From Halohasta litorea (lineage in GTDB: Archaea > Halobacteriota > Halobacteria > Halobacteriales > Haloferacaceae): 64,000 nt of DNA. The notes beneath the pieces are model-generated. The model made no database searches. It was given only the letters and a program-made list of their open reading frames with translations, and had not been told where the DNA came from. The position numbers and the translations under genes are program-made. This document shows, in pieces, positions 1 to 64,000 of the stretch (position 1 is its first letter; every line of letters starts with the position of its first letter). Where the stretch lies: assembly GCF_024494645.1 (NCBI RefSeq), contig NZ_JANHDJ010000001.1, positions 248,001 to 312,000 of the forward strand, written 5' to 3'.

Positions 1-1246
1 CGAGATAGCCGTCGGCGGTGTGGATCTTGTTTTTCACGTCGTGACGCAGCAGCGACGAGAGGAACGACTCGCGTTCCTCCATCCGCTTGTGCTGGGTGAT
101 GTCCTTCGAGATGACGACCACGCCGAGCTGCTCGCCGGTCGCGGGGTCGGAAACCGGGCTGTAGGTCCGGTAGGACCACCGGTCTTCGGTCTCGAAGGCG
201 TACTCCTCGGTTTTCGGCGCGCCGCTTGCGGGGACCTCCTGGAGGATCTCGTCGATCCGCTCGGCGTCCGACTCCGGGTGAATCGAGGCGTAGGTTCGAC
301 CGACGACGGCGTCCTCTGCGGCCCGCTGGATCTTCCCGTCGGCCGCCAACCGAGTGAGGTGTTCGCCGTTGGCGAAGACGTACTTCCCGTCGGGGTCGAG
401 CATATAAATCGAGTCGTCGGAGGCCTCGACGGCGGTGGCGTACTCCTGGAGGGTGGCCTTCCGCTCGCGGGAGCCGGTGATATCGAGGATCATCGACATC
501 ACCTCCCTGACCTCGTTGTCGGCGTTCCGGAGCGGCGTGTTGTACCAGTGACAGACGACCCGCTGGCCGTCTTTGGTGACGTTCGTTACCACCTGCTCGG
601 TCGGCTCGCCGTCGGTCAACAGCGGCCGGGCGAGCGCTGCAAGGGTGTCGGCTTCCTCGCTCGACAGCACCAACTCGTCGAGCTGTGTGCCGCGGGCTTC
701 GGTGGCCGACCAGCCGAACAGCGCCTCGGCCCGGTCGTTCCAGTCGACGACCCGCCGCTCGGTGTCCCAGATGACGAACGCCAGCGGCGCGTTCTCGTAG
801 ACGCCCGCGTACTTCGCCTTGTTCTCCTGGAGGCTCGTTTTGGCGTTGGCGTGTTCGATCTCCTGGACCACCGCGTCGGCCAACACGGTGTACTGAGTGG
901 TGGGATCACCGCCTTTCTGGAGGTAGCGATCCGCACCGAAGTTCAGTGCCTCGCTGGCGACCTCCTCGCGGCCCTTTCCGGTGAACATGATCACCGGCAG
1001 CTCGTGGCCTTCGATCTCCCGAATCCGTTCGAGCAGTTCCAACCCCGTCAGCTCGGGCATCTGGTGGTCGGAGATAACCGCATCGTACGTGGTGGTTCGA
1101 ATCCGCTCGACTGCGGCCGTCGGGTCGCTTGTCGTCTCGACGGTCAGCCGGTCGTCCTCGCGTGGGAGAAACTCCTCGGAGAGCTCCAACAGTTGTGGAT
1201 CGTCGTCGACATGCAACACCACGAATTCATCAGCGGGCCGACTCAT
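1..1246 (-). CDS. Response regulator-PAS-PAS sensor histidine kinase, 3' end beyond the window
   Basis: Reading leftwards from ATG at 1246, 415 codons stay open to the window edge. Residues about 8-125 form a receiver domain: acidic pocket D14-D16, likely phospho-acceptor D60 in ISDHQMPELTG, and conserved K91 in FTGKG. Two PAS domains follow, at about 145-260 and 265-385. The last visible residues, LLRHDVKNK, are the H-box of a haloarchaeal histidine kinase, so the ATPase domain should lie beyond the edge. This layout is typical of soluble haloarchaeal light, redox or oxygen sensors; no membrane segment is visible. The signal sensed cannot be told. The transporter gene to the right is divergent. 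The call is firm for the domains; the complete length is unknown. Confidence 0.92.
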   Translation of the reverse strand, partial: MSRPADEFVVLHVDDDPQLLELSEEFLPREDDRLTVETTSDPTAAVERIRTTTYDAVISDHQMPELTGLELLERIREIEGHELPVIMFTGKGREEVASEALNFGADRYLQKGGDPTTQYTVLADAVVQEIEHANAKTSLQENKAKYAGVYENAPLAFVIWDTERRVVDWNDRAEALFGWSATEARGTQLDELVLSSEEADTLAALARPLLTDGEPTEQVVTNVTKDGQRVVCHWYNTPLRNADNEVREVMSMILDITGSRERKATLQEYATAVEASDDSIYMLDPDGKYVFANGEHLTRLAADGKIQRAAEDAVVGRTYASIHPESDAERIDEILQEVPASGAPKTEEYAFETEDRWSYRTYSPVSDPATGEQLGVVVISKDITQHKRMEERESFLSSLLRHDVKNKIHTADGYL

Positions 1247-1410
1247 TCTCTTCCGTAAGATACGGGCTACTATATGTAAGCGTTTCTGAATTCATAGGTT
1301 CACTGACGTACGCTACGGAACAGCTCTCAGTTCTCCATACTTCTCAATTCTCTATACTTCTCAGTGTCGACATTGTTTCACGGCTGAACTTGTATCCGAT
1401 ATCAAATACG

Positions 1411-1418
1411 TTTATATA
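1411..1418 (+). promoter_or_regulatory. TATA box of the NSS transporter gene
   Basis: The AT-rich octamer tttatata is centred about 25 bases before the ATG at 1440. This is the usual archaeal spacing from TATA box to transcription start, so the mRNA is probably leaderless. No Shine-Dalgarno sequence is seen before the ATG. Confidence 0.7.
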
Positions 1419-1439
1419 ACTGAAAACCAGTCGGTCGGT

Positions 1440-2765
1440 ATGAGTGTCCGTGAAACGTGGGCGACACGCATCGGCTTCATTCTTGTAGCGACCGGGAGCG
1501 CAGTCGGCCTCGGGAACATCTGGCGGTTCCCGTTTCTGACGGCCGAATCCGGCGGTGCGGCGTTTCTGATCGCCTATCTGATTTTGATCGTCAGTGTCGG
1601 GCTGCCGCTCATTCTGGCGGAGTTCGTCATCGGCCGCCGGACCAAACGCAACGTCGTCGGCGCGTTCGACGAACTCGGCCGGTCGAACTGGAAGATCGTC
1701 GGCGGGATCGGCGCGCTGGCGGGCTTTGTCATCCTCTCGTACTACAGCGTCGTCGGGGGCTGGGTGATCCAGTACATCATCGCCTCGATCACTGGGGCCT
1801 ACACATCCGATCCGGCGGCCTACTTCGAGACCGCCTCGGTCGGGACCAACGCCGTCGTCTTCGATGCGCTGTTTATGGGATTCGTCGCCGGAATCGTCGC
1901 CCTCGGTATTCGGAACGGGCTCGAACGCGCCGCCAAATTCATGGTGCCGAGTGTTGTCGTCCTGTTGATCGTGCTGTCGGTCTACGGTGCGACCCTCGAT
2001 GGCTCCGGCGCGGGCTACGCCTTCTACCTCTCGCCGGACCCCGCCACGCTCGTCAGTGATGCGATCGGACTCCTTCCCGACGCCGCCGGGCAGGCCTTCT
2101 TCACCCTCTCGCTCGGGATGGGCGTGATGATCACCTACGCCTCCTATCTCGGTGAGGACCGCAGCCTGCTGAACGATAGCCTGCTCATTCTCGTCGTCGA
2201 CACCTTCATCGCCCTCCTTGCTGGGTTGGCGATCTTCCCGTTCCTCTTCGCCGAGGGGATCGACCCCGGCACCGGCGGCCCGGGCACCGTCTTCGTCGCC
2301 CTCGGCACCGCCTTCGCCGAACTCCCCGCGGGCCAGCTGGTCGGGACCGTGTTCTACATCGCGCTGTTTATGGCCGCGCTCACCAGCGCCTTCAGCATCC
2401 TGGAGGTAATCGTCGCCTACGTCACCGAGACGTTCGGCTTCGAGCGCAAACCGGCCACGGTCGGTATCGCGGGTGTCATCTTCCTCATCGGCATCCCGAC
2501 AGCACTCGATATCAACGTCCTCAATGCCTACGACGTGCTGGCCAACCAGGTGCTGCTCATCGGCGGCGGGCTGCTGCTTGCGATCTTCGTCGGCTGGTTC
2601 TTCGCGGGCGAAGCCCTCGAAGAGTTCACGACGGGAAGCGACGGCCTTGAGGGTCTCGGGACGGTCTGGATCTGGCTGCTCCGCATCCCGATCACCGTGC
2701 TCCTGCTGTACGTCCTTTACAATGGCGTCCTCGCCACCACCGAGGCCGTCACTGCGGTGCTCTGA
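1440..2765 (+). CDS. NSS-family sodium-dependent amino acid/solute symporter
   Basis: The 441-residue product starts with the signature of the neurotransmitter:sodium symporter (SNF) family: residues around 11-35 read GFILVATGSAVGLGNIWRFP, the unwound TM1 that binds sodium and substrate in LeuT. About eleven to twelve hydrophobic helices follow through the whole length, close to the size of bacterial LeuT-type members, which lack the long tails of animal transporters. It probably imports an amino acid or related small molecule with sodium, fitting a halophile, but the substrate cannot be read from sequence. It is transcribed alone from its own TATA box and converges on the SDR gene; a T-run just after the stop may end transcription. 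Confidence 0.93.
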   Translation: MSVRETWATRIGFILVATGSAVGLGNIWRFPFLTAESGGAAFLIAYLILIVSVGLPLILAEFVIGRRTKRNVVGAFDELGRSNWKIVGGIGALAGFVILSYYSVVGGWVIQYIIASITGAYTSDPAAYFETASVGTNAVVFDALFMGFVAGIVALGIRNGLERAAKFMVPSVVVLLIVLSVYGATLDGSGAGYAFYLSPDPATLVSDAIGLLPDAAGQAFFTLSLGMGVMITYASYLGEDRSLLNDSLLILVVDTFIALLAGLAIFPFLFAEGIDPGTGGPGTVFVALGTAFAELPAGQLVGTVFYIALFMAALTSAFSILEVIVAYVTETFGFERKPATVGIAGVIFLIGIPTALDINVLNAYDVLANQVLLIGGGLLLAIFVGWFFAGEALEEFTTGSDGLEGLGTVWIWLLRIPITVLLLYVLYNGVLATTEAVTAVL

Positions 2766-2769
2766 GCAC

Positions 2770-2780
2770 TCTCGTTTTTA
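2770..2780 (+). terminator. T-rich stretch after the NSS gene
   Basis: The short run ctcgttttta follows the stop at 2765 and lies between convergent genes. U-rich tracts without a stable hairpin commonly end archaeal transcripts, so this is a candidate terminator only. Confidence 0.35.
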
Positions 2781-3482
2781 GGCTTCGCCGTAGACCGGCA
2801 CCGCCGCGCCGCTTGTCACGTCGGCGGCATCCGAACAGAGGAACTGCATGACGCGGGCGACCTCGCTCGGCTCGACCCACTCCTCGCTCGGCGTCATCAT
2901 CTCGCGGTTCATCGGGGTGTCCAGGACACTTGGCAGCACGCAGTTCGCGCGGACGGTTCCGAGGTTCTCCTCGGCGATGGTTTCGGTCATGATTTTCACG
3001 CTGGCTTTGGTCGACCGGTAGAGCCCGTCGCCTTCGCCGCCCTCCAGTCCCGAGCGCGCCGAGACGCTGACGATCGCCCCCTCGCGTTCCTGCAGCTCGG
3101 GTAGGGCGTGTTTCGAGGCCAGAAACATCGTTTTGAGGTTGACGTCGAACAGCATATCGAACTGCCCGACATCCGTTTCCTCGACCGGGTCGCCGCCGCG
3201 CCACGTCCCCGCGATATTCAAGAGGAAGTCGATCCCGCCGTGGTCCTCGACGACCTGTCCCATCGTCTCTTCGACCGCAGCCTCGTCGGTGAAGTCGGCC
3301 TGATAAAAACTAACCCCTTCCCGGGGGTCGAGCAGCGAGTCGTCGCTCTCGATATCGACGATGTCGCAGGCGGCGACGGTCGCGCCCGCGTCGGCGAATT
3401 CGTTGACGACGGCACTCCCAAGCGCGCCACAGCATCCGGTGACGACGGCGACACGGTCGGTGAAATCAAATTCGACTGTCAT
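2778..3482 (-). CDS. Short-chain dehydrogenase/reductase (SDR)
   Basis: This 234-residue protein has the classical SDR plan. The nucleotide-binding glycine motif at 15-22 is TGCCGALG, in which the middle glycine of TGxxxGxG is alanine, a variant found in other SDRs. The catalytic set is S141 (in VSVSARSG), Y155 and K159 (YRSTK). D40 at the end of the second strand suggests a preference for NAD(H), an inference. The length is typical. It lies downstream of, and in the same direction as, a quinone reductase-like gene, but 60 bp apart and with its own TATA box, so the two are probably separately transcribed. The substrate is unknown. Confidence 0.9.
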   Translation of the reverse strand: MTVEFDFTDRVAVVTGCCGALGSAVVNEFADAGATVAACDIVDIESDDSLLDPREGVSFYQADFTDEAAVEETMGQVVEDHGGIDFLLNIAGTWRGGDPVEETDVGQFDMLFDVNLKTMFLASKHALPELQEREGAIVSVSARSGLEGGEGDGLYRSTKASVKIMTETIAEENLGTVRANCVLPSVLDTPMNREMMTPSEEWVEPSEVARVMQFLCSDAADVTSGAAVPVYGEA

Positions 3483-3503
3483 ATGGTGTCAGTCGGCGGC
3501 TCG

Positions 3504-3513
3504 ATTTATAAAT
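3504..3513 (-). promoter_or_regulatory. TATA box of the SDR gene
   Basis: The self-complementary decamer atttataaat sits about 26 bases upstream of the SDR start codon at 3482 on the minus strand, the normal haloarchaeal promoter position for a leaderless transcript. Confidence 0.65.
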
Positions 3514-3541
3514 CGGTGGGGCGAGTCGCGGTGTCGACCGG

Positions 3542-4522
3542 TTAGGGGGTGAGCACGAGCTTTCCGAGACGGCTGTCTTCGAGCACCGCCCGTTGGGCCT
3601 CGCTTGCCTCGTCGAGCCCGTAGGTCTCGGCGACCTGTATCTCGATCTCTCCGGTGGCCATCAACGACGCCAGTTTCGAGAGCCGGGGGCGGAAATCCGG
3701 CGTGTTGAACATGCTCATCAGCGTCAGATTGAGGTCCTTCCCGCGAGCGGCCGACGACTGAGTGAAGCCGACGTTTTGGTCTTTTTCGCCGATCCCCACG
3801 ACGCGACAGCCGGTGGCCGCGACGTCGGCGTCGAACTGGAGGTACTCGTGCATTCGGTGGTCCAGGATCGCGTCGACGCCGTCGGCCTGCCCGGCGATCG
3901 GCTCGGCGGCCTCGACCACCGCGTCGGCGAGATCGTCCCGATGGTAGTCCAGGACGACATCCGCACCCAACTCCCGAAGCCGGTCGTGGTACTTCGGCGA
4001 GGCGGTCGTAATCACCTGTGCGCCAGCGGCTGCGGCCACCTGAACCGCGACGTGACCGACGCCGCCCGATCCGCCGTGGATCAGACACCGGTCGCCGACC
4101 TGCAGTTCGGCGTGGTCGATCAGCGCGCGCCACGCCGTGACGGCGACGACGCCAGCCCCGCCCGCCGCAACGGTGTCGACGCCCTCGGGGAGGCCGACGA
4201 GTCGATCCTCCGGGACCGCGGCGTACTCGGCGTAGCCGCCGTAATGTTGGCTGCCGATTCCCGTCCCGTAGACGGCCTCGCCCTCGCTGAAGCCCTCGAC
4301 GTACTCGCCGACGGCGGCGACCTCGCCCGCGAAGTCGATACCGGGGATCATCGGCAGGGTGAACGGCTCGTAGGAGCCCTCCCGGAAGTAGGTGTCGACG
4401 GGGTTGACGCCCGCGCCATGGACTTCGACCAGCACTTCGTGGCCCTCGGGGTCGGGCCGGTCGATCTCGTCTACCTGCAGGACATCGGTACTGCCGTGGT
4501 CGTGAAAGCGGACTGCGCGCAT
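3542..4522 (-). CDS. Zinc-free medium-chain reductase, NADPH:quinone reductase type
   Basis: A 326-residue MDR-superfamily protein. The N-terminal GroES-like part contains VHGAGVNPVDTYFREG and a PGIDFAGEVAAVG stretch, both typical of quinone reductase/zeta-crystallin enzymes. The Rossmann part has the IHGGSGGVGHVAVQVA glycine motif at about 146-161, which binds NADPH. Cysteine ligands for structural or catalytic zinc are absent, as expected for the QOR branch. It should transfer electrons from NADPH to quinones or enones; the physiological acceptor is unknown. It is probably transcribed alone; the following SDR gene has its own promoter. Confidence 0.9.
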   Translation of the reverse strand: MRAVRFHDHGSTDVLQVDEIDRPDPEGHEVLVEVHGAGVNPVDTYFREGSYEPFTLPMIPGIDFAGEVAAVGEYVEGFSEGEAVYGTGIGSQHYGGYAEYAAVPEDRLVGLPEGVDTVAAGGAGVVAVTAWRALIDHAELQVGDRCLIHGGSGGVGHVAVQVAAAAGAQVITTASPKYHDRLRELGADVVLDYHRDDLADAVVEAAEPIAGQADGVDAILDHRMHEYLQFDADVAATGCRVVGIGEKDQNVGFTQSSAARGKDLNLTLMSMFNTPDFRPRLSKLASLMATGEIEIQVAETYGLDEASEAQRAVLEDSRLGKLVLTP

Positions 4523-4563
4523 GGATCGGTCGACGGACGGCGCGATGAAAAAGCCACAGGAGC

Positions 4564-5595
4564 CTACGTTTCGATCTTGCCGACCAGGGCTTCGAGCCGC
4601 TGGACGCGCCGCTCGGTCGGCGGATGGGTCCGGAACGGCCGCGGGAGGTCGGTCACGTCGGCGGGCGGCAGAATATCGAGTGCGCCCGCCGAGCGTTTGA
4701 ACTCACGGAGGTCCTCGGTAGGTCGGCCACGGTTGCCGTCGAGGGTTTCGAGCGCGCTGGCGAGGCTGCTCGGCGAGCCGGTGAGCTCGGCCGCCCCGCG
4801 GTCGGCGGCGGTCTCCCGTCCCCGCGAGAACAGCGCGATCGCGCCCAGACAACACCACAACTGCACCGTTGTCACGGCTGTGACGACGGTCCAACTGAGG
4901 AGCCGACCGACGTAGACGAAGATCGCGCCGTTGATGGCGTGGATCGGCTGGAGCGTCGGTCGGTCGTCGCTGCCGACGTGTTCGGCGAGCAACAGCGGGA
5001 TCAGCAGGTGGCCCATCAGCCGCCCGTCACCGTTGGCCAGATGGCTGATCTCGTGGGCCAAGACAGCCTCGATCTCGTCGTCCGACAGCGCGCGGACGAG
5101 CCCGCGCGTGAGGACGATCGTGCCGTCGGATCGGCTACCCAGCGCGTAGGATTCGGGGCGCATCCGGGTGACGATCCTGACCGTCGGCTCGGGGATACCC
5201 GCCTGCTGGGCGATCCGACCGGCCATCGCGCCGATCTTCGGGTGGCGGTCGACCGCCAGTTGGCCCGTCGTCCCCAGCTCGGTTTTGAACTCGCGGATCT
5301 CGGCGCGGACCGGTTCGAGGTAGCCCGCGGGGAGCAGACACAGCCCGACCAGTACGGCTCCGCCTGCAAGTGTCGCAGGCGAGAGTTGCCCCACGAGATC
5401 GGTGACGACGGTGTTGCTGGCGGGCAGCACCGACAGCGAGAGGAAATAGCCTCCGAGAATCACGCCACCGACGACCAGCCCGCCTGCGACCGCCGCGGCC
5501 ACCAGGACGATCGACGCCGAGACGAGTGCGACGGCTCCAAGTGCGGCCACCATGCGAACGCCCAGCGAGAGGCGGGCGCGGCTCCCGACTGTCAT
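4564..5595 (-). CDS. htpX: HtpX-like M48 membrane metalloprotease
   Basis: The 343-residue protein carries the M48 zinc motif HEISHLANGD: H181 and H185 as ligands and E182 as the catalytic base. Two hydrophobic N-terminal helix pairs (about 12-50 and 75-95) and a helix near 235-255 anchor it in the cytoplasmic membrane with the active site on the inner face. HtpX proteases degrade misfolded membrane proteins under stress. The length is in the family range. A downstream SPSSLASALETLD-like segment matches the conserved C-terminal region of M48B members. Upstream, 45 bp away, is a pyridoxamine-oxidase-like gene in the same direction, so co-transcription is possible. Confidence 0.92.
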   Translation of the reverse strand: MTVGSRARLSLGVRMVAALGAVALVSASIVLVAAAVAGGLVVGGVILGGYFLSLSVLPASNTVVTDLVGQLSPATLAGGAVLVGLCLLPAGYLEPVRAEIREFKTELGTTGQLAVDRHPKIGAMAGRIAQQAGIPEPTVRIVTRMRPESYALGSRSDGTIVLTRGLVRALSDDEIEAVLAHEISHLANGDGRLMGHLLIPLLLAEHVGSDDRPTLQPIHAINGAIFVYVGRLLSWTVVTAVTTVQLWCCLGAIALFSRGRETAADRGAAELTGSPSSLASALETLDGNRGRPTEDLREFKRSAGALDILPPADVTDLPRPFRTHPPTERRVQRLEALVGKIET

Positions 5596-5639
5596 CTGTC
5601 CGTCCTTTGTGGTGGCTCACTGATAGGGATTACTCCGGG

Positions 5640-6089
5640 TCAGGGTTTGCTGTCGACTTCCTTGCGGCCCGTGAGGTCGTCGGGTCGCAGCCGGTAGGTC
5701 CGGTAGGGAATCTCCGAGGGCGGGCGTTCGAACACGTCCACGGTGGGAATGTCGACGGCCCACAGCCCTTGGAGGGCGGCCGACTCGTAGGGAGCGTCGT
5801 CGACTGCTTCGAGGCGACCGGTGGCGACAACGCTCCGCCAGCCCGCCTCGGTCTCGCGGTGGACCACGAAGGAGATGGGGTTGTCGACGAGGGATTTCTT
5901 GCGGCTGTCGTCGGGAACCGACAGCCGAAAGTAGATGGTGTCGGCGTCGGCGAAGTAGCCGTAGGAGACGGGGATCGACACCGGTGGCTCGTCGCCTGTG
6001 GTGGCGAACGACAGCACGCCGGTGCCGCCGTCGCCGAGAAACTCGTCGCGCTCCGCGTCGCTCAGTTGGACCCAGCGAAGCCCCTGCAT
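5640..6089 (-). CDS. Pyridoxamine 5'-phosphate oxidase-like flavin-binding protein
   Basis: This 149-residue protein shows the split beta-barrel of the PNPOx-like family: GTGVLSFATTGDEPPVSIPVSYGY early, then YFRLSVPDDSRKKSLVDNPISFVV and a GWRSVVATGRLEAV strand. Small single-domain haloarchaeal members are thought to bind FMN or F420 and reduce small molecules; they are not true PLP-making enzymes. The particular substrate cannot be deduced. It lies upstream of the htpX-like gene with a 45-bp gap. The start at 6089 gives a conserved N-terminus and no longer in-frame start is better supported. Confidence 0.85.
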   Translation of the reverse strand: MQGLRWVQLSDAERDEFLGDGGTGVLSFATTGDEPPVSIPVSYGYFADADTIYFRLSVPDDSRKKSLVDNPISFVVHRETEAGWRSVVATGRLEAVDDAPYESAALQGLWAVDIPTVDVFERPPSEIPYRTYRLRPDDLTGRKEVDSKP

Positions 6090-6238
6090 GGTCGACTATG
6101 TGCCCGCCTCGTACAAAATCGCTCACAGCCGTCGGAACGACAGAAAATCGGCTTGTCGAGAAATCAGATTCCGGATGGCAGTTCCCGTATTCGGGACACT
6201 GTGAAGCGTTTTGGTCACACGGACCGACACCCATAGTC

Positions 6239-6340
6239 ATGAAAACAGACGAATACGAGTGTGATCTGTGTGGCCAGTCGTTCGACACCAAAGCGGAGCT
6301 CAAAAAACACGCCAAAGCGGCCCACACCAAAGAGCTGTAA
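6239..6340 (+). CDS. 33-residue single C2H2 zinc-finger microprotein
   Basis: The whole protein is one zinc finger: C8 and C11, then H24 and H29, in a C-x2-C-x12-H-x4-H arrangement, with an acidic head and a lysine-rich helix. Similar very short C2H2 proteins are common in haloarchaea; some are reported to affect biofilm formation or stress responses, but the target of this one is unknown. It could bind DNA, RNA or a protein. It stands alone between divergent and convergent neighbours. The ATG at 6239 is preferred: the longer open frame upstream overlaps the promoter region of the flavin-protein gene on the other strand and is not protein-like. Confidence 0.8.
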   Translation: MKTDEYECDLCGQSFDTKAELKKHAKAAHTKEL

Positions 6341-6422
6341 CCACTGTCGAACGGGCTTTTCGGACCTGTTGTCGTCTTCACTGCGTCGATGACTCTGCGA
6401 ACGGGTGACGGTCCCGCTGTCG

Positions 6423-8354
6423 TTACGCGAGGAAGTCCGGCTCTTCGCGCTTGTCTGCGCGTTCGTCGATGAGGTGATCGACGAACTCGCCGGGCGCTAC
6501 GTCCTGGGCTTCGCGCTCTTTGCGATCCCGAACCGAAATCGTGCCGTCTTCGACCTCGTCGCCGCCGACGATCACCATATAGGGCACGCGGTCGGTCTGA
6601 GCTTCGCGGATCTTGCGGCCGAGGGTCCAGGAGCGATCCTCGATGTCGACGCGGAAGTCGTTGTCCTCCAGGTCGTTTTTCAGGCGGTGGGCGTAGCCGA
6701 GCTCGTCGTCGCTGATCGGGAGGATGCGGACCTGCTCGGGGGCGAGCCATAAGGGGAATTTGCCGTTGAAGTGCTCGATGAGCACCATGAAGAACCGCTC
6801 GAAGCTCCCGTAGAGCGCGCGGTGGATCATCACCGGCCGATGGTCCTCGTTGTCCGCGCCGGTGTAGGTGAGGTCGAACCGCTCGGGCATATTGAAGTCG
6901 AGTTGGACCGTCGGGCCGTCCCACTTGCGGCCCAGCGCGTCGCTAAAGGCGAAGTCGATCTTCGGGCCGTAGAACGCGCCGTCACCGGCTTCCAGATCGT
7001 AGTCCATCTTCGAGTTTTCGAGGACCGATTCGAGTTGACTTTCTGCTTTTTCCCAGATCTCGTCGCTGCCGACCGACTTCTCGGGGCGGGTGGCGAGTTG
7101 GACCTCGTAGTCCAGATCGAAGGTCTCCAGGACCTCATAAATCATGTCCATGATGTCGTCGACCTCCGACTCGATCTGCTCGGGACGCGCGAAGATGTGG
7201 CCGTCGTCAATGGTAAAGGCCCAGACCCGCGAGAGCCCCGAGAGTTCGCCGCGCTGCTCCTTGCGGTAGACCTTCCCGTTTTCGGCGTAGCGCACCGGGA
7301 GATCGCGGTAGCTCCAGGAGCGCTCGTTGAAGATCGTCGCGTGGCCCGGGCAGTTCATCGGCTTGAGGCCGTACTCCTCGTCATTGACGTCGAGGAGGAA
7401 CATGTCGTCGACGTAGTTGTCGTAGTGGCCCGACTGCTTCCAGAGCTCCGTCCTGAAGAGGTGGGGCGTCTCGACGTAGTCGTAGCCGTACTCGTCGTTC
7501 ATCGCCTCGCCGAAGGATTCGAGCTCCCGCAGGATCGCCTTCCCGTTGGGGTGGTAGAGCGGCAGGCCGGGGCCCGTGACGGTGGGGATCGAAAAGAGGT
7601 CGAGTTCCTGGCCGAGTTTACGGTGGTCGCGCTCTTTGGCCTCCTCGCGCATATCCAGGAACTCCTCTAACTGGGACTCCTTTTCGAAGGCCGTCCCGTG
7701 GACGCGCGTGAGGGTGTCGTTTTCTTCGTCGCCGCGCCAGTAGGACGACGAGATGTTGAGGAGTTTGAACGCGCCGATCTGGCCCGTCGACTCGACGTGG
7801 GGGCCACGGCAGAGGTCCTCGAACTCGGCCTGCTCGTAGAAGGAGATCTCGTCGGCGTCGGCGGCCTCGCGGTCCAGGATGTCGAGCTTGTAGGGATTCT
7901 CGCCTTCGTATTTGGCGACGGCCTCGTCGCGGCTGTAGGTCGTGCGCTCAATGTCGTAATCCTCGTCGACGATCTCCTGCATTTCGTTTTCAATGTCCTG
8001 GAGGTCGTCCTCGTCGAGATCGACGCCCGTGATGTCGTAATAAAAGCCCTCGTCGGTCCACGGGCCGATGGTGAGTTTGGCGTCGTCGTGGAGTCGCAGC
8101 AGGGCTTGGGCGAAGACGTGGGCTGCCGAGTGGCGGAGCACGTCGAGGTACTCGTCGCTCTGGTCGGTGACGATCTCGATGCGGTCGCCCTCCGAGACCG
8201 GGGTTTCCTTGTCGACGAGTTCGCCCTCGATCTTGCCGGCGACGGTGTCGTCGCCGAGTCCCGGTCCGATCTCGTAGGCCACGTCCTGTAGCGTCGCATC
8301 CTCCGGAACGGCCAGTTCCGTGCCGTCCGGGAGGATTACAGCGATTTCGCTCAT
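6423..8354 (-). CDS. thrS: Threonyl-tRNA synthetase, bacterial type
   Basis: A 643-residue class II synthetase. From the N-terminus: a TGS domain (about 1-62), an editing domain with the HSAAH metal site (near residue 80), the catalytic core with a Zn-binding cysteine in [10 protein letters not shown], and a C-terminal anticodon-binding domain. It charges tRNA-Thr in the cytoplasm. Haloarchaea have this bacterial-type enzyme and not the archaeal form with a D-Tyr-deacylase-like editing module. The open frame extends 26 codons further upstream, but ATG at 8354 gives the usual start [11 protein letters not shown], and the upstream stretch is not acidic or conserved-looking. A weak TATA-like element lies about 25-30 bases before it. 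Confidence 0.97.
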
Positions 8355-8526
8355 GAATTTCGGAAGTCGACAGGCGGGGATAAGTGTTGTTGGATGCGGT
8401 TGTGGATGGAAGGATGAACCTGATTCTATCATTTTGTGCTAGCTAACCCAATGTGAGTGATTATTGTCGCAACCAGTCTAGTGTAGGGTGTCTCAAAGTG
8501 GGCAAACTAGCCTATAATTGGCCAAA

Positions 8527-8536
8527 CTTTATATGG
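8527..8536 (+). promoter_or_regulatory. TATA box of the AT-rich winged-helix operon
   Basis: The sequence ctttatatgg is centred about 26 bases before the ATG at 8558. It points to a leaderless transcript covering the two overlapping genes that follow. Confidence 0.65.
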
Positions 8537-8557
8537 GTCAAGTAACAAACGGTATGT

Positions 8558-9025
8558 ATGAGACAAAAAGAGGTCATTGAGATCAGTGGAACCAATCCAA
8601 TCAAGAACGCCAGTCATCTGCTCAAGGGTTACGACAGTGAAAATGTCGAAGCCATTGAGATAAAAATACACAAAAAAAGCAATAGTCAAAAGGAAGATAA
8701 ACAAAAAAATGAGGTCAATATGGGAGATAAATCTGATAAAAAGAAAAATAGAGTAAAAGGGAGTATTCGGCCAAACACATCACACCATGCCGTATTACAA
8801 ACATTGCAATCAATTGGTGGACCTGACGAATACGTTCCCGGCAAGAAGGTTCTCAATACTGTTACCGGTGTGTCTGAAAGTAGTGTGTTTCCGGCACTCA
8901 CACAGCTTTGGGAACGCAAACTAGCTGAAAGAGAACGTGATGGAAACGGTTCGTATGCATACCGTGTCAGTGAATATGGGGAGAAAAAGTTGGAGGAACT
9001 TGGAGAGCCGAATATTAACGAATGA
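8558..9025 (+). CDS. Lysine-rich winged-helix DNA-binding protein of a small AT-rich insert
   Basis: The 155-residue product has two parts. Residues about 37-70 are extremely rich in lysine and polar residues (KKSNSQKEDKQKNE), rare in the acidic proteome of a haloarchaeon. Residues about 75-150 look like a winged-helix domain: HHAVLQTLQSIGG, a recognition-like segment in VSESSVFPALTQLWERKL, then a YAYRVSEYGEKKLEEL wing and helix similar to PadR/MarR-type regulators. Base composition and codon use are AT-rich compared with flanking genes, a sign of transfer. It overlaps the next gene by 4 bp (ATGA). A regulator role is inferred; the target and origin are unknown. Confidence 0.75.
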   Translation: MRQKEVIEISGTNPIKNASHLLKGYDSENVEAIEIKIHKKSNSQKEDKQKNEVNMGDKSDKKKNRVKGSIRPNTSHHAVLQTLQSIGGPDEYVPGKKVLNTVTGVSESSVFPALTQLWERKLAERERDGNGSYAYRVSEYGEKKLEELGEPNINE

Positions 9026-9339
9026 TCCTTAATATTCACAAAGGCGACAAGGTTAATCTGTTGCTTGCCTACCGCCACGGATACGATGATGTTGCCGGAA
9101 AAGTGGAATATTCTGGAGAGTCAGGGGTTATAATTGACGTGGAATCACCTGCATACCTCGGCAAACTCACACTGTCGTACGATACACATTGGTGTCCTGG
9201 CTCAATCATTGCGTACCGTGAACGCACATCTGTGCGTGAAGGATACGTCCCACTGCTCCGAATTATTCGAACTGAAGTTCGACAGGAGTCTAATTATAGA
9301 GCAGTAACTGACGGCAGTGGCAATAAAGAAGATAATTAG
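9022..9339 (+). CDS. Unrecognised 105-residue partner of the winged-helix protein
   Basis: I do not recognise this family. The protein is mostly alternating beta-strand-like segments (KVNLLLAYRHGYDDVAGKVEY, then a GVIIDVESPAYLGKLTLSY stretch, then GSIIAYRERT), suggesting a small beta-barrel or SH3/Sm-like fold, followed by a polar tail. It has no signal peptide or membrane segment. Its start overlaps the stop of the winged-helix gene by 4 bp, so the two are translationally coupled and probably act together. It shares the AT-rich composition of its partner. The 4-bp overlap and coherent codon use make it a real gene; no function can be given. Confidence 0.65.
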   Translation: MILNIHKGDKVNLLLAYRHGYDDVAGKVEYSGESGVIIDVESPAYLGKLTLSYDTHWCPGSIIAYRERTSVREGYVPLLRIIRTEVRQESNYRAVTDGSGNKEDN

Positions 9340-10226
9340 GCAGATATAGTATAACTCTCCCATTTATTTTAAATCGGAATTTTGGTCGTTGTGTGAATTT
9401 GTGATTGAACGCTTAGCTATGAATGCGCCTGTTGTCGCTTTTATCAACGAAATCACACCACAAACCAAAAACAAACTATGTGATAGTGCAATATGCGATG
9501 GACACAATATAGTCCCTATCGAACTCAATTCTAGTGACTGACAGTCGCGTACTTCTGGCCACAGCCGCGCCATCAGCAGACCGGTGTGTCGACGCCTGGA
9601 ACTCGCCTGCGTCGTCGCTTCGGCACCGAGCGCGCAATCGACTGGTTGTCGTCCGTCAACGGCGGTGATCCACGCAGCGTCGGTCCAACCGAAATCTCCC
9701 ACTGGGTAGTACTGTTTTGGAGAACCAGAAAGCCCCGACGCGCTCGACTCCCGCGACTCGTTGCGCTCCTCGGCCTCCGGCCTGCGGTGCTTACTTCGTC
9801 GGGGTTCGTCGAGCGCGTCGCCCCTTTCAGTCCCTCCCACCGCTGGCAGCTGGTCCACCGGCTTGCGGGGAGGATGAAAGGGGCGACTGGGTCCGGGAAG
9901 ACGGCCGACGCAAGCACTACAGGAGCGAACGGAGTGAGCGACGAAGCGCGCAGCGAGGCCCTCGACCGGAGCCAGTCGGGGCTTTCTGAGTGTTTAACGT
10001 TGCTGTCGACCCACTCCCACAGCTCACGAACCAATCCCTGACAACAAGCACAGAACCAGAGAAACACTCGTGAAAAGTGGGGTGGGGGTAGCTGACAGCG
10101 TCGGCGTGATGTCGTCCATCGACGGCGGCTGATGCACTGGCCCTGGGTGGAGGTTCCAAGTCTTCAGCGCAAATACCACCGACACAGTTCATACTCTCTC
10201 CGGGAGGTATGACCGACCGAGAGCAG
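9340..10226. other. Gene-poor stretch holding a palindromic element
   Basis: Nearly 890 bp lack a convincing gene. The first 220 bases are AT-rich and belong in composition to the preceding insert. From about 9550 composition becomes GC-rich, with open frames on both strands that have low-complexity, arginine-rich translations and are artefacts of the palindrome at 9726-9988. The flanks (9550-9725 and 9989-10200) may hold decayed gene fragments: one minus-strand frame near 10000-10065 reads LVRELWEWVDSNVKH, which has normal protein composition, but I cannot assign it. Confidence 0.5.
9726..9988. repeat. 263-bp nested palindromic element with perfect terminal inverted repeats
   Basis: The ends 9726-9739 (cagaaagccccgac) and 9975-9988 are perfect 14-bp inverted repeats. 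A second, inner pair, 9817-9829 (gtcgcccctttca) and 9875-9887, is also perfect over 13 bp, and the arms between them match imperfectly. No transposase is encoded inside. GC-rich palindromes with similar arms occur in other haloarchaeal genomes as far as I remember, so this is probably a non-autonomous or structural repeat family. No clear target-site duplication is visible at its borders. The segment 9925-9939 resembles 54845-54859 in the element behind tRNA-Ser at 13 of 15 positions. Confidence 0.75.
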
Positions 10227-10697
10227 TTACACAAACGGGAGGGCAATCGCTGCCGTGAGGGAACTGATGCCGAGCCAGCCGAGGTAGTTCCACCATGGCA
10301 CCCCACGATAGCGGGGGCCTGGGAGGCTGTCGACGTACGTCCAGTGACCGTCGTCGACACCGTGGTGGTCAGTCAGCACGTCGTAAGTCGTGGCGAGCAC
10401 ACCGGTCAGTGCGACGGCCACCCAGCCATCGGTCACGAGGAGGGCCGCACGGAACGCGATATAAATCACCCCAGTCCAGCCGAACAGGAGGTAGGGCGGC
10501 ACGCCGACCACCTTCGGCCCGATATGGTGTTCGAGCCAGCCCAGATCGATGACGATCGCCTCGGCGACGAACGCGATGAGCGCACCGCCGCCGAACAACG
10601 CGATCGTTGCGTAGAGTGGCCACGTGAGTATCGCATGGGCGAGTGCCACGACTCCCACTCCGACGGTGGTGGCTGCAAACATCCGACCGCTTGTCAT
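10227..10697 (-). CDS. Short DUF422/carotenoid-biosynthesis-like membrane protein
   Basis: A 156-residue protein with about four transmembrane helices (roughly 8-25, 30-50, 72-92, 135-155). The motif GPRYRGVPWWNYLGW near residues 126-140 matches the conserved loop of DUF422 proteins, the family of the C50 carotenoid hydratase CruF that helps make bacterioruberin. Full-length members run to roughly 250-300 residues, so this one is about half size and may be a divergent paralogue with another task. Its neighbours are not carotenoid genes. The start at 10697 is preceded by a T-rich TATA-like element about 25-30 bases upstream. The family assignment is moderate; the reaction is unknown. Confidence 0.7.
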   Translation of the reverse strand: MTSGRMFAATTVGVGVVALAHAILTWPLYATIALFGGGALIAFVAEAIVIDLGWLEHHIGPKVVGVPPYLLFGWTGVIYIAFRAALLVTDGWVAVALTGVLATTYDVLTDHHGVDDGHWTYVDSLPGPRYRGVPWWNYLGWLGISSLTAAIALPFV

Positions 10698-10832
10698 ACT
10701 ACTACGTTCCTACATCTGTCAAAAAGCCTTACTGGTTCTCACAATCGACGTCTTCACGTCTCGGTCGACCACCGTACAACACCCATTGAAGCCACCAGTA
10801 CCGTTTTAAAACCGCTCACGGTGGGATTCAGT

Positions 10833-11120
10833 ATGGCCACGCCGCCGACCGAGTCGACCGACGACACGGGGTTCGACGAGCAGGCGCTCTACCGGGTCGT
10901 CCGGTCGGCGGTCGAGGACGCGATTCTCGGCGTGCTAGGCACGCTCCTGTTGCTCGCCATCGCGGCGTTTTTCCTGTGGCTCGGTGGCGCGATGCTGGTC
11001 TCGGCCGCCGAGGCGGGGTTGACGCTCAACCTCGGCTACGGGATCGTCTTCCTGGCCTTCGGGCTCTACCTCGGGGCCGCGACGCTGGATCTCGTCCCGC
11101 CGCTCCGTGAGTGGCTGTAG
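10833..11120 (+). CDS. Small two-helix membrane protein
   Basis: A 95-residue protein: an acidic N-terminal segment of about 35 residues, then two hydrophobic helices (about 33-58 and 63-85) in GVLGTLLLLAIAAFFLWLGG and GYGIVFLAFGLYLGA. I do not recognise a named family. A longer in-frame start exists upstream, but the ATG at 10833 is preferred because a TATA-like element (gttttaaaac) lies about 25 bases before it and the upstream part lies opposite the DUF422-like gene. It precedes lpdA by about 110 bp, and is probably a separate unit. Confidence 0.7.
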   Translation: MATPPTESTDDTGFDEQALYRVVRSAVEDAILGVLGTLLLLAIAAFFLWLGGAMLVSAAEAGLTLNLGYGIVFLAFGLYLGAATLDLVPPLREWL

Positions 11121-11232
11121 GCGGTCGGCGTGGCGGCTCGACGGTCCTCGACCACCGCGCCGCCTCACCGTCGACCGAACCACTCGGACGAACCTGAAGA
11201 ACCGTTATCACGACACGCTACCACGTGCCAAT

Positions 11233-12630
11233 ATGTCCAGAGACACGGACCTCGCGGTCATCGGAGCCGGTCCCGGCGGCTACACCGCCGCGATCCGCGG
11301 CGCACAGAAGGGCCTCAACGTCGTGCTGGTCGAGCGCGAAACGGTCGGCGGCGTCTGTCTCAACCACGGCTGTATCCCCGCCAAGGCGTTGATCCACGCG
11401 GCGGGGTTCCAGCGGGATATCGACCACTGGAACGCCCTCGGCATCGAGACCGGACCGGTCGACGTCGACTACGGGGCCATCCAGGAGTGGAAAGACGATG
11501 TCATCAACAAACTCGACGGGCAGGTCCTCGACAGTCTGGAGCACTACGGCGTCGAGTTTATAACCGGAACCGCCCGGTTCGAGGACGCCACCACTATCCA
11601 CGTCGACGGCGAGGTCGACCGGACCATCGACTTCGACAACGCGATCATCGCCACCGGCTCCCAGCCCATCGAGATCCCCGGCCTCGAATACAGCCAGGAC
11701 CGCGTCATCTCCTCGCGGGAGATCCTGCAGGTCGATGAGGTCCCCGACGAAATCGTCGTCGTCGGTGGCGGCTACATCGGGATGGAGGCGGTGACCAAGT
11801 TCTCCAAATTCGGCGCACGCGTGAAGATCGTCGAGGCGCTGGACCGGGTGCTCTCGGAGTTCGAGCCGGAGATCGTCGACTCGATCCAGGAGACCAGCGA
11901 GATGTACAGCGACGATATCTACACGTCGACACTGGCTCAGGGCGTCGAGTACGACGAGGATGGTACCCCCGAGCTGCTCGCCGAGAAAAACGGCGACGAA
12001 CTCCGGCTGTCGGGCGACTACATCGTCGTCGCCGCTGGACGCGAACCCAACTCGGCCTATGACCAACTGCAGTTGGATGCCACGGATGTCGACCTCACTG
12101 AAAAGGGCTTCATCGCGGTCGACGACCAGTGCCAAACGACCGCCGACAACATCCTCGCGGTCGGCGACGCCGCCGGGCCGCCATATCTGGCCCACGTCGC
12201 CTCCCACGAGGGGAAGGTCGCCGCCGCGGTGGCTGCTGGCGAAGACGCCGCTGTCGACACCGAGTACATGCCGACAGTGATGTACACCGACCCAGAAGTC
12301 GCTACCGTCGGGCTCTCGGAGGCCGAGGCCACCGAGCAGTACGACGACGTGCTGGTCGGTCGGGTGCCGATGACCGCCTCGGGGCGGGCGCTGACGATGG
12401 ACAAAACCGAGGGCTATCTCAAGGTGATCGCCGACGCTAACGAGCAGCTACTTGGCGTGCGGATCGTCGGTCCCCGAGCCTCGGATACGATCGCCGAGGC
12501 GACGCTGGCCTTAGAGATGGACGCCTCACTGAACGATATCGCCAACACGCTCCACGCCCATCCGACGTTCCCCGAAAACCTTGTCGAGGCTGCTGAAGAT
12601 GCAAAAAACGAGGCAATTCACACGCACTAA
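11233..12630 (+). CDS. lpdA: Dihydrolipoamide dehydrogenase-type flavoprotein
   Basis: A 465-residue class I disulfide oxidoreductase. The FAD motif GAGPGGYTAA lies near the N-terminus, followed by the redox pair C42 and C47 in GGVCLNHGCIPAK, the NAD-binding VVVGGGYIGMEA, and the C-terminal His-Glu pair in HAHPTFPE at the dimer interface. It reoxidises dihydrolipoamide with NAD, in 2-oxoacid dehydrogenase or glycine cleavage complexes. In many haloarchaea lpdA sits beside E1 and E2 genes; here no such partner is visible, so it may serve a remote complex. The ATG at 11233 gives the standard N-terminus; the longer open frame upstream is not protein-like. It ends 25 bp before a convergent gene. 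Confidence 0.93.
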   Translation: MSRDTDLAVIGAGPGGYTAAIRGAQKGLNVVLVERETVGGVCLNHGCIPAKALIHAAGFQRDIDHWNALGIETGPVDVDYGAIQEWKDDVINKLDGQVLDSLEHYGVEFITGTARFEDATTIHVDGEVDRTIDFDNAIIATGSQPIEIPGLEYSQDRVISSREILQVDEVPDEIVVVGGGYIGMEAVTKFSKFGARVKIVEALDRVLSEFEPEIVDSIQETSEMYSDDIYTSTLAQGVEYDEDGTPELLAEKNGDELRLSGDYIVVAAGREPNSAYDQLQLDATDVDLTEKGFIAVDDQCQTTADNILAVGDAAGPPYLAHVASHEGKVAAAVAAGEDAAVDTEYMPTVMYTDPEVATVGLSEAEATEQYDDVLVGRVPMTASGRALTMDKTEGYLKVIADANEQLLGVRIVGPRASDTIAEATLALEMDASLNDIANTLHAHPTFPENLVEAAEDAKNEAIHTH

Positions 12631-12654
12631 CTAGTAAAAGGGAGCTTGTTTTCG

Positions 12655-13695
12655 TTATCGGATCTCTTCGGCGACCTCGATTGCGTCGTCGACACTCCCG
12701 TCGACAACGACACCGGTCGTCACCTCGTCGTCGGTCCAGAAGACGACGCTGCGGTCGTCGCGTTCGACAGCGGTCGCGTCCTCATCGTCGACGGTCACGC
12801 TCTCCCCGTCCTCAACGTCGCCGAGCCGGTCTTCCGCGCCGGTCGCGGTGATGAGCTGTACTTCACCGTCGTCGGTCGTGTACTGCTGGATCACGGCCTG
12901 CCCGTCGGCGGAACTAAACTCGGTTGCCTCTTCGAACTCGCCGTCATCGTACTCCGGCACGTCGAGATCGGTCGAGGCTTCGAGATCGTCGAAGCTGTCG
13001 TAGGTGTCAGTCATCGTCACCTCGACCCGATCCTCGGGCGGCTCGAAGGTGCTGTCGTGGATGGACACGTCGAACTGTTGGTCAGTTACCTCGATCCGTG
13101 TCTCTTTGTCCCCGTCGGTGGTCTCGACCTGCAACACCCGTGAGTCGTCCTGAGCGACCCAGACCGTCGACTCGACGTCTTCGTACGTCTCGTCGGCGTC
13201 GTCGGTCGGCGTCAACTCGACGACGTAGGCTTCCTCGCCGTCGAGTTCGGTCGTGTCGACCAACTCGGCGTCGACGTCTTCACTCGGCACAAAATCGCCC
13301 GGCTGCTCGTGGTCGTCGTACTCCCCGTCGGCCGGGATCTCACGAGCGAACGATTCCTCCTCGCCGACGGCCCAGACGACCGAGCCGTTCGAGCCGACCT
13401 CCGAGGTTGTGTCCTCGGTTTCAATGACGAACCGGAACTGGTCGGGCTCCGCAAACGCGAAGTCGACGGTCGCCGCTTTTGTCTCGCTGTCGTTGTTCAC
13501 CGTGACCTCGGCGGTCCCGGTCAGCGTTTCGGCGTCGTCGTACCGCTGTTCGACGTCGTCGAGGATCTCGTCGCCGGAGGGCTGGTCCATCTGGGCCACG
13601 CCCGGCAGCCCGGTCGCCGCACCGGCAGCTACCAGCCCGATTCCGACGACTGCTATCAGCAGTACCGCCTGTCGACTGGAGCCGGATAGTCGCAT
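12655..13695 (-). CDS. Secreted LolA-like lipoprotein-sorting superfamily protein
   Basis: This 346-residue very acidic protein begins with a signal peptide or membrane anchor (SSRQAVLLIAVVGIGLVAAG) and lacks a lipobox cysteine. The mature part looks like a LolA/LolB-type half barrel: a DEILDDVEQRYDDAETLTGT helix, then long antiparallel strands with WAVGEEESF and WVAQDDSRVLQVE. Haloarchaea have many such proteins although they lack an outer membrane, so lipid or hydrophobic ligand binding outside the cell is a guess. The C-terminal 100 residues (a TGAEDRLGDVEDGES-like segment) form an extra acidic beta domain. The gene is alone, convergent with lpdA. Confidence 0.7.
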   Translation of the reverse strand: MRLSGSSRQAVLLIAVVGIGLVAAGAATGLPGVAQMDQPSGDEILDDVEQRYDDAETLTGTAEVTVNNDSETKAATVDFAFAEPDQFRFVIETEDTTSEVGSNGSVVWAVGEEESFAREIPADGEYDDHEQPGDFVPSEDVDAELVDTTELDGEEAYVVELTPTDDADETYEDVESTVWVAQDDSRVLQVETTDGDKETRIEVTDQQFDVSIHDSTFEPPEDRVEVTMTDTYDSFDDLEASTDLDVPEYDDGEFEEATEFSSADGQAVIQQYTTDDGEVQLITATGAEDRLGDVEDGESVTVDDEDATAVERDDRSVVFWTDDEVTTGVVVDGSVDDAIEVAEEIR

Positions 13696-13867
13696 TGTCG
13701 ACTGTTCGGGCTTGCCGCGTAAGTACGTTTCTCCGGCTTGACACGCGGCGTTCTCGATTGCTGCCAGAACCGTCTCCCGTCTCCCAGAACCGTTTCCCGT
13801 GGTCGGTCAGCCGCGGGCTCGTCACCGAAGTCGAAAGCAACAGGAAGCCAGCACACGAGGTGTCGGT

Positions 13868-14230
13868 ATGACACCTGAAGCCGAGCGGACGCAGGCGGTC
13901 TGTGTCGTCGTCGATGCCGCCCCCGAGGGCGTCCAGAAGTACACCGCCCGCGTGGCCTGCGACGAGGGCGAGATCGAGTCCGTCGAGCCGGGCGCGCTGG
14001 AACGCTTTTTCGAGATCATCGAGGGCGGCGTCGGCAGCCGGTTCGTCCGCGCGCGAGCCGTCGACATGACCGGGGAGGCCCGCCACATCCAGGAGCCGAC
14101 GCCGCTGTTCGAGATCCGGTTTACCGAACCGGTCGACCTGTCATCGATCCGGCTGACCTTCGAGACGATCATCGACCACGACGGCGAGACCGTGCCGAAC
14201 GAGTCGCTCCGGTTCGACGCCATCGAGTGA
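13868..14230 (+). CDS. Unassigned 120-residue cytoplasmic beta-sandwich-like protein
   Basis: I do not know a name for this protein. Its pattern, VVVDAAPEGVQKYTARVACD, then VEGGVGSRF-like strands and an RARAVDMTGEARH segment, recalls the cohesin-like beta-sandwich domains seen in secreted haloarchaeal proteins. It carries no signal peptide, so it would act inside the cell unless exported otherwise. ATG at 13868 is chosen over a longer frame since the upstream codons are not protein-like. It precedes tyrA by 46 bp in the same direction and may share its transcript. Confidence is good that it is a gene, low on the fold. Confidence 0.65.
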   Translation: MTPEAERTQAVCVVVDAAPEGVQKYTARVACDEGEIESVEPGALERFFEIIEGGVGSRFVRARAVDMTGEARHIQEPTPLFEIRFTEPVDLSSIRLTFETIIDHDGETVPNESLRFDAIE

Positions 14231-14276
14231 CCGAACTCATCGAACTCCTTTTGAGACGCCGACCGAAAGGCGAGGT

Positions 14277-15035
14277 ATGAAGCTACTCGTCGTCGGTGCC
14301 GGGGAGATGGGTCGGTGGGTCGCCGACACCGTCGACGCGGACGTCGCCTTCACCGATGCCGACTCCGACGTCGCCGCCGATGCCGCCGCCGCCCGGCAGG
14401 CTCGCCGGGTCCCAACAACCACTGACGAAGCCTTCGATGTCGTCTGTCTCGCCGTCCCGATGTCAGTGGTCGACGACGCGGTCGACCAGTATGCGCCGCT
14501 CGCCACCGAGGCGGTCTTCGACGTCTCGGGCGTGATGGCCGACCCGCTCGCCGCGATGGAATCCCACGCCCCCGACCTCGAACGGGCAAGTTTCCACCCC
14601 CTCTTTGCCCCGCCGCGGGTCCCCGGCAACGTCGCGGTCGTCACCGCCGAGGACGGTCCCTGCCTGCAGGCTGTCCGCGACGACATGGCTGAGGCCGGAA
14701 ACACGGTCTTCGAGACGACCCCCGAGGAACACGACGCGGCGATGGAAACGGTGCAGGCCAGCGCCCACACCGCCGTCTTGGCCTACGCGCTGGCGGCCGA
14801 CTCGGTCCGCGAGGAGTTCGCGACTCCCGTCTCCGCCCAGCTCGAAGCGGTGGCGACGACCGTCACCGAGGGCGACCCCGGCGTCTACGCGGAGATCCAG
14901 TCGACCTTCGACGGCGCGGAAGCGGTCGCCAAAGCAGCCCGAGAGATCGCCGACGCTGACGACGAAGCGTTCGCCGAACTGTATCAATCGGCCAAAGACG
15001 GTCTGAGCGTCGACGGCCGGGAGCGCCACCAGTGA
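14277..15035 (+). CDS. tyrA: Prephenate dehydrogenase-like protein
   Basis: The 252-residue product starts with the NAD-binding motif MKLLVVGAGEMGRW and continues with a VPTTTDEAFDVVCLAVPMSVV core and a FHPLFAPPRVPGNVAVV segment, where the histidine matches the HP motif of prephenate dehydrogenases. It would oxidatively decarboxylate prephenate to 4-hydroxyphenylpyruvate for tyrosine synthesis. The size fits the short haloarchaeal TyrA form without a regulatory domain. The stop overlaps the start of the following methyltransferase gene by 4 bp (GTGA), so the two are coupled. No other aromatic pathway gene is nearby. Confidence 0.85.
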   Translation: MKLLVVGAGEMGRWVADTVDADVAFTDADSDVAADAAAARQARRVPTTTDEAFDVVCLAVPMSVVDDAVDQYAPLATEAVFDVSGVMADPLAAMESHAPDLERASFHPLFAPPRVPGNVAVVTAEDGPCLQAVRDDMAEAGNTVFETTPEEHDAAMETVQASAHTAVLAYALAADSVREEFATPVSAQLEAVATTVTEGDPGVYAEIQSTFDGAEAVAKAAREIADADDEAFAELYQSAKDGLSVDGRERHQ

Positions 15036-16495
15036 TCGACCGCCAGTCGGTCCGGGACAACGCGAAGTACCTCCAGTCGGTCCGGCCGATCGACCCCGAG
15101 GAGATCTGCGAATATATCGACGGCCAGCCCCACCCTGCAGTCGTCAAACAGACCCTCCGCGAGGAGGCCTTCGATCTCGGACTCGTCGAGCGTGAGGACG
15201 GTACCTTCGTGCCGATCGACGACGAGCCGGTCGACTACCGCCAGTGGGCCCCCGAGGCGTTTCCCGAATCCTACGGTTTCGCCCTCGAAGACCAGTTAGT
15301 CGAACGCTACGGCGCGAACTGGCACCGCGGCGAATCGGGGGCGACGCTTCGAGAGCGCATCACGGGGTTAAAAGAAGACTACTTCGCCGGAGCCGACGTC
15401 GAGTACGACGAGACCGCCGCCCTCGGCTACGCGATCTACCACCTGCCGGACTACTACGCCGCAGTTGGCTACGTCCTAGAGACGCTCACCGAGCGCGGTC
15501 TGCTCGACCGCACCCTCCGCGTCCTGGATGTCGGCGCTGGCTCGGGCGGTCCCGCCCTCGGGCTGCACGACTATTTGTTTAAAACCGCTGAGGGCGACGA
15601 GACGGCACTCGATCCCGAGGCGGCGCTGGTCGACTACCACGCCGTCGAGCCGAGCGCGTCGGCCGACGTGCTCGAATCGATGCTCGGCGAAACGGCGCGC
15701 AACTTCCGGTCGACGATCCACCGCTCGACCATCGAGGCGTATCTCGACGATTCACCGACCGAGTCCTTCGACCTGATCTGTTTCGGCAACGTCCTCAGCG
15801 AACTCGACGATCCCGCGGCCGTCGTCGAGGCCTCCCTCGACCTGCTGGCCGACGACGGGACCGTGCTGGCGCTCGAACCGGCGGATCTCGAAACAGCGAC
15901 CGGGCTCCGCGAAATCGAGCGCGCGGTCGCGCCGCCCGACAGCGACGTGACGATCTACGCGCCGACGCTCCGGCTCTGGGAGGGCAAGGCACCGGACGAC
16001 CGGGGCTGGTCGTTCGACGTGCGCGAGGACATCGCAGTGCCGCCGTTTCAGCACCGACTCGAAGAGGGCCAGTCAGCCGACGACGGCGAGACGGCCCAGG
16101 ATGCATTTATAAATGTCGACGTCCAGTTCGCCTACAGTCTGCTGCGGACCGACGGCGAGCGTCGCTACCCGTTCCGGGCCAGCCGCAAACGACACGCGCC
16201 GCTGTCGACGATGGAGGAGCACGTCACCGAGCGGATCAACCTTCTCGCCGTGAAACTCAGCCACAACCTCAGCGACGGCGGCAACCCCCTGTTTCTGGTC
16301 GGCGACGGCAGCCAGCAGGTCGACCACTACGCCGTCCTCACCAACGAGTCCGGGCTCAACCGGGATCTGCAGGCGGCCTCCTACGGGGCGGTCCTGGAGT
16401 TCGAGAACGTCTTGGCCCTCTGGAACGACGACGAGGAAGCCTACAATCTGGTCGTCGACGCGGAGACGGTCGTCGACGCGGTGTCGGGCTACTGA
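15032..16495 (+). CDS. Rsm22-like SAM-dependent methyltransferase
   Basis: A 487-residue protein. The centre has the SAM-binding motif LRVLDVGAGSGGPALGLHDY (about 168-187), an acidic VEPSAS second strand, and FDLICFGNVLSELDDP as motif IV, the layout of Rsm22/METTL17 proteins, which associate with the small ribosomal subunit in mitochondria and bacteria. The conserved YAIYHLPDYYAAV segment before the SAM domain is typical of that family. The C-terminal 120 residues lack the zinc/iron-sulfur cysteines of mitochondrial members, a notable absence. It begins with GTG overlapping the tyrA stop. A ribosomal role is inferred from family only. Confidence 0.72.
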   Translation: MIDRQSVRDNAKYLQSVRPIDPEEICEYIDGQPHPAVVKQTLREEAFDLGLVEREDGTFVPIDDEPVDYRQWAPEAFPESYGFALEDQLVERYGANWHRGESGATLRERITGLKEDYFAGADVEYDETAALGYAIYHLPDYYAAVGYVLETLTERGLLDRTLRVLDVGAGSGGPALGLHDYLFKTAEGDETALDPEAALVDYHAVEPSASADVLESMLGETARNFRSTIHRSTIEAYLDDSPTESFDLICFGNVLSELDDPAAVVEASLDLLADDGTVLALEPADLETATGLREIERAVAPPDSDVTIYAPTLRLWEGKAPDDRGWSFDVREDIAVPPFQHRLEEGQSADDGETAQDAFINVDVQFAYSLLRTDGERRYPFRASRKRHAPLSTMEEHVTERINLLAVKLSHNLSDGGNPLFLVGDGSQQVDHYAVLTNESGLNRDLQAASYGAVLEFENVLALWNDDEEAYNLVVDAETVVDAVSGY

Positions 16496-16541
16496 CTCGG
16501 TCGTCCGTAGCTTCTTAGCCCGTCGAGGCCGTATATAACCT

Positions 16542-17090
16542 ATGTCCACAGCAAAAGCGACCTTCGGCGGCGGCTGTTTCTGGTGTATCGAGGCCCCGTT
16601 TAAAGAGCTGGCAGGCGTCCACGAGGTCACGTCGGGCTATGCTGGCGGCGACACCGCCGACCCGAGCTATCGGGCGGTGTGTTCCGGCAACACGGGTCAC
16701 GCCGAGGTCGTCCAGATCGAGTACGAACCGGAGGTAATCGAGTACGCCGACCTCCTGGAGGTCCTCTTTACGGTCCACGATCCGACCCAACTCAACCGCC
16801 AGGGGCCGGATGTCGGCACCCAGTACCGGTCGATCATCCTCACCCACAGCGACGACCAACGCGAGCAGGCCGAGGCGTTCATCGAAGAACTGGAGGCGGA
16901 AGGCGTCTACGACGACGAGATCGTCACCGAGGTCGAACCGCTCGATACGTTTTACGAGGCCGAACCCAAACATCAGGATTACTACGAAAAGAACCCGAAC
17001 CAAGGCTACTGCTCGTTCCACATCCCGCCGAAACTCGACAAGGTCCGCGAGCAGTTCGCGGATCGACTCAAAGAACAGCCCGTTCACTGA
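16542..17090 (+). CDS. msrA: Peptide methionine sulfoxide reductase A
   Basis: The 182-residue enzyme has the MsrA active-site motif GCFWCIEAPF (catalytic cysteine about residue 13, within FGGGCFWC), plus the conserved GYAGG, GHAEVVQIEY and QYRSII segments. It reduces methionine-S-sulfoxide in proteins, using thioredoxin as electron donor. The C-terminal YCSFHIPPKL segment carries a candidate resolving cysteine. It is a single-domain MsrA with no MsrB fusion. It lies 46 bp after the methyltransferase gene in the same direction. A strong TATA-like sequence (gtatataacc) ends only a few bases before the ATG, too close to be its box; the real promoter may be the weaker T-rich element near 16510. 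Confidence 0.95.
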   Translation: MSTAKATFGGGCFWCIEAPFKELAGVHEVTSGYAGGDTADPSYRAVCSGNTGHAEVVQIEYEPEVIEYADLLEVLFTVHDPTQLNRQGPDVGTQYRSIILTHSDDQREQAEAFIEELEAEGVYDDEIVTEVEPLDTFYEAEPKHQDYYEKNPNQGYCSFHIPPKLDKVREQFADRLKEQPVH

Positions 17091-17111
17091 CCCCGTCCTT
17101 GCTGCTCGCCG

Positions 17112-18362
17112 TTAGTCGGCCGTCGACACCGACTGCTGGCCCGCCGTAGCCAGCCGCCGGACGGCTGGCAGCGCGATGACGGCGATCGCGATTTCCAGCC
17201 CGCCGACCACGAGAAATGCCGTCAGATAGTCGGTTGAGGAGCCTACGACGCCGCCGATCAGGAACCCACTTAAAAAGCCGAGGCTGCCGAAGACGTTGAA
17301 GCCGCCCATCGCCACCCCGCGTTCGCCGGGGTCGACCAGATCGGTCACGAGCGCCATCGTCGCCGGAGCGACGAACGCCCCGGCCACGCCGACAAGCACC
17401 ATCAGTCCCATCGCGAGCTCGACCGTTGTGGCCAGTCCAACCGCGATGATCGTCAGGCCGTAACCGATCGACCCGGCGACGACCGGGAGAAAGCGGCCGA
17501 TCCGGTCCGACAGCGATCCAAGGGGATACTGCAGGAGGGCAAACGGGAAGAAGAACAGCGCCAGCGCGATCCCGACTCCCGCCGCATCGAGGTCGAACAC
17601 GTCGCCGAAGTAGAACACGCCAACGAGCGAGAAGAACCCCGCCGTCAGCCGGTCGATAAATCCGAATGCGAATGGGACGCCGAGAGACGGGGTCGACCGA
17701 AGCGTCTCGATGGCGGCCCCGAGGTCGCGGCGGTCGGCTGCTGGCTGCGGTGCCGCGTCGTCGGCCTCTGCGATGGTATCGGAGACGGTCGCCGCCAGCA
17801 GGCCCGCCGCCGCCAGTACGGCCGCTCCGGCGTACACCGGCCCCACGGGATCGATCGCCGAGAGCTGGCCTCCGGTGACCGAGCCGATGGCCGCCCCGAG
17901 TCCGATCGCGATCCCCGCCGCACCCATATTCCGACCGTTGCCGCCCGAGAGATCCATCAGCATCGTGATTCCCAGCGAGAAGGCTCCGATGGTGAACGCG
18001 CCGCCGAGCAGCCGAACGAGGAGCGCGCCCCGAAAGCCGACGCCGAGTGTAGGCAGCGACGCCAACAGGAGGTAACTGGCCGCGCCGCCGATGGCTCCGG
18101 CGACCACGAGGGGGGTGCGTCGCCCCAGCGCGTCGCTGGCCGCGCCCCAGACCACAGCAAACGCGACGAAGGCTCCGAACTCGGCGACGAGGAACCACAT
18201 CCCCGCCCGAATTTCGCCCGGCGCGCCGAGGGCGACGATCAGCCCATCGAGTCCAGGATACAGCAGTACCTGCGAGACCAGCACGGCCCAGACGACGACT
18301 CCCAGCCGGAGCCGGGGGCTGCCGAGGCGCGTCCGCAGTCGACCGATCGCTGGCCCGTCCAT
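17112..18362 (-). CDS. MFS transporter
   Basis: A 416-residue protein with about twelve transmembrane helices in two halves separated by a hydrophilic loop near 190-215 (EADDAAPQPAADRRDLG), and the MFS loop motif in SDALGRRTPLVVAG after helix 2, echoed by SDRIGRFLPVVAG in the second half. It probably exports or imports a small molecule driven by an ion gradient; the substrate is unknown. It starts 7 bp after the stop of an iron-binding-type lipoprotein gene, so the two form an operon, and a metal or siderophore-related role is a reasonable guess, not a reading. Confidence 0.88.
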   Translation of the reverse strand: MDGPAIGRLRTRLGSPRLRLGVVVWAVLVSQVLLYPGLDGLIVALGAPGEIRAGMWFLVAEFGAFVAFAVVWGAASDALGRRTPLVVAGAIGGAASYLLLASLPTLGVGFRGALLVRLLGGAFTIGAFSLGITMLMDLSGGNGRNMGAAGIAIGLGAAIGSVTGGQLSAIDPVGPVYAGAAVLAAAGLLAATVSDTIAEADDAAPQPAADRRDLGAAIETLRSTPSLGVPFAFGFIDRLTAGFFSLVGVFYFGDVFDLDAAGVGIALALFFFPFALLQYPLGSLSDRIGRFLPVVAGSIGYGLTIIAVGLATTVELAMGLMVLVGVAGAFVAPATMALVTDLVDPGERGVAMGGFNVFGSLGFLSGFLIGGVVGSSTDYLTAFLVVGGLEIAIAVIALPAVRRLATAGQQSVSTAD

Positions 18363-18369
18363 CTCGCTT

Positions 18370-19437
18370 CTACGAGAGTGTATGGGTCGGGGTCTTGAAA
18401 AAGGCCGTCTCGTAGCCCTCGTGGCGGGCGACCTGCGGCGGGGTCGTCACCTCGACTGTCACCGATTCCTCGCCGGTCACGCCGGGCGCGCTGACGCCGT
18501 AGTGGAAGCCGAGTTCCGGATCGAGTCCAGGAGCCAGCGAGTCCGCCAGCACTGTCTCGCCGCTGGCGTCATCGAGGGTCACATCGAGGCCCATATCCGG
18601 GACAACGAACTCGTTGTAGCGGGTCGCCGCCGTCACAGCGAGATACGGATCGGTACCGAAGCGGTCGGCCGAAAGCAGGCTCGCCCGGTAGCGGATGTCG
18701 TCGGCGGTCCCCTCACCCATCGCCGTCCCGCCCAGTTCGCGGGCGGTGCCCGTCGGCATCCCATCCATCGCCATCGGCTCGACCGCGCCCTCGTCGCCCG
18801 CCTGGTCGTACTCCGTAAAGTCGAGGTCGTTCCGGCCCGCCTCGCTGTACTCGAAGTCGATCTCGACCGTCTCGGGTGCGTCGAGTCGATTCTCGAAGTC
18901 GCCGAACCGGTCGGCGGTGACACTGCCGACAGTCACTGCGGCCGTGTAGCCGCCGTCGCCGTCGAGGTGGTAGTTGTCGCCGTAGTGGAACCCCATCCGC
19001 TGGGAGAGCATCGGGTAGATCGTCTCGCGTTCGTCGACGTCGTCGCCGCCCGTGACGGCGATGTCGACGCTCGAAACCGGGAGGACGACCCCAGTGTCGG
19101 CGTCCCAAACGTTGGCCATCAGGTGGACCGCGTCGTCGGCGTTGACCTCGAAGATTCGGGACTCGTAGCCGCCGTCGTCGCCCCGGAAAACGCGCCAAAA
19201 GCGGTGGGGGAATGTATACATCAGACTGACGCGCCGCCCGTCGCTGGTCGTGGCCATCCCGGCCATCTGCATCTGCTCGGTGTGGGTCGGCCAGTAGATC
19301 CGCTCGGGTCGCGGGTCGACCAGCGGTGGCTCCCGGCCGTAGGTCGTCTCGGCGGCCGACTCGAAGGCCTCGACACAGCCCGCGGCCGTCGCTGTGAGTC
19401 CCGCGGCCGTCGCTGCGAGAAACCGTCGTCTATCCAT
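18370..19437 (-). CDS. Tat-exported lipoprotein resembling P19/Tp34 iron-binding proteins
   Basis: The 355-residue protein begins MDRRRFLAATAAGLTATAAGC: a twin-arginine signal with a lipobox cysteine at 21, so it is anchored outside the membrane. The mature part has a met-rich HTEQMQMAGMATTSDGRRVS strand and YPMLSQRMGFHYGDNYHLDG, a pattern like the His/Met copper-iron site of the Tp34/P19 family (Fe2+ transport proteins). A second HYGVSAPGVTGEE segment lies near the C-terminus. It is the first gene of an operon with the MFS transporter 7 bp downstream. A role in metal uptake is inferred. Confidence 0.7.
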   Translation of the reverse strand: MDRRRFLAATAAGLTATAAGCVEAFESAAETTYGREPPLVDPRPERIYWPTHTEQMQMAGMATTSDGRRVSLMYTFPHRFWRVFRGDDGGYESRIFEVNADDAVHLMANVWDADTGVVLPVSSVDIAVTGGDDVDERETIYPMLSQRMGFHYGDNYHLDGDGGYTAAVTVGSVTADRFGDFENRLDAPETVEIDFEYSEAGRNDLDFTEYDQAGDEGAVEPMAMDGMPTGTARELGGTAMGEGTADDIRYRASLLSADRFGTDPYLAVTAATRYNEFVVPDMGLDVTLDDASGETVLADSLAPGLDPELGFHYGVSAPGVTGEESVTVEVTTPPQVARHEGYETAFFKTPTHTLS

Positions 19438-19524
19438 ATTCGTCCTAAGTACTTCGACCTCATACGGATTCTGGTTCGACAGTCGAACCCCGACCGATGG
19501 CAGCCTCGATCTGTTCCCCTGCTG

Positions 19525-19794
19525 CTACTCCCAGTAGTCATCGACCGACTCCCCGGCGAGCCGAGCCCGGACGAACAGGTAGGCGAAATGCACCGGGACG
19601 TAGCCGAAAGCGAGGAGCCAGCCCTGTGGGTGTGAAACCAGCTCCCAGAACCGCTCTGCAGCGCCGACACCAACGCCGGGCGATACCGTTTCGAAGCCGG
19701 TAATCGATTCGATGGCCGGGCCGAAACCGGTAGTGAACACGAACAGATAGACACCGGCCACTCCGATAATTTCAAGCGACTGTCTATTACTCAT
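19525..19794 (-). CDS. Small two-helix membrane protein
   Basis: An 89-residue protein with hydrophobic helices at about 8-28 (IIGVAGVYLFVFTTGFGP) and 57-77 (GWLLAFGYVPVHFAYLFV), and a short charged tail ARLAGESVDDYWE. The family is unknown to me. A longer frame starts at 19881, but ATG at 19794 is preferred: it lies about 40 bases downstream of a TATA-like gatatacc on the minus strand, and the upstream codons are rich in Arg and Ser. It is divergent from the DyP-like gene and may share a control region with it. Confidence 0.65.
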   Translation of the reverse strand: MSNRQSLEIIGVAGVYLFVFTTGFGPAIESITGFETVSPGVGVGAAERFWELVSHPQGWLLAFGYVPVHFAYLFVRARLAGESVDDYWE

Positions 19795-19907
19795 CGTCTC
19801 TTCGGACAGTGAAGCGTAGTAGCTGATCCGGTATATCCGTGTGGAACGCCGACCGGTTCGGATCGGTTGATCAGAATCCATTTGGACGCTGACCGCCTAC
19901 GGCGCCC

Positions 19908-21209
19908 ATGGAGCTCCCGGGACCGAACGCCTCGCGTCGACGGTTTTTGAAAGCGGCCCTGGCGGTCGGCGGCGCGAGCGCGCTGTCGGCCTGTCTCGAC
20001 CGGTTCGGCGACGAGCCGATCCCGCAAGGCGTCGACGATCCGACCACCCTCCCCGACCGGCAGTTCGCCTGGAACGACAGTCTCGACCGCGACGACGGCG
20101 GCAACGTCGTCCTCCCCGAGCATCACCTCTTTTTGTATGTACGGTACGACGGTGAGGCGAGCGACGGGATTCCGACCGCCACTGACCGCGACACGCTGGA
20201 AGCCGCTCTCCGAACCATCGAACGCGCCTTCGAGTGGAGCAACCGGGGCGTCGTGTTCGATCTCGGCTACTCGCCGCGCTACTTCGACCGCTTCGAGGCG
20301 CCGCTGCCCGATTCCATCGATCTCCCGCCGCCCACTCGACTCACGCCGGTCGACACGCCCACCCTCGACGACCAGGATGCCCTACTGCATCTCGCCTCGG
20401 ACCGCTCGGACGCGCTCATGCGGATCGAGGAGACCCTCCTTGGAACGGGCGAGACGCTCAACGGCATCGAGGTCGCGGGGCGGCTCGGCGACGTGTTCGC
20501 GGTCGACGACCGCCGAACCGGATTCATCGGACCGGGGCTCCCGGCAGCGAATCAGGGGATCGGTGGAATTCCCGAAGACGGTCCCGTCCCCGAGGAGTCG
20601 CCCCTCTTTATGGGGTTCAAGGCCGGGTTCGCCGCCAATCAGGCCACCGAGGCGTACGTCACGATCCAGGAGGGCCCCTTTACTGGTGGGACGACCAAAC
20701 ACGTCGCCCGGATCCGCCAGCAGCTCGACAAGTGGTACGCCGAAAACAGCCACGACGAGATGGTGAGCAAGCTGTTCAGCCCCCGACTCGCCGAGGACGG
20801 AGCTGTCGAGGGCGTCGGCACCAATCTCGGTGACGACAGCGGCATCACTGAAGAAATCTACGAGCGGATCGACGAGACAGCCAGCGAGTTCGGCCTGGTT
20901 GGCCACGCCGAAAAGGCAGCCCGAGCCAATCGGGACAGCGAAGGGAACGTCCGGACACTGCGCCGCCACGTCGAGTCGACCGACAACGACAACGCCAGCC
21001 TGCAGTTCCCCTCCTATCAGCAAGGCATCGGGGAGTTCGAGGCCGTCCAGGAGGCGATGAACGGGACGGATCTCGTCGGCGACCACCCCGAGATCGACCC
21101 ACGGGTCAAAAACGGGATCTTCCGCTACATTTTCGTGGAGAATCGGGGGAACTTCCTCGTGCCGCCGCGGTCGGTGCGGGCGTTTCCGACACCGACCGGA
21201 TCGCCATAG
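19908..21209 (+). CDS. Tat-exported DyP-peroxidase-like protein with altered motif
   Basis: The 433-residue product has a twin-arginine signal (SRRRFLKAALAVGGASALSAC) with lipobox cysteine. It has a DyP-type peroxidase plan: an FLYVRYDG strand near 80, YSPRYFDRF, a second ferredoxin-like half starting MGFKAGFAANQATEA (235-249), and VGHAEKAARAN with H333, which sits where DyP enzymes have the proximal haem ligand. In DyP peroxidases the distal motif is GxxDG; here it is GFKAG, so the catalytic aspartate is alanine (A239). Haloarchaea have a family of such proteins. It may bind haem without normal peroxidase activity. Both the haem and the activity are inference. Confidence 0.75.
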   Translation: MELPGPNASRRRFLKAALAVGGASALSACLDRFGDEPIPQGVDDPTTLPDRQFAWNDSLDRDDGGNVVLPEHHLFLYVRYDGEASDGIPTATDRDTLEAALRTIERAFEWSNRGVVFDLGYSPRYFDRFEAPLPDSIDLPPPTRLTPVDTPTLDDQDALLHLASDRSDALMRIEETLLGTGETLNGIEVAGRLGDVFAVDDRRTGFIGPGLPAANQGIGGIPEDGPVPEESPLFMGFKAGFAANQATEAYVTIQEGPFTGGTTKHVARIRQQLDKWYAENSHDEMVSKLFSPRLAEDGAVEGVGTNLGDDSGITEEIYERIDETASEFGLVGHAEKAARANRDSEGNVRTLRRHVESTDNDNASLQFPSYQQGIGEFEAVQEAMNGTDLVGDHPEIDPRVKNGIFRYIFVENRGNFLVPPRSVRAFPTPTGSP

Positions 21210-21213
21210 ACGG

Positions 21214-21867
21214 CTACAAGCTCGCGTCGATAGCGCTGCTCACGGTGTCGTAGCTTGCGGCCCCCTCCAAGAGCTGGCCGTCAACGACCGCCCCGGGCGT
21301 GCCGGGGACGCCGAGGTCCTCGCCAGCGGTCTGGTCGGCCTGTAGCACCCCGTCGTAGGTGCCGCCGTTGGCGTCGCTCAGTACCCGACAGGGATCGTCG
21401 CCCACCGATTCGGCGAGGTCGCCGATGACCTGCCAGGAGTACTCCGATTGGCTCTCGTAGGCCGCGCGTGCGAACTCGAAAAACGCCTCGTCACCGAGTT
21501 CCTTCTGGACGCTCCGGGCGGCGTTGGCCACCGGCTCGTTCCAGTCGCTGTTGACGACGAGGAAGTCGAACCGGCGGAACCGGACCTCGTCGCCCGCATA
21601 CTCCTCTTCGAGTCGGACGAGATCATCCGTCGCGAAATCCGCACAGTGCGGACAGGCGAAATCCTCGAAGAGATCGACGGTGACCGCCGCCTCGTCGCTG
21701 CCGACGGTCGGCTGTGGTAGCTCGTCGACCGGATCACGGTCGGTCAGCTCACAGCTATGGGAGGTGTCGGCGGCTCCCGATCCGCCGCCACCGAGACAGC
21801 CCGCGACCCCAGTTCCGACCGTCACTGCGCCCGTCGCTGCGAGATACCGTCGCCGAGTCTGTTTCAT
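21214..21867 (-). CDS. DsbA-like thioredoxin-fold lipoprotein
   Basis: A 217-residue protein starting MKQTRRRYLAATGAVTVGTG, a Tat signal ending in the lipobox VAGC. The mature part has the active-site CPHC in LFEDFACPHCADFATDD, a helical insertion, and the cis-proline strand GVPGTPGAVVDG. It should make or shuffle disulfide bonds in secreted proteins on the outer face of the membrane. A longer upstream frame exists but ATG at 21867 is fixed by the signal peptide and a TATA box (21887-21896) about 25 bases before it. It converges with the DyP-like gene, with 4 bp between stops. Confidence 0.9.
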   Translation of the reverse strand: MKQTRRRYLAATGAVTVGTGVAGCLGGGGSGAADTSHSCELTDRDPVDELPQPTVGSDEAAVTVDLFEDFACPHCADFATDDLVRLEEEYAGDEVRFRRFDFLVVNSDWNEPVANAARSVQKELGDEAFFEFARAAYESQSEYSWQVIGDLAESVGDDPCRVLSDANGGTYDGVLQADQTAGEDLGVPGTPGAVVDGQLLEGAASYDTVSSAIDASL

Positions 21868-21886
21868 ATCTTCCCATAGGTGTGAC

Positions 21887-21896
21887 AATATATATG
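21887..21896 (-). promoter_or_regulatory. TATA box of the DsbA-like gene
   Basis: The run aatatatatg, read on the minus strand, is centred about 25 bases from the start codon at 21867, pointing to a leaderless transcript. Confidence 0.6.
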
Positions 21897-21999
21897 CCCA
21901 CTGACCTCCCCGCCGGTGGTGAGACCGACGCCACCCGAACCGGCCGCCACCCTCCGAAATGGCGATAGGACTATGGGGTATGTCGACAGAGAACAGTGT

Positions 22000-22398
22000 A
22001 TGCCGACAGTCACGTTTCGCGGCCGGGAGATCGAGTGCACGGAAGGCGAAACGCTTCGGAACGTGCTCCAGCGGGCCGGGCTCTCGCCGCACAACGGGAA
22101 GGCCGAGACGTTCAACTGCAAGGGGTTTGCCTCCTGTGGTACCTGTGCGGTCGCCGTCGATGGCGAGGTCAGCGACGTCGGGATTCGGGAGAAGGGCCGA
22201 CTGCTCGTCCCGCCGCACCACCCGAACTACGATCTGCGACTCTCCTGTCAGACGAAAGTAATGGGCGACGTTGCGGTCGAGAAGTATCCGGGCTACTGGG
22301 GGACGAAGATCGCCGATGGACCGCTGCCGCCGGTCGACGAGGGTGACGAGGCCGATGACGATGCCGATCCGGGGCCGAGCGAGACAGCCGCCGACTGA
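22000..22398 (+). CDS. [2Fe-2S] ferredoxin-like protein
   Basis: A 132-residue protein with a plant/mammal-type ferredoxin fold: MPTVTFRGREIECTEGETLR, cluster cysteines in NCKGFASCGTC (spacing C-x5-C-x2-C, as in adrenodoxin-type proteins), and a fourth cysteine in LRLSCQTKV. The acidic tail (DEGDEADDDADPGPSE) is a halophilic feature. It probably carries electrons to an unidentified partner. Earlier in-frame starts exist (for example 21973), but ATG at 22000 begins exactly at the first strand of the domain. A hairpin (gtcgaa / ttcgac around a 3-base loop, 22401-22415) follows the stop and may help end the transcript. Confidence 0.88.
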   Translation: MPTVTFRGREIECTEGETLRNVLQRAGLSPHNGKAETFNCKGFASCGTCAVAVDGEVSDVGIREKGRLLVPPHHPNYDLRLSCQTKVMGDVAVEKYPGYWGTKIADGPLPPVDEGDEADDDADPGPSETAAD

Positions 22399-22430
22399 GT
22401 GTCGAACGGTTCGACTACTTCGGATACTGG

Positions 22431-22502
22431 TATTTATAAAACATTATCGACTGAATGCGAGACTGCGGGCGCGAGTCTTGCAAAGCGGTTCGATCAGTTT
22501 GA
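22431..22502 (+). promoter_or_regulatory. Orphan TATA box followed by a hairpin
   Basis: A good TATA box, tatttataaa (22431-22440), is followed at the expected start distance by an 8-bp stem (22457-22464 with 22474-22481, one G-T pair, 9-base loop). The only reading frame there encodes 15 residues, MRDCGRESCKAVRSV. It may drive a small RNA, or a roughly 190-base leader of the membrane protein gene at 22653, which lacks an obvious box of its own. Confidence 0.4.
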
Positions 22503-22652
22503 GTTGCTGTGATACCTCGGTGTAGGCGATTCACCGAATGTACTGCGGTGTCGAAACTAGCTAAATTCTCGTCTGGTGTTGAACCGGCGGTCTGGATAAT
22601 TCCCGAGCGACCACACCACAGTGGAAAGAATGACGTAGCGACTGGTTTTCAT

Positions 22653-23021
22653 ATGGATATGGCAACCGTCTCGTCAGTTGCGTTGGGGGGCTTACAAGTA
22701 ATCGCTTTGTTGGCCGCAGTGATCGTTGCTGGCTCAAGATTGTTGATCGCTGGACTGGGGCCAAATCACAGGGAAGATAGTAGGAACAATTGGCTTGCAA
22801 AACTCATTGCATATGGTGCGATTTTTTCACTTATTACGCTTTTCTCAGCTTCGATTCTATTTATTATTGGGTTAATGGGTGCGTATGGAATGCCCCCGCT
22901 GATAGATTTAGCATTTATTTTTCTACTACTCGGACTTGCAGCGTTCGGTGTTCCGATGGTACTACTTATCTATTATAAAAGCCAGCAAGGTAAGCTACCG
23001 TCGCTTGAACCGTCCCGCTAA
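22653..23021 (+). CDS. Three-helix membrane protein of unknown family
   Basis: The 122-residue product has three hydrophobic helices: about 9-30 (LGGLQVIALLAAVIVAG), 50-75 (IAYGAIFSLITLFSASILFI) and 82-110 (LIDLAFIFLLLGLAAFGVP). No motif identifies a function. The DNA is more AT-rich than the neighbouring ferredoxin and phoU genes, hinting at recent arrival. Two candidate ATGs lie 6 bases apart (22653 and 22659); a much longer in-frame start at 22509 is unlikely since the intervening residues are not membrane-like. It converges on phoU with 10 bp between stops. Confidence 0.6.
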   Translation: MDMATVSSVALGGLQVIALLAAVIVAGSRLLIAGLGPNHREDSRNNWLAKLIAYGAIFSLITLFSASILFIIGLMGAYGMPPLIDLAFIFLLLGLAAFGVPMVLLIYYKSQQGKLPSLEPSR

Positions 23022-23031
23022 ATCTAACCTC

Positions 23032-23694
23032 TCAGTAAAGCAGTTGATCATCGCCGTCGACCATATATAAACTCCTGGCGGCGATGTTGACCGCGTGGTC
23101 GCCGACCCGCTCGATGTCCCGCACCGTCAGCAGGCCGCGGGAGGCGGCCGTCCGGGTAGCCTCCCGGTCGCCGTCGGTCCCCGAGAGCAGCGACCGAATG
23201 ACCCGCTGGGTGGCCCGGTCGCAGGCCGAATCGAGGCCGTCGTCCCGTTCGGCGACCGCCCGGCAGGCCGCCGGATCGCCCGCTTCGTAGGCCTCGATTG
23301 CCGCCGCAACCATTGTGCCCGCATCGCTGCCGAGGGCTTCGACGTCGACCGCGGGATGTATCCCTTCGTGTCCGGCGCGGGTCCGGGCGGCGAGATTGGT
23401 TGCGAGATCGCCGATCCGTTCGAGATCGGTGCTGATCTTAAACGAGGCCGTAATCAGCCGGAGATCCGAGGCCACCGGCTGCTGGAGGGCGATCAGGTCC
23501 ATACACTGGGCTTCGAGTTCGAGATACCGCTCGTTGATCTCGCTGTCGCCCGCCACCACCTCGTCGGCGAGCCAGCGGTCGCCGGTGGCGGCGGCTGTGA
23601 GGGCATCCTCATAGCGGTCGACGACCAACTCGGCCATCAGGATGACCTCGGTTTCGAGCCACGCCAGCCGCTCGCGGTAGTCGCTGCGGGACAT
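23032..23694 (-). CDS. phoU: PhoU-family phosphate regulator
   Basis: A 220-residue all-helical PhoU protein with the two-repeat structure: a first metal-binding motif in ISTDLERIGDLATNLA and a second in VRDIERVGDHAVNIAARS, both E-R-x-G-D signatures. PhoU proteins restrain phosphate uptake through Pst and keep cytoplasmic phosphate in bounds. The gene is divergent from pstSCAB, separated by about 590 bp that also includes a possible 39-codon gene just upstream of it. With the AbrB-PhoU gene after pstB it makes two PhoU proteins in one locus. Confidence 0.93.
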   Translation of the reverse strand: MSRSDYRERLAWLETEVILMAELVVDRYEDALTAAATGDRWLADEVVAGDSEINERYLELEAQCMDLIALQQPVASDLRLITASFKISTDLERIGDLATNLAARTRAGHEGIHPAVDVEALGSDAGTMVAAAIEAYEAGDPAACRAVAERDDGLDSACDRATQRVIRSLLSGTDGDREATRTAASRGLLTVRDIERVGDHAVNIAARSLYMVDGDDQLLY

Positions 23695-23697
23695 CGC

Positions 23698-23817
23698 TTA
23701 TCCGGCCGTGCCCATACTGTGGGTGTTCTCCTGGAGGCGGTCTCGGGAACCGATCAGGGCGGGTTCGCTGCTCGATTCCTCGCTCGTAACGGGAGAGTCC
23801 GACTGGTGGGTTGCCAT
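23698..23817 (-). CDS. Possible 39-residue leader protein upstream of phoU
   Basis: A short frame, starting MATHQSDSPVTSEESSSEPA, ends 3 bases before the phoU ATG. It is polar, Ser/Glu-rich and ends NTHSMGTAG. A TATA-like gatttatgac (about 23870-23880, minus strand) lies upstream, so the phoU transcript would cover it first. Composition is haloarchaeal and the tight spacing suggests translational coupling, but there is no recognisable domain and the frame is short enough to arise by chance. Confidence 0.35.
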   Translation of the reverse strand: MATHQSDSPVTSEESSSEPALIGSRDRLQENTHSMGTAG

Positions 23818-24196
23818 AGGGATCAGGATACGTGCCGGGACGGCTCGTCGGCTGATCCTTCGGCAACCAGTCATAAATCGACTGCTAAGAGCGGTATCAT
23901 CGGTTGGGGAGGCCACAGTAGCAATATATAGCCAGTGTGAACCCCGTCCCCGATGCCGACAGTATAACCCGGAGCCGAGACGTGGAGGCGACCGTCCCCG
24001 GTCGATCCCACCGTGTCGGTGTGAACCGTTAGCCGATTGTGTCGCGGTAGCCGCTGTCACGGCCAGCAAGGCGACCCGAACTGGGTGTCGAGGCGATGAG
24101 TGACCGCACTGACGCTGCCCTCATCGAATACGCAACTGACACGCACTGCGTGCTCTACGGCCGACCGGTTCGGCTACCACCGCGTTCGGGAGTCGA

Positions 24197-24235
24197 TCTA
24201 TATAGTTCTATATTGGTGTTGTGAGGGTATATACT
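24197..24235 (+). promoter_or_regulatory. Candidate phosphate operator upstream of pstS
   Basis: Two tctatat repeats start exactly 10 bp apart, one helical turn, and include ctatatagt at 24198-24206. A related ggtatatac follows at 24227-24235. The ctatatagt word recurs upstream of the AbrB-PhoU gene and, with a different first base and inverted, of the phosphatase-ppk1 operon. It lies about 80 bases before the pstS start, upstream of the TATA box, where an activator would bind. Confidence 0.45.
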
Positions 24236-24248
24236 ACTCATAGCATCG

Positions 24249-24257
24249 TATTTTTAT
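24249..24257 (+). promoter_or_regulatory. TATA box of the pst operon
   Basis: The stretch tatttttat is centred 26-27 bases before the pstS ATG at 24280, so the pst mRNA is probably leaderless. Confidence 0.65.
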
Positions 24258-24279
24258 CCCGTATCAAAACAGAGTGGTG

Positions 24280-25284
24280 ATGGCAGCTAACGACCACGGC
24301 CGTTCTCTCGACGCAGTATCGCGACGGAAGTTTCTCGTCGGTGCTGGCTCTGCCGGTGCCGTTGGCATCGCAGGCTGTACCAGCACCGGCGATGGCGGTC
24401 TCGGTGGCAGCGACGACGGGGGCGATGGTCTCTCCGGAGAGGTCATCGTTACCGGATCGAGTACGGTCTTTCCGGTCTCCGACGAGATTGCCCAGCGGTT
24501 CATGAGCGAAAACGGGAACGTCAACGTGACCGTCGACTCGACCGGCAGCGGTGGCGGCTTCGCCAACAACTTCTGTCCCGGCTCCTCGGACATCAACGGT
24601 GCCTCCCGACCGATCCAGGACGCCGAGGTCGAAGACTGTAGCGGAAACGATGTCGAACCTGTCGAATTCCAGATCGCGGGCGACGCCCTGACGATGGCGG
24701 TCAGCCCCGACAACGACTGGGTCGACAGCATGACCTTCGACGAGCTGGCCCAGATCTGGAGAGGCGACGACCCCGCCGAGACGTGGGCCGACATCAACTC
24801 GGAGTGGCCCGACGAAGAGTTCGAACTGTTCGGCCCCGACGATACCTCCGGGACGTTCGACTGGTTCACCGAGAACGTCGTCGGCGAGGCCGGCAGCCAC
24901 CGCAGCGACTACGAGCCGACCGAGGACGACAACACGATCATCCAGGGCATCTCGAACAACGAGTACGCGATCGGCTACTTCGGCTACGCCTACTACCAGG
25001 AGAACCAAGACCAGCTCAAGGCGCTTGACATCGCCGAGACCGCCGACGATGAGCCGACCGCTCCGAGCCTCGAGGCCGCACAGGCTGGCGACTACCCGAT
25101 GGCCCGGCCGCTGTACATCTACGCCAGCGCCGACTCGCTCAGCGAGAAAGACCAGGTCTACGCGTTCACCGAGTACTACCTCGAAAACTCCAGTGCGGAG
25201 TTCATCGCCGACGACATCGGCTACGTCCCCTCCAACCAAGAGCAAGTCGACGAGAACCTCTCGACGCTCGAAGAGTACGCCTAA
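24280..25284 (+). CDS. pstS: Phosphate ABC transporter substrate-binding lipoprotein
   Basis: A 334-residue PstS. The N-terminus has a Tat signal (SRRKFLVGAGSAGAVG) and lipobox IAGC, so it is tethered outside. Phosphate-binding segments are visible: VTGSSTVFPVSDEIA, STGSGGGFANN, INGASRPIQ and PDDTSGTFDWF, matching the Ser/Thr/Asp/Arg contacts of known PstS proteins. It captures inorganic phosphate and delivers it to PstC-PstA. Two GTG codons precede the ATG at 24280 in frame, but the ATG fits the TATA spacing. It is first in a pstSCAB operon, with 78 bp before pstC. Confidence 0.96.
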   Translation: MAANDHGRSLDAVSRRKFLVGAGSAGAVGIAGCTSTGDGGLGGSDDGGDGLSGEVIVTGSSTVFPVSDEIAQRFMSENGNVNVTVDSTGSGGGFANNFCPGSSDINGASRPIQDAEVEDCSGNDVEPVEFQIAGDALTMAVSPDNDWVDSMTFDELAQIWRGDDPAETWADINSEWPDEEFELFGPDDTSGTFDWFTENVVGEAGSHRSDYEPTEDDNTIIQGISNNEYAIGYFGYAYYQENQDQLKALDIAETADDEPTAPSLEAAQAGDYPMARPLYIYASADSLSEKDQVYAFTEYYLENSSAEFIADDIGYVPSNQEQVDENLSTLEEYA

Positions 25285-25362
25285 TCGGCCTGCGTCCGCT
25301 GATGTCCCCGCTGTCGAATCACGAATGAATTAAGCCTTCCACACAATACCTATGAGTCACCA

Positions 25363-26295
25363 ATGAATGGCGAGTCAGCGTTGACGCGCGGTGCGACCGA
25401 CCGCGACGTCAAAGAACGGCTGGTCGGTGTGTTGTTGTTTGCCTGTGCAGCACTGACCATATTCGTGACCGCAAGCATTCTGTTTACGCTTGCATACGAC
25501 ACAGTCACGTTCTTCGGGTTCGACGAAACGTCGGTCGTCGGCTTTCTGACCGAACTCGAATGGGAACCGAGAAACGGCTTTTACGGCGTCTGGCCGCTCG
25601 TGAGTTCGACGCTGATCGTTACGGTCGTCTCCGCGCTGGTCGCGATCCCGATCGGCACGGCGGCGGCCGTCTACCTCTCGGAGTATGCGAGCCCGAAGAT
25701 GCGGTCGGTGATCAAACCCGCCCTCGAAATCCTCGCGGGGATCCCGACGGTCGTCTACGGCTACCTCGCGTTAGTCTACCTGACACCGTGGCTTCGAAGC
25801 ATCGGCCTCCCGCTCGGGAGTTTCAACCTCCTCAGCGCGTCGATCATGGTCGGCATCCTCATCGTGCCGATGGTCTCGTCGCTCTCCGAGGACGCGATGA
25901 GCGCCGTGCCCGATTCGCTCCGACAGGCGGGCTACGGGCTCGGCGCGACCAAGTACGAAGTGTCGACGCGGATCGTTATCCCGGCGGCGGTCTCGGGGGT
26001 CTTTTCGTCGTACATCCTCGCCCTCTCGCGGGCGATCGGCGAGACGATGATCGTCGTCATGGCTGGCGGCCTCCAGACGAACCTGTTCGACCCGCTCGAT
26101 CCGTTCGGCAGTTTGGCCGGCTCGGGCCGGACGATGACCGCCGCGATGGTCAACGCCGTCACGAGTGACGCCACCGGTGGCTCGCCGGAGTACTACAGCA
26201 TGTTCGCCATCGGCCTCTCGCTTTTCGCAATCACGTTCCTCATGAATCTCGCAAGCAACCGCATCGCCGCCCGCTACCGTGAGGTGTACCAATGA
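25363..26295 (+). CDS. pstC: Phosphate ABC transporter permease
   Basis: The 310-residue permease has six or so helices and the conserved cytoplasmic loop GYGLGATKYEVSTRIVIPAA, which contacts the ATPase, followed by SRAIGETMIVVMAGG, the PstC/PstA signature. The segment YLSEYASPKMRSVIKPALEI and GIPTVVYGYLAL are also typical of PstC. With PstA it forms the channel for phosphate uptake. It is the second gene of the operon, followed after 40 bp by pstA. Confidence 0.95.
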   Translation: MNGESALTRGATDRDVKERLVGVLLFACAALTIFVTASILFTLAYDTVTFFGFDETSVVGFLTELEWEPRNGFYGVWPLVSSTLIVTVVSALVAIPIGTAAAVYLSEYASPKMRSVIKPALEILAGIPTVVYGYLALVYLTPWLRSIGLPLGSFNLLSASIMVGILIVPMVSSLSEDAMSAVPDSLRQAGYGLGATKYEVSTRIVIPAAVSGVFSSYILALSRAIGETMIVVMAGGLQTNLFDPLDPFGSLAGSGRTMTAAMVNAVTSDATGGSPEYYSMFAIGLSLFAITFLMNLASNRIAARYREVYQ

Positions 26296-26335
26296 TCGAT
26301 CGACACCCCCGACACACAGATGAGGTGAGCCTCTA

Positions 26336-27973
26336 ATGGCCAGCGAAACACCGAGCTCCGGGACGTGGTTCGGCTCCGCGGAGAAGGTCGGTCGACTCCG
26401 TGGCCGCATCTTCAAGTGGACCTGTCTCGGTGCGACCGTGCTCACCCTGGCGTTGATGCTCGTCTTCCTGCTGTACGTCGCAAACGACGCGTTCAGGCCG
26501 TTTTCGGCCGATCCCGGCTGGCTCGCAACGATGGGGCTCACGGTCGTCGTTCCCATCGCCCTGCTCGCGGGCTACTACTACCGCCGCGACCGGTCGGCTG
26601 GCCAGGTCGCCTACACGGCTCTCGGTTTGCCCGTGTTGGTCGCGCTTGCCTCCGGCGGTCTCTGGCTGCTGTTCCGCCACATTGTCTCGCCGCGCGAATG
26701 GTTCGTGTTGGTCGTCTCGATCGTCGTTGCAGGCGGTCTCGTCGTCGGCCACTCGCGTGTGCGACACGACGCCGTTACCGAGCGACTCGTGGTGACGGTG
26801 CTCGTGCCGCTGCTTGTGGTCGTCGGGATTCCGACGGTCCTCCCCGGCCTCGGTCAGTTCCTGTATCTCCTGCCGGTCTTGCCGAACGCGCTGTTCTCGC
26901 TGATACTCGGGTTCGTCCTGCCGGTCGCGGCGATCGTCGGCTGGCGCGTGCGAGCCGTTCGCGACGCCGACCGTGACGGCGCTATCGCCGCCGGGATCAC
27001 CGTCGCCGGCGGGCTCGCCGGACTGGGCCTCGGTCCACTGGTCGGTATCCATCCGACGAGTTGGTTCGTCTTCGCCGCGCCGATCGTCGGCGCGCTCGTC
27101 GTCTACGTCGAACACGTCGTCCGCAACGACAAGGGCCTCTCGGGGCTCGCGTTCCCCGTCGTCGTCGTTGCTGGCGTCTTCGCCGGACTGGCCGTCACCC
27201 AACTGCTCGGCTTTGCCGGTCCCGACGCGTGGCTCAATATGGATTTCCTGACCAGTGCTCACGACACCGATCCCTCCGAAGCCGGGATCTATCCGACGCT
27301 CGTCGGCTCGGTGCTCATTCTCCTCGTGATCGTGCTCTCGGCGTTTCCGGTCGGGATCGGTGCGGCCATCTACCTCGAAGAGTATGCCACCTCACAGGGT
27401 CGCTTCGGGACCGTGATGGAGCTGATTCAGGTCAACATCGCCAACCTCGCGGGTGTCCCCTCGATCGTCTACGGTGTGCTCGGACTGGCGATCTTCATCA
27501 ACCTCATCGGGATGGGCCGTGGGACGGCGGTCGTCGCTGGCTTCACCGTCGGCCTGTTGATCCTCCCGATCGTCATCATCTCGACCCAGGAGGCGATCCG
27601 AGCGGTTCCCGACTCCCACCGACAGGCCTCCTATGCGATGGGTGCGACCAAGTGGCAGACGGTCAGAAACGTCGTCCTGCCCGAATCGCTCGCCGGGATC
27701 TTCACCGGGACGATCCTCGCGCTCGGCCGGGCGATCGGCGAGACCGCACCGCTGCTGATGATCGGTATCCCGGCGACCGTTCGCATCGCACCGGACTCGT
27801 TTTTGAGTCGGACCGGTGCAATGCCGAGACAGATCTTCTCGTGGTCGACCCAAATCACCACCGAGTTCCGATACGGCGTGCTCGCGGCGGGTGTCGTGAC
27901 GCTGCTGGTCGTGCTGTTGACGATGAACGCCGCGGCGATCGTGCTCCGAAACCGCTCACAACAGACCCAATAA
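26336..27973 (+). CDS. pstA: Phosphate ABC transporter permease with extended N-terminal membrane domain
   Basis: A 545-residue protein, nearly twice the size of bacterial PstA (about 280-300). The C-terminal half (about 315-540) is the permease: [32 protein letters not shown], the ATPase-contact loop [20 protein letters not shown] and [14 protein letters not shown]. The N-terminal 300 residues add around eight hydrophobic segments with no recognisable domain. Long PstA forms occur in haloarchaea, so this is not a fusion peculiar to this strain as far as I can tell. Its stop is 2 bp from the pstB start, so expression is tightly coupled. Confidence 0.94.
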
Positions 27974-27975
27974 CC

Positions 27976-28911
27976 ATGACCCCTACTGACCCCTCACCGG
28001 ATCGAAACCAGAGACGAGTCGCAACCGACGGCGGCGTCTCGACCACAGATGACGCCGAATCGACGTCCGACCCAACAGAAGCCGACGGCGACTCAGAGAA
28101 ACTCGTCGACGTGTCGTCGTCGTTTACCGTCTCGGACGATGACGAGGATCGACCGCAGGCGGCTGAGACCGCCATCGAAACACGCGACCTCGACGTCTAC
28201 TACGGCGACGAGCAGGCACTCCAGTCGGTTTCGATGGAGATTCCCGAAAAGCAGGTCACCGCACTCATCGGTCCCTCGGGCTGCGGCAAATCGACGTTCC
28301 TCCGGTGTCTCAACCGGATGAACGACCTCATCGATATCGCCAATGTCGACGGTGAGGTGCGCTTCGAGGGGAAAAACATCTACGACGAGGACGTCGATCC
28401 GGTCGCCCTGCGGCGGAAGATCGGCATGGTGTTTCAACAGCCCAACCCGTTCCCCAAGTCGATCTACGACAACGTCGCCTTCGGCCTCGAAGTCCAGGAC
28501 GAGGCGGTCACCGACGAAACCGTCCGGCGTGCGCTCGAACGGGCCGCCCTGCTTGAGGAGGTCGACGGGCGACTCGACGAGTCGGGGCTCGAACTCTCCG
28601 GCGGCCAACAGCAGCGACTCTGTATCGCCCGTGCCATCGCGCCCGACCCTGAGGTGATTCTGATGGACGAGCCCGCGAGCGCACTCGACCCGGTCGCCAC
28701 CTCGAAGATCGAGGATCTGATCGCCGATCTCTCCGAGGAGTACACCGTCATCATCGTTACGCACAACATGCAGCAGGCTGCCCGGATCTCGGATAAAACG
28801 GCGGTCTTCCTGACCGGCGGCGAGCTCGTGGAGTACGACGACACCAAAGATATCTTCGAGAACCCCGACAACCAGCGCGTCGAAGACTACATCACCGGCA
28901 AGTTCGGCTGA
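27976..28911 (+). CDS. pstB: Phosphate ABC transporter ATP-binding protein
   Basis: The 311-residue product has an acidic N-terminal extension of about 65 residues, then a PstB ATPase: Walker [11 protein letters not shown]-loop [15 protein letters not shown], signature LSGGQQQR, Walker [14 protein letters not shown], and H-loop [12 protein letters not shown]. Family proteins power phosphate import. A longer frame opens far upstream inside pstA but ATG at 27976 follows the pstA stop by 2 bp and is right for the operon. The extension ([16 protein letters not shown] and similar) is probably an adaptation to salt, not a domain. Confidence 0.96.
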
Positions 28912-29294
28912 TTGCTCGGCGGCTGGTGGTTTCGCAGGGCTCGGTCGGTTTCGAGCCACTGAGCGAACGAATCGTGTGCTGTCCGCGTCTCTTCTGTGAG
29001 TGTACTCACGACATCTGTGAGGCTACATCCGTCGAGATGTTCTTGATCGTCAGTTGCTAGTCCAGCTGGCGGAGCCAAATCTGTTCCACCCTGTTGGGGT
29101 CATCTACAGAAACATACCGTTCCTGAATCTATATAGTAGTACGTACGTTATGTTTTATCACAGATTATCTATTGGCGCAAACTGCGCTAAAATCGCTTCT
29201 CGAACGCTATTTCTCTGATATTCGAGACTATGTTGATATTCGTATGACTACATATATGAGTACATTTATCACGTATCTCACGTGACTGTATGGT
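28912..29294. other. Intergenic control region before the AbrB-PhoU gene
   Basis: About 380 bp. A 63-codon minus-strand frame (28887-29078) overlaps the pstB end and has no recognisable domain; it may be a remnant. The right half is AT-rich and carries ctatatagt at 29129-29137 and a TATA-like acatttatca at about 29262, some 25-30 bases before the start codon at 29295. Confidence 0.5.
29129..29137 (+). promoter_or_regulatory. Second copy of the candidate phosphate operator word
   Basis: The 9-mer ctatatagt is identical to 24198-24206 upstream of pstS. It is followed by a self-complementary acgtacgt (29141-29148). It lies about 165 bases before the AbrB-PhoU start, further than the pst copy. 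Confidence 0.4.
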
Positions 29295-30314
29295 ATGGAG
29301 ACGCGGAAAGTCCAAGTGACAGGTGGGTCGACCTACACCGTCTCGATTCCGAAATCGTGGGCCAACGACAACGGGGTGAGCGCGGGGAGCACCGTCGAGT
29401 TCTACCCGGAGGGTGATTCACTCTTTATGACACCTGCGGGTGCCGACGAGCGAACCGAGGGAACGCTGGATATCACGAACCTGATGGGGACCGAACTGAT
29501 TCGCGCGGTGACGACGATGTACGTCAGCGGCTTCGACATTATCCGGCTGGAAAGCGCCCGAATCTCCAACGACCAGCGGCGGACGATCCGGGAGGCCACC
29601 CAGAGTCTCGTCGGCCTCGAAGTCTTGGAGGAGACCAAAGGCGAGATCGTCATCCGGGACCTGTTGGACTCCTCGGAGCTATCGATCCACAACGCGGTCA
29701 CGCGGATGCGACTCATCGCGTCGTCGATGCTCGAAGACGCCCTGCTGGCGCTGCGGGATCTCGACCGGGATCTGGCCCACGACGTGATCCAGCGCGACGA
29801 CGACGTCGACCGGCTGTGGATGGTCGTCTCGCGGATCTTCCGGGCCACGCTCCGAACCCCCAAGGCGACCGAAGAGCTCGGGCTGCCGCGGGAGGTCTGT
29901 TTCGACTATCATTCCAGCGCCCGCCAACTGGAGCGGATCGGCGACCACGCGACCAAGATCGCCCACATCTCCCTGGACATCGAACAGGAGGTCCCCGAGG
30001 AGGCGCTGGACGCCATCGACGAGCTCCATTCGGAGGTCGTCACCGTCATCGACGGCGGGATGGACGCGCTGTTCACCGACGACAGCGAGGAGGCCACCCG
30101 GCTGGCCAACGACGTTCGGGAGCGCGTCCGTGACGTCGATGCGACCGCCCGCGGGATCGACGAACTGCTCCGTGAACTCGATCCGGCACGGGCCCAGCTG
30201 GTCGGCCGGATCGTCGATTCCGTCTCGCGGACCGCCGACTACGGCGGCAACATCGCCGAGACTGCCCTCCAGAAGGCCGCCCCCACCCCCGGCTCGTCGT
30301 CGACCCACGACTGA
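29295..30314 (+). CDS. AbrB-PhoU fusion phosphate regulator
   Basis: A 339-residue protein. Residues about 1-45 form an AbrB/SpoVT-type DNA-binding swapped hairpin (METRKVQVTGGSTYTVSIPK, then ANDNGVSAGSTV), and the rest is a two-repeat PhoU helical bundle with RQLERIGDHATKIAHIS and SVSRTADYGGNIAETA. This architecture is common in archaea and suggests a PhoU that reads cell phosphate and binds DNA directly, so it is the best candidate to bind the AT-rich motifs in this locus. It follows pstB in the same direction but has its own promoter region. Confidence 0.9.
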   Translation: METRKVQVTGGSTYTVSIPKSWANDNGVSAGSTVEFYPEGDSLFMTPAGADERTEGTLDITNLMGTELIRAVTTMYVSGFDIIRLESARISNDQRRTIREATQSLVGLEVLEETKGEIVIRDLLDSSELSIHNAVTRMRLIASSMLEDALLALRDLDRDLAHDVIQRDDDVDRLWMVVSRIFRATLRTPKATEELGLPREVCFDYHSSARQLERIGDHATKIAHISLDIEQEVPEEALDAIDELHSEVVTVIDGGMDALFTDDSEEATRLANDVRERVRDVDATARGIDELLRELDPARAQLVGRIVDSVSRTADYGGNIAETALQKAAPTPGSSSTHD

Positions 30315-30707
30315 GGCCGGTCGACGACAGACCCGCTATTACTTCGTGGTGTCGTCCGGCGGCGCTTTCGGCGGGAGATAGAAGGAGACCGTGTTCCCTG
30401 TCGCGTCGTTTGGCTGTCGTCTCGGTATACTCGTCGAGGGCTTCGATCTCCAACATTAGCCTTGTCTACCATCCGGAGCTCGATATTCGAGATGGGGATG
30501 ACGGTCCCGACACAAGAATACACCAACACGGTCAGGACGGGTGTACCTCAGAATGGTTCGTACTGGATCTGTGCGCCGTCTTCCGTGATAACTTCCTCGA
30601 TGCGTTTCGCAACTTGCTGGCTTCGTCATCGTCGCCATCGTAATCAACGCGGGATGACTAGTACCGAGCCTGATCGCGAAGCAGTGGCTTCACTATTTCT
30701 GATATTA
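30315..30707. other. Gene-free junction before the AT-rich island, possibly a decayed gene
   Basis: About 390 bp with no intact gene. On the minus strand, three consecutive short frames have normal protein composition: QQVAKRIEEVITEDGAQIQY, then VLVYSCVGTVIPISNIELRM, then MLEIEALDEYTETTAKRRDR. They occur in coding order but in changing frames, as a frameshifted remnant would. I cannot name the source. The base composition falls here from GC-rich to AT-rich, so it is the left border of the island. Confidence 0.4.
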
Positions 30708-31463
30708 TTAAACAAATAAAAGAACGCTTCCCAATACTGCTACCCCCGCGATAGTATATGACACCGTCTTTTTTGAAACGTTATGCGCAAATCTCCATCC
30801 GATAACCTGTGAGAAAATGTATGGGACTCCAATGGTGATAAACGGGTAAAAAGCAGGGGTATTACCCTGAAAAACATGGCCTAAGGCCGTACTTATACTA
30901 ATCAAGATACCGCTAGCCAACCCAGCCCCAATAGCTGTAATAGGAGCGATTCCAAAATAGATCAGCAGAGGAACGGTCAGTGCTGGTCCACCAATACCAG
31001 TGAGACCTGCAATTACTCCAATCAACGAGCTACTGAGCGTGATTTTTACTAAAATTTGAGCCGTTCTCCATTCCAGCGCATATTCTGAAGGGGATGATGA
31101 TGAGTGACGCTGTTGGTACACAATACCGATCGTAGTGAGTAATAGGATTCCAGCCAATATTGTTTCGAATACGTGAACCGGGAGCTTCGGAGTAACTTGC
31201 GCGCCAATACGTGTCCCAATAAGTGCTGGAACCCCGACAGAAGCAGCCAAAAGCCAGTCGATCCCGTCACTATAATAGTAAAGCCCAGTCGCAGTTATCG
31301 TTGCAATCACAAAGATACTACTTGCGGTCGCAGCAGCGACTGGCGGTGACAGAGCAATGCCAAGATTTAGCAGGAGTAGTACTGGTACGCCTCCCGGACC
31401 ACCAATTCCACCAATACTTCCACTTATCACTCCGATAGCAGCCATTAAAATAATTAATTCCAC
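30708..31463 (-). CDS. TauE/SafE-family membrane anion exporter
   Basis: A 251-residue membrane protein with about eight helices. The two homologous halves begin with glycine motifs GGIGGPGGVPVLLLL and GLTGIGGPALTVPLLIY, the mark of the TauE/SafE (DUF81) family, thought to move sulfite, sulfoacetate or other anions. The substrate here is unknown; the phosphate setting allows an anion of organophosphate breakdown. The DNA is AT-rich like the rest of the island. It follows the HAD phosphatase gene by 33 bp in the same direction and may be co-transcribed with it. Confidence 0.85.
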   Translation of the reverse strand: MELIILMAAIGVISGSIGGIGGPGGVPVLLLLNLGIALSPPVAAATASSIFVIATITATGLYYYSDGIDWLLAASVGVPALIGTRIGAQVTPKLPVHVFETILAGILLLTTIGIVYQQRHSSSSPSEYALEWRTAQILVKITLSSSLIGVIAGLTGIGGPALTVPLLIYFGIAPITAIGAGLASGILISISTALGHVFQGNTPAFYPFITIGVPYIFSQVIGWRFAHNVSKKTVSYTIAGVAVLGSVLLFV

Positions 31464-31496
31464 AAATTACACATCCATAGTCGCAATTTGTTCAGA

Positions 31497-32282
31497 TTAT
31501 AATGTTATGTTTTCTGCCAGCTCCGACAGATCTGACACGACATGGTCAACATCTACCTCACCCTGCCGAATATCTACATGACTAGTAACTCCAGTCATTG
31601 GTAATATTGTCGTCATCCCTGCCTGGTTACCCATCTTGATATCTGTCTCAAGACGATCTCCAATCATCAAACACTGTTCTGGATCGGTGTCCAATCGATT
31701 CAAAGCCATCTGAAGGATTACGTTTGAGGGCTTTCCGATCAATTGATCCAATTCACGGCCGGTTACCCCCTCAATTGCACCAATCATTCCTGCTGCATCA
31801 GGTATTTCTCCGTTATCAATAGGACAGGTCTGGTCTGGGTTTGTCGCAACGAATATTGTACCCTTCTCGCTTAGTACAGTCAATGCATCTTGGAGGACTT
31901 GATAGTCGAAGTCGAAATCAATTGATGCAATTAAAACATTAGCCCTTTGCGGTGAGGTTGTTGTTTGTACTCCCGCATAGTGTAGTTCCTCCACCAATGC
32001 TTTCTCCCCAACGACGTAGACTTCAGCTTCTGAATGATTCTGGGACAAATAATCTGCTGATGCAGTAGCGGAGGTTATAATTTCATCAGGATTACAACCC
32101 ACTCCCAAATCATTGAGCTTATCACAATACTTTTCACGCCTATCAATTGGCTTGTTTGTGACAAATAAAATTTGGATCCCAGCCTCACGAAGTGTTTTTA
32201 TCCCCTCCGCTGCGTTGGGAATTAGTGATTTTCCTCGATATACCGTCCCATCAAGATCGACTATTGCAGCATTATATGTCAT
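31497..32282 (-). CDS. HAD-IIA family phosphatase (NagD/glycerol-phosphatase type)
   Basis: The 261-residue protein has the HAD motifs: AAIVDLDGTVYRG (nucleophile and acid aspartates), LFVTNKPIDRREKY (motif II), and the C-terminal GDRLETDIKMGNQAGM. The C2a cap and the LIGKPSNVILQMAL segment (motif III lysine) place it with NagD, AraL and glycerol-1-phosphate phosphatases of subfamily IIA. It should release phosphate from a small sugar or glycerol phosphate in the cytoplasm. It is divergent from another HAD phosphatase gene and close to a Phn-type importer and a diesterase, which suits breakdown of imported phosphate esters. Confidence 0.88.
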   Translation of the reverse strand: MTYNAAIVDLDGTVYRGKSLIPNAAEGIKTLREAGIQILFVTNKPIDRREKYCDKLNDLGVGCNPDEIITSATASADYLSQNHSEAEVYVVGEKALVEELHYAGVQTTTSPQRANVLIASIDFDFDYQVLQDALTVLSEKGTIFVATNPDQTCPIDNGEIPDAAGMIGAIEGVTGRELDQLIGKPSNVILQMALNRLDTDPEQCLMIGDRLETDIKMGNQAGMTTILPMTGVTSHVDIRQGEVDVDHVVSDLSELAENITL

Positions 32283-32506
32283 GAATCCAACCCAATAACT
32301 AGGGGTCCTGATTTTATTTTGTGCCGATGCTTGCCGCGCTCAAATTGGTTTATTACCAACATACCCTGCAAGGTACGAGATATGTGTATTAATATTTTTG
32401 CTATTCATTCATAATACTATATAGCGAATTATATTGAATAAACAACCTATAGATTAAATATAACTTTGACACAAAAATTTATTAACACTGATTGCTATTT
32501 TGACTT
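32283..32506. promoter_or_regulatory. AT-rich divergent promoter region between two HAD genes
   Basis: About 220 bp, strongly AT-rich. A TATA-like aatttattaac lies at about 32477-32487, some 25 bases before the ATG at 32507. The minus-strand gene starts at 32282. No gene is visible between. Confidence 0.5.
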
Positions 32507-33178
32507 ATGTCGACTCCTGTGGCAATAGATATTGACGGCACTATGACCCAACCAGACGGTGGAATTGATCCTAAGTTGTTTGACATTCTCCATGACTGGC
32601 CAGAACCTGTTGTTATAGCTACTGGAAAAGCATTTCCGTACCCTGTAGCCCTCTGTGAATTTATTGGGATACCGACTCAAGTCGTCGCTGAAAATGGTGG
32701 CGTCGCCTGCACTGATGACTCCGTCGCTATTCTCGGTGACGGGAAAGCTGCTCGAAACGCCGTTTATTCGTTCGAATCTGCTGGTTACGACATCCAGCGT
32801 GGAGACAATGATCTTCACAACCGATGGCGGGAAACAGAAGTTTCTGTCGCAACTACTGTCGATGTCAGTGTACTGTCCGAGTTCGCGGAAGCACATGGAC
32901 AAACAGTTGTCGACACCGGTTATTCCTACCATGTCAAATCACCGAGCATCTCGAAAGCTGGTGGGCTCGCGTACGTAGCTGAGGAATTAGGGCTTGAAAC
33001 GACTGACTTCGTCGCAATCGGTGACTCGGAGAACGACTCTGAAATGTTTGATGTGTGTAAATACTCATTTTCTGTGGCTAATTGTGATGCATCTGCAGAA
33101 GCAGCTGCTGATGAGGTTACTGATAGTCCCTTCTCTGCAGGGACCATCGAAGCACTCGATATCCTCTGTTCGGATTGA
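32507..33178 (+). CDS. Phosphoglycolate phosphatase-like HAD hydrolase
   Basis: A 223-residue HAD-IIB-type protein: STPVAIDIDGTMTQPDGGID (motif I), VIATGKAFPYPVAL (motif II), a C2b cap with WRETEVSVATTVDVSVL, then SKAGGLAYVAEELGL (motif III lysine) and AIGDSENDSEMFDV (motif IV). This matches archaeal phosphoglycolate phosphatases, which also act on other small phosphate esters. The length is typical. AT-rich codons mark it as part of the island. It converges on the MgtC-like gene with 4 bp between stops. The precise substrate is unproven. Confidence 0.87.
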   Translation: MSTPVAIDIDGTMTQPDGGIDPKLFDILHDWPEPVVIATGKAFPYPVALCEFIGIPTQVVAENGGVACTDDSVAILGDGKAARNAVYSFESAGYDIQRGDNDLHNRWRETEVSVATTVDVSVLSEFAEAHGQTVVDTGYSYHVKSPSISKAGGLAYVAEELGLETTDFVAIGDSENDSEMFDVCKYSFSVANCDASAEAAADEVTDSPFSAGTIEALDILCSD

Positions 33179-33182
33179 TTTT

Positions 33183-34511
33183 TCATATCAATTGAACACT
33201 AATAACTACGCCAATAATTCCCATCACGGACAAGTACATTGATTTTCGTACTATCGGCCTCAGTAGTGATCGATTGATACTTGCTGCAAATCCGATTTTA
33301 ACGAGTATACTCGAAAGCGTGCCAACAAGAACACCTTGCGCTGCTACTGCTGGAGAGATTTGACCTGTTGAAGATAGTGAAACTGCTGTAGTAGTCGTGG
33401 TTCCACTTGATACAATACCACTAAGAAAACTGGTAAGCAGGAATCCAGTAGTTCCAAAGAACCGCTGTGCTCCCGCTGTTAGTACTAATACTCCGAGGAA
33501 GAGCAGCCCGAATTTGAATGCATTTGCACTACTAAACGGCGAATTGAAGTCGAGGTTCAGTTCACCTTCCCAATCATTATCGTAGAACGCAAGCCCAATA
33601 CCACTGATAGCGATCAAACCGAGAGGTAATCCAACACTGATAGCTGATTCTGGAACAAATACGACAATTATTGCTAGATTTCGGACAGCCATCGCTGCAT
33701 CAGCTATCAATATTGTCCCTACTGCGAGCCTTGTGATTCCTACATTGTTTTTCGCACGTCCTGCGATTTCACCGATTACAGCCGTGGAATTGACGAGGCC
33801 CCCAAAGAAACCGGTTACAGCTATGCCCATACTTCCGTACCGCTGCATCACAATATAATTGACAAATCCGATGCCGCTCACCGCGATCACGAGTGTCCAG
33901 ACTAGCCTGGGATTAATAGCATCCCAAGGGCCGTAAGTACCCACAGGAAGTAGTGGATAGACGACAAAGGCAATAATTGCAAATTCGCCTGCACTCCGCA
34001 CCTCTTCTCGTGAGAGCTGGTCCACGAACCCATGAAGCTCGCCTCGTAGTACAAGTAAGAATGAGGATGTAATTCCTATGATGACGCCAATAAGAACATG
34101 CTCTGCACCTACAAGTATGCCTACCGCGTACGCGACAAGTAGTGAGGTCGATGTCGTCAGAGATAAACTAAATTCTGAACTACTGATTGATTCCTTTGAT
34201 TGCGCTACCAAACCTTGGACACCCAGTAGACTTCCTTGAACTAAAACTAGTATTCCTCCCAATGCTAATAGCACAGTTTCGTCTAGAGACATTGCTGCTG
34301 CGCCAATTAAGCTAGTTAACGTGAATGTTCGGATGCCTGCAGACTTGTTAGACCATTCTCGTTCAAGACCAAGTAGCATCCCCAGCGATCCAGCAATGAA
34401 GAGATTGAGGATCTCTGTATCGAGTGCAAATGTTTCTATACCTACCATCATGGCCTGATTAGTAATATTGTCCACGGTGAAATTCAGGGCTGTTAATATG
34501 AGTTCCGGCAT
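33183..34511 (-). CDS. MgtC/DUF4010 membrane protein
   Basis: A 442-residue protein with about twelve helices. The N-terminal third has the MgtC/SapB-like motif IAGSLGMLLGLEREWSNKSA followed by GIRTFTLTSLIGAA. The remainder matches DUF4010: VVYPLLPVGTYGPWDAINPR, GFFGGLVNSTAVIGEIAGRA and GIVSSGTTTTTAVSLSSTGQ. Family function is unknown; MgtC relatives are linked to magnesium and to phosphate/ATP homeostasis. Its place beside phosphate genes is in keeping with that. It is divergent from phnD, sharing a 286-bp AT-rich control region. Confidence 0.85.
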   Translation of the reverse strand: MPELILTALNFTVDNITNQAMMVGIETFALDTEILNLFIAGSLGMLLGLEREWSNKSAGIRTFTLTSLIGAAAMSLDETVLLALGGILVLVQGSLLGVQGLVAQSKESISSSEFSLSLTTSTSLLVAYAVGILVGAEHVLIGVIIGITSSFLLVLRGELHGFVDQLSREEVRSAGEFAIIAFVVYPLLPVGTYGPWDAINPRLVWTLVIAVSGIGFVNYIVMQRYGSMGIAVTGFFGGLVNSTAVIGEIAGRAKNNVGITRLAVGTILIADAAMAVRNLAIIVVFVPESAISVGLPLGLIAISGIGLAFYDNDWEGELNLDFNSPFSSANAFKFGLLFLGVLVLTAGAQRFFGTTGFLLTSFLSGIVSSGTTTTTAVSLSSTGQISPAVAAQGVLVGTLSSILVKIGFAASINRSLLRPIVRKSMYLSVMGIIGVVISVQLI

Positions 34512-34797
34512 ATTTATATAGACTATGTATCTCTATTGTGTCTATGGAGGCAAACATAGTGATAGGTAATAGGTGTTACCCTTGACGCACGGGTAATCAC
34601 CAAAAAATATAAATAATCAGACACTACACCACACTCTTAGTCATAAGTGACAGAACTAAGTCATACATTTTTGTCTGATGTATAATAGCTAAAGTACGCT
34701 AAGAGGGCGAATAAACCCATTTTTAGCACCTTTTTATATATCATATATATAATAAAAAGACTTTTTTACCTATCTTTTATGATTGATAGTGTTGACA
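34512..34797. promoter_or_regulatory. AT-rich control region upstream of phnD with repeats
   Basis: This 286-bp stretch has three ordered signals: an inverted pair actatgt/acatagt (34522-34528, 34554-34560); a hairpin-like pair ggtgttaccc/gggtaatcacc (34572-34581, 34591-34601); and direct repeats cttagtcata and ctaagtcata (34636-34645, 34656-34665) exactly 20 bp apart. Long AT runs near 34735-34765 can supply TATA boxes. The repeats look like operators for phnDCEE and/or the divergent MgtC-like gene. Confidence 0.5.
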
Positions 34798-35928
34798 ATG
34801 AGTAATCAACCACTTGACCGACGTTCGGTTTTGAAAACTAGTGCAGCTGCCCTCGCAGTGGGCGCCGCAGGATGTACTGAACAAAATAATAATGAGGAAG
34901 ACGAATCCAGTAGCGGTGGAAACAGTAGTAGTTCCAGTAATAATTACGCTGAGTTTGATCCTGCTAACCCTGAATTCCCCCAGCTGATGAATACACTCAT
35001 TGATGCTGGATTCCAGACTGGCTCACTCGAGGATCTCGAGAATATGGAAAATCGGGACGAACCTCGCTACGGCGAACCAGTACAGGAGACTCCCGATGAT
35101 GAAAGTGAACTCATCGATCCTGACCGGATCGCATTTGCGATGACTCCCACTGAGGACCCCGCAGTCTATCGGGACACGATGCAGCCCCTCATGGATAATA
35201 TCTCAGAGGAAACCGGGAAGGATGTTGAATACTTCCCACTTAATTCATACGCTTCTCAGGTTGAAGCTATGCGGTCTGAGCGACTCCATGTCGCTGGCTT
35301 TTCGACCGGTCCGACGCCGTTTGCTGTGAATTTAGCTGGTGCTGTACCGTTCTCTCTGCAGGTCTCACAAGAAGGTGACTTCGGTTACCGTCTCTGGCTT
35401 GCAACTCAGGCAGACAATGATAGCATCAATTCCTTAGAAGACATTTCTGGTAAGCGCATTGCACATGCTGAACCATCGTCGAACTCTGGTAACTTAGCTC
35501 CGCGCGCCTTGTTCTCCAATCAGGGTGTCACACCTGGTGAGGATTATGAGGTGTCATACTCTGGTGGTCACGAACAGGGTATTCTTGGGGTAGCCAACGG
35601 TGACTATGATGCTGCGCCTGTTTGTAGCACGTGTGTTACTCGTGTTGCCGAGGCTGACAACATTGATCCAACCAATCTGAAGGTTGTCTGGGCAAGTAAC
35701 CCATTCCCGACGACGAGTTTCTGTTACCGGTACAACTTGACGCCGGAAATTCAAGACGGTATTAGATCTGCGTTCATTGATTATGACTACTCTGATACTA
35801 GAATTGCAGAGGTGTTCGGTGGTCGTGGGACGTGGACCGAGATCGATTACGCGACCGTGTACGATGTTATCCTACAGATTCAGGAGAACAACGACATTAG
35901 TTACCAAATCGATAACGTTGGAGAATAA
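34798..35928 (+). CDS. phnD: PhnD-type phosphonate/phosphate-ester binding lipoprotein
   Basis: The 376-residue protein starts with a Tat signal (LDRRSVLKTSAAALAVGAAGC, lipobox GC) and a Ser/Asn-rich linker. The mature domain is PhnD-like: RIAFAMTPTEDPAVYRDTMQ, then YFPLNSYASQVEAMRSERLH, SGKRIAHAEPSSNSGNLAPR and GVANGDYDAAPVCSTCV. PhnD proteins bind phosphonates, phosphite or methyl phosphate. No C-P lyase gene is present in the window, so an ester is at least as likely as a phosphonate. It leads a phnD-phnC-phnE-phnE operon. An earlier non-ATG start is possible; ATG at 34798 gives the right signal peptide. Confidence 0.88.
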   Translation: MSNQPLDRRSVLKTSAAALAVGAAGCTEQNNNEEDESSSGGNSSSSSNNYAEFDPANPEFPQLMNTLIDAGFQTGSLEDLENMENRDEPRYGEPVQETPDDESELIDPDRIAFAMTPTEDPAVYRDTMQPLMDNISEETGKDVEYFPLNSYASQVEAMRSERLHVAGFSTGPTPFAVNLAGAVPFSLQVSQEGDFGYRLWLATQADNDSINSLEDISGKRIAHAEPSSNSGNLAPRALFSNQGVTPGEDYEVSYSGGHEQGILGVANGDYDAAPVCSTCVTRVAEADNIDPTNLKVVWASNPFPTTSFCYRYNLTPEIQDGIRSAFIDYDYSDTRIAEVFGGRGTWTEIDYATVYDVILQIQENNDISYQIDNVGE

Positions 35929-35958
35929 CTTTAAAACACATTAAATTTAATATATATT

Positions 35959-36774
35959 ATGCTCGAAGTAACTGAATTAGAAAAGACGTATGATACTGGT
36001 GATAGAGCGCTTAAATCAGTCTCATTTGAAGTCAGTGGGAACGAAATCGTCGCAATTATTGGGCCAAGCGGCGCTGGTAAGAGCACCCTTATCCGGAGTA
36101 TCAACCGGTTAACAGAGCCAACTGGTGGTTCAATTACTTTGGATGGGAAAGAATTAACGGATCTTGGACAGTCAGAACTCCGGAATGCCCGGCGCGATAT
36201 GGGGATGATATTCCAGGAGTTCAATCTTGTCGAGCGCCTAACTGTAATGGAGAATATTCTCTCCGGACGACTCGGCTATCTGAGTACTTGGGACGCGTTC
36301 CGCCGGAACTTTCCACCAGAAGATATCAGTCGCGCACGCGAAATCCTCAGTCGCGTGAACTTAGATGGTGTCGAAAATAACCGAGCCGATGAACTCTCTG
36401 GTGGGCAACGACAACGGGTTGGGATCGCTCGTGCAGTTATCCAACGTCCAAAGATCCTACTAGCTGACGAGCCAACTAGTGCATTGGACCCAGAAACGTC
36501 TAGAGAGGTCATGAACCTCTTGACGGATATCGCGCATGAGGATGATATTCCAGTTATCATTAATATCCATGAGGTCGACCTAGCTATTGAACATGCTGAC
36601 CGAATAATCGGTCTTAGCAACGGTGAAGTCGTATTCAATGGCTCTGCTGACAAACTTGATGAAGAGGCAAGAGACGAGATCTATCGTGGGGGAGAATCAC
36701 TTGAGCAAAAACAGATGGCAAGTTCCGAAGCGGAGACTAATATAAGTGATGCAGTTGTCGAACGGGGTGACTAA
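35959..36774 (+). CDS. phnC: PhnC-type ABC transporter ATP-binding protein
   Basis: A 271-residue ATPase with Walker [11 protein letters not shown]-loop [16 protein letters not shown], signature LSGGQRQR, Walker [14 protein letters not shown] and H-loop [15 protein letters not shown]. The [20 protein letters not shown] segment is the hallmark of PhnC. It powers uptake through the two PhnE permeases. The protein is less acidic than usual for haloarchaea and the DNA AT-rich. It starts 30 bp after phnD and ends 5 bp before the first phnE. Confidence 0.92.
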
Positions 36775-36779
36775 ACTCT

Positions 36780-37595
36780 ATGGCAGCTGAGCCTGGCTCA
36801 ACAGCCAACGGGTCGTGGGAGCGACCAACTGCATTCTATAGCAAGAATGTCAAGTATGGAATTTACGCGCTGATATTGCTGTTCTTCGCCTACAGCTTCT
36901 GGAACCTTCGAATGTCGCCTGCCCGGTTTATTCAAGGGTTAGGAGCTGGCGTTGAACTCATCTCAAGTATGCTACCCCCCGCATACACGCCGACACAACG
37001 TGAACTCCTCATTCAGGGTATAATTGAGAGTATCGTCATGGCGATTGTTGCCACTGTGATTGGGATCATCATCAGCATCCCTGTCGCAGTTATGGCTTCG
37101 GACAACTTGGTGCCTGGTCCGATCTACTATATTGGCCGTAGTATCGTCGCAACAACTCGGTCTCTTCACGAGCTAATTGTTGCAATTGTTATGGTCAAGG
37201 CAGTCGGATTTGGACCGCTTGCTGGCGTACTTGCCCTTGCATTCAAAACGATAGGGTTCTTCGCGAAACTCCTTGCTGAAGAGATTGAAGATATTGATCA
37301 CGGACAAATGGAGGCAGTCACAGCTGTTGGTGGGAATTCAATTCAGAGATATCTCTACGGTGTCCTCCCACAGGTAATGCCTCGAATCGTTGGACTCAGC
37401 ATTTACCGCCTTGATATCAATCTCCGTCACAGTACTGTCGTTGGTATTGTTGGCGCAGGCGGTATCGGGATTACACTGTTGAATTCCTTCGATAAATATG
37501 ATTACCAATTCAGTATGGCCATTATCTCTGTTATTGTGGTAATTGTAATGATTGGTGAAGGAATCAGTGCGGTTGCTCGACGGAGGATTCAGTGA
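36780..37595 (+). CDS. phnE: PhnE-type ABC transporter permease, first copy
   Basis: A 271-residue permease with about six helices; TM segments near 22-38, 82-103 and 115-135, then the PhnE loop GQMEAVTAVGGNSIQRYLYG, which docks on the ATPase, and RLDINLRHSTVVGIVGAGGI, conserved in PhnE. Shares its reading region with the next gene through a TGATG overlap. PhnE transporters normally use one or two permease proteins; here the second copy indicates a heterodimer. Confidence 0.9.
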   Translation: MAAEPGSTANGSWERPTAFYSKNVKYGIYALILLFFAYSFWNLRMSPARFIQGLGAGVELISSMLPPAYTPTQRELLIQGIIESIVMAIVATVIGIIISIPVAVMASDNLVPGPIYYIGRSIVATTRSLHELIVAIVMVKAVGFGPLAGVLALAFKTIGFFAKLLAEEIEDIDHGQMEAVTAVGGNSIQRYLYGVLPQVMPRIVGLSIYRLDINLRHSTVVGIVGAGGIGITLLNSFDKYDYQFSMAIISVIVVIVMIGEGISAVARRRIQ

Positions 37596-38389
37596 TGTCT
37601 AGCAACCCTGAATCATGGGAACGCTTTGATCGCCGAGAGCGGCTCATCCGCTTCTTCATGTTGTTCGCTGGACTTGTGATTATTGTTGCAGCATGGCGTG
37701 CGATGGAAGTCAATTATGGCTATGCCATCACTGCTCCAGTTGAGCTAGCAGATCTGTTCAGCCGGATGTATCCCCCTGACGTGGGATATTCAACGACAAT
37801 CACAGGTGCTCTACTTGAGACGCTCAACATCTCAATTCTTGGTACAGCACTGGCTATCTTGATGGCTATCCCTGTCGCTTTTTTGGGTGCTAGTAACACC
37901 ACTCCAAATAAAGCGACATATCTATTCGGGAAATTTATTATTTCCTTTACTAGATCTGTCAATGTCATCATTTGGGCCCTAATTTTCGTTGTGGTGTTTG
38001 GGCCAGGAGCTCTTGCAGGTGTCTTAGCAATCGCTGTTCGGTCGATTGGGTTCACAGCTAAGCTAATCGCTGAAGCGATCGAAGAAATTGACAAAGGCTC
38101 AGTTGAAGCTGTAACCGCCGTTGGGGCATCTCAACTAGACGTGCTTATATACGGTATCGTTCCTCAGATTAAGCCGGCATTCATCAGTGTTACGACACTC
38201 CGTTGGGACATAAATGTCCGTGCATCCACAATTATCGGATTCGTTGGTGCAGGTGGTATTGGTGTCCCGTTACAGACTGAAATCAATTATTTCAATTGGG
38301 AAGCTGTCCTAACAATCCTTATTGCGATTCTTGGTCTTGTTCTTGTGAGTGAAGCCGTATCGGCGTATCTCCGGAAGAAAGTGATGTAA
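37595..38389 (+). CDS. phnE: PhnE-type ABC transporter permease, second copy
   Basis: A 264-residue permease, similar in plan to its upstream neighbour: ATPase-contact loop GSVEAVTAVGASQLDVLIYG and RWDINVRASTIIGFVGAGGI near the C-terminus. The start ATG at 37595 shares its first base with the stop of the first phnE; an in-frame GTG at 37592 is an alternative. The two copies match at conserved positions but are clearly distinct, so the duplication is old. Together they form the channel of the Phn-type importer. Confidence 0.9.
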   Translation: MSSNPESWERFDRRERLIRFFMLFAGLVIIVAAWRAMEVNYGYAITAPVELADLFSRMYPPDVGYSTTITGALLETLNISILGTALAILMAIPVAFLGASNTTPNKATYLFGKFIISFTRSVNVIIWALIFVVVFGPGALAGVLAIAVRSIGFTAKLIAEAIEEIDKGSVEAVTAVGASQLDVLIYGIVPQIKPAFISVTTLRWDINVRASTIIGFVGAGGIGVPLQTEINYFNWEAVLTILIAILGLVLVSEAVSAYLRKKVM

Positions 38390-38431
38390 ATACACTTTCC
38401 TAATTTCGTTTTATTACTCTGTGTGTCATAT

Positions 38432-39286
38432 ATGAATATAGATTTAATTGCGCATCGCGGGTTTGCTGGTGTCTATCCTGAAAATACTATCAAAGCGGTA
38501 TCTGCAGCTTCAGGTCACCGGTCATCCGATCTGCCCGAGTCGAATATCCCTGACCTAATTGAGATCGACGTGATGCCAACAATGGAAAATGACATTATTG
38601 TTCACCATGATGAATCCTTATCTGACCACACCAACACCAATCACCACTCTGGCATAAATTGTGAATATATTTGGGAATTGCCTACAAAAAAAGTTATTGA
38701 GTGTGAAATTGGCCAAAGTGGTGAAACAATTCCACTTCTAACTGAATTGCTCGCAGCGATCCCTAATCATATTGGCGTTAATATTGAGATAAAAAATCCG
38801 GGATCATCGAATGTATTTTTTGATAAGTTACTTTCTGGTCAACAAATCTCGGTTCAAAAAGATATTTGGGGTGATTTTGTTGTAGATCTTCTAAACATTA
38901 TCGGACAATATAATAATGATTTCCTTATTTCATCATTCTACGAAGCTCCGTTAGCGCTCGTTGATGAACTGTCAGACTATCCAGTTGCACCACTACTTTG
39001 GAATTCGATTGACCGCGGGCTCAAAATTTCAAAAAGATATGGTGCTAAAGCAGTTCACGCACCGTATAATATGGTTGAACAAACGTCGTTCTTTGGAGAT
39101 CCATATTATACAGAGGGGCCTTGGGAAGATACCAAATTGATTGAAACTGCTCACGATCAGGGTCACAATGTAAATGTATTCACTGTCACTACCTCATCTG
39201 AGATTGAAGAACTCGTTGCTGCTGGTATCGATGGTATCATCGCCGATTATCCAGACCTGCTCTCGGCCGCGGAATTAGACTCATAA
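38432..39286 (+). CDS. Glycerophosphodiester phosphodiesterase family protein
   Basis: A 284-residue GDPD enzyme: NIDLIAHRGFAGVYPENT carries the catalytic His and Arg-Gly, EIDVMPTMENDIIVHHDESL the metal-binding Glu and Asp and catalytic His, and GVNIEIKNPG the third acidic ligand. The C-terminal VFTVTTSSEIEELVAAGIDG and ADYP motifs are typical. There is no signal peptide, so it cleaves diesters such as glycerophospho-alcohols in the cytoplasm, giving glycerol phosphate. It follows the Phn-type importer by 42 bp, with its own TATA-like ttttatta about 25 bases before the ATG. A GTG three codons earlier is possible. It makes an importer-hydrolase pair likely. Confidence 0.88.
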   Translation: MNIDLIAHRGFAGVYPENTIKAVSAASGHRSSDLPESNIPDLIEIDVMPTMENDIIVHHDESLSDHTNTNHHSGINCEYIWELPTKKVIECEIGQSGETIPLLTELLAAIPNHIGVNIEIKNPGSSNVFFDKLLSGQQISVQKDIWGDFVVDLLNIIGQYNNDFLISSFYEAPLALVDELSDYPVAPLLWNSIDRGLKISKRYGAKAVHAPYNMVEQTSFFGDPYYTEGPWEDTKLIETAHDQGHNVNVFTVTTSSEIEELVAAGIDGIIADYPDLLSAAELDS

Positions 39287-39438
39287 CCCCGAACAGACAA
39301 CTATGACCGTTTGGAATCCTGTGTTATGGACCTCATACCTGTAATGGGATACGACTTTGCTCAATCATCTAAACATTGACTCACAGTGTCGACGGTAGGG
39401 ACTTCAATATCGTTGCGCTTCCATTGGAAGGGGCGTGT

Positions 39439-39967
39439 TTAATCGCCCGAAGGGATCGGAATCTCTTGGTCTGCGGCCTTCTTGATGTTATAGACTGCAC
39501 ACATCACCGCAAGCTCACGAAATTCTCGGTACCAGATACGCGCTCGCAGGGCAACGCCCAGCGCGCTTGACCGACGAGAAGACACTTTCTGACATAGAGC
39601 GTTGGTGGTAGAGATCATCGTTAATCCGGTCGTTGTGGGCGTGATCGTAGGGCTTGTTGATGCAGTGCTTGATCAGTGGATGGATGCCGAGATCTTCTCG
39701 AAGGTATTCGTGCAACCACGTGCAGTCGTAGCCCTTGTCGGCGGTGAGAGCCTGCAACTCGCCCGCAAGCACGCGGGCGAGTTGCTTGTAGATGTCAGCG
39801 TCACTCCCTTCTTTGGTGGTTGTGCAGTGTAAATCAAGGATAACGTTCGTGTCTGTATCAACGACTTTCGTTGCCTTGAGATCTTGTACGTCGTATTTTG
39901 TCTTGGTACTGTACGAGCGGCTCGCAGGCGAGCGCTCGAAGTACGTCGCATCAATCGCTCCAATTCT
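39439..39967 (-). pseudogene. Decayed IS5-type (ISH-group) transposase, 5' part missing and frameshifted
   Basis: On the minus strand, residues such as RIGAIDATYFERSPASRSYS, LQALTADKGYDCTWLHEYLR and GIHPLIKHCINKPYDHAHND match the DDE domain of haloarchaeal IS5-type transposases. The 5' part is absent, ending at the fused PAS gene near 39967. Near 39550-39570 the frame shifts: SSVKRA then reads on in another frame as ARIWYREFRELAVMCAVYN and ends EIPIPSGD at the TAA of 39439-39441. A loss of two bases would explain this. The element cannot move itself. No terminal repeat could be identified to fix its exact ends. Confidence 0.85.
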
Positions 39968-40227
39968 TGGGGGGTTCCTTCGGCGGCCGCCGTGATCCGA
40001 CGCTGGGCGGCCCGCTGGGTGTACGAATAGGTGTTGGCACTGATCGCCTCGACGGTCAGCTCCCGCAACTCCGCGGCGGTGTAGCCGTACAGCGCTTCGA
40101 GCCGCCGGTTGGCGTCCAGCATCGCCCCGGTTTCGGGGTCGTGGACCACGATCCCGATCTGGAGGTCCTGGAGTTCGTCGGGCAGTGAAACGCCGCCTCG
40201 TGGGGGAAGCTGCCTGCCATCGGACAT
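39968..40227 (-). pseudogene. PAS-domain gene truncated at the IS junction
   Basis: From ATG at 40227 an 86-codon stretch reads MSDGRQLPPRGGVSLPDELQ, then DLQIGIVVHDPETGAMLDAN and YGYTAAELRELTVEAISANT, a normal GC-rich haloarchaeal PAS domain. It stops matching at GTPQ (about 39972), where the IS5 remnant begins, and no PAS 3' half is found elsewhere in the window. A TATA-like ttatatatag lies about 45 bases upstream on its coding strand. It was probably a sensor or bacterio-opsin-activator-type regulator gene, broken when the island or IS arrived. Confidence 0.85.
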
Positions 40228-40311
40228 ACACGTATGAATTACCCGCCGACTTATGTAAAAACAGCTATGATTTATATATAGATGGACAGCGGTCACCCTC
40301 ATCCGGAGCGG

Positions 40312-40464
40312 TTAGAGCCGGACAACCAGTTCGAGGGTGACGAGCAGCGAGCTCCCGACTACCAGTGTGATGAGATAGACGAGCGTGAGCAGTCCCTCCC
40401 GAACTGTCGCCCTGCTCGGGAGTCGCCGACTGACTCCGACAGTATCGGCCCGGTCGGCGCTCAT
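40312..40464 (-). CDS. 50-residue single-helix membrane protein coupled to its upstream partner
   Basis: A short protein starting MSADRADTVGVSRRLPSRAT, with one membrane helix in GLLTLVYLITLVVGSSLLVT and a short end LELVVRL. It overlaps the stop of the 105-residue gene by 4 bp (ATGA), which supports it as real and translationally coupled. GC-rich codon use fits the chromosome, so it predates the island. The function is unknown; small coupled membrane proteins often anchor or regulate a partner. Confidence 0.6.
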   Translation of the reverse strand: MSADRADTVGVSRRLPSRATVREGLLTLVYLITLVVGSSLLVTLELVVRL

Positions 40465-40778
40465 CGCGACTCCCGCCGGAACGACGGCTCCGGCCGGTCA
40501 GTCGTTCCCGTCCGTTCGTGGATCGCCGGGCGGGCCACCTCGGGGGCGTCGACGGCCGCCACATACCAGCCGTCACCGCGACCGTGGGCCCGAGTCAGCG
40601 TGACCGACACCTCACTCCCGGCGGTCAGTCGGGCCAACGTCTCTTCGACCGCCGGACTCTCGCTGCCGACGACCTGATAGGTTCGGTCTGCTGCCGACCG
40701 GAGTGTCATCGCCCCGTACCGGTTCTGTTCGACCGTCACTGTACACGATCTGTGCCGTGTCGACGATGCCACCCGCAT
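40461..40778 (-). CDS. Unassigned 105-residue protein, possible small beta-barrel
   Basis: The middle of this protein (SCTVTVEQNRYGAMTLRS, TYQVVGSESPAVEETLARL, SEVSVTLTRAHGRGDGWYVA) looks like an OB-type beta barrel of about 70 residues; the C-terminal PAIHERTGTTDRPEPSFRRE is polar and disordered. I cannot name a family with confidence. It starts at 40778 about 25 bases downstream of a TATA-like tttacataaa, and its stop overlaps the start of the small membrane protein gene. It is divergent from the phosphatase-ppk1 operon. Confidence 0.6.
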   Translation of the reverse strand: MRVASSTRHRSCTVTVEQNRYGAMTLRSAADRTYQVVGSESPAVEETLARLTAGSEVSVTLTRAHGRGDGWYVAAVDAPEVARPAIHERTGTTDRPEPSFRRESR

Positions 40779-40840
40779 AGATAACCGTCGGCGCGCGTTT
40801 TATGTAAAGCCGACTATGTGTAATACTAATCCTCCGATAG

Positions 40841-40898
40841 TAGTATACATACTATATAACCAGACGACGGCACGAGGGATTCATAGAGTACTATATAT
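40841..40898. promoter_or_regulatory. Two inverted copies of the candidate phosphate operator upstream of the phosphatase-ppk1 operon
   Basis: The inverted repeat tagtatacatacta (40841-40854) leads into actatataa (40851-40859), the reverse complement of ttatatagt. A second copy, actatatat (40890-40898), reads atatatagt on the other strand. These are 40 bp apart and lie 65-120 bases before the phosphatase start. They resemble ctatatagt upstream of pstS and of the AbrB-PhoU gene. Confidence 0.45.
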
Positions 40899-40961
40899 CA
40901 GTCAGGAGGGGTCTTACCAACCGTTTATTACTACCGGTTCGATGGCTTCCTCAGAGATTCA

Positions 40962-41678
40962 ATGACCGCGTTCCTGGAGTCTACCGACGTTCCTCACCGA
41001 CACGTGACGGCCGCCGACTGGGAGAACATCTACATCGTCGGCGACCCCCATGGGTGCCGGGCCGAACTCGACACGCTCTGTGCCGCACTGGACCTCTCGG
41101 ACGATGATCTGCTTGTGTTCGTCGGCGATTTAGTTCGCAAAGGCCCCGACAGCAAGGGGGTCCTCGACCGGGTCCGAAACGCGCCGAACATGCTGACCGT
41201 CCGCGGCAACAACGAGGAGAAACTCCTGCGGGGCGACAAGACCCTCGAGGAACTCACCGACGACGATCTGGAGTGGATCGCCTCGCTGCCGGTCGTCATC
41301 ACGCTGCCCGATACGCTGGTCGTTCACGGCGGGATCGACCCCGAAAAGCCGCGGGCCGACCATAGCGTCGACGACTTCCAGAACACCCGATCGCTGGTTC
41401 CCGGCGGGAGCTACGACCCGCCGTACTGGTTCGAGGAGTACGCGGGCCCCGAACGGGTCTTTTTCGGCCACACGGTGCTCGAAGCACCGATCGTCCGGGA
41501 GCACGCCGTCGGCCTCGATACGGGCTGTGTGTACGGCGGCGAGCTGACGGCCTACGACTGGCGGCGCGACGAACTGATCGCGGTTTCGGCCGCCGAGACG
41601 GTCGTCGACCGCCGCGACGAGAAGTTCATCGAGCCCACCCAGTCGATCGATGCCGAGTACACCTGCGTTCCCAAATGA
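40962..41678 (+). CDS. Calcineurin-like metallophosphatase (PPP/diadenosine tetraphosphatase type)
   Basis: A 238-residue metallophosphoesterase with all five blocks: IYIVGDPHGCRAEL, VFVGDLVRKGPDSKGVLDRV, VRGNNEEKLL, LVVHGGIDP and VFFGHTVLEAP, where Asp, His and Asn bind two metals. The GDLVRKGPDS form is close to ApaH and phage lambda phosphatase. It could act on proteins, dinucleoside polyphosphates or other phosphate esters. Its stop overlaps the ppk1 start (ATGA), so the two are co-expressed; a link to polyphosphate control is inferred. A TATA-like gtttatta lies at about 40923. Confidence 0.88.
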   Translation: MTAFLESTDVPHRHVTAADWENIYIVGDPHGCRAELDTLCAALDLSDDDLLVFVGDLVRKGPDSKGVLDRVRNAPNMLTVRGNNEEKLLRGDKTLEELTDDDLEWIASLPVVITLPDTLVVHGGIDPEKPRADHSVDDFQNTRSLVPGGSYDPPYWFEEYAGPERVFFGHTVLEAPIVREHAVGLDTGCVYGGELTAYDWRRDELIAVSAAETVVDRRDEKFIEPTQSIDAEYTCVPK

Positions 41679-44179
41679 CCGAGCAGTCCGCCCCCGACTC
41701 GCTGCTGGATCGGCTGCAGTCGTTATGGATCGCCCCGGAAAAAAGAGAGCCCAACGCCGATCACACCGAGATCACGATGCACTCCGAGGAGAGTGACATA
41801 CCGACCGACCAGCCCTCCAAGACGGACGATTCCCCGATCGACCTCTCGCCGTCGACGTGGCGGACCGACAGCCGACCGCGAACGCCGCCGATTGCCAAGT
41901 CGGGAGACACCAACGGCCACACGGCCGTCGAGTGGGAAGCGATCCGCGACGGCACCGCGGGGACCGGCGACGAGCTTGCGAACCCGGCGGCGTATCTCAA
42001 CCGCGAGCTCAGCGAGCTCTCCTTCCAGTGGCGCGTCCTCTACGAGGCGCTCGACGACGAGAACCCGCCGCTTGAGCGGCTGAAGTTCCTCGCCATCCTC
42101 ACCAAGAACATGGACGAGTTCTTCATGAAACGGATCGGCGGGCTCAAACAGCAGATCGACGCCGAGGTGACCGACGAGACCGTCGACGGGCGGGCCCCAC
42201 ACGAACAGTGGGGGGAGGCACTCGAGTTCGCTCGGCCGATCTTCGAGACCCAATCGCGGTGTTACCACGAGGCGGTCAAACCCGCCCTCGCCGACAACGG
42301 GATCGAAATCGTCGACTACGAGTCGCTCTCCGGCGAAGAGACCGCAGCGCTCCGATCGTACTTCGAGCGGGCGGTGCTGCCGACGCTGACGCCGCTGACC
42401 TTCGATCCGGCCCATCCGTTCCCGTTCATCTCGAATTTGAGCCTCTCGCTGGCGGTGCTGTCGGTCGACGACGACGGGACCAAGAAGTTCTCGCGGGTGA
42501 AACTCCCGGAGAACCGGCCCCGGCTCGTCCCCGTCTCCGCGACCGATGAGCAACCGGTTGTCCCGGACGACGACACGGCCGTCTCCCACGCCGATGGCGG
42601 CCGGTTCGTCCGGCTCGAATCGGTGATCGCGGCCAACATCGATCTGCTGTTTCCCAACGTCGAGGTCCTGGACTGTTCGACGTTCCGGGTGACGCGGAAC
42701 GCCGAGGTCAGGCGAAACGAAGAGGTCGCCGAAGGGTTGATCGAGATGATCGAGGACGTGCTCCGCCAGCGCCGGTTTGCGACTGTCGTGCGGGTCGAGG
42801 TCGACGCCGATATGCCGAGCGAGGTCCGGTCGCTGCTGGTCGACCAGCTGGAGATCACCGAGCGCGAACTGTTCGAACGCCCCGAGCCGCTCGGCTTCCA
42901 AGACTTCTTCCGGCTCCTGGAACTCGACACCGACGCGCTCACACTGCCGTCGTGGGAGCCACAGCCCCATCCGCGGTTTCTCGGCCATGACAGCGACCGA
43001 CCTGACGACCTGTTCGGCGAGATCGCTGACGACGACATTCTGGTCCATCATCCCTACCACTCGTTTACCAACACGGTCCAGACGTTCCTCGATACGGCGG
43101 CCCACGACCCCGACACACTCGCGATCAAGGTCGCCATCTATCGGACGGCTCCCGACTCACAGGTGATCCAGTCGCTGATCGAAGCCGCCAAAAACGGCAA
43201 ACAGGTCGCGGTGATGGTCGAACTCAAAGCCCGCTTCGACGAGGAGAACAACCTCCGGTGGGTCAAACGCTTAGAGGAGGAGGGCATCCACGTCACCTAC
43301 GGCACGATCGGCCTGAAAACCCACAGCAAGGTCGCCCTGGCGGTCCGCGACGAGGGCGAGACCGACGACGTCGAGCTCTACTCGCATATCGCCACCGGCA
43401 ACTACCACTCGGAGACCGCCAAAAGCTACGAGGATCTCGGGCTGTTCACCGACGACCGCGATATCGGGCAGGATCTCGTCCAACTGTTCAACTCCTTTAC
43501 CGGCCACTCCCAACACGAATCCTACCGGAAACTGCTGGTCGCCCCCGAGACGCTCAGGGACCGCATGACCGACCTCATCCGGCGGGAGGCCGACCACGCC
43601 CGAGCCGGCCACGGGGGGCGGATCGTCGCCAAGATGAACGCCCTCGAAGATCCCGACATCGTCCGCGAGCTGTACGCCGCCTCGCAGGCTGGCGTCGACA
43701 TCGATCTCATCGTCCGCGGGATCTGTCGGCTCCGACCGGGGATCGACGGGTTGAGCGAGACGATCCGGGTTCACAGCGTCGTCGGGCGGTTCCTTGAACA
43801 CTCGCGGATATTCAAGTTCGGGAACGCCGGTGAGCCGGAGTACTACATCGGCTCCGCGGACTGGATGACGCGGAACCTCGACCGCCGGGTCGAGGCGGTC
43901 ACACCCGTGGAAAACGCGACGCTCCAGGACGAGCTGGATCGAATTCTCGACTCCCTGCTGGGGGACAACCGCAAGCGCTGGGAGATGGATGCCACCGGGC
44001 GGTACGTCCAGCAGCGTCCTGGAGACGGACCACAGCAGATCGCCCACGAGCAGCTGATGCAGCGGGCTCGTCAGGCAGTTCCCGATACACCCACCGAGTA
44101 CGAGACCGCCGAGCCGGACCAGCGGGAGACCGCCGTCGACCTCGATGACGTGTATTTAGAAGAGCCGTTCGACCAATAG
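41675..44179 (+). CDS. ppk1: Polyphosphate kinase 1
   Basis: An 834-residue PPK1. It has an extra N-terminal region of about 100 residues, then PPK domains from AAYLNRELSELSFQWRVLYE to the end. Two conserved catalytic histidines are seen: H550 in GLKTHSKVAL and H709 in FLEHSRIFKFG, followed by GSADWMTRNLDRRVEAVTP. The enzyme makes polyphosphate from ATP, and can run in reverse. Bacterial PPK1 proteins are about 690 residues; the extension (MTEQSAPDSLLDRLQSLW and an acidic stretch) is not recognised. It is the second gene of a phosphatase-ppk1 operon. Its position beside pst suggests stored phosphate is controlled together with uptake. Confidence 0.96.
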   Translation: MTEQSAPDSLLDRLQSLWIAPEKREPNADHTEITMHSEESDIPTDQPSKTDDSPIDLSPSTWRTDSRPRTPPIAKSGDTNGHTAVEWEAIRDGTAGTGDELANPAAYLNRELSELSFQWRVLYEALDDENPPLERLKFLAILTKNMDEFFMKRIGGLKQQIDAEVTDETVDGRAPHEQWGEALEFARPIFETQSRCYHEAVKPALADNGIEIVDYESLSGEETAALRSYFERAVLPTLTPLTFDPAHPFPFISNLSLSLAVLSVDDDGTKKFSRVKLPENRPRLVPVSATDEQPVVPDDDTAVSHADGGRFVRLESVIAANIDLLFPNVEVLDCSTFRVTRNAEVRRNEEVAEGLIEMIEDVLRQRRFATVVRVEVDADMPSEVRSLLVDQLEITERELFERPEPLGFQDFFRLLELDTDALTLPSWEPQPHPRFLGHDSDRPDDLFGEIADDDILVHHPYHSFTNTVQTFLDTAAHDPDTLAIKVAIYRTAPDSQVIQSLIEAAKNGKQVAVMVELKARFDEENNLRWVKRLEEEGIHVTYGTIGLKTHSKVALAVRDEGETDDVELYSHIATGNYHSETAKSYEDLGLFTDDRDIGQDLVQLFNSFTGHSQHESYRKLLVAPETLRDRMTDLIRREADHARAGHGGRIVAKMNALEDPDIVRELYAASQAGVDIDLIVRGICRLRPGIDGLSETIRVHSVVGRFLEHSRIFKFGNAGEPEYYIGSADWMTRNLDRRVEAVTPVENATLQDELDRILDSLLGDNRKRWEMDATGRYVQQRPGDGPQQIAHEQLMQRARQAVPDTPTEYETAEPDQRETAVDLDDVYLEEPFDQ

Positions 44180-44185
44180 GGGTCT

Positions 44186-46540
44186 CTACTGGTCTGATTC
44201 TGACTGGCTCAACGTTTCGAGCAGTCGCACTGCGGGCGCTTTCGTCAGTGGTTCGTTCCCGTTACCACACTGCGGCGACTGGACGCAGGCCGGACAGCCG
44301 TCGGCACAGTCGCAGTCGTTTATCAGCTCGGCCGTCCGCGCCATGAGGTCGTCGACGATCTCGAATCCGGCCTCGGTGAGGCCGACGCCGCCGGGGTAGC
44401 CGTCGTAGATGAAGACAGTCGACCGATCAGTGTGGGTGTGGTAGGGCGTCGAGATACCACCGATGTCGCCGCGATCGCAGAGCAACATGAACGGGAACAG
44501 CGAAATCATCCCGTGTTCCGCAGCGTGAATGCCGCCGTTGAACTCGTCGTCGGTGTGGTCGGCTCGGAGGTCGCTCTCGACGGCAGGCGGCACCGTGAAG
44601 TACAGTGCCTTGGTTCGAAGTGTCGTTTCGGGGAGATCGAGGGCCTCCTCGCCGATCACGTCGCCCGTTTTGCGGTCCTTCCGCTGGAAGCCGGTGATCT
44701 GCTCGGTGACGGTCACATCCGCGTAGTGGACCGTCGACGACTCCTCGCTCGCATCGCCGTACGGCAGCGGTTTTTTAGTCAGGTCCTGATTAACGACGAT
44801 CGATTTGTCCGACAGCACCTGTGTGTAGTAGTCGGCCCACGTCGGCTGGAGTTCGGCTACATCACGATCGAGATTCAGTTTGCTCACCTCGTAGGTCTGG
44901 CCCTGCTGGTGGTAGATCGCCCCGCGGTGGGCGTCCCGGAGGGCGTCGTCGAAACCGAGGGTGGCGATCACGTCGTTGGAACGGGCGTCCAGGAGGTCCA
45001 CCTCCCGATCCCCGACCGTCCGGAGGCTCATCTCGTGTTGGGGGCTGCCGTCGTCGCTGTAGGTCCACCGGAGACCGTCGTTCGTCTGGCGGCGTTCGAG
45101 CCGACCCTCCGCTTCCAGTTGGCTGACGATCTCGGGGAAGGCGTCGCCGAAGAAGGTCTCGTCGCCGACCGACAGCCAGTTTTCGGCCGCCGCGCTGGCG
45201 ATATGGTCCGGCAGTAGCTCCCGGTTCTCGGGGTCCGAAACCGCGCGTTCGGGGTCGGCTTCGAAGAACTCCTCGGGGTGTTTCATCAGGAATTGGTCGA
45301 GTTGGTCTTCGCCGCCGACAAACGCCACCAGCGCGGGGTCGGTGCCGCGGCCCGCCCGTCCGGCCTGCTGGCTGGCCGACATTCGGGTTCCTGGGTAGCC
45401 ATCCAGGATCACCGCATCAAGTCCACCAACATCAACCCCGAGTTCCAGGGCGTTGGTGCTCCAGATCCCCCGCAGATCACCCGACTGGAGGTCGGCCTCG
45501 ATCTCGCGGCGGGTGTCGTGTTTCAGGGCGGCCTGATAGGCCCGAACCTTCCCGGCGAGGTCACTCTCGCCGCGCTCGCGGAGTTCTTGGCTGCTCTCGG
45601 TGGCGTACTGCTCGGCGGCCTGCCGGGCGCGAGTGAAGGCGAGCGTCTGGTGCCCACGGGAGACGAGATCGACAAATAGCTGTTTGGCTTCGGTGTGACT
45701 CGATTTTCGTCGTCCTGACCCGCGGTCCTGCCAGCCGTCGCCGTACTCCGGAGGGTTCCACAGCAGCCAGTGGCGTGGCCCGCGGGCGCTGGTGTCGTCG
45801 TCAACGAGCCGGAACGTCCCCTGTTCGCGGCCGGTGATCCGGCTGGCGTGTTCGACCGGGTTGCCGATAGTTGCCGAACAGCAGACGAACTGTGGCTGGC
45901 TGTCGAACTGCTCACAGAGCCGGTTGAGCCGCCGCAGCACGAGGGCGACCTGCGTGCCGAAGACGCCGCGGTAGCTGTGGACCTCATCGATCACGACCAG
46001 TTCAAGCGACGAGAAGAACCACTCCCAGAGCCGGTCGGCATACGGCAACAGCGCGTAGTGGAGCATATCCGGGTTCGAGAGGACGACAGTTGGCCTGCGA
46101 TCCCGCACGTCGCGTTTTTCCGTTTTCGAAAGGCGGCCAGTGTACTGGTCGACCGACACCCGGCTGGCGAAGCCGAGGCCCCGAGCGAGGTCCGAGAGCG
46201 ATTCCTGCTGGTCGGCAATGAGGGCGTTCTGCGGGCCGATATAGAGGGTGCGGCCGCCGTGGTCCATCGCCCGCTCGAAGGCCGGGACGGTGTAGGCCAG
46301 CGACTTGCCGCTGGCGGTCTCGGTAGCGATTACGACGTTATCGCCCTCGCGGACCGCCTCGATGGCGTCGGCCTGGTGGTTATAAAGGGAATCGACGCCG
46401 CGGTCAGCGAGGGCGGATTCGAGCCGCGGTTCGAGGTCGAGGTCGGCATGGGTGGCCCCGCGGGCTGGCAGCGTTCGGTGGGCGGCGATCTGGCCGTCGT
46501 AGTAAGGGCGGCCGCGGAGCCAGTCGACCAACTCGTTCAC
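44186..46540 (-). CDS. DEAD/DEAH-box helicase with Cys-rich C-terminus (MrfA/Hrq1-like)
   Basis: A 784-residue superfamily 2 helicase. Motif I is IATETASGKSLAY, the DEVH box is VVIDEVHSYRG, and the second RecA domain includes STNALELGVDVGGLD and QQAGRAGRG. The C-terminal part is DUF1998 with the cysteines CDCADGCPACVQSPQCGNG, which bind zinc in MrfA. MrfA and Hrq1 act in repair of DNA crosslinks. The length fits. The gene converges with ppk1 with 6 bp between the stops and is followed upstream by a pair of small genes in the same direction, but about 50 bp apart. Confidence 0.9.
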   Translation of the reverse strand: MNELVDWLRGRPYYDGQIAAHRTLPARGATHADLDLEPRLESALADRGVDSLYNHQADAIEAVREGDNVVIATETASGKSLAYTVPAFERAMDHGGRTLYIGPQNALIADQQESLSDLARGLGFASRVSVDQYTGRLSKTEKRDVRDRRPTVVLSNPDMLHYALLPYADRLWEWFFSSLELVVIDEVHSYRGVFGTQVALVLRRLNRLCEQFDSQPQFVCCSATIGNPVEHASRITGREQGTFRLVDDDTSARGPRHWLLWNPPEYGDGWQDRGSGRRKSSHTEAKQLFVDLVSRGHQTLAFTRARQAAEQYATESSQELRERGESDLAGKVRAYQAALKHDTRREIEADLQSGDLRGIWSTNALELGVDVGGLDAVILDGYPGTRMSASQQAGRAGRGTDPALVAFVGGEDQLDQFLMKHPEEFFEADPERAVSDPENRELLPDHIASAAAENWLSVGDETFFGDAFPEIVSQLEAEGRLERRQTNDGLRWTYSDDGSPQHEMSLRTVGDREVDLLDARSNDVIATLGFDDALRDAHRGAIYHQQGQTYEVSKLNLDRDVAELQPTWADYYTQVLSDKSIVVNQDLTKKPLPYGDASEESSTVHYADVTVTEQITGFQRKDRKTGDVIGEEALDLPETTLRTKALYFTVPPAVESDLRADHTDDEFNGGIHAAEHGMISLFPFMLLCDRGDIGGISTPYHTHTDRSTVFIYDGYPGGVGLTEAGFEIVDDLMARTAELINDCDCADGCPACVQSPQCGNGNEPLTKAPAVRLLETLSQSESDQ

Positions 46541-46588
46541 AGTCGGTCTCGGCGGGCTGGCGACATACCGATTGTGGTGCGGTTGTGG

Positions 46589-46789
46589 TTACAGTCGCGT
46601 CTCGTCGGACCCACTCTCTGTCGGTGTGTTTCGCTGTCCATCTCGCTCAGTGCTCGTGTCGGCGCGGACCGCTCGCTCGGCGGCCTGTCGATCCGTGACT
46701 CGGTTGTCGTCGGTCTCCGACCGAATCGCCCACCAGAGCAGCAGGGGACCGCCGACGGCGAAAAGCAGGATGACGAGGAGTTCGATCAT
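46589..46789 (-). CDS. 66-residue single-helix membrane protein
   Basis: One N-terminal membrane helix (IELLVILLFAVGGPLLLWWA) and a charged tail, RSETDDNRVTDRQAAERAVR and onwards. It starts 3 bp after the stop of the zinc-ribbon gene, so they form an operon, and the helicase gene follows. No known family was recognised; it may tether the zinc-ribbon protein to the membrane, a guess from gene order. Confidence 0.6.
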   Translation of the reverse strand: MIELLVILLFAVGGPLLLWWAIRSETDDNRVTDRQAAERAVRADTSTERDGQRNTPTESGSDETRL

Positions 46790-46792
46790 GGG

Positions 46793-47008
46793 CTACCCGA
46801 GGAAGATGTCCAGGAGATCGCTCGACCCGGCGTCGGATTTGTAGAGCTCGGTGTAGCCGCAGCTGGTACACGACACCGTCTTGAAGCCGCGGTTCTGGAT
46901 GTCGAACAGTTTGCTCAGACCGCCGCCGGTCGTCGAGATCTTGTCGACTTCCGCTTCGGTGTGGCCACATTTCGGACAGCCGCTGTCGTCCGTCTCATCG
47001 AAGGGCAT
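46793..47008 (-). CDS. 71-residue zinc-ribbon protein
   Basis: Two cysteine pairs, CPKCGH (near residue 11) and CTSCGYTELY (near 47), form a zinc ribbon. The rest is polar, with a short hydrophobic end LLDIFLG. Similar haloarchaeal nucleic-acid-binding zinc ribbons are common; partner unknown. A longer frame starts at 47113, but ATG at 47008 is chosen since a TATA-like aattaatacc lies about 28 bases upstream and the extra residues are not conserved-looking. Operon with the small membrane protein 3 bp downstream. Confidence 0.75.
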   Translation of the reverse strand: MPFDETDDSGCPKCGHTEAEVDKISTTGGGLSKLFDIQNRGFKTVSCTSCGYTELYKSDAGSSDLLDIFLG

Positions 47009-47109
47009 ACATCCGTGAATTGCGTCAATAGTGGTATTAATTTTCCCCTGGACAGTCACCGCGACAGGGAGTAACCGACTGTCCGAGTGGGTGCCACAAG
47101 ATCGCGGAG

Positions 47110-48342
47110 TCACTCGTGGCGGAGCGCGTCGATGGGGTCGACGCGGGCGGCGCGCCAGGCGGGGTAGAGCCCGGCGACGATCCCCACGAGGATGCCGACG
47201 ACGACCGCCAGCGCCATCCAGTCGAGCGCCAGCGCGAAGCCGACCTCGGCGTACCGCGTGGCCCCGAAGCCGACAATGAGGCCGAGCGGGACCCCCAGCA
47301 CCGAGCCGAGCGTGCCGAGCAGTCCGGCCTCGATGAGGAACACGCCCATCACGTCGCGGTTCCGCGCGCCGACGGCCTTCATGATCCCGATCTCGCGGGT
47401 GCGCTCGGTGACGCTGACCAGCATGACGTTGGCGATCCCAATGGCGCCGACCACAAGCGAGATGACGCCGATCCCCGTGACAAAGCGGGTGATCTGGTCG
47501 ATCACGTCGCTGACCGAGTCGACGAAGTCGCTGCCCGAGCGGGCGACCAGCTCGGTGTCAGCGCCCGATAGCTGCCGAGCGTCCGACTCGGCAAGGAACG
47601 CCTCGATGGCGGCTTTGGTTTCGGGAATTTGCCGCGGATCGGCGACGACCGTTACCTGCGGATAGGCCCGCTGGCGGACGCCCGCCGAGGGACTCTCGAC
47701 CACCGATTCATAAAAGGGGTCGACCGGCGCATACAGACGGGACTGGCGGGCGAAGCCGCTGACAGGAAGCTCGCCACGGGTACCGTTGACGACGCCCGTC
47801 ACGGTCACCTCGCGTTCCTCGCCGTCGGGGAGGACCAACGTCAGCGTCGACCCCGCGGTGAGGTTCTGCGAGAAGGATTCGGCCATGCGTTCGTTGACGA
47901 CGACCTCCTGTTCGCCCGGCGTGAACGGCCGCCCCGAGACGATCGAGTCGGGGGCGATGCTGGCGGGCGTCGTCGCGGTCACCTGCTGTCTGGCAAGGGT
48001 TTCGTTGCCCTGTCGTACCGACCCCACTTGGACGATGCCGCGCGGGAGCACCGCCTCGACGCCCTCGATCTCGCGGAGGGCATCGACATCGGACTCGGTG
48101 AAGACCGGCTGGAAGGCCCGCTCGAACCCCTCTTCGTCCTCGGGCGTGCCGAAGACGTAGATATTCCCTGCGCTGCTGTCGCCGATATCGCCGACGATCT
48201 CGCTTTGCACGCTCGCGCCGAAGGTGGCGAAGGTGATCACCGAGGCGATGCCGATGACGACGCCGATCACCGTCAGCGCCGACCGGAGTTTGTGGGCCCG
48301 GATCGACCGGACGGCGATCCGGAGCGACTCGCGGCTATCCAT
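47110..48342 (-). CDS. MacB-type ABC transporter permease
   Basis: A 410-residue permease: helix 1 at about 20-40 (LRSALTVIGVVIGIASVITF), a large extracytoplasmic MacB-PCD domain (about 45-265) and an FtsX domain with three helices (about 280-400), including NVMLVSVTERTREIGIMKAV and GLYPAWRAARVDPIDALRHE. It is an exporter or mechanotransmission protein and not an importer. The ATPase gene overlaps the start by 8 bp. The cargo is unknown; these pairs are often linked to lipoprotein or macrolide-like export in bacteria. Confidence 0.92.
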   Translation of the reverse strand: MDSRESLRIAVRSIRAHKLRSALTVIGVVIGIASVITFATFGASVQSEIVGDIGDSSAGNIYVFGTPEDEEGFERAFQPVFTESDVDALREIEGVEAVLPRGIVQVGSVRQGNETLARQQVTATTPASIAPDSIVSGRPFTPGEQEVVVNERMAESFSQNLTAGSTLTLVLPDGEEREVTVTGVVNGTRGELPVSGFARQSRLYAPVDPFYESVVESPSAGVRQRAYPQVTVVADPRQIPETKAAIEAFLAESDARQLSGADTELVARSGSDFVDSVSDVIDQITRFVTGIGVISLVVGAIGIANVMLVSVTERTREIGIMKAVGARNRDVMGVFLIEAGLLGTLGSVLGVPLGLIVGFGATRYAEVGFALALDWMALAVVVGILVGIVAGLYPAWRAARVDPIDALRHE

Positions 48343-49066
48343 CGGTGTCCTCCCCGAGTTCCTCGATCCTACGGATGTGGCCGTCCTGGACGTGGACGAT
48401 CCGGTCGGCGTGCTCGGCGACGTGGCGCTCGTGGGTTACCAGCAGGATGGTGTTGCCCGCCGCGTGGAGGTCCTCGAAGATGTCCAGGATCGTCGCGCCA
48501 GTCTCGGTGTCGACGTTGCCGGTCGGCTCGTCGGCGAGGATGAGCGCCGGGTCGGGCGCAAGTGCGCGGGCGATAGCCACGCGCTGGCGCTGGCCGCCGC
48601 TGAGTTCCGACGGGACGTGGTCGAGGCGGTCGCCGAGGCCCACGCTTTCGAGCAGTTCGCGGGCGCGCTGGCGGCGATCAGCGCGGCTCCAGCCGTCGAA
48701 CACCAGCGGGAGGGCGACGTTTTCGACCGCCGTGAGCCGCGGCATGAGATTGAACGTCTGGAAGACGAAGCCGATCTCCGTCCCTCTGATCGCGGCGCGT
48801 TCGGCCTCGTCGGCCGTCGAGACGTCGTGGCCGTCGACGGTCACCCGACCGGCCGAGGGGGTGTCGAGGCCGCCGACGAGATTTAACAAGGTGCTTTTGC
48901 CGGAGCCGCTGGGGCCCATGATCGCGGTGTAGGAGCCGCGCGGCAGCGAGAGGCTCACGCCGTCGAGGGCGGTGACGGTGGTGCCGACTGCGTACTGTTT
49001 GGTCACATCGTCGACGACCACGGTCGCATCGGGGTCGGGCGTCGGGGTGCCTGCTGTCTCGCTCAC
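48335..49066 (-). CDS. MacB/LolD-type ABC transporter ATP-binding protein
   Basis: A 243-residue ATPase: Walker A GPSGSGKST, Q-loop FVFQTFNLMPRLTAVENVAL, signature LSGGQRQR, Walker B LILADEPTGNVDT and H-loop THERHVAEHADR. The short N-terminus VSETAGTPTPDPD starts with GTG at 49066, since the longer frame upstream runs through a non-protein-like stretch opposite the cobO gene. It overlaps the permease start by 8 bp and forms a complete two-gene exporter with it. Confidence 0.93.
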   Translation of the reverse strand: MSETAGTPTPDPDATVVVDDVTKQYAVGTTVTALDGVSLSLPRGSYTAIMGPSGSGKSTLLNLVGGLDTPSAGRVTVDGHDVSTADEAERAAIRGTEIGFVFQTFNLMPRLTAVENVALPLVFDGWSRADRRQRARELLESVGLGDRLDHVPSELSGGQRQRVAIARALAPDPALILADEPTGNVDTETGATILDIFEDLHAAGNTILLVTHERHVAEHADRIVHVQDGHIRRIEELGEDTDG

Positions 49067-49168
49067 ACTTCGGTTTGGGTGTCGTGGAGTAAGAACGTTC
49101 GCCGGTTCGGCGTCAGGTCGGACCCGAACACAACGACAATAGCCTTCGAGCCTAACCAACAGGTACCG

Positions 49169-49867
49169 ATGACTGACACCGATCCTGCGGTCGACGATGC
49201 GCCCCCACACCGCCGCACACCGGGCAAGGGCGTCAGCCCCGAGGCCCGACCGATCGAACCCAGCGCTCCCGACGAGTTCGGCCTCGTCCAACTGTTCTGG
49301 GGCGACGGCAAAGGAAAGACGACTGCCGCGATGGGAATGGGGTTCCGCGCCGCGGGCCACGGTTTCCGGGTCCATATGCTCCAGTTCATGAAGGGCGGCG
49401 CGGACAGCGTCGAAGACGTCAGGGGCGAGTACAACGCCATCGCCGCCATGCCCGGCTTTTCCTACGAGAACACCGGTCACTACGGTTGGCACGGGATGGC
49501 CGATGGGAGTGATGAGGTCGACCACCAGACCGACGCCGAGGCGGGCTTCGAGCGCGCCGCGGACCTGATCGCCGCCGCCGACGAGGCCGACCTCTCCGAA
49601 CCCTTCGATCTCGATGCCCCACCTGAAGATGGCGTCCATATGCTGATTCTCGACGAACTGCTGTATGCGGCCGACCGCGATCTCGTCGACCCCGAGGCTG
49701 TCGTCGAACTGGTCGAGACCAAACCCGACGATCTCGAACTCGTGATCACGGGCAGCCACACCGAACCCGACTACCTCTACGGCAGCGCGGATCTCGTCAC
49801 ACAGATCGGTAAGGAGAAACACCCGATCGACGCCGGACAGCGCGCCCGTCGCGGGACCGAATACTGA
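49169..49867 (+). CDS. cobO: Cob(I)alamin adenosyltransferase, CobO/BtuR type
   Basis: A 232-residue enzyme with P-loop [20 protein letters not shown], the IHMLQFMKG-like strand [15 protein letters not shown], and the C-terminal [20 protein letters not shown] and [20 protein letters not shown]. It adds the adenosyl group to corrinoids in adenosylcobalamin synthesis. The start at 49169 follows a proline-rich non-coding-like stretch in the longer frame; it gives an extra 40-residue acidic head. cbiP follows after 8 bp, forming a corrinoid operon. Confidence 0.92.
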
Positions 49868-49875
49868 CCACTGCG

Positions 49876-51408
49876 ATGGCTCGAACGATTCTCGTCGCTG
49901 GCACTGCCTCCCACGTCGGCAAGAGCACCGTCGCCGCCGGACTCTGCCGACTCCTCTCTGATCGTGGCGTTTCGGTTGCTCCTTATAAAGCCCAGAACAT
50001 GAGCAACAACGCTCGTGCCGTCCCGCGAGCACCAGCAGTTAAAAACGGAGACAGCGGCCACCCCTACGGCGAGATCGGCGTCTCCCAGTACGTCCAGGCC
50101 CGTGCGGCCCGCATCGCGCCGACGACCGACCAGAACCCCGTCCTGTTAAAACCGCGGGGTGGCGGCGAGTCCCAACTGGTCGTCGACGGCCGCGCTGTCG
50201 GCCACTTCGCGGCCGGGAGCTACTACGACGACCACTGGCACGAGGCCCGCGATGCTGCGGAGGCGGCCCACGGTCGACTTGCCGACGCATACGACGTGAT
50301 TGTCGCCGAAGGAGCGGGCTCGATCGCCGAAATCAACCTCCAGGACCGAGACCTCGCGAACGTCGAGACCGCCCGTTTCGCCGATGCCGAAATCGTTCTC
50401 GTGGGCGACATCGAACGCGGCGGCGTCTTCGCCTCGCTGGTGGGGACGGTCGAACTCATGCCCGAGGACCTCCGCCAGCAGGTCCGCGGCGTCATTATTA
50501 CCAAGTTTCGCGGCGATCTCTCGCTGCTCGAGTCCGGCCTCCAGGAGTTCGAAGCCCGAACGGGCGTCGATGTCCTCGGCGTCCTCCCGTACGACGATCC
50601 TGGCCTTCCCGAAGAGGACAGCCTCGCGCTGCCCTCGACCGACGAACGGGCCGTCTTCGGCGATGACGACGGCATTGATGCCGACCGGACGGTCACCATC
50701 GGCGTCCCGCGGCTACCGCGGGCCTCGAACGTCACCGATCTCGAACCGCTGGCCGCCGAGGCTGGCGTTCGAGTCGCTTATTTGCCGCTGGACGCCAATT
50801 TAAAAGGTGTCGACGCGGTCGTGATCCCCGGCACCAAAAACACGGTCGACGATCTGCTGGCGATCCAGGAGGCGGGCTTCGACCGGCGACTCCGCACGTT
50901 CGACGGCCCCATCGTCGGCCTCTGCGGTGGCTACCAACTGCTCGGCGAGCGGATTTATAAGGCCGATATCGAAGGAACCGACCGTCCAGAGGGAGCCTCG
51001 ACGGTCTCGGGGATCGGACTGCTGCCGGTCGAGACGACGTTCAGCGAGGACAAGCGAGTGGTCGACACCGCCCTCGAACTCGACGGCACGGGGCCCTTTG
51101 CGGGGGCCGATGGACCCGTCTCGGGGTATGAAATCCACATGGGGACCACCGAGTCGGCCGGAGCAGTCGAGACCCCGTTCGGCCGCGATGGCGAGTCGAC
51201 CGCGGCACTCGGAGCCCGGCGTGGAAAGGTCGTCGGCTGTTATCTCCACGGTCTCTTCGAGAACGACGGGCTTCGGGACGCATTTATAAACAGCGTGTAC
51301 GACGCGGCCGACCGACACCGACCACTGGGGACGGCGGCTGCGCCATCACCGTACGATCGGGCTGCCGCACTGCTCGCCGACCACTGCACGCTCGACTGGC
51401 TGGGCTGA
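49876..51408 (+). CDS. cbiP: Cobyric acid synthase
   Basis: A 510-residue glutamine amidotransferase. The N-terminal part has the P-loop-like [20 protein letters not shown] and [19 protein letters not shown], as in CobQ/CbiP; the C-terminal GATase domain has its catalytic Cys in [16 protein letters not shown] and His in [11 protein letters not shown]. It amidates four carboxyl groups of adenosyl-cobyrinic acid diamide. A cobO gene lies 8 bp upstream. No cobalamin riboswitch was seen nearby. The length is normal. Confidence 0.95.
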
Positions 51409-51505
51409 CCCGGCCGACCGTCGACTGGTGTCGGATTATATACTGTCGGCGCGCGGCCAGTATCTCGCAGATTTGCTTTTCGGCTCGACAGACGAACCGT
51501 GAGTT

Positions 51506-51736
51506 ATGTCCACACTGTTCACGCGAGAGGCGATCCTGGATATCGTGGTCAATCTCGTCCCCTTGGCCATCATCGCCTTCTTTTCGATCCTGTTTCTCGT
51601 CTTCGCGCCGTGGGGCTACGAGCCGTTTCCGATCCTCCTCATGACCGGCCTCCACGTCGTTCCCTTCGTGCTTCTGGCGCTCATCACGTATCTCACGCTC
51701 CGGGCGATCGAGGGGGGCCGTGTCCGCGAGGAGTAG
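51506..51736 (+). CDS. 76-residue two-helix membrane protein (DUF6684-like)
   Basis: Two membrane helices (about 16-35, IVVNLVPLAIIAFFSILFLV, and 42-66, FPILLMTGLHVVPFVLLALI) joined by a FAPWGYEP turn, which recalls a family of short haloarchaeal proteins often near respiratory genes. I am not certain of the family name. It is alone, and its stop at 51736 touches the stop of the convergent rhodanese gene. No function can be given. Confidence 0.7.
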   Translation: MSTLFTREAILDIVVNLVPLAIIAFFSILFLVFAPWGYEPFPILLMTGLHVVPFVLLALITYLTLRAIEGGRVREE

Positions 51737-52879
51737 TCAGTCGGCCTCGGCGGCACACCGGTTCGGGCCGAGTTCGAGTTCGATCGCCTCGACCTCGTTT
51801 TCGACCGATTCTTGGCCCCTGTTGATCCCGATCACCCGCTCGTAGTTCGGCGGCTTTTCCGGGAGCCGCTCGGTGAGTGCGTCGACGAACGTCTCACGGT
51901 CGGCCGACAGTATCTCCAGGCCGGTCCGGAGCAAGCCGACAGTGGTATCGACCGGCTCGCCGGGCGTGATCGCCGTCGTCCCGTCGTTGTTGACCGTGAA
52001 GTGGCCCGGCAGCACCGTGACGGAGTCGGGTTCGGCCAACAGCGTTCGGTGCAGCGAGTCGTAAAGCAGCTCGGCCCCGGTCGTGGCATCGCCGTCGCCG
52101 AACTGGAGTTCCGTCCGGCCAAGCGAGTCGACGAAGACCGTATCACCCGTTAACACGGCCTCGTGGCCGACGAGGTAGCTCACCATCTCGGAGGTGTGGC
52201 CCGGCGTTTCGAGGGCCTTGATGTCGAGTCCGCCGACAGAGACGACCTCGTTGGCCCCGAGCGGGTCGTACTCGTAGTCGACGTCCCGATCGGTCGCCGT
52301 CTCTCCGAGGTAGTAGGGTACGTTTCGGTCGGCTGCGAGGTCGCGGCCGCCGGAGATGTGGTCGGCGTGGACGTGGGTATCGAAGACGGCGACGATCTCG
52401 CTGTCGAGGGCTTCGGCAGCGGCCTCGAACTCCCCGGTGTGGCGGGTGGCATCGACGACTGCGGCCTCGCCGTCACTTTCGATGACATAGCCCAGACAGC
52501 CCTTGGCGCGGCGCTGGAGTTGGACGACGCTGAACGCGTCGTACTCGATCCGGACGTGATCGTAAACCGCACTCCAGGCCCGCATTCCGCCTTCGACGAC
52601 CGCGACGTGTTCGTAGCCCGCCTCGGCCAACTCCGCGGCGAGGTCGTCGGAGGCCTGGCCTTTCGCGCACATCGTCACGATTGGGTCCTCTGGGCCGAGC
52701 CCGGTTTCGGCCTCGAAGTCGGCACGGTCGAACTCGTGGAACGGTTTGTAGAAATACTGGATCGAATCGGCTATCCGCCACCTCTCGAAGCTCTCCGGCG
52801 GTCGAGTATCGACGACGACCGTCGGCTCGCCTGAATCCAGCCGGTCGCGGAACTCCTCGGCGGTGAGTGACTGGTGCAT
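51737..52879 (-). CDS. Rhodanese-metallo-beta-lactamase fusion
   Basis: A 380-residue fusion. Residues 1-110 are a rhodanese domain with active-site C71 in VTMCAKGQASDDL. Residues about 125-380 are an MBL-fold hydrolase with FDTHVHADHISGGRDLAADR (metal ligands) and ETPGHTSEMVSYL, DTVFVDSLGRTELQF and LPGHFTVN. It is similar to persulfide dioxygenase (ETHE1)-type enzymes, but the common fused order is MBL first, rhodanese second; here it is reversed. It probably handles persulfides or glutathione-free thiols in the cytoplasm. ATG at 52879 gives the normal rhodanese start; the longer frame is not conserved-looking. Confidence 0.85.
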   Translation of the reverse strand: MHQSLTAEEFRDRLDSGEPTVVVDTRPPESFERWRIADSIQYFYKPFHEFDRADFEAETGLGPEDPIVTMCAKGQASDDLAAELAEAGYEHVAVVEGGMRAWSAVYDHVRIEYDAFSVVQLQRRAKGCLGYVIESDGEAAVVDATRHTGEFEAAAEALDSEIVAVFDTHVHADHISGGRDLAADRNVPYYLGETATDRDVDYEYDPLGANEVVSVGGLDIKALETPGHTSEMVSYLVGHEAVLTGDTVFVDSLGRTELQFGDGDATTGAELLYDSLHRTLLAEPDSVTVLPGHFTVNNDGTTAITPGEPVDTTVGLLRTGLEILSADRETFVDALTERLPEKPPNYERVIGINRGQESVENEVEAIELELGPNRCAAEAD

Positions 52880-53039
52880 ACTGTTTCCCTCGCGTGGTGG
52901 CCGCAAAAGTCTCACGTCGACGTCCGGCTCGCCGTCGAATATTGAACGAAATTTGAACGGACCTCTGACGGACTCAGCACGGATTTTGTATTATTATTGA
53001 AATATTCATTTACCGTACCGCCCTGAACTGGCCGACTGT

Positions 53040-53315
53040 ATGTCGTACAATCGGACACGACGATCGGTTATTGGAGCAACAGGTGCACTCGTAACTGCCG
53101 CCCTTGCTGGCTGTACGGGCGATCCAGCCGAAGAAGAGTCGGGCGACGAATCCATGGACGATGAATCTATGGATGATGAATCTATGGAAAACGGATCCAT
53201 GGAAACTGAATCTATGGATGGCGGAGCTATGGGAAACGAATCTATGAACGATGAATCAATGGAAGACGACTCCATGGAGGATGAATCCATGGGGAATGGA
53301 TCAATGGAAAACTAA
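53040..53315 (+). CDS. Acidic Met-rich pentapeptide-repeat lipoprotein
   Basis: A 91-residue secreted lipoprotein. A Tat-type signal with lipobox (TRRSVIGATGALVTAALAGC) is followed by 11 pentads beginning Ser/Ala-Met, such as SMDDE, SMENG and SMEDD, from residue 38 to the end. The repeats have 15-bp periodicity in DNA. It resembles the idea of bacterial MxKDx pentapeptide lipoproteins, though with acidic residues in place of Lys. Met and carboxylates could bind metals such as copper; this is a guess. It is expressed alone, with an AT-rich upstream region. Confidence 0.75.
   Translation: MSYNRTRRSVIGATGALVTAALAGCTGDPAEEESGDESMDDESMDDESMENGSMETESMDGGAMGNESMNDESMEDDSMEDESMGNGSMEN
53151..53312 (+). 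repeat. Tandem 15-bp coding repeat (11 units)
   Basis: Eleven near-identical units encode (Ser/Ala)-Met-x-x-x pentads at the end of the lipoprotein gene. The unit consensus is of the type tctatggatgatgaa, with variation in the third to fifth codons. It is all in frame, so copy-number changes keep the reading frame open. Confidence 0.85.
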
Positions 53316-53487
53316 CCGACAGATATCATGTTGACAGAAAACAATATAGGGGCGACCGACCCCGCCGAGGCAGCCTGAGCGACAGTCGACCGCTTCAGCG
53401 AGGTGGCGGAGAGTCGGCAGAAGTGATATCTGAACGGAATCTCGTGACCGCCGAACTAATAACCCCTCACTGAGACGGACCGAACGG

Positions 53488-53760
53488 ATGGAGAAGGCAC
53501 TCTGGTATCTGCTCGTCGGGACGCGTGGCGGCGAGAACCGCGCGCGTATCATCCGCACGATCGACGAGCGACCACGGAACGCCAACCAGATCGCCGAGTG
53601 CCTGGAGGTCGACTACAACACGGTGCGACACCACCTCGATATGTTACAAGACCACGACGTGATCGAAGCCGGTGGCGACGACTACGGCAAACTCTACTTC
53701 CTGACCGACCGCTTCGAACACCACCGCGAGGAGTTCGAACGGGTCCTGGAGGCGATGTGA
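53488..53760 (+). CDS. Winged-helix transcription regulator (ArsR-like)
   Basis: A 90-residue one-domain regulator: ENRARIIRTIDERPRNANQI, then AECLEVDYNTVRHHLDMLQD as the recognition helix, and a wing in GGDDYGKLYFLTDRFEHH. No cysteine metal site is present, so it is not a classical metal sensor. It abuts the next gene with no gap and probably controls the pair, or partners with the membrane protein in sensing. Confidence 0.85.
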   Translation: MEKALWYLLVGTRGGENRARIIRTIDERPRNANQIAECLEVDYNTVRHHLDMLQDHDVIEAGGDDYGKLYFLTDRFEHHREEFERVLEAM

Positions 53761-54063
53761 ATGCTGGGGATCATGGAGCCGTGGATGGCGGTCGCAACCC
53801 TGTTTTCGGGCGTTAACGTCGTCCTACTGGGCGCACTGACGACCGTCTGGGTGCGCAACTACCGGACGTTCGGCTCGGAGCTGACCGCCGGACTGGCCGC
53901 CTTCGCGGCGGTCCTGCTGATCGAGAACGCCGTGGCGATCTACTTCTTTTTCAGCAGTGGGATGCTGTATGCGGGCGCGCCGACTGCCCAGCAGGCCGTC
54001 GCCGCGCTCCGTATCCTCCAGACGATCGCATTGGCGTTCCTCACCTACGTCACGGTGAAGTGA
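53761..54063 (+). CDS. Three-helix membrane protein paired with a winged-helix regulator
   Basis: The 100-residue protein has helices near 10-30 (AVATLFSGVNVVLLGALTTV), 40-62 (LTAGLAAFAAVLLIENAVAI) and 78-98 (VAALRILQTIALAFLTYVTV). It begins immediately after the stop of the winged-helix gene. Pairs of a small HTH protein and a small membrane protein of this type recur in haloarchaea, to my knowledge without known function. Confidence 0.75.
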   Translation: MLGIMEPWMAVATLFSGVNVVLLGALTTVWVRNYRTFGSELTAGLAAFAAVLLIENAVAIYFFFSSGMLYAGAPTAQQAVAALRILQTIALAFLTYVTVK

Positions 54064-54211
54064 CCCTCCCGTCTCTGGTCCGTAACTGGGGTTTTCGGAT
54101 ACGAGCCGCCTTGGTACGGCATACTACGAACGCTAGGAATCGATCATTCAACTCACTGATTGTTCATTCAAAAAATACTTTTTACGTCTCCGGGGCCTAC
54201 TACCGGATACA

Positions 54212-54553
54212 ATGCAACAGTCCTTCAAACTCAACGAATCGATCGGCGGCTTCCGAGAGGGAGAGATCCTGGATGTCACCGCGCGGTTCGGCGACTGGCA
54301 CACCTACGACCTCGAACTCGAACCCCGGTCGGCGGCGCGGTCGACCTCTTCGAAGGTCGTCATCACCGAGTCGAACGCTGGCTTCAGCGAGGCCGAGATC
54401 CTCGATCCGACCGCCAGAATCGGCGACTGGCACGAGTACGCCCTGAAGTTCACCCCCGTTTCGGGATCGAGTTCGGTTCCGTCTGGTGGAATCGTCGAAC
54501 TCACCGCCGACGAACTGGGGCAGGTCACCGAGCCGGTTCCGGCTGGTCAATAA
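54212..54553 (+). CDS. 113-residue protein with an internal duplication
   Basis: Two copies of one unit are clear: GFREGEILDVTARFGDWHTY (about 13-32) and GFSEAEILDPTARIGDWHEY (about 53-72), each followed by LELEP/LKFTP. The protein has no signal or membrane segment. I know no name. A TATA-like actttttac lies about 30 bases upstream, consistent with a promoter. It is a single gene just before tRNA-Ser. Confidence 0.65.
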   Translation: MQQSFKLNESIGGFREGEILDVTARFGDWHTYDLELEPRSAARSTSSKVVITESNAGFSEAEILDPTARIGDWHEYALKFTPVSGSSSVPSGGIVELTADELGQVTEPVPAGQ

Positions 54554-54624
54554 CTGTCACAGCGACGGTCACCCGTCAGCGAATATGGGATGGAATCGCA
54601 AAACAGCGTCCCCGTCGACCGGAA

Positions 54625-54634
54625 TCTTTTAACC
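54625..54634 (+). promoter_or_regulatory. TATA-like box of tRNA-Ser
   Basis: The sequence tcttttaacc is about 30 bases before the mature tRNA 5' end, the usual box A location for an archaeal tRNA gene. Confidence 0.5.
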
Positions 54635-54660
54635 CAATAACGCCACACGTATGGATGCAA

Positions 54661-54745
54661 GCCGAGGTAGCCTAGCCTGGCCAAGGCGGTAGATTCGAAA
54701 TCTACTGTCCATTCGGACTCGGGAGTTCAAATCTCCCCCTCGGCG
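54661..54745 (+). tRNA. tRNA-Ser (anticodon CGA)
   Basis: The 7-bp acceptor stem GCCGAGG pairs with CCTCGGC at 54738-54744. The anticodon arm is a gtaga/tctac stem with loop ttcgaaa, giving anticodon CGA (54696-54698), for the codon UCG. A long variable arm follows, as in all tRNA-Ser, and a T-arm with gttcaaatc. No CCA is encoded and no intron is seen. It is the 85-nt gene, preceded by a TATA-like box. Confidence 0.95.
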
Positions 54746-54813
54746 CTTCTCGCCGACACCAATCGCTTAGCGGCGCGTTTTATCGCGCCGCGGAACACTG
54801 TGTCGGCGTGTGC

Positions 54814-54894
54814 GTCAGTCGGGAGATTTGAATCAGGGAGCGAAGCGAACAAAGTGAGCAGAGCGACCGTGGTTCAAATCACTCCCTCGGCGCG
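54814..54894. repeat. Element with a displaced copy of the tRNA-Ser 3' end (candidate att remnant)
   Basis: The stretch 54870-54893 repeats the 3' end of tRNA-Ser 54723-54746: gttcaaatc and ccctcggcgc are identical, with small changes between. Its left side, gggagatttgaatca (54821-54835), is an inverted, imperfect copy of the same T-arm. Between them is a 35-bp core with gcgaacaaagtgagc, which matches the palindrome at 9925-9939 at 13 of 15 bases. This is the pattern of an integrase target or an element that copied a tRNA end; no integrase gene is near. Confidence 0.65.
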
Positions 54895-54946
54895 ACTTAG
54901 TCACTCAGTCGACACCCGACCAGCGAGGTCGATCTCTTATAAATAA

Positions 54947-55276
54947 TCACACGTCAAGCGACGCATTGCCGTCGTCGAGGCCCTGTTGCTGGCTGTGGTC
55001 GCCGCCGCGCAGTCGACGCCTGCGTTTGTCGTAGGCGGCCTCTAACTTCCCACGTGCATTCCTGGAGACCAGATAGCCGTCCACGCTGGACTGATCCTGT
55101 GGATGGGCGGCTTTGATCCAGACGTGGTCCCGGCCGCCGCCGGTGAGCTCGTCGGCCCACGCCTCGGCGCGCTCGCGGCTCTCGAATCGGCGGGTCGACC
55201 CCTCGCGGTTGACCGCCCGGCCGACGTCGCCGTTGCGCTTGCGGGCCGAGGGTTTGATCTCGACGAGATACGCCAC
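54947..55276 (-). CDS. 109-residue DUF2188-like protein
   Basis: The protein begins MAYLVEIKPSARKRNGDVGR, with GSTRRFESRERAEAWADELT and DHVWIKAAHPQDQSSVDGYL. The layout, a small beta-alpha unit for substrate-like chemistry with repeated charged loops, recalls DUF2188 proteins, where function is unknown. It is unusually basic at the C-terminus (YDKRRRRLRGGD). It is transcribed alone, between the tRNA element and the leuA-like gene. Confidence 0.6.
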   Translation of the reverse strand: MAYLVEIKPSARKRNGDVGRAVNREGSTRRFESRERAEAWADELTGGGRDHVWIKAAHPQDQSSVDGYLVSRNARGKLEAAYDKRRRRLRGGDHSQQQGLDDGNASLDV

Positions 55277-55355
55277 AGCGACGCTACAGGCTTATCTGAT
55301 TTATATATACGGATTCGCTGAAAACCGCACTCCTGCTGGCTATTTAAAAACGACC

Positions 55356-56939
55356 TTAGTCGTCGGCGACCGGCTGTTCCGGCGGCTTCGCCGCCAGGAG
55401 GCGGTCGAGAGCGTCGACCATCGCGGTCACCGAGGCACGCGTGATGTCCGAATCCGAGGCCGCGACGGTCACCGAGTGATCGCCGCGGGTCATCGCCACC
55501 TCGACGGTGACGACCGCGTCGGTCCCGCCGGTGATGGCGTCGACGTGGAAGGAGTCCAGATCGGCGTCGGCCGCCGGGCCGAGCGCCTCACGGACTGCCT
55601 TGACCGCAGCGTCCACGGGGCCGGAACCGGTACCCGCCGCGACGCGCTCGTCGTCACCGACCCGGAGTTTGACGCTCGCCGTCGGGACATCGCCACCGCT
55701 GGCGGTCGTCAGCGTCAGCAGTTCGACGAACCGCTCGCGGTCTCGGTCCTGGACGTCTTCGGCGATCGCCAGCAAGTCGGCGTCGGTAACGCGCTTGCCG
55801 CGCTCGCCGAGGGATTTGACGCGCTCGACGATGTCGGCGAGTTCGTCGTCGGTGACGTCGACCGAGTGCTCGGCGAGCGCGGATTCGACGCCCGCGCGTC
55901 CGGCGTGTTTGCCGAGGACGAGCCGCCGTTCGCGGCCCACGGTTTCGGGTGGGTAGGGCTCGTACATCGCCGAATCCTTCAGTGTGCCGTCGGTGTGGAT
56001 GCCGCTCTCGTGGGTGAAGGTGTTCTGGCCGATGACGGCCTTGTTCGGCGCAAGCGGGATGCCCGTGTTGTGGCTGACGGTGGTCGCCAGCTCGTAGACC
56101 GCCGGGAGATTCAGTGTCTCGATCCCGTAGCTGTGTTTGAGGGCGATGGCGACCTCCTCGATGGCGACGTTCCCGGCGCGCTCGCCGATCCCGTTGACCG
56201 TCCCGTGGACGAAATCGGCTCCGGCTTTGAGCCCGGCGTGGGCGTTGGTCATCCCGAAGCCGAGGTCGTCGTGGGTGTGGACGCTCGTTGGCCCGAGTTC
56301 AGCGAGCTTCGAGACCATCTCGTAGGTGTGTTCGGGGCTCGCGTGGCCGACGGTGTCGGCATAACAGAACCGGTCGGCCCCGGCCTCGTGGCCCGCCTTG
56401 GCGAGGTCGACGAGGAACTCTGGATCGGCACGCGAGCCGTCTTCGCCCAGGAGTTCGACCCACAGGTCGTGCTCCAGCGCGTACTCGACGAGGTCGACCG
56501 ATTTCTCGATGACCTCCTCGCGGGTCGAGCCGACCTTCGTCTCGATGTGTTTGTCCGACGAGGGGACGACGATGGTGACCCCATCGACATTGCAGTCTAA
56601 GGCGTGGTCGATGTCGGATTTGATGCCGCGGGCGAAGCTCGTGACGGTGGCGTCGAGTCCGAGGTCGGTCACACGGCGGATACACTCGCGTTCGCCCTCG
56701 GAGGTACAGGCGCTGCCCGCTTCGATGACGTCCATGCCCGCGTTTTCGAGGGCGTGGGCGATCTCGACTTTCTCGTCGGGGGTCAGCGAGACGCCGGGGG
56801 CCTGCTCGCCGTCCCGGAGCGTGGTATCTAACAGCTGTACGTCGTCTGCAGGAATCGCCGATCGCGTTGAGTTGTCACTGTACAACTCGGATGTATTGTT
56901 TGAATTCACGACTAAAGGTGACTCAGCGGTCGATTTCAC
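55356..56939 (-). CDS. 2-isopropylmalate/(R)-citramalate synthase family protein
   Basis: A 527-residue DRE-TIM metallolyase: VQLLDTTLRDGEQAPGVSLT (active-site Arg-Asp-Glu), SVHTHDDLGFGMTNAHAGLK (HxH metal ligands), NGIGERAGN, and a C-terminal LeuA dimer/allosteric domain (about 385-520). It condenses acetyl-CoA with 2-oxoisovalerate or pyruvate, for leucine or isoleucine synthesis; haloarchaea have both forms, and sequence alone does not separate them with confidence here. The N-terminal 33 residues before the domain are polar and not conserved. No ilv/leu neighbour is visible. Confidence 0.92.
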   Translation of the reverse strand: MKSTAESPLVVNSNNTSELYSDNSTRSAIPADDVQLLDTTLRDGEQAPGVSLTPDEKVEIAHALENAGMDVIEAGSACTSEGERECIRRVTDLGLDATVTSFARGIKSDIDHALDCNVDGVTIVVPSSDKHIETKVGSTREEVIEKSVDLVEYALEHDLWVELLGEDGSRADPEFLVDLAKAGHEAGADRFCYADTVGHASPEHTYEMVSKLAELGPTSVHTHDDLGFGMTNAHAGLKAGADFVHGTVNGIGERAGNVAIEEVAIALKHSYGIETLNLPAVYELATTVSHNTGIPLAPNKAVIGQNTFTHESGIHTDGTLKDSAMYEPYPPETVGRERRLVLGKHAGRAGVESALAEHSVDVTDDELADIVERVKSLGERGKRVTDADLLAIAEDVQDRDRERFVELLTLTTASGGDVPTASVKLRVGDDERVAAGTGSGPVDAAVKAVREALGPAADADLDSFHVDAITGGTDAVVTVEVAMTRGDHSVTVAASDSDITRASVTAMVDALDRLLAAKPPEQPVADD

Positions 56940-57074
56940 GGCCAGCCGGGTTGCCCCGACTTACTCTATCCTCGGTGGAGTCTGCGTGCTCCATTGTACC
57001 AATCGTTCACACATACAGGGAAATAAAGCTGCCGTCTCTCTCGTCCCGTTTCGGTGGGTGTCGACGGTCCGTCG

Positions 57075-57443
57075 CTACTCGTCGACCAACTCGACGGTAT
57101 CGCCCGGCTCGATGTCGGCTGCGGCCCCTGCCGGAAGTTCGATAATAGTGTCGGCGGTGTTTCGACCAAGGCCGATCCAGGAGCGAAGCCGCTTGACGGC
57201 GGTGACTTCGGTACCGACGAGCCAGACGGCGTCGATCGGGAACGGGACGAACACCATATGCAAATCCCGGTTGTCGGGCGTCTCGAACTGAAACACGAGG
57301 GCGTAGTCGTCTGGAATCGACCGCCGAAACATGAGTCCGCGGGCTCGGGACAGAAACGAGTCGGCGATCTCGATCTCGGTGGCGACTGTTCGCTCCTCGG
57401 GCGAGAGGTCGTCCGGCGGGCCGCGGCGGTGTACGAGGCGCAC
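57075..57443 (-). CDS. DUF192 family protein
   Basis: The 122-residue protein has the DUF192 core: ADSFLSRARGLMFRRSIPDD, then LHMVFVPFPIDAVWLVG and VTAVKRLRSWIGLGRNTADT, ending in IELPAGAAADIEPGDTVEL. The family is a small beta barrel of unknown function, often secreted, but here without an obvious signal peptide. It is divergent from the HNH-like gene, 50 bp away. Confidence 0.85.
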   Translation of the reverse strand: MRLVHRRGPPDDLSPEERTVATEIEIADSFLSRARGLMFRRSIPDDYALVFQFETPDNRDLHMVFVPFPIDAVWLVGTEVTAVKRLRSWIGLGRNTADTIIELPAGAAADIEPGDTVELVDE

Positions 57444-57493
57444 AGCGTCGGATTAGGCGGCCACTATTTATATATGGGGATCCCAGCGACCGT

Positions 57494-58003
57494 ATGGAGC
57501 GAACGCCCGAGGGAACGCCCGTCGGTGTCGACGATCCCTACGAGATCGCTGGGGTCTGTGACCATCTCACCGACGACGGCCGGTGTCGGCTCGCACTCCA
57601 ACACGCGGGTGTCGACCCCGAGTTCGCCGCCGAGCGGGCGGCCGACGAGTACGCCTGCCATGTCGGCGACAACGGCGAGTGGGCAGCGTGTCGACACTAC
57701 CGGTCGACGACGACCGACCGAAAATGCGAGCGCTGCGGGCTCGAAGAAGTCCGCGTCGCTCACGACGAGCGTCGACCGCTGCTCGAAGAACACCATCTCT
57801 CGTATCCCGACGGCGAGGGAACGAGCCACGAGATCACGGTCTCGCTGTGTCGGTGGTGTCACGCCAAGGTCCACCAGTCGTTCGCACGCATCGACGACGA
57901 TGCCGAACCGGACCCCGAAGCAGTCGCTGAACGGGAGACACGACGGGCGGCCGAACACGAGGAGTTCGGCTTTGATTCGGCCCGCAAGCGGTTCGAGGAG
58001 TAG
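57494..58003 (+). CDS. HNH-like zinc-binding protein
   Basis: The 169-residue protein has an HNH-endonuclease-like centre: CERCGLEE, then LLEEHHLSYPDGEGTSHEIT, and LCRWCHAKVHQSFARIDDD, so two CxxC pairs and a His-His...His arrangement. The N-terminal part also has several cysteines (GVCDHLTDDGRCRL). Haloarchaeal proteins of this kind (I recall DUF7097) are conserved; DNA cleavage is not proven and it could be a binding protein. ATG at 57494. Confidence 0.75.
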   Translation: MERTPEGTPVGVDDPYEIAGVCDHLTDDGRCRLALQHAGVDPEFAAERAADEYACHVGDNGEWAACRHYRSTTTDRKCERCGLEEVRVAHDERRPLLEEHHLSYPDGEGTSHEITVSLCRWCHAKVHQSFARIDDDAEPDPEAVAERETRRAAEHEEFGFDSARKRFEE

Positions 58004-58062
58004 GATCTGTTTGTCGACGCTTTCGGCAGAAGCGTAAACGGTAGTCGCCTCCTACTAGCCGT

Positions 58063-58491
58063 ATGTCCGACGCTCACCTCGGCCACGTCCACCTAAAGGT
58101 CACTGACCTCGACCGCGCGGTCGAGTTTTATACTGGACTCCTGGACCTCGCGGTCACCGAGCGACACGCCAACTTCGCGTTCCTCTCGTTCGGTGATCAC
58201 CACCACGACCTCGCGTTACAGGCCCACAAGGGAGCGTCCTCGCCGCCACCACAGAGCACCGGACTCTACCACGTCGCGTTCGAACTCGACTCGCTTGCGG
58301 CGGTCGGCGACGCCTACGAGTGGCTCGCCGACCGTGAAATCACGGTGAGTCCGGTCGACCACGGGATCAGTAAGGCGATCTACTTCGACGATCCCGACGG
58401 CAACGGTGTCGAACTCTACGTCGACACCCGCGAGACCGAGGACGGACGGTGGAACGGCGAAAACAGCCGGTTCGATCCGGCGAGACGTTAA
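58063..58491 (+). CDS. VOC-superfamily (glyoxalase/dioxygenase) protein
   Basis: A 142-residue vicinal oxygen chelate protein: GHVHLKVTDLDRAVEFYTGL (metal His), ALQAHKGA loop, TGLYHVAFELDSLAAVGDAY (second His) and GISKAIYFDDPDGNGVELYV (Glu near the end). This His-His-Glu set binds a divalent metal. Members are glyoxalases, bleomycin-resistance proteins or extradiol dioxygenases; the substrate is unknown. Its stop overlaps the stop of the convergent membrane gene by 4 bp. Confidence 0.88.
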   Translation: MSDAHLGHVHLKVTDLDRAVEFYTGLLDLAVTERHANFAFLSFGDHHHDLALQAHKGASSPPPQSTGLYHVAFELDSLAAVGDAYEWLADREITVSPVDHGISKAIYFDDPDGNGVELYVDTRETEDGRWNGENSRFDPARR

Positions 58492-58910
58492 AATAGGCTG
58501 TCGGTCGTTACCGCGCCGACGACGCTGAACACCGCCGCAACGCTCATCGCCCGAAAGGTGATGAAATGCCGATCGGGTGTCGAATAGTCACTGAGGAACA
58601 GATCCGGTGCGGTGATCGAAAAGGCGAGCATGGCGACCGAGCCGAAGGCGACGATCATCACCGAGATGAACCGGATCGGAATCCCGACGATGGCGGCCTC
58701 GCGTCTCGGATCGCGGTCGTTGTCGGCCCCATAGAGCCCGCCGTAGCCGATCGCCATGACGGCACTGACGAGAAACAGGCTGTGGAAGACGGTCATGTTC
58801 CGGGCGAGCAGCCACACCTCCTGGGTCACGACGAACGGCCCGGACAACAGAAAGCCGCCGACGATCTGCTGGGCGGTGTCCGCAAGCTCGTGTTTTCGGC
58901 GTTCTTTCAT
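58488..58910 (-). CDS. DUF2391 integral membrane protein
   Basis: A 140-residue membrane protein with four helices, at about 13-33, 43-62, 70-95 and 115-135. The N-terminal KHELADTAQQIVGGFLLSGP and RREAAIVGIPIRFISVMIVA match the DUF2391 (TIGR02587-type) family, whose function is unknown. It is convergent with the VOC gene and is probably transcribed alone. Confidence 0.75.
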   Translation of the reverse strand: MKERRKHELADTAQQIVGGFLLSGPFVVTQEVWLLARNMTVFHSLFLVSAVMAIGYGGLYGADNDRDPRREAAIVGIPIRFISVMIVAFGSVAMLAFSITAPDLFLSDYSTPDRHFITFRAMSVAAVFSVVGAVTTDSLF

Positions 58911-59045
58911 GATCGTTCCCTATCGGTTCAGGAGTTTACTTGTTCGGGTTCGATAGCTATCATATTGTAACGAACGACAGTTTCGGAACCGCCCACAAGT
59001 CACCGATGCTTTTAGGTACGAGGTCGAAACGGGGTGTAGAACCCG

Positions 59046-59906
59046 ATGGACGAACGCGAGGCGCTCCGACTGCTCGGTTCCGATCTCTCCCACGCCGGTG
59101 ACGACGCCGCTGTCGTCGGCTCGACGGCGATTACGACCGATATGCTCCACGAGTCGACCGACTTCCCCGCGGGGACCACTCGGTACACCGCTGGCTGGCG
59201 GTCGGTCGCGGCCTCGCTGTCGGATCTCGCGGCGATGGGGGCCGATCCGACCGCCGCCGTCGCCGCCTACGCCGACGAGGCGTTCATCGAGGCGGAGCTT
59301 CGGGCGTTCGTCGACGGCGCACGCGCAGTATGCGCGACTGTCGGCGCGGAGTACGTCGGCGGCGATCTCGACCATCACTCGGAGTTTACGGTGGCGACAA
59401 CCGCCATCGGCAATGCCGATCGGCCGGTATTCCGGTCGGGCGCGAGCGCCGACGAACTGGTCTGTGTCACCGGTACCGTTGGCCGGAGCGCGGCGGCCCT
59501 CGCGCTGTTCGACCGCGGCGAGACTGATCGGGCCAACGAGCTGTTTCAGTTCACCCCACGCATCGCGGCGGGTCGGCAGCTGGCCGGACCCGCGACGGCG
59601 ATGATGGACTCCAGCGACGGGTTGGCCCGCTCGCTCCACCAGCTCGCCGAGGCCAGCGACTGCGGCTTTGCGGTCGACGGCGACAGCGTCCCGGTCGACG
59701 AGGCCGTTGAATCGCTTGACATCGACCGCTGGGAGGCGGGCGTCCATTTCGGCGAGGATTTCGAACTCGTCTGTACACTGCCCGAAGCGGCGCTTTCGAC
59801 TGTCGAGACCGACGTGCCGATCACGGTGATCGGTCGCGTCACCGACGCCGAAGCGGGTGTGACCGTCGATGGCGAGCCCTTGCCCGATCGCGGTTACACC
59901 CACTGA
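59046..59906 (+). CDS. thiL: Thiamine-monophosphate kinase
   Basis: A 286-residue enzyme with the ThiL motifs: LSHAGDDAAVVGSTAITTDM (short N-terminus compared with bacterial ThiL), ASLSDLAAMGADPTAAVAAY, GGDLDHHSEFTVATTAIG and MMDSSDGLARSLHQLAEAS. It phosphorylates thiamine monophosphate to the diphosphate with ATP, the last step of thiamine cofactor synthesis. The bacterial form has about 320 residues; the first strands are trimmed here. It is alone, 31 bp from the convergent M50 gene. Confidence 0.92.
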   Translation: MDEREALRLLGSDLSHAGDDAAVVGSTAITTDMLHESTDFPAGTTRYTAGWRSVAASLSDLAAMGADPTAAVAAYADEAFIEAELRAFVDGARAVCATVGAEYVGGDLDHHSEFTVATTAIGNADRPVFRSGASADELVCVTGTVGRSAAALALFDRGETDRANELFQFTPRIAAGRQLAGPATAMMDSSDGLARSLHQLAEASDCGFAVDGDSVPVDEAVESLDIDRWEAGVHFGEDFELVCTLPEAALSTVETDVPITVIGRVTDAEAGVTVDGEPLPDRGYTH

Positions 59907-59936
59907 AGTCGTCGGACTCTATATTTCGCGCTGCGC

Positions 59937-61112
59937 TCAGCCCTGGATTTGGATCGGGACCAGCATGAAACACAGCAGGCCGATCCCGAAAGTCGCCAGC
60001 CCGACCAGGAGTCGCGGGAGGCCGATCGAACGCTCGTCGACCGGCTCGGCGGGGCCGTTGAACGCGATTACCAGCGCAACGCCGCCCCAGACCGCCCAGA
60101 GGATGACCGAATCGTTGAGCGACAGCTCCCGGACGTAGTAGAGATAGCCAGCGATCCCGAACAGCGCTGCCGGGACGAGGGCGGCAATCGTCTCCTGGCG
60201 CCGACCGACCATCGCCCGAACCATGTGGCCGCCGTCGAGCTGGCCGACCGGCATCAGATTCAAGAGGGTAAACAGCATCCCGACCCAGCCGCCGATGATC
60301 ACCGGATGCGGATTGAGTGACGGGTCGCTGTAGCTCGCCTGCTCGCCGAGTAGGGAGGCAATAATATCGAGTAGGGGCGGATTATTGAAGACGACCGAGG
60401 TGCCGGACCCGCTCTGCTCGACGACTGCGGCTGGAACCTCTATCGGGCCTAGCGAGAGACCGACGGCCGTGACGACGACGGTCGCAACCAGCCCCGCAAT
60501 CGGCCCGGCGACGCCGATATCGAACAGCGCTTTCCGGCTCGGTATCCGTCCGCGGATTCTGATTACCGCACCGAACGTGCCGAAATAGGTGGGAAACGGG
60601 ATTACGTAGGGCAGCGAGACATCGACATCGTGGTATCGGCCCAGCGCGTAGTGACCGAGCTCGTGGGTCAGCAACACGCCGAGGACGGCGGCGGTAAACG
60701 GCCACGCCTCCAGGATCGACAGTGGATTCGAGCTGATCGCTCCGAGCGGCACGTAGTACCACACCGAGGCACCGACGAACAGCGTCGACAGCACCGTCGC
60801 AACGAGTAGCCCGATGTTGGTCCACGGAATGCCACCGCGTTCGTCGTCTTCGATCGGATCCGCAACGAGTGCGGTCCCCGGACTCCGCTCTGACTCTGCG
60901 AGTTTGAGCTCGTAGCCAGCCTCCTGGAACGCTGGCCACAGTTCGTCGAGCAGCCGACGCTCGGGGATCAGCGGCTCGCCGTAGTAGACGATCCGTCCAT
61001 CCTGGATTCGAACGTCGGTGAGGCGGTACCACGTCTCCAGATCGTCGGGACGCGGCACGGTGGCCTCCGAGTCAGCCATCGGGTCCGCTACGTGGTCGAC
61101 GGTGATAAACAC
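59937..61112 (-). CDS. Site-2 protease-type M50 membrane metalloprotease
   Basis: A 391-residue protein. The first 110 residues are soluble (with a REPIDYYGEP-like strand); the rest has about seven helices with HELGHYALGRYHDVDVSLPY (zinc ligands, H-E-x-x-H) and LMPVGQLDGGHMVRAMVGR (third ligand Asp). These are the signatures of intramembrane site-2 proteases, which cut membrane-bound regulators. The soluble head could bind substrate. The target is unknown. It is monocistronic in this context. Confidence 0.9.
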   Translation of the reverse strand: MFITVDHVADPMADSEATVPRPDDLETWYRLTDVRIQDGRIVYYGEPLIPERRLLDELWPAFQEAGYELKLAESERSPGTALVADPIEDDERGGIPWTNIGLLVATVLSTLFVGASVWYYVPLGAISSNPLSILEAWPFTAAVLGVLLTHELGHYALGRYHDVDVSLPYVIPFPTYFGTFGAVIRIRGRIPSRKALFDIGVAGPIAGLVATVVVTAVGLSLGPIEVPAAVVEQSGSGTSVVFNNPPLLDIIASLLGEQASYSDPSLNPHPVIIGGWVGMLFTLLNLMPVGQLDGGHMVRAMVGRRQETIAALVPAALFGIAGYLYYVRELSLNDSVILWAVWGGVALVIAFNGPAEPVDERSIGLPRLLVGLATFGIGLLCFMLVPIQIQG

Positions 61113-61213
61113 CCGTCGTTAGCGCTGGCCTGTCAGAACATGCCCGGTGCTGTCGCTCCGGTGTTGTGGTCTCGAAGGAGTGTGGTGGGTCGTGGTAGCT
61201 GTTCCCGCGTCGG

Positions 61214-61486
61214 TTAGGCGGCGTCTACCGGCTCGACGTACCACGTCGTCGCACCGGTGTAGGACCACGGTTCGATCGAGAGATCGGTCGCCGACTCCTG
61301 GAGCCGGACGATCAGCGCACCGATCTCCTTCGGCGACAGCGCCACATCCTCGGCGATGAACTTACTTTTGAAGTAGCGGTCCCCGGCTGCTGCACGCTCA
61401 CGCAGGTACTGTCGGAGGCGTTCGGCCTTCGGGTTCCCGTCGACTGGTTCGTGAGTAGTCTCGGTGGAGGGTGTGGTTGCGCTCAT
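61214..61486 (-). CDS. 90-residue conserved haloarchaeal protein (DUF7123-like)
   Basis: A small helix-rich protein: PKAERLRQYLRERAAAGDRY, FKSKFIAEDVALSPKEIGAL, IVRLQESATDLSIEPWSYTG and ATTWYVEPV. The first half looks like a winged-helix unit in which K/R in FKSKFIAEDVALSPKEIG act as a recognition helix, but it is not proven. ATG at 61486 is favoured by a TATA box (61522-61531, tatataaac) at the right distance; a longer in-frame start would lie before it. Confidence 0.75.
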   Translation of the reverse strand: MSATTPSTETTHEPVDGNPKAERLRQYLRERAAAGDRYFKSKFIAEDVALSPKEIGALIVRLQESATDLSIEPWSYTGATTWYVEPVDAA

Positions 61487-61775
61487 TGTGATCCTCGGTA
61501 GCCGCTTGTTCACCACATCTGTTATATAAACCAGATCGTTGCCCGGAATTCGGCCCGCTTCACCGCTCAAACGATCGTAAACCGATTCAAATCAGCCTTC
61601 TTCTAACGCTTCTTGAAACGTTTAAACGTTTTAAATCGGTTGCAGAAATTATATTTCTCACCCGTACTCAGAGAATTATACAACCCCATTTACGCGCCGA
61701 TAAGGGGCCTCGGTGGACGAAACGGACCACGATTGTCGGCGATCAGCAGTAGTTCTCGACAGCGCGCGCGGTCAC
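61487..61775. other. Short AT-rich gap without a gene
   Basis: About 290 bp between two minus-strand genes. The left part holds the TATA box above; the rest includes an AT-rich run around 61600-61680 and no protein-like frame or repeat that I can see. Confidence 0.4.
61522..61531 (-). promoter_or_regulatory. TATA box of the DUF7123-like gene
   Basis: The sequence tatataaacc, or ggtttatata on the coding strand, lies about 35-40 bases before the ATG at 61486, which suggests a short leader. Confidence 0.5.
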
Positions 61776-62579
61776 TCACCGCTCGTGGAGCCAGAACTCC
61801 TCGTCGGTGGTCGTCTCTTTTTTAAAAATAGGCACCTCGGCTTTGAGCCGATCGATTCCGTCTTCGACCGTGCGGAACGCCTCGCTCCGGTGGCCCGCCA
61901 GGACGACCACGAAGACGATGTCCTCGCCGTCGTTCATGCGGCCGACGCGATGGTGCAGCAACACCTCGAAGACGCCCTCGCGCTCGGTTAGGTCCTGGCT
62001 AATCGCGTCGAGCCGATCCTCGGCGACGCCCTCGTATTTCTCAAACGCGAGGTGTTCGGTTCGGTCGTCCTCGGGGCTGTCCTTCGCTCGCACGCGCCCG
62101 GTAAACGTCGCGATCGCCCCCGATCGGTCGGCCTTCGGTGAGGCCTTTGCCCGCTGAATGAGGGTTTCGAGCGTGATGTGCGGTTCCACGTCGTCGAGCT
62201 GATCGACGATCGATGCGATGTCAAGCCCATCGGCTGTCGGCGCGCTGGCGACGATCTCCGCCGAGGGTGGGGTTTCGGCATCGCCGATCACCACGGTCGG
62301 CAGCCGGTGGTGGGCCAGCCCCGCGACGATCGCGTAGTCGTACTCGGGAGCCAGCGAGTCCAGGAGACCCATCACCGACCGATCCGTTCCGCTGCCGGTC
62401 CACCGACCGTTGCCGTCGACCCGAAACGTGCCGTCGGCGTTCTCGTCGTCGGGCGCTGCTACCGATTCGACCGTGTGGTCGACCGTCGCCACCGGTCCTT
62501 CGCGGCTCTCGGCCACCCGATCGGCGAGTCCCTCCATCGCCGACCGGCTTCCATCGCCGATGATACAGAGCGTTTGCAT
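61776..62579 (-). CDS. moaE: MobB-like/MoaE fusion for molybdopterin synthesis
   Basis: A 267-residue protein. The C-terminal 130 residues are MoaE: GAIATFTGRVRAKDSPEDDR, HLAFEKYEGVAEDRLDAIS, VLLHHRVGRMNDGEDIVFVV and VPIFKKETTTDEEFW, with the lysines of the molybdopterin synthase active site. The N-terminal half has the topology of MobB, but the P-loop is missing: CIIGDGSRSAMEGLADRV replaces the GxxxxGKS/T form. It makes molybdopterin from precursor Z with MoaD, elsewhere in the genome. The fusion is known in haloarchaea; the loss of the P-loop suggests the head is structural. Confidence 0.88.
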   Translation of the reverse strand: MQTLCIIGDGSRSAMEGLADRVAESREGPVATVDHTVESVAAPDDENADGTFRVDGNGRWTGSGTDRSVMGLLDSLAPEYDYAIVAGLAHHRLPTVVIGDAETPPSAEIVASAPTADGLDIASIVDQLDDVEPHITLETLIQRAKASPKADRSGAIATFTGRVRAKDSPEDDRTEHLAFEKYEGVAEDRLDAISQDLTEREGVFEVLLHHRVGRMNDGEDIVFVVVLAGHRSEAFRTVEDGIDRLKAEVPIFKKETTTDEEFWLHER

Positions 62580-62688
62580 GGCTCAAGGGGCGGCCCAGTC
62601 GCCCTTTAGTGTTGTAGTCGACTGCGGGGAGTTCCGCGGAGTACGTGCTTGACAACGCTTAAGGTCAACTCGGAGTTAGCCGACAGCA

Positions 62689-63408
62689 ATGAGAGTCGTC
62701 ATTTCGATCGGTGGAAGTATTCTCGCTCCGGAGCTCGATTCGAACCGCGTGGCCGCCCACGCCGAGGTCATCGAATCGCTGGCTGCCGAGGGCTGTGAGG
62801 TCGGTCTCGTCGTCGGTGGCGGCGGCGTCGCCCGCGACTACATTACGGCTGCACGGGACCTCGGTGCCAACGAGGTCCAACTTGACCAGCTCGGGATCGA
62901 CGTCACCCGGATTAACGCCCGCCTACTTATATCGGCCCTCGGATCGGGCGTGAAACCCACTCCGGCGACCGACTACGATGCTGCGGGCGATGCCCTCCGG
63001 CGCGGCGATATCTCGGTGATGGGCGGGATCACCCCGGGCCAGACGACTGACGCGGTCGCCGCGGCGTTCGCCGAGTACGTCGGTGCCGATCTCCTGGTGT
63101 ATGCGACCAGTACCGACGGTGTCTACGACGCCGACCCCAACGCCGACCCCGAGGCGATCAAATACACCACGATGTCGCCCGCCGAACTCGTCGACCTCAT
63201 TGTTCCGATGAGCCGGGATGCCGGGGCGTCCGCGCCGGTCGATATTCTGGCGGCCAAACTCATCGAGCGCTCGGGAATGCGCACGGTCGTCCTGGATGGC
63301 TCGGAGCCCTCGAACGTCGAGTCGGCAGTGCTCCGCGGGGACCACACCGGTACCGACATCATCCCGCCGGGCAGCAGCGAACCCGCCCACTGGGTCGAGA
63401 CCGAATGA
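62689..63408 (+). CDS. pyrH: UMP kinase, archaeal type
   Basis: A 239-residue amino-acid-kinase-family protein: MRVVISIGGSILAPELDSNR, GLVVGGGGVARDYITAARDL, LDQLGIDVTRINARLLISAL and MGGITPGQTTDAVAAAFAEY, as in archaeal PyrH. It makes UDP from UMP. It overlaps lysS by 4 bp (ATGA), and the two may be co-regulated. The size is normal. Confidence 0.95.
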   Translation: MRVVISIGGSILAPELDSNRVAAHAEVIESLAAEGCEVGLVVGGGGVARDYITAARDLGANEVQLDQLGIDVTRINARLLISALGSGVKPTPATDYDAAGDALRRGDISVMGGITPGQTTDAVAAAFAEYVGADLLVYATSTDGVYDADPNADPEAIKYTTMSPAELVDLIVPMSRDAGASAPVDILAAKLIERSGMRTVVLDGSEPSNVESAVLRGDHTGTDIIPPGSSEPAHWVETE

Positions 63409-64000
63409 GCGACGACAGCAGCGGCTCGCCGCACACGCTCGCAGCCGACGACGAGTCTACCCACCGGGACTTCTGGGCAGAGACCATCGCCGACGAGGTG
63501 GAAGCACGCGACCCGGACGAACCGATCGTCGTCAAGGGTGGCGTCTCGCCGTCGGGGGTCGCCCACCTCGGCAACGTCAACGAGATCATGCGGGGCTACT
63601 TCGTCGCCGAAGTCCTCCGGGACCGCGGCCACGAGGTCCGGCAGGTCTTTACGAGCGACGACAAGGACCCGCTCCGAAAACTCCCTCGCAAACTGGCCGA
63701 CGCCGACGGACAGATCGTCGGGTTGGGCGAGGTCGACGCGGGCGCGCTCGGCCGGAACCTCGGCAAGCCCTACACCGCGATCCCCGACCCCTTCGGCGAG
63801 GCCGACTCGTATGCGGCCCACTTCGCGGCGCTCCTGGAGGCCGACGCCGACCGCCTCGGCGTCCCCATCGAGATGCACTCCAACACCGCATTGTACGCCG
63901 ACGGCACCTTCGACCCCGTCGTCTCCCACGTCCTCGCGAACGCCGAGACGGCCCGCGACGTCCTCTCTGAGTATCAGGCCAAGGTCGACGTCGAGTACGT
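63405..64000 (+). CDS. lysS: Lysyl-tRNA synthetase class I, 3' part beyond the window
   Basis: 198 codons are visible from ATG at 63405. The HIGH-type motif is seen in GGVSPSGVAHLGNVNEIMRG, then VFTSDDKDPLRKLPRKLADA and LGKPYTAIPDPFGEADSYAA, matching the class I archaeal LysRS family (class I fold, unlike the class II enzyme of most bacteria). The KMSKS loop and the anticodon domain are beyond the edge. It charges tRNA-Lys in the cytoplasm. Start overlaps the pyrH stop. Confidence 0.93.
   Translation, partial: MSDDSSGSPHTLAADDESTHRDFWAETIADEVEARDPDEPIVVKGGVSPSGVAHLGNVNEIMRGYFVAEVLRDRGHEVRQVFTSDDKDPLRKLPRKLADADGQIVGLGEVDAGALGRNLGKPYTAIPDPFGEADSYAAHFAALLEADADRLGVPIEMHSNTALYADGTFDPVVSHVLANAETARDVLSEYQAKVDVEY

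Follow-up and report, generated by a model that had tools for sequence, protein, structure and literature searches.

Methionine-rich tethered proteins recur beside a sulfite-oxidase-family molybdoenzyme in haloarchaea: a candidate surface methionine sink

In haloarchaea, genes for methionine-rich acidic proteins are concentrated upstream of a gene for a sulfite-oxidase-family molybdoenzyme, which is itself accompanied by genes for a helix-turn-helix (HTH) regulator and a small membrane protein. The analysis started from a small lipoprotein gene of Halohasta litorea, located in a stretch of 64,000 nucleotides of contig NZ_JANHDJ010000001.1 (hereafter the window). By analogy with bacterial systems, we lean towards the view that its product is a tethered sacrificial methionine sink, the sulfoxides of which would be reduced again by the molybdoenzyme. 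The gene's surroundings are more informative than the protein itself, and the archaeal enzyme pairing is of greater interest than the single window gene. A recurrent methionine-rich neighbour gives this archaeal enzyme branch a candidate substrate. The features of the window that bear on this proposal are the following:

52940..53039, plus strand: leader/promoter region, much of it shared by the genus-mate G003 (sequence comparison)
53040..53315, plus strand: methionine-pentad lipoprotein gene, 91 aa (open reading frame, translation, orthologues)
53040..53111, plus strand: predicted Tat-like signal peptide (TRRSVIG) ending in the lipobox LAGC, the codon of Cys25 being 53112-53114 (by eye)
53148..53312, plus strand: 11 pentads (E/G/D)(S/A)M(D/E/G/N)x with a 15-bp period (Tandem Repeats Finder, unit comparison)
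53488..53760, plus strand: small winged-helix regulator, HTH_20, ArsR-like, 90 aa (PF12840, 37.0 bits against a cut-off of 27)
53761..54063, plus strand: small hydrophobic membrane protein, 100 aa, about three transmembrane segments by eye (no Pfam or NCBIfam match)

The open reading frame listing and its translation confirmed a 91-residue Tat-type lipoprotein at 53040-53315 on the plus strand. Inspection of its N-terminus, MSYNRTRRSVIGATGALVTAALAGC, by eye showed a twin-arginine run followed by a lipobox, LAGC, in which Cys25 is predicted to carry the lipid; the NCBIfam model TAT_signal_seq gave 13.4 bits, under its cut-off of 16.7. The signal and lipobox are followed by a short acidic stretch and then by 11 pentads that extend up to the last residues. 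As the sequence-only reading had correctly described, the methionines after Met1 (positions 39, 44, 49, 54, 59, 64, 69, 74, 79, 84 and 89) form a single unbroken five-residue register, each being preceded by serine (10 of 11) or alanine (1 of 11). When the composition of the 67-residue mature chain was shuffled 200,000 times, the longest such run to arise was 7, compared with the 11 observed. At the DNA level, Tandem Repeats Finder reported an array at 53145-53292 with a period of 15, 9.9 copies and 71% matches, as well as a period of 45. The units have a mean identity of 72%, ATG is retained in all 11 of them, and the Ser/Ala codon ahead of it varies at its third base, in three forms; a fresh DNA duplication therefore does not account for the array, and the pattern seems to have been kept at the protein level. 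The repeat is more than chance and looks selected. It contains no histidine, and the sole cysteine of the mature chain is the one predicted to be lipidated. A possible antisense gene at 53006-53290 was rejected, since the opposite-strand frame is a mirror reading of the same repeat.

In the window the lipoprotein gene is followed by the winged-helix regulator gene and then by the membrane-protein gene, which abuts the regulator gene with zero gap. A direct repeat TTGAAC-N5-TTGAAC with an 11-bp step (52942-52958), located 5' of the lipoprotein gene and conserved in G003, is a possible operator. A search for a shared motif upstream of the HTH gene at the collected loci gave no clear result, as many of the 90-bp stretches used overlap the end of the enzyme gene, from which the enriched words seemingly derive. 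Divergent from the lipoprotein gene, a rhodanese plus metallo-beta-lactamase protein resembling persulfide dioxygenases is encoded at 51737-52915 on the minus strand; this neighbour is kept in G003 and was not found at the other 87 loci scanned. Further away, a stretch of some 10 kb at positions 30001-40000 has a GC content of 0.45-0.51, compared with 0.60-0.69 in most of the window, possibly marking an integrated element, and a smaller dip (0.51) occurs at 8001-10000.

True orthologues of the window protein, defined by a signal, a lipobox and a repeat-only chain, were found in G003 (116 aa, 70% identical), in G025, a member of the same family as the window organism (108 aa), and in Halonotius roseus (128 aa). 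The sequence-only reading had proposed a search for orthologues that keep the repeat, and all three retain the signal, the lipobox and the methionine repeats, with copy numbers that differ from that of the window. Among the three genus-mates, only G003 has an orthologue; G001 gave a weak match with a longer frame, and the less complete G002 gave no match. By the same count, G003 carries 15 methionine units to the 11 of the window, and these are 91% identical to one another; its array is young, and the repeat expands or homogenises there.

More distant matches are chiefly of another kind. Sixteen of 60 relatives matched the window protein at E<=1e-4, mostly through the signal and linker only, and a profile built from the four orthologues, applied with a threshold of E<=1e-6, had matches in 110 of the order's 293 genomes, mainly in the linkers of longer lipoproteins. 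Repeat-only lipoproteins were present at eight of the 30 loci read (L034-L038, L042, L045 and L047, with L035 being that of the window), and methionine-rich acidic linkers also front other, larger haloarchaeal lipoproteins. The earlier view that so uniform a tethered protein is rare is thus untrue for haloarchaea. Repeat-only or small methionine-rich lipoproteins with no cassette within the 18-20 kb fetched were found in G296, G164, G233 and G154. A match in G031 (L012) was dropped because of internal stops and a different composition. On a contig labelled as a Spirochaeta MAG, a lipoprotein with MDDGS/MDDES units (L026:3989-4216) is a possible bacterial parallel; the 8.2 kb of this contig contained no match to the cassette enzyme or to MsrP. 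At L059 and L061, Met/His-acidic linkers (DDEHMDDEHM) precede what appears by eye to be a blue-copper domain, and for these linkers a metal-binding role would be the more plausible assumption.

Elsewhere in haloarchaea, the pair of HTH regulator and small membrane protein follows a sulfite-oxidase-family molybdoenzyme. The order methionine-rich lipoprotein, molybdoenzyme, HTH, membrane protein is found on one strand in G170, G108, G262 and G269, and at L064, L065, L066 and L068 the lipoprotein, the molybdoenzyme (PF00174 plus PF03404), the HTH and the membrane protein occur together, the lipoprotein and enzyme genes lying 11-196 bp apart. The lipoprotein gene adjoins the enzyme gene at these four related loci and at the orthologous loci L025 and L030 (Halonotius and G025), where the lipoprotein-enzyme pair is divergent from the HTH-membrane protein pair, but not in the window genus (the window locus, WIN, and L029). 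At L148, L169, L173 and L178 the enzyme gene points away from the regulator gene, and the methionine-rich gene still lies upstream of the enzyme.

To avoid selection bias in counting this association, loci were gathered by the HTH family and not by methionine. With a threshold of E<=1e-20 the family has matches in 216 of the order's 293 genomes; the best 88 rows of these matches (80 newly collected) together with the Halonotius locus L025 made up 89 loci, all of which contain the HTH and membrane-protein genes and 74 of which contain the enzyme gene as well. A strict rule called a 40-residue segment methionine-rich if it contained a minimum of 5 Met, 30 residues from the set DEGNSTQAM and 4 D/E, and upstream if it lay within the 1.5 kb ahead of the enzyme gene on the enzyme's strand. 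By this rule, such a segment lies upstream of the enzyme at 42 of 74 loci, and at 35 of 67 among those chosen by HTH alone. Only five further segments occur in 2,071 strand-kb elsewhere, the upstream stretches making up 5% of the strand length; segments near the HTH gene in the enzyme-less loci WIN, L029 and L140 were counted in neither class. A relaxed rule gave 46 of 74 loci and 17 segments elsewhere.

Controls pointed in the same direction. Among the enzyme-less HTH loci of the independently chosen set, some of them cut by contig ends, a methionine-rich segment was present at one of 13 (Fisher p 0.005, a value that overstates the difference as the rows are related). Among PF00174 loci outside the cassettes, one of 23 contained a segment, a false one located inside another protein and showing no repeat. 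Cassettes with no methionine-rich gene number 32 of 74 under the strict rule, these including weaker methionine linkers at L133, L135, L172 and L185, and 28 of 74 under the relaxed one. In some such cassettes (L111:3529-4197, L113 and L121) a small membrane protein is encoded upstream of the enzyme instead; that of L111 has a VTT domain according to Pfam, and the others look alike by eye. On a tree of the enzymes, from which nine loci duplicating other rows were excluded, the methionine-rich label changes 17 times, and at least 14 of these changes are forced by well-supported branches; hence the pairing does not reflect one inheritance.

The 46 methionine-rich genes found upstream of the enzyme by the relaxed rule were sorted by their predicted anchors with simple sequence rules. 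Six have a lipobox and the repeat only, 11 have a domain behind the repeat (with a lipobox recognised in 10), 17 have no lipobox and combine a PGF motif near the C-terminus with a C-terminal membrane helix, 10 have a membrane helix alone, and two are mixed. Pfam confirmed PGF-CTERM in L159 and gave no match for it in L152, and DUF7482 was identified in L033 and L135. Judged from the sequences, the recurrent element appears to be the tethered methionine-rich acidic chain, with the anchor and the context varying around it.

The cassette enzyme of L025 contains PF00174 (127.8 bits) and the Mo-co dimerisation domain PF03404 (41.3 bits). Among solved structures it matches sulfite dehydrogenases best (5wa0, E 3e-27), and MsrP is much weaker (1xdq, E 5e-9). 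Matches to the NCBIfam models for SorA, SorT, SoxC and MsrP all remained far below the curated cut-offs: SorA and SorT gave 115.8 bits each against 600 and 570, and the MsrP model NF003767 gave 54.3 bits for L025 and 48.1 bits for the enzyme encoded on contig C32 of the window genome, against 207. In SorA/SorT sulfite dehydrogenases a C-S-G-N-x-R loop lies near the molybdenum, and its arginine holds sulfite. This loop is absent from the cassette enzymes, in which the molybdenum-cysteine loop reads LRCV(G/S)(E/D)xLN(G/D), with CVGExLNG and near variants of it; it was read in 68 of 74 enzymes, the regular expression giving nothing or a false place in L121, L125, L154, L163, L175 and L186. The sulfite-dehydrogenase-like paralogues of G296 read CSGNGR (L076, the SorA/SorT type) and CAGNDR (L087), and E. 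coli MsrP reads RCVEAW. MsrP is also not known to contain the Mo-co dimerisation domain. The cassette enzyme may therefore be taken as a separate branch with a putatively altered active site.

In the window and in G003, the molybdoenzyme gene is missing beside the lipoprotein gene. A remnant of it between the lipoprotein and regulator genes was sought in both and rejected, as the intergenic translations did not outscore shuffled ones (31 and 33, compared with shuffled means of 32 and 35). PF00174 occurs in two genes of the window genome, encoding 245 and 505 aa, the latter on contig C32. The tree of the enzymes places this C32 gene and the corresponding gene of G003 next to L148, L169, L173 and L178, in which the methionine-rich gene is directly upstream of the enzyme; the C32 gene has no methionine-rich neighbour within 18 kb.

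A sacrificial methionine sink is proposed for the window protein because the archaeal pairing follows the same logic as the bacterial combination of a methionine-rich peptide and a sulfoxide reductase. The acidic chain, presumably exported, lipidated and thereby membrane-tethered, and probably unfolded, would expose many methionines outside the cell as sacrificial targets for hypochlorite, for other reactive chlorine or bromine species and possibly for peroxide. The resulting methionine sulfoxide would be reduced back by the molybdoenzyme, presumably also extracellular and supplied with electrons from some source, so that the sponge could be reused, while the small winged-helix regulator and the small membrane protein presumably control both sink and enzyme. 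In the window genus, the gene of the presumed sink still lies beside the regulator pair, and a related enzyme is encoded elsewhere in the genome. The suggestion of the sequence-only reading that the methionines take up oxidants is in this way supported indirectly, as methionine-rich proteins adjoin the molybdoenzyme in many haloarchaea, much as bacterial hypochlorite scavengers do. Several observations weigh against the proposal: the enzyme resembles sulfite dehydrogenases more than MsrP, the window gene itself has no enzyme gene beside it, a good part of the cassettes have no methionine-rich gene, and methionine-rich lipoproteins also occur apart from a cassette, within the stretches fetched, or as linkers of other lipoproteins.

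Methionine without a chemical role would be expected if the protein served only as an acidic, flexible spacer or were what remains of a larger lipoprotein, with 15-bp slippage keeping the pattern. Many haloarchaeal lipoproteins do have acidic linkers, some of them methionine-rich, ahead of a domain; a domain stands behind the repeat in the 11 of 46 genes noted above, and the G003 array, with its nearly uniform units, is young. However, the window array is older and has still kept every ATG, a protein that ends with its repeat has nothing to space, and the methionine-rich segments are concentrated ahead of a single enzyme family (42 loci, compared with five segments elsewhere), which makes a mere spacer rather unlikely. 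Binding of soft or borderline metals such as copper and silver by the methionines and carboxylates, as a metal sponge or chaperone outside the cell, the other function offered in the sequence-only reading, is quite unlikely. Methionine-rich stretches of several bacterial proteins bind Cu(I) or Ag(I), and among the haloarchaeal lipoproteins that have Met-acidic linkers a few resemble, by eye, blue-copper proteins (L059 and L061). The window repeat, though, has no histidine, and the mature chain has no cysteine beyond the one predicted to be lipidated. The neighbourhood lends metal binding no support either: the recurrent neighbour is the molybdoenzyme, and no copper gene was noticed among the neighbours read.

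More doubtful still is that the enzyme is a dehydrogenase of sulfite or another sulfur compound, which the methionine-rich protein would assist otherwise, for instance as a docking surface or in electron transfer. The best sequence matches, to SorT, SorA and SoxC, and the presence of the Mo-co dimerisation domain favour such an activity, whereas the loop near the molybdenum lacks the C-S/A-G-N-x-R motif that the paralogues L076 and L087 keep, and a chain devoid of cofactor ligands leaves the retention of methionine unexplained. Beyond the sink proposed for the window protein, a wider picture is conceivable, to which we give somewhat less than even credence: a haloarchaeal surface methionine redox buffer, in which the new enzyme branch would be an extracellular methionine sulfoxide reductase with dedicated methionine-rich substrates, acquired or remade repeatedly with different anchors (lipid, archaeosortase-type PGF-CTERM or membrane helix), convergent with the bacterial MrpX-MsrP pair. 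If this is true, the outer face of cells that live in brine nearly saturated with chloride is protected by a methionine shield that can be used again.

No prior description of methionine-rich proteins beside haloarchaeal molybdoenzymes was found in a search of a literature collection with few subscription papers and no bioRxiv preprints. A term search of the Haloferax volcanii hypochlorite paper (PMC6267482) and of the OxsR paper (PMC9426492) returned no passage on this system, and a 2018 review describes sulfite-oxidase-family molybdoenzymes as widespread in archaea and not known in methionine sulfoxide reduction (PMC6211008). Close parallels in sequence are the Met-acidic linkers of larger haloarchaeal lipoproteins (for example those with DUF7482, L033 and L135), which have the same kind of repeat and often lie upstream of the same molybdoenzyme; they join a lipid anchor to a domain, whereas the window protein is the repeat alone. 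The NCBIfam family TIGR02953 (MXKDX repeat protein) shares with the window protein a signal followed by methionine pentapeptides (a weak match, E 8e-6, residues 36-89). However, the window unit has no K-D, the score of 25.7 bits is below the cut-off of 41, and one of four orthologues matched; the MxKDx analogy drawn in the sequence-only reading is apt in function but does not extend to membership.

Among characterized systems, the bacterial MrpX/YedY1 pair, a methionine-rich protein and a sulfite-oxidase-family sulfoxide reductase that scavenge hypochlorite, is among the most similar (PMC5748585). Both involve an exported methionine-rich protein encoded with a sulfite-oxidase-family molybdoenzyme, and for both a cycle of oxidation and re-reduction has been proposed. 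The bacterial system acts in the periplasm with an MXKDX-type sequence and an MsrP-type enzyme with a haem membrane partner, while the haloarchaeal one has acidic, apparently tethered proteins, another enzyme branch with a dimerisation domain, and a different regulator with a small membrane protein. The bcrXQP genes of Brucella melitensis, which likewise pair a methionine-rich peptide with a sulfite-oxidase-family sulfoxide reductase, are induced by HOCl and contribute to HOCl resistance (PMC8315932); BcrX/BcrQP differs in being under ECF sigma factor control, in its MsrP/MsrQ homologues and in belonging to a bacterium. The archaeal system would be a counterpart of MrpX/YedY1 and BcrX/BcrQP, analogous to them and not a member of either, and if the proposed function is true, Bacteria and Archaea have each come to pair a methionine-rich sink with a molybdoenzyme, using separate branches of the enzyme family.
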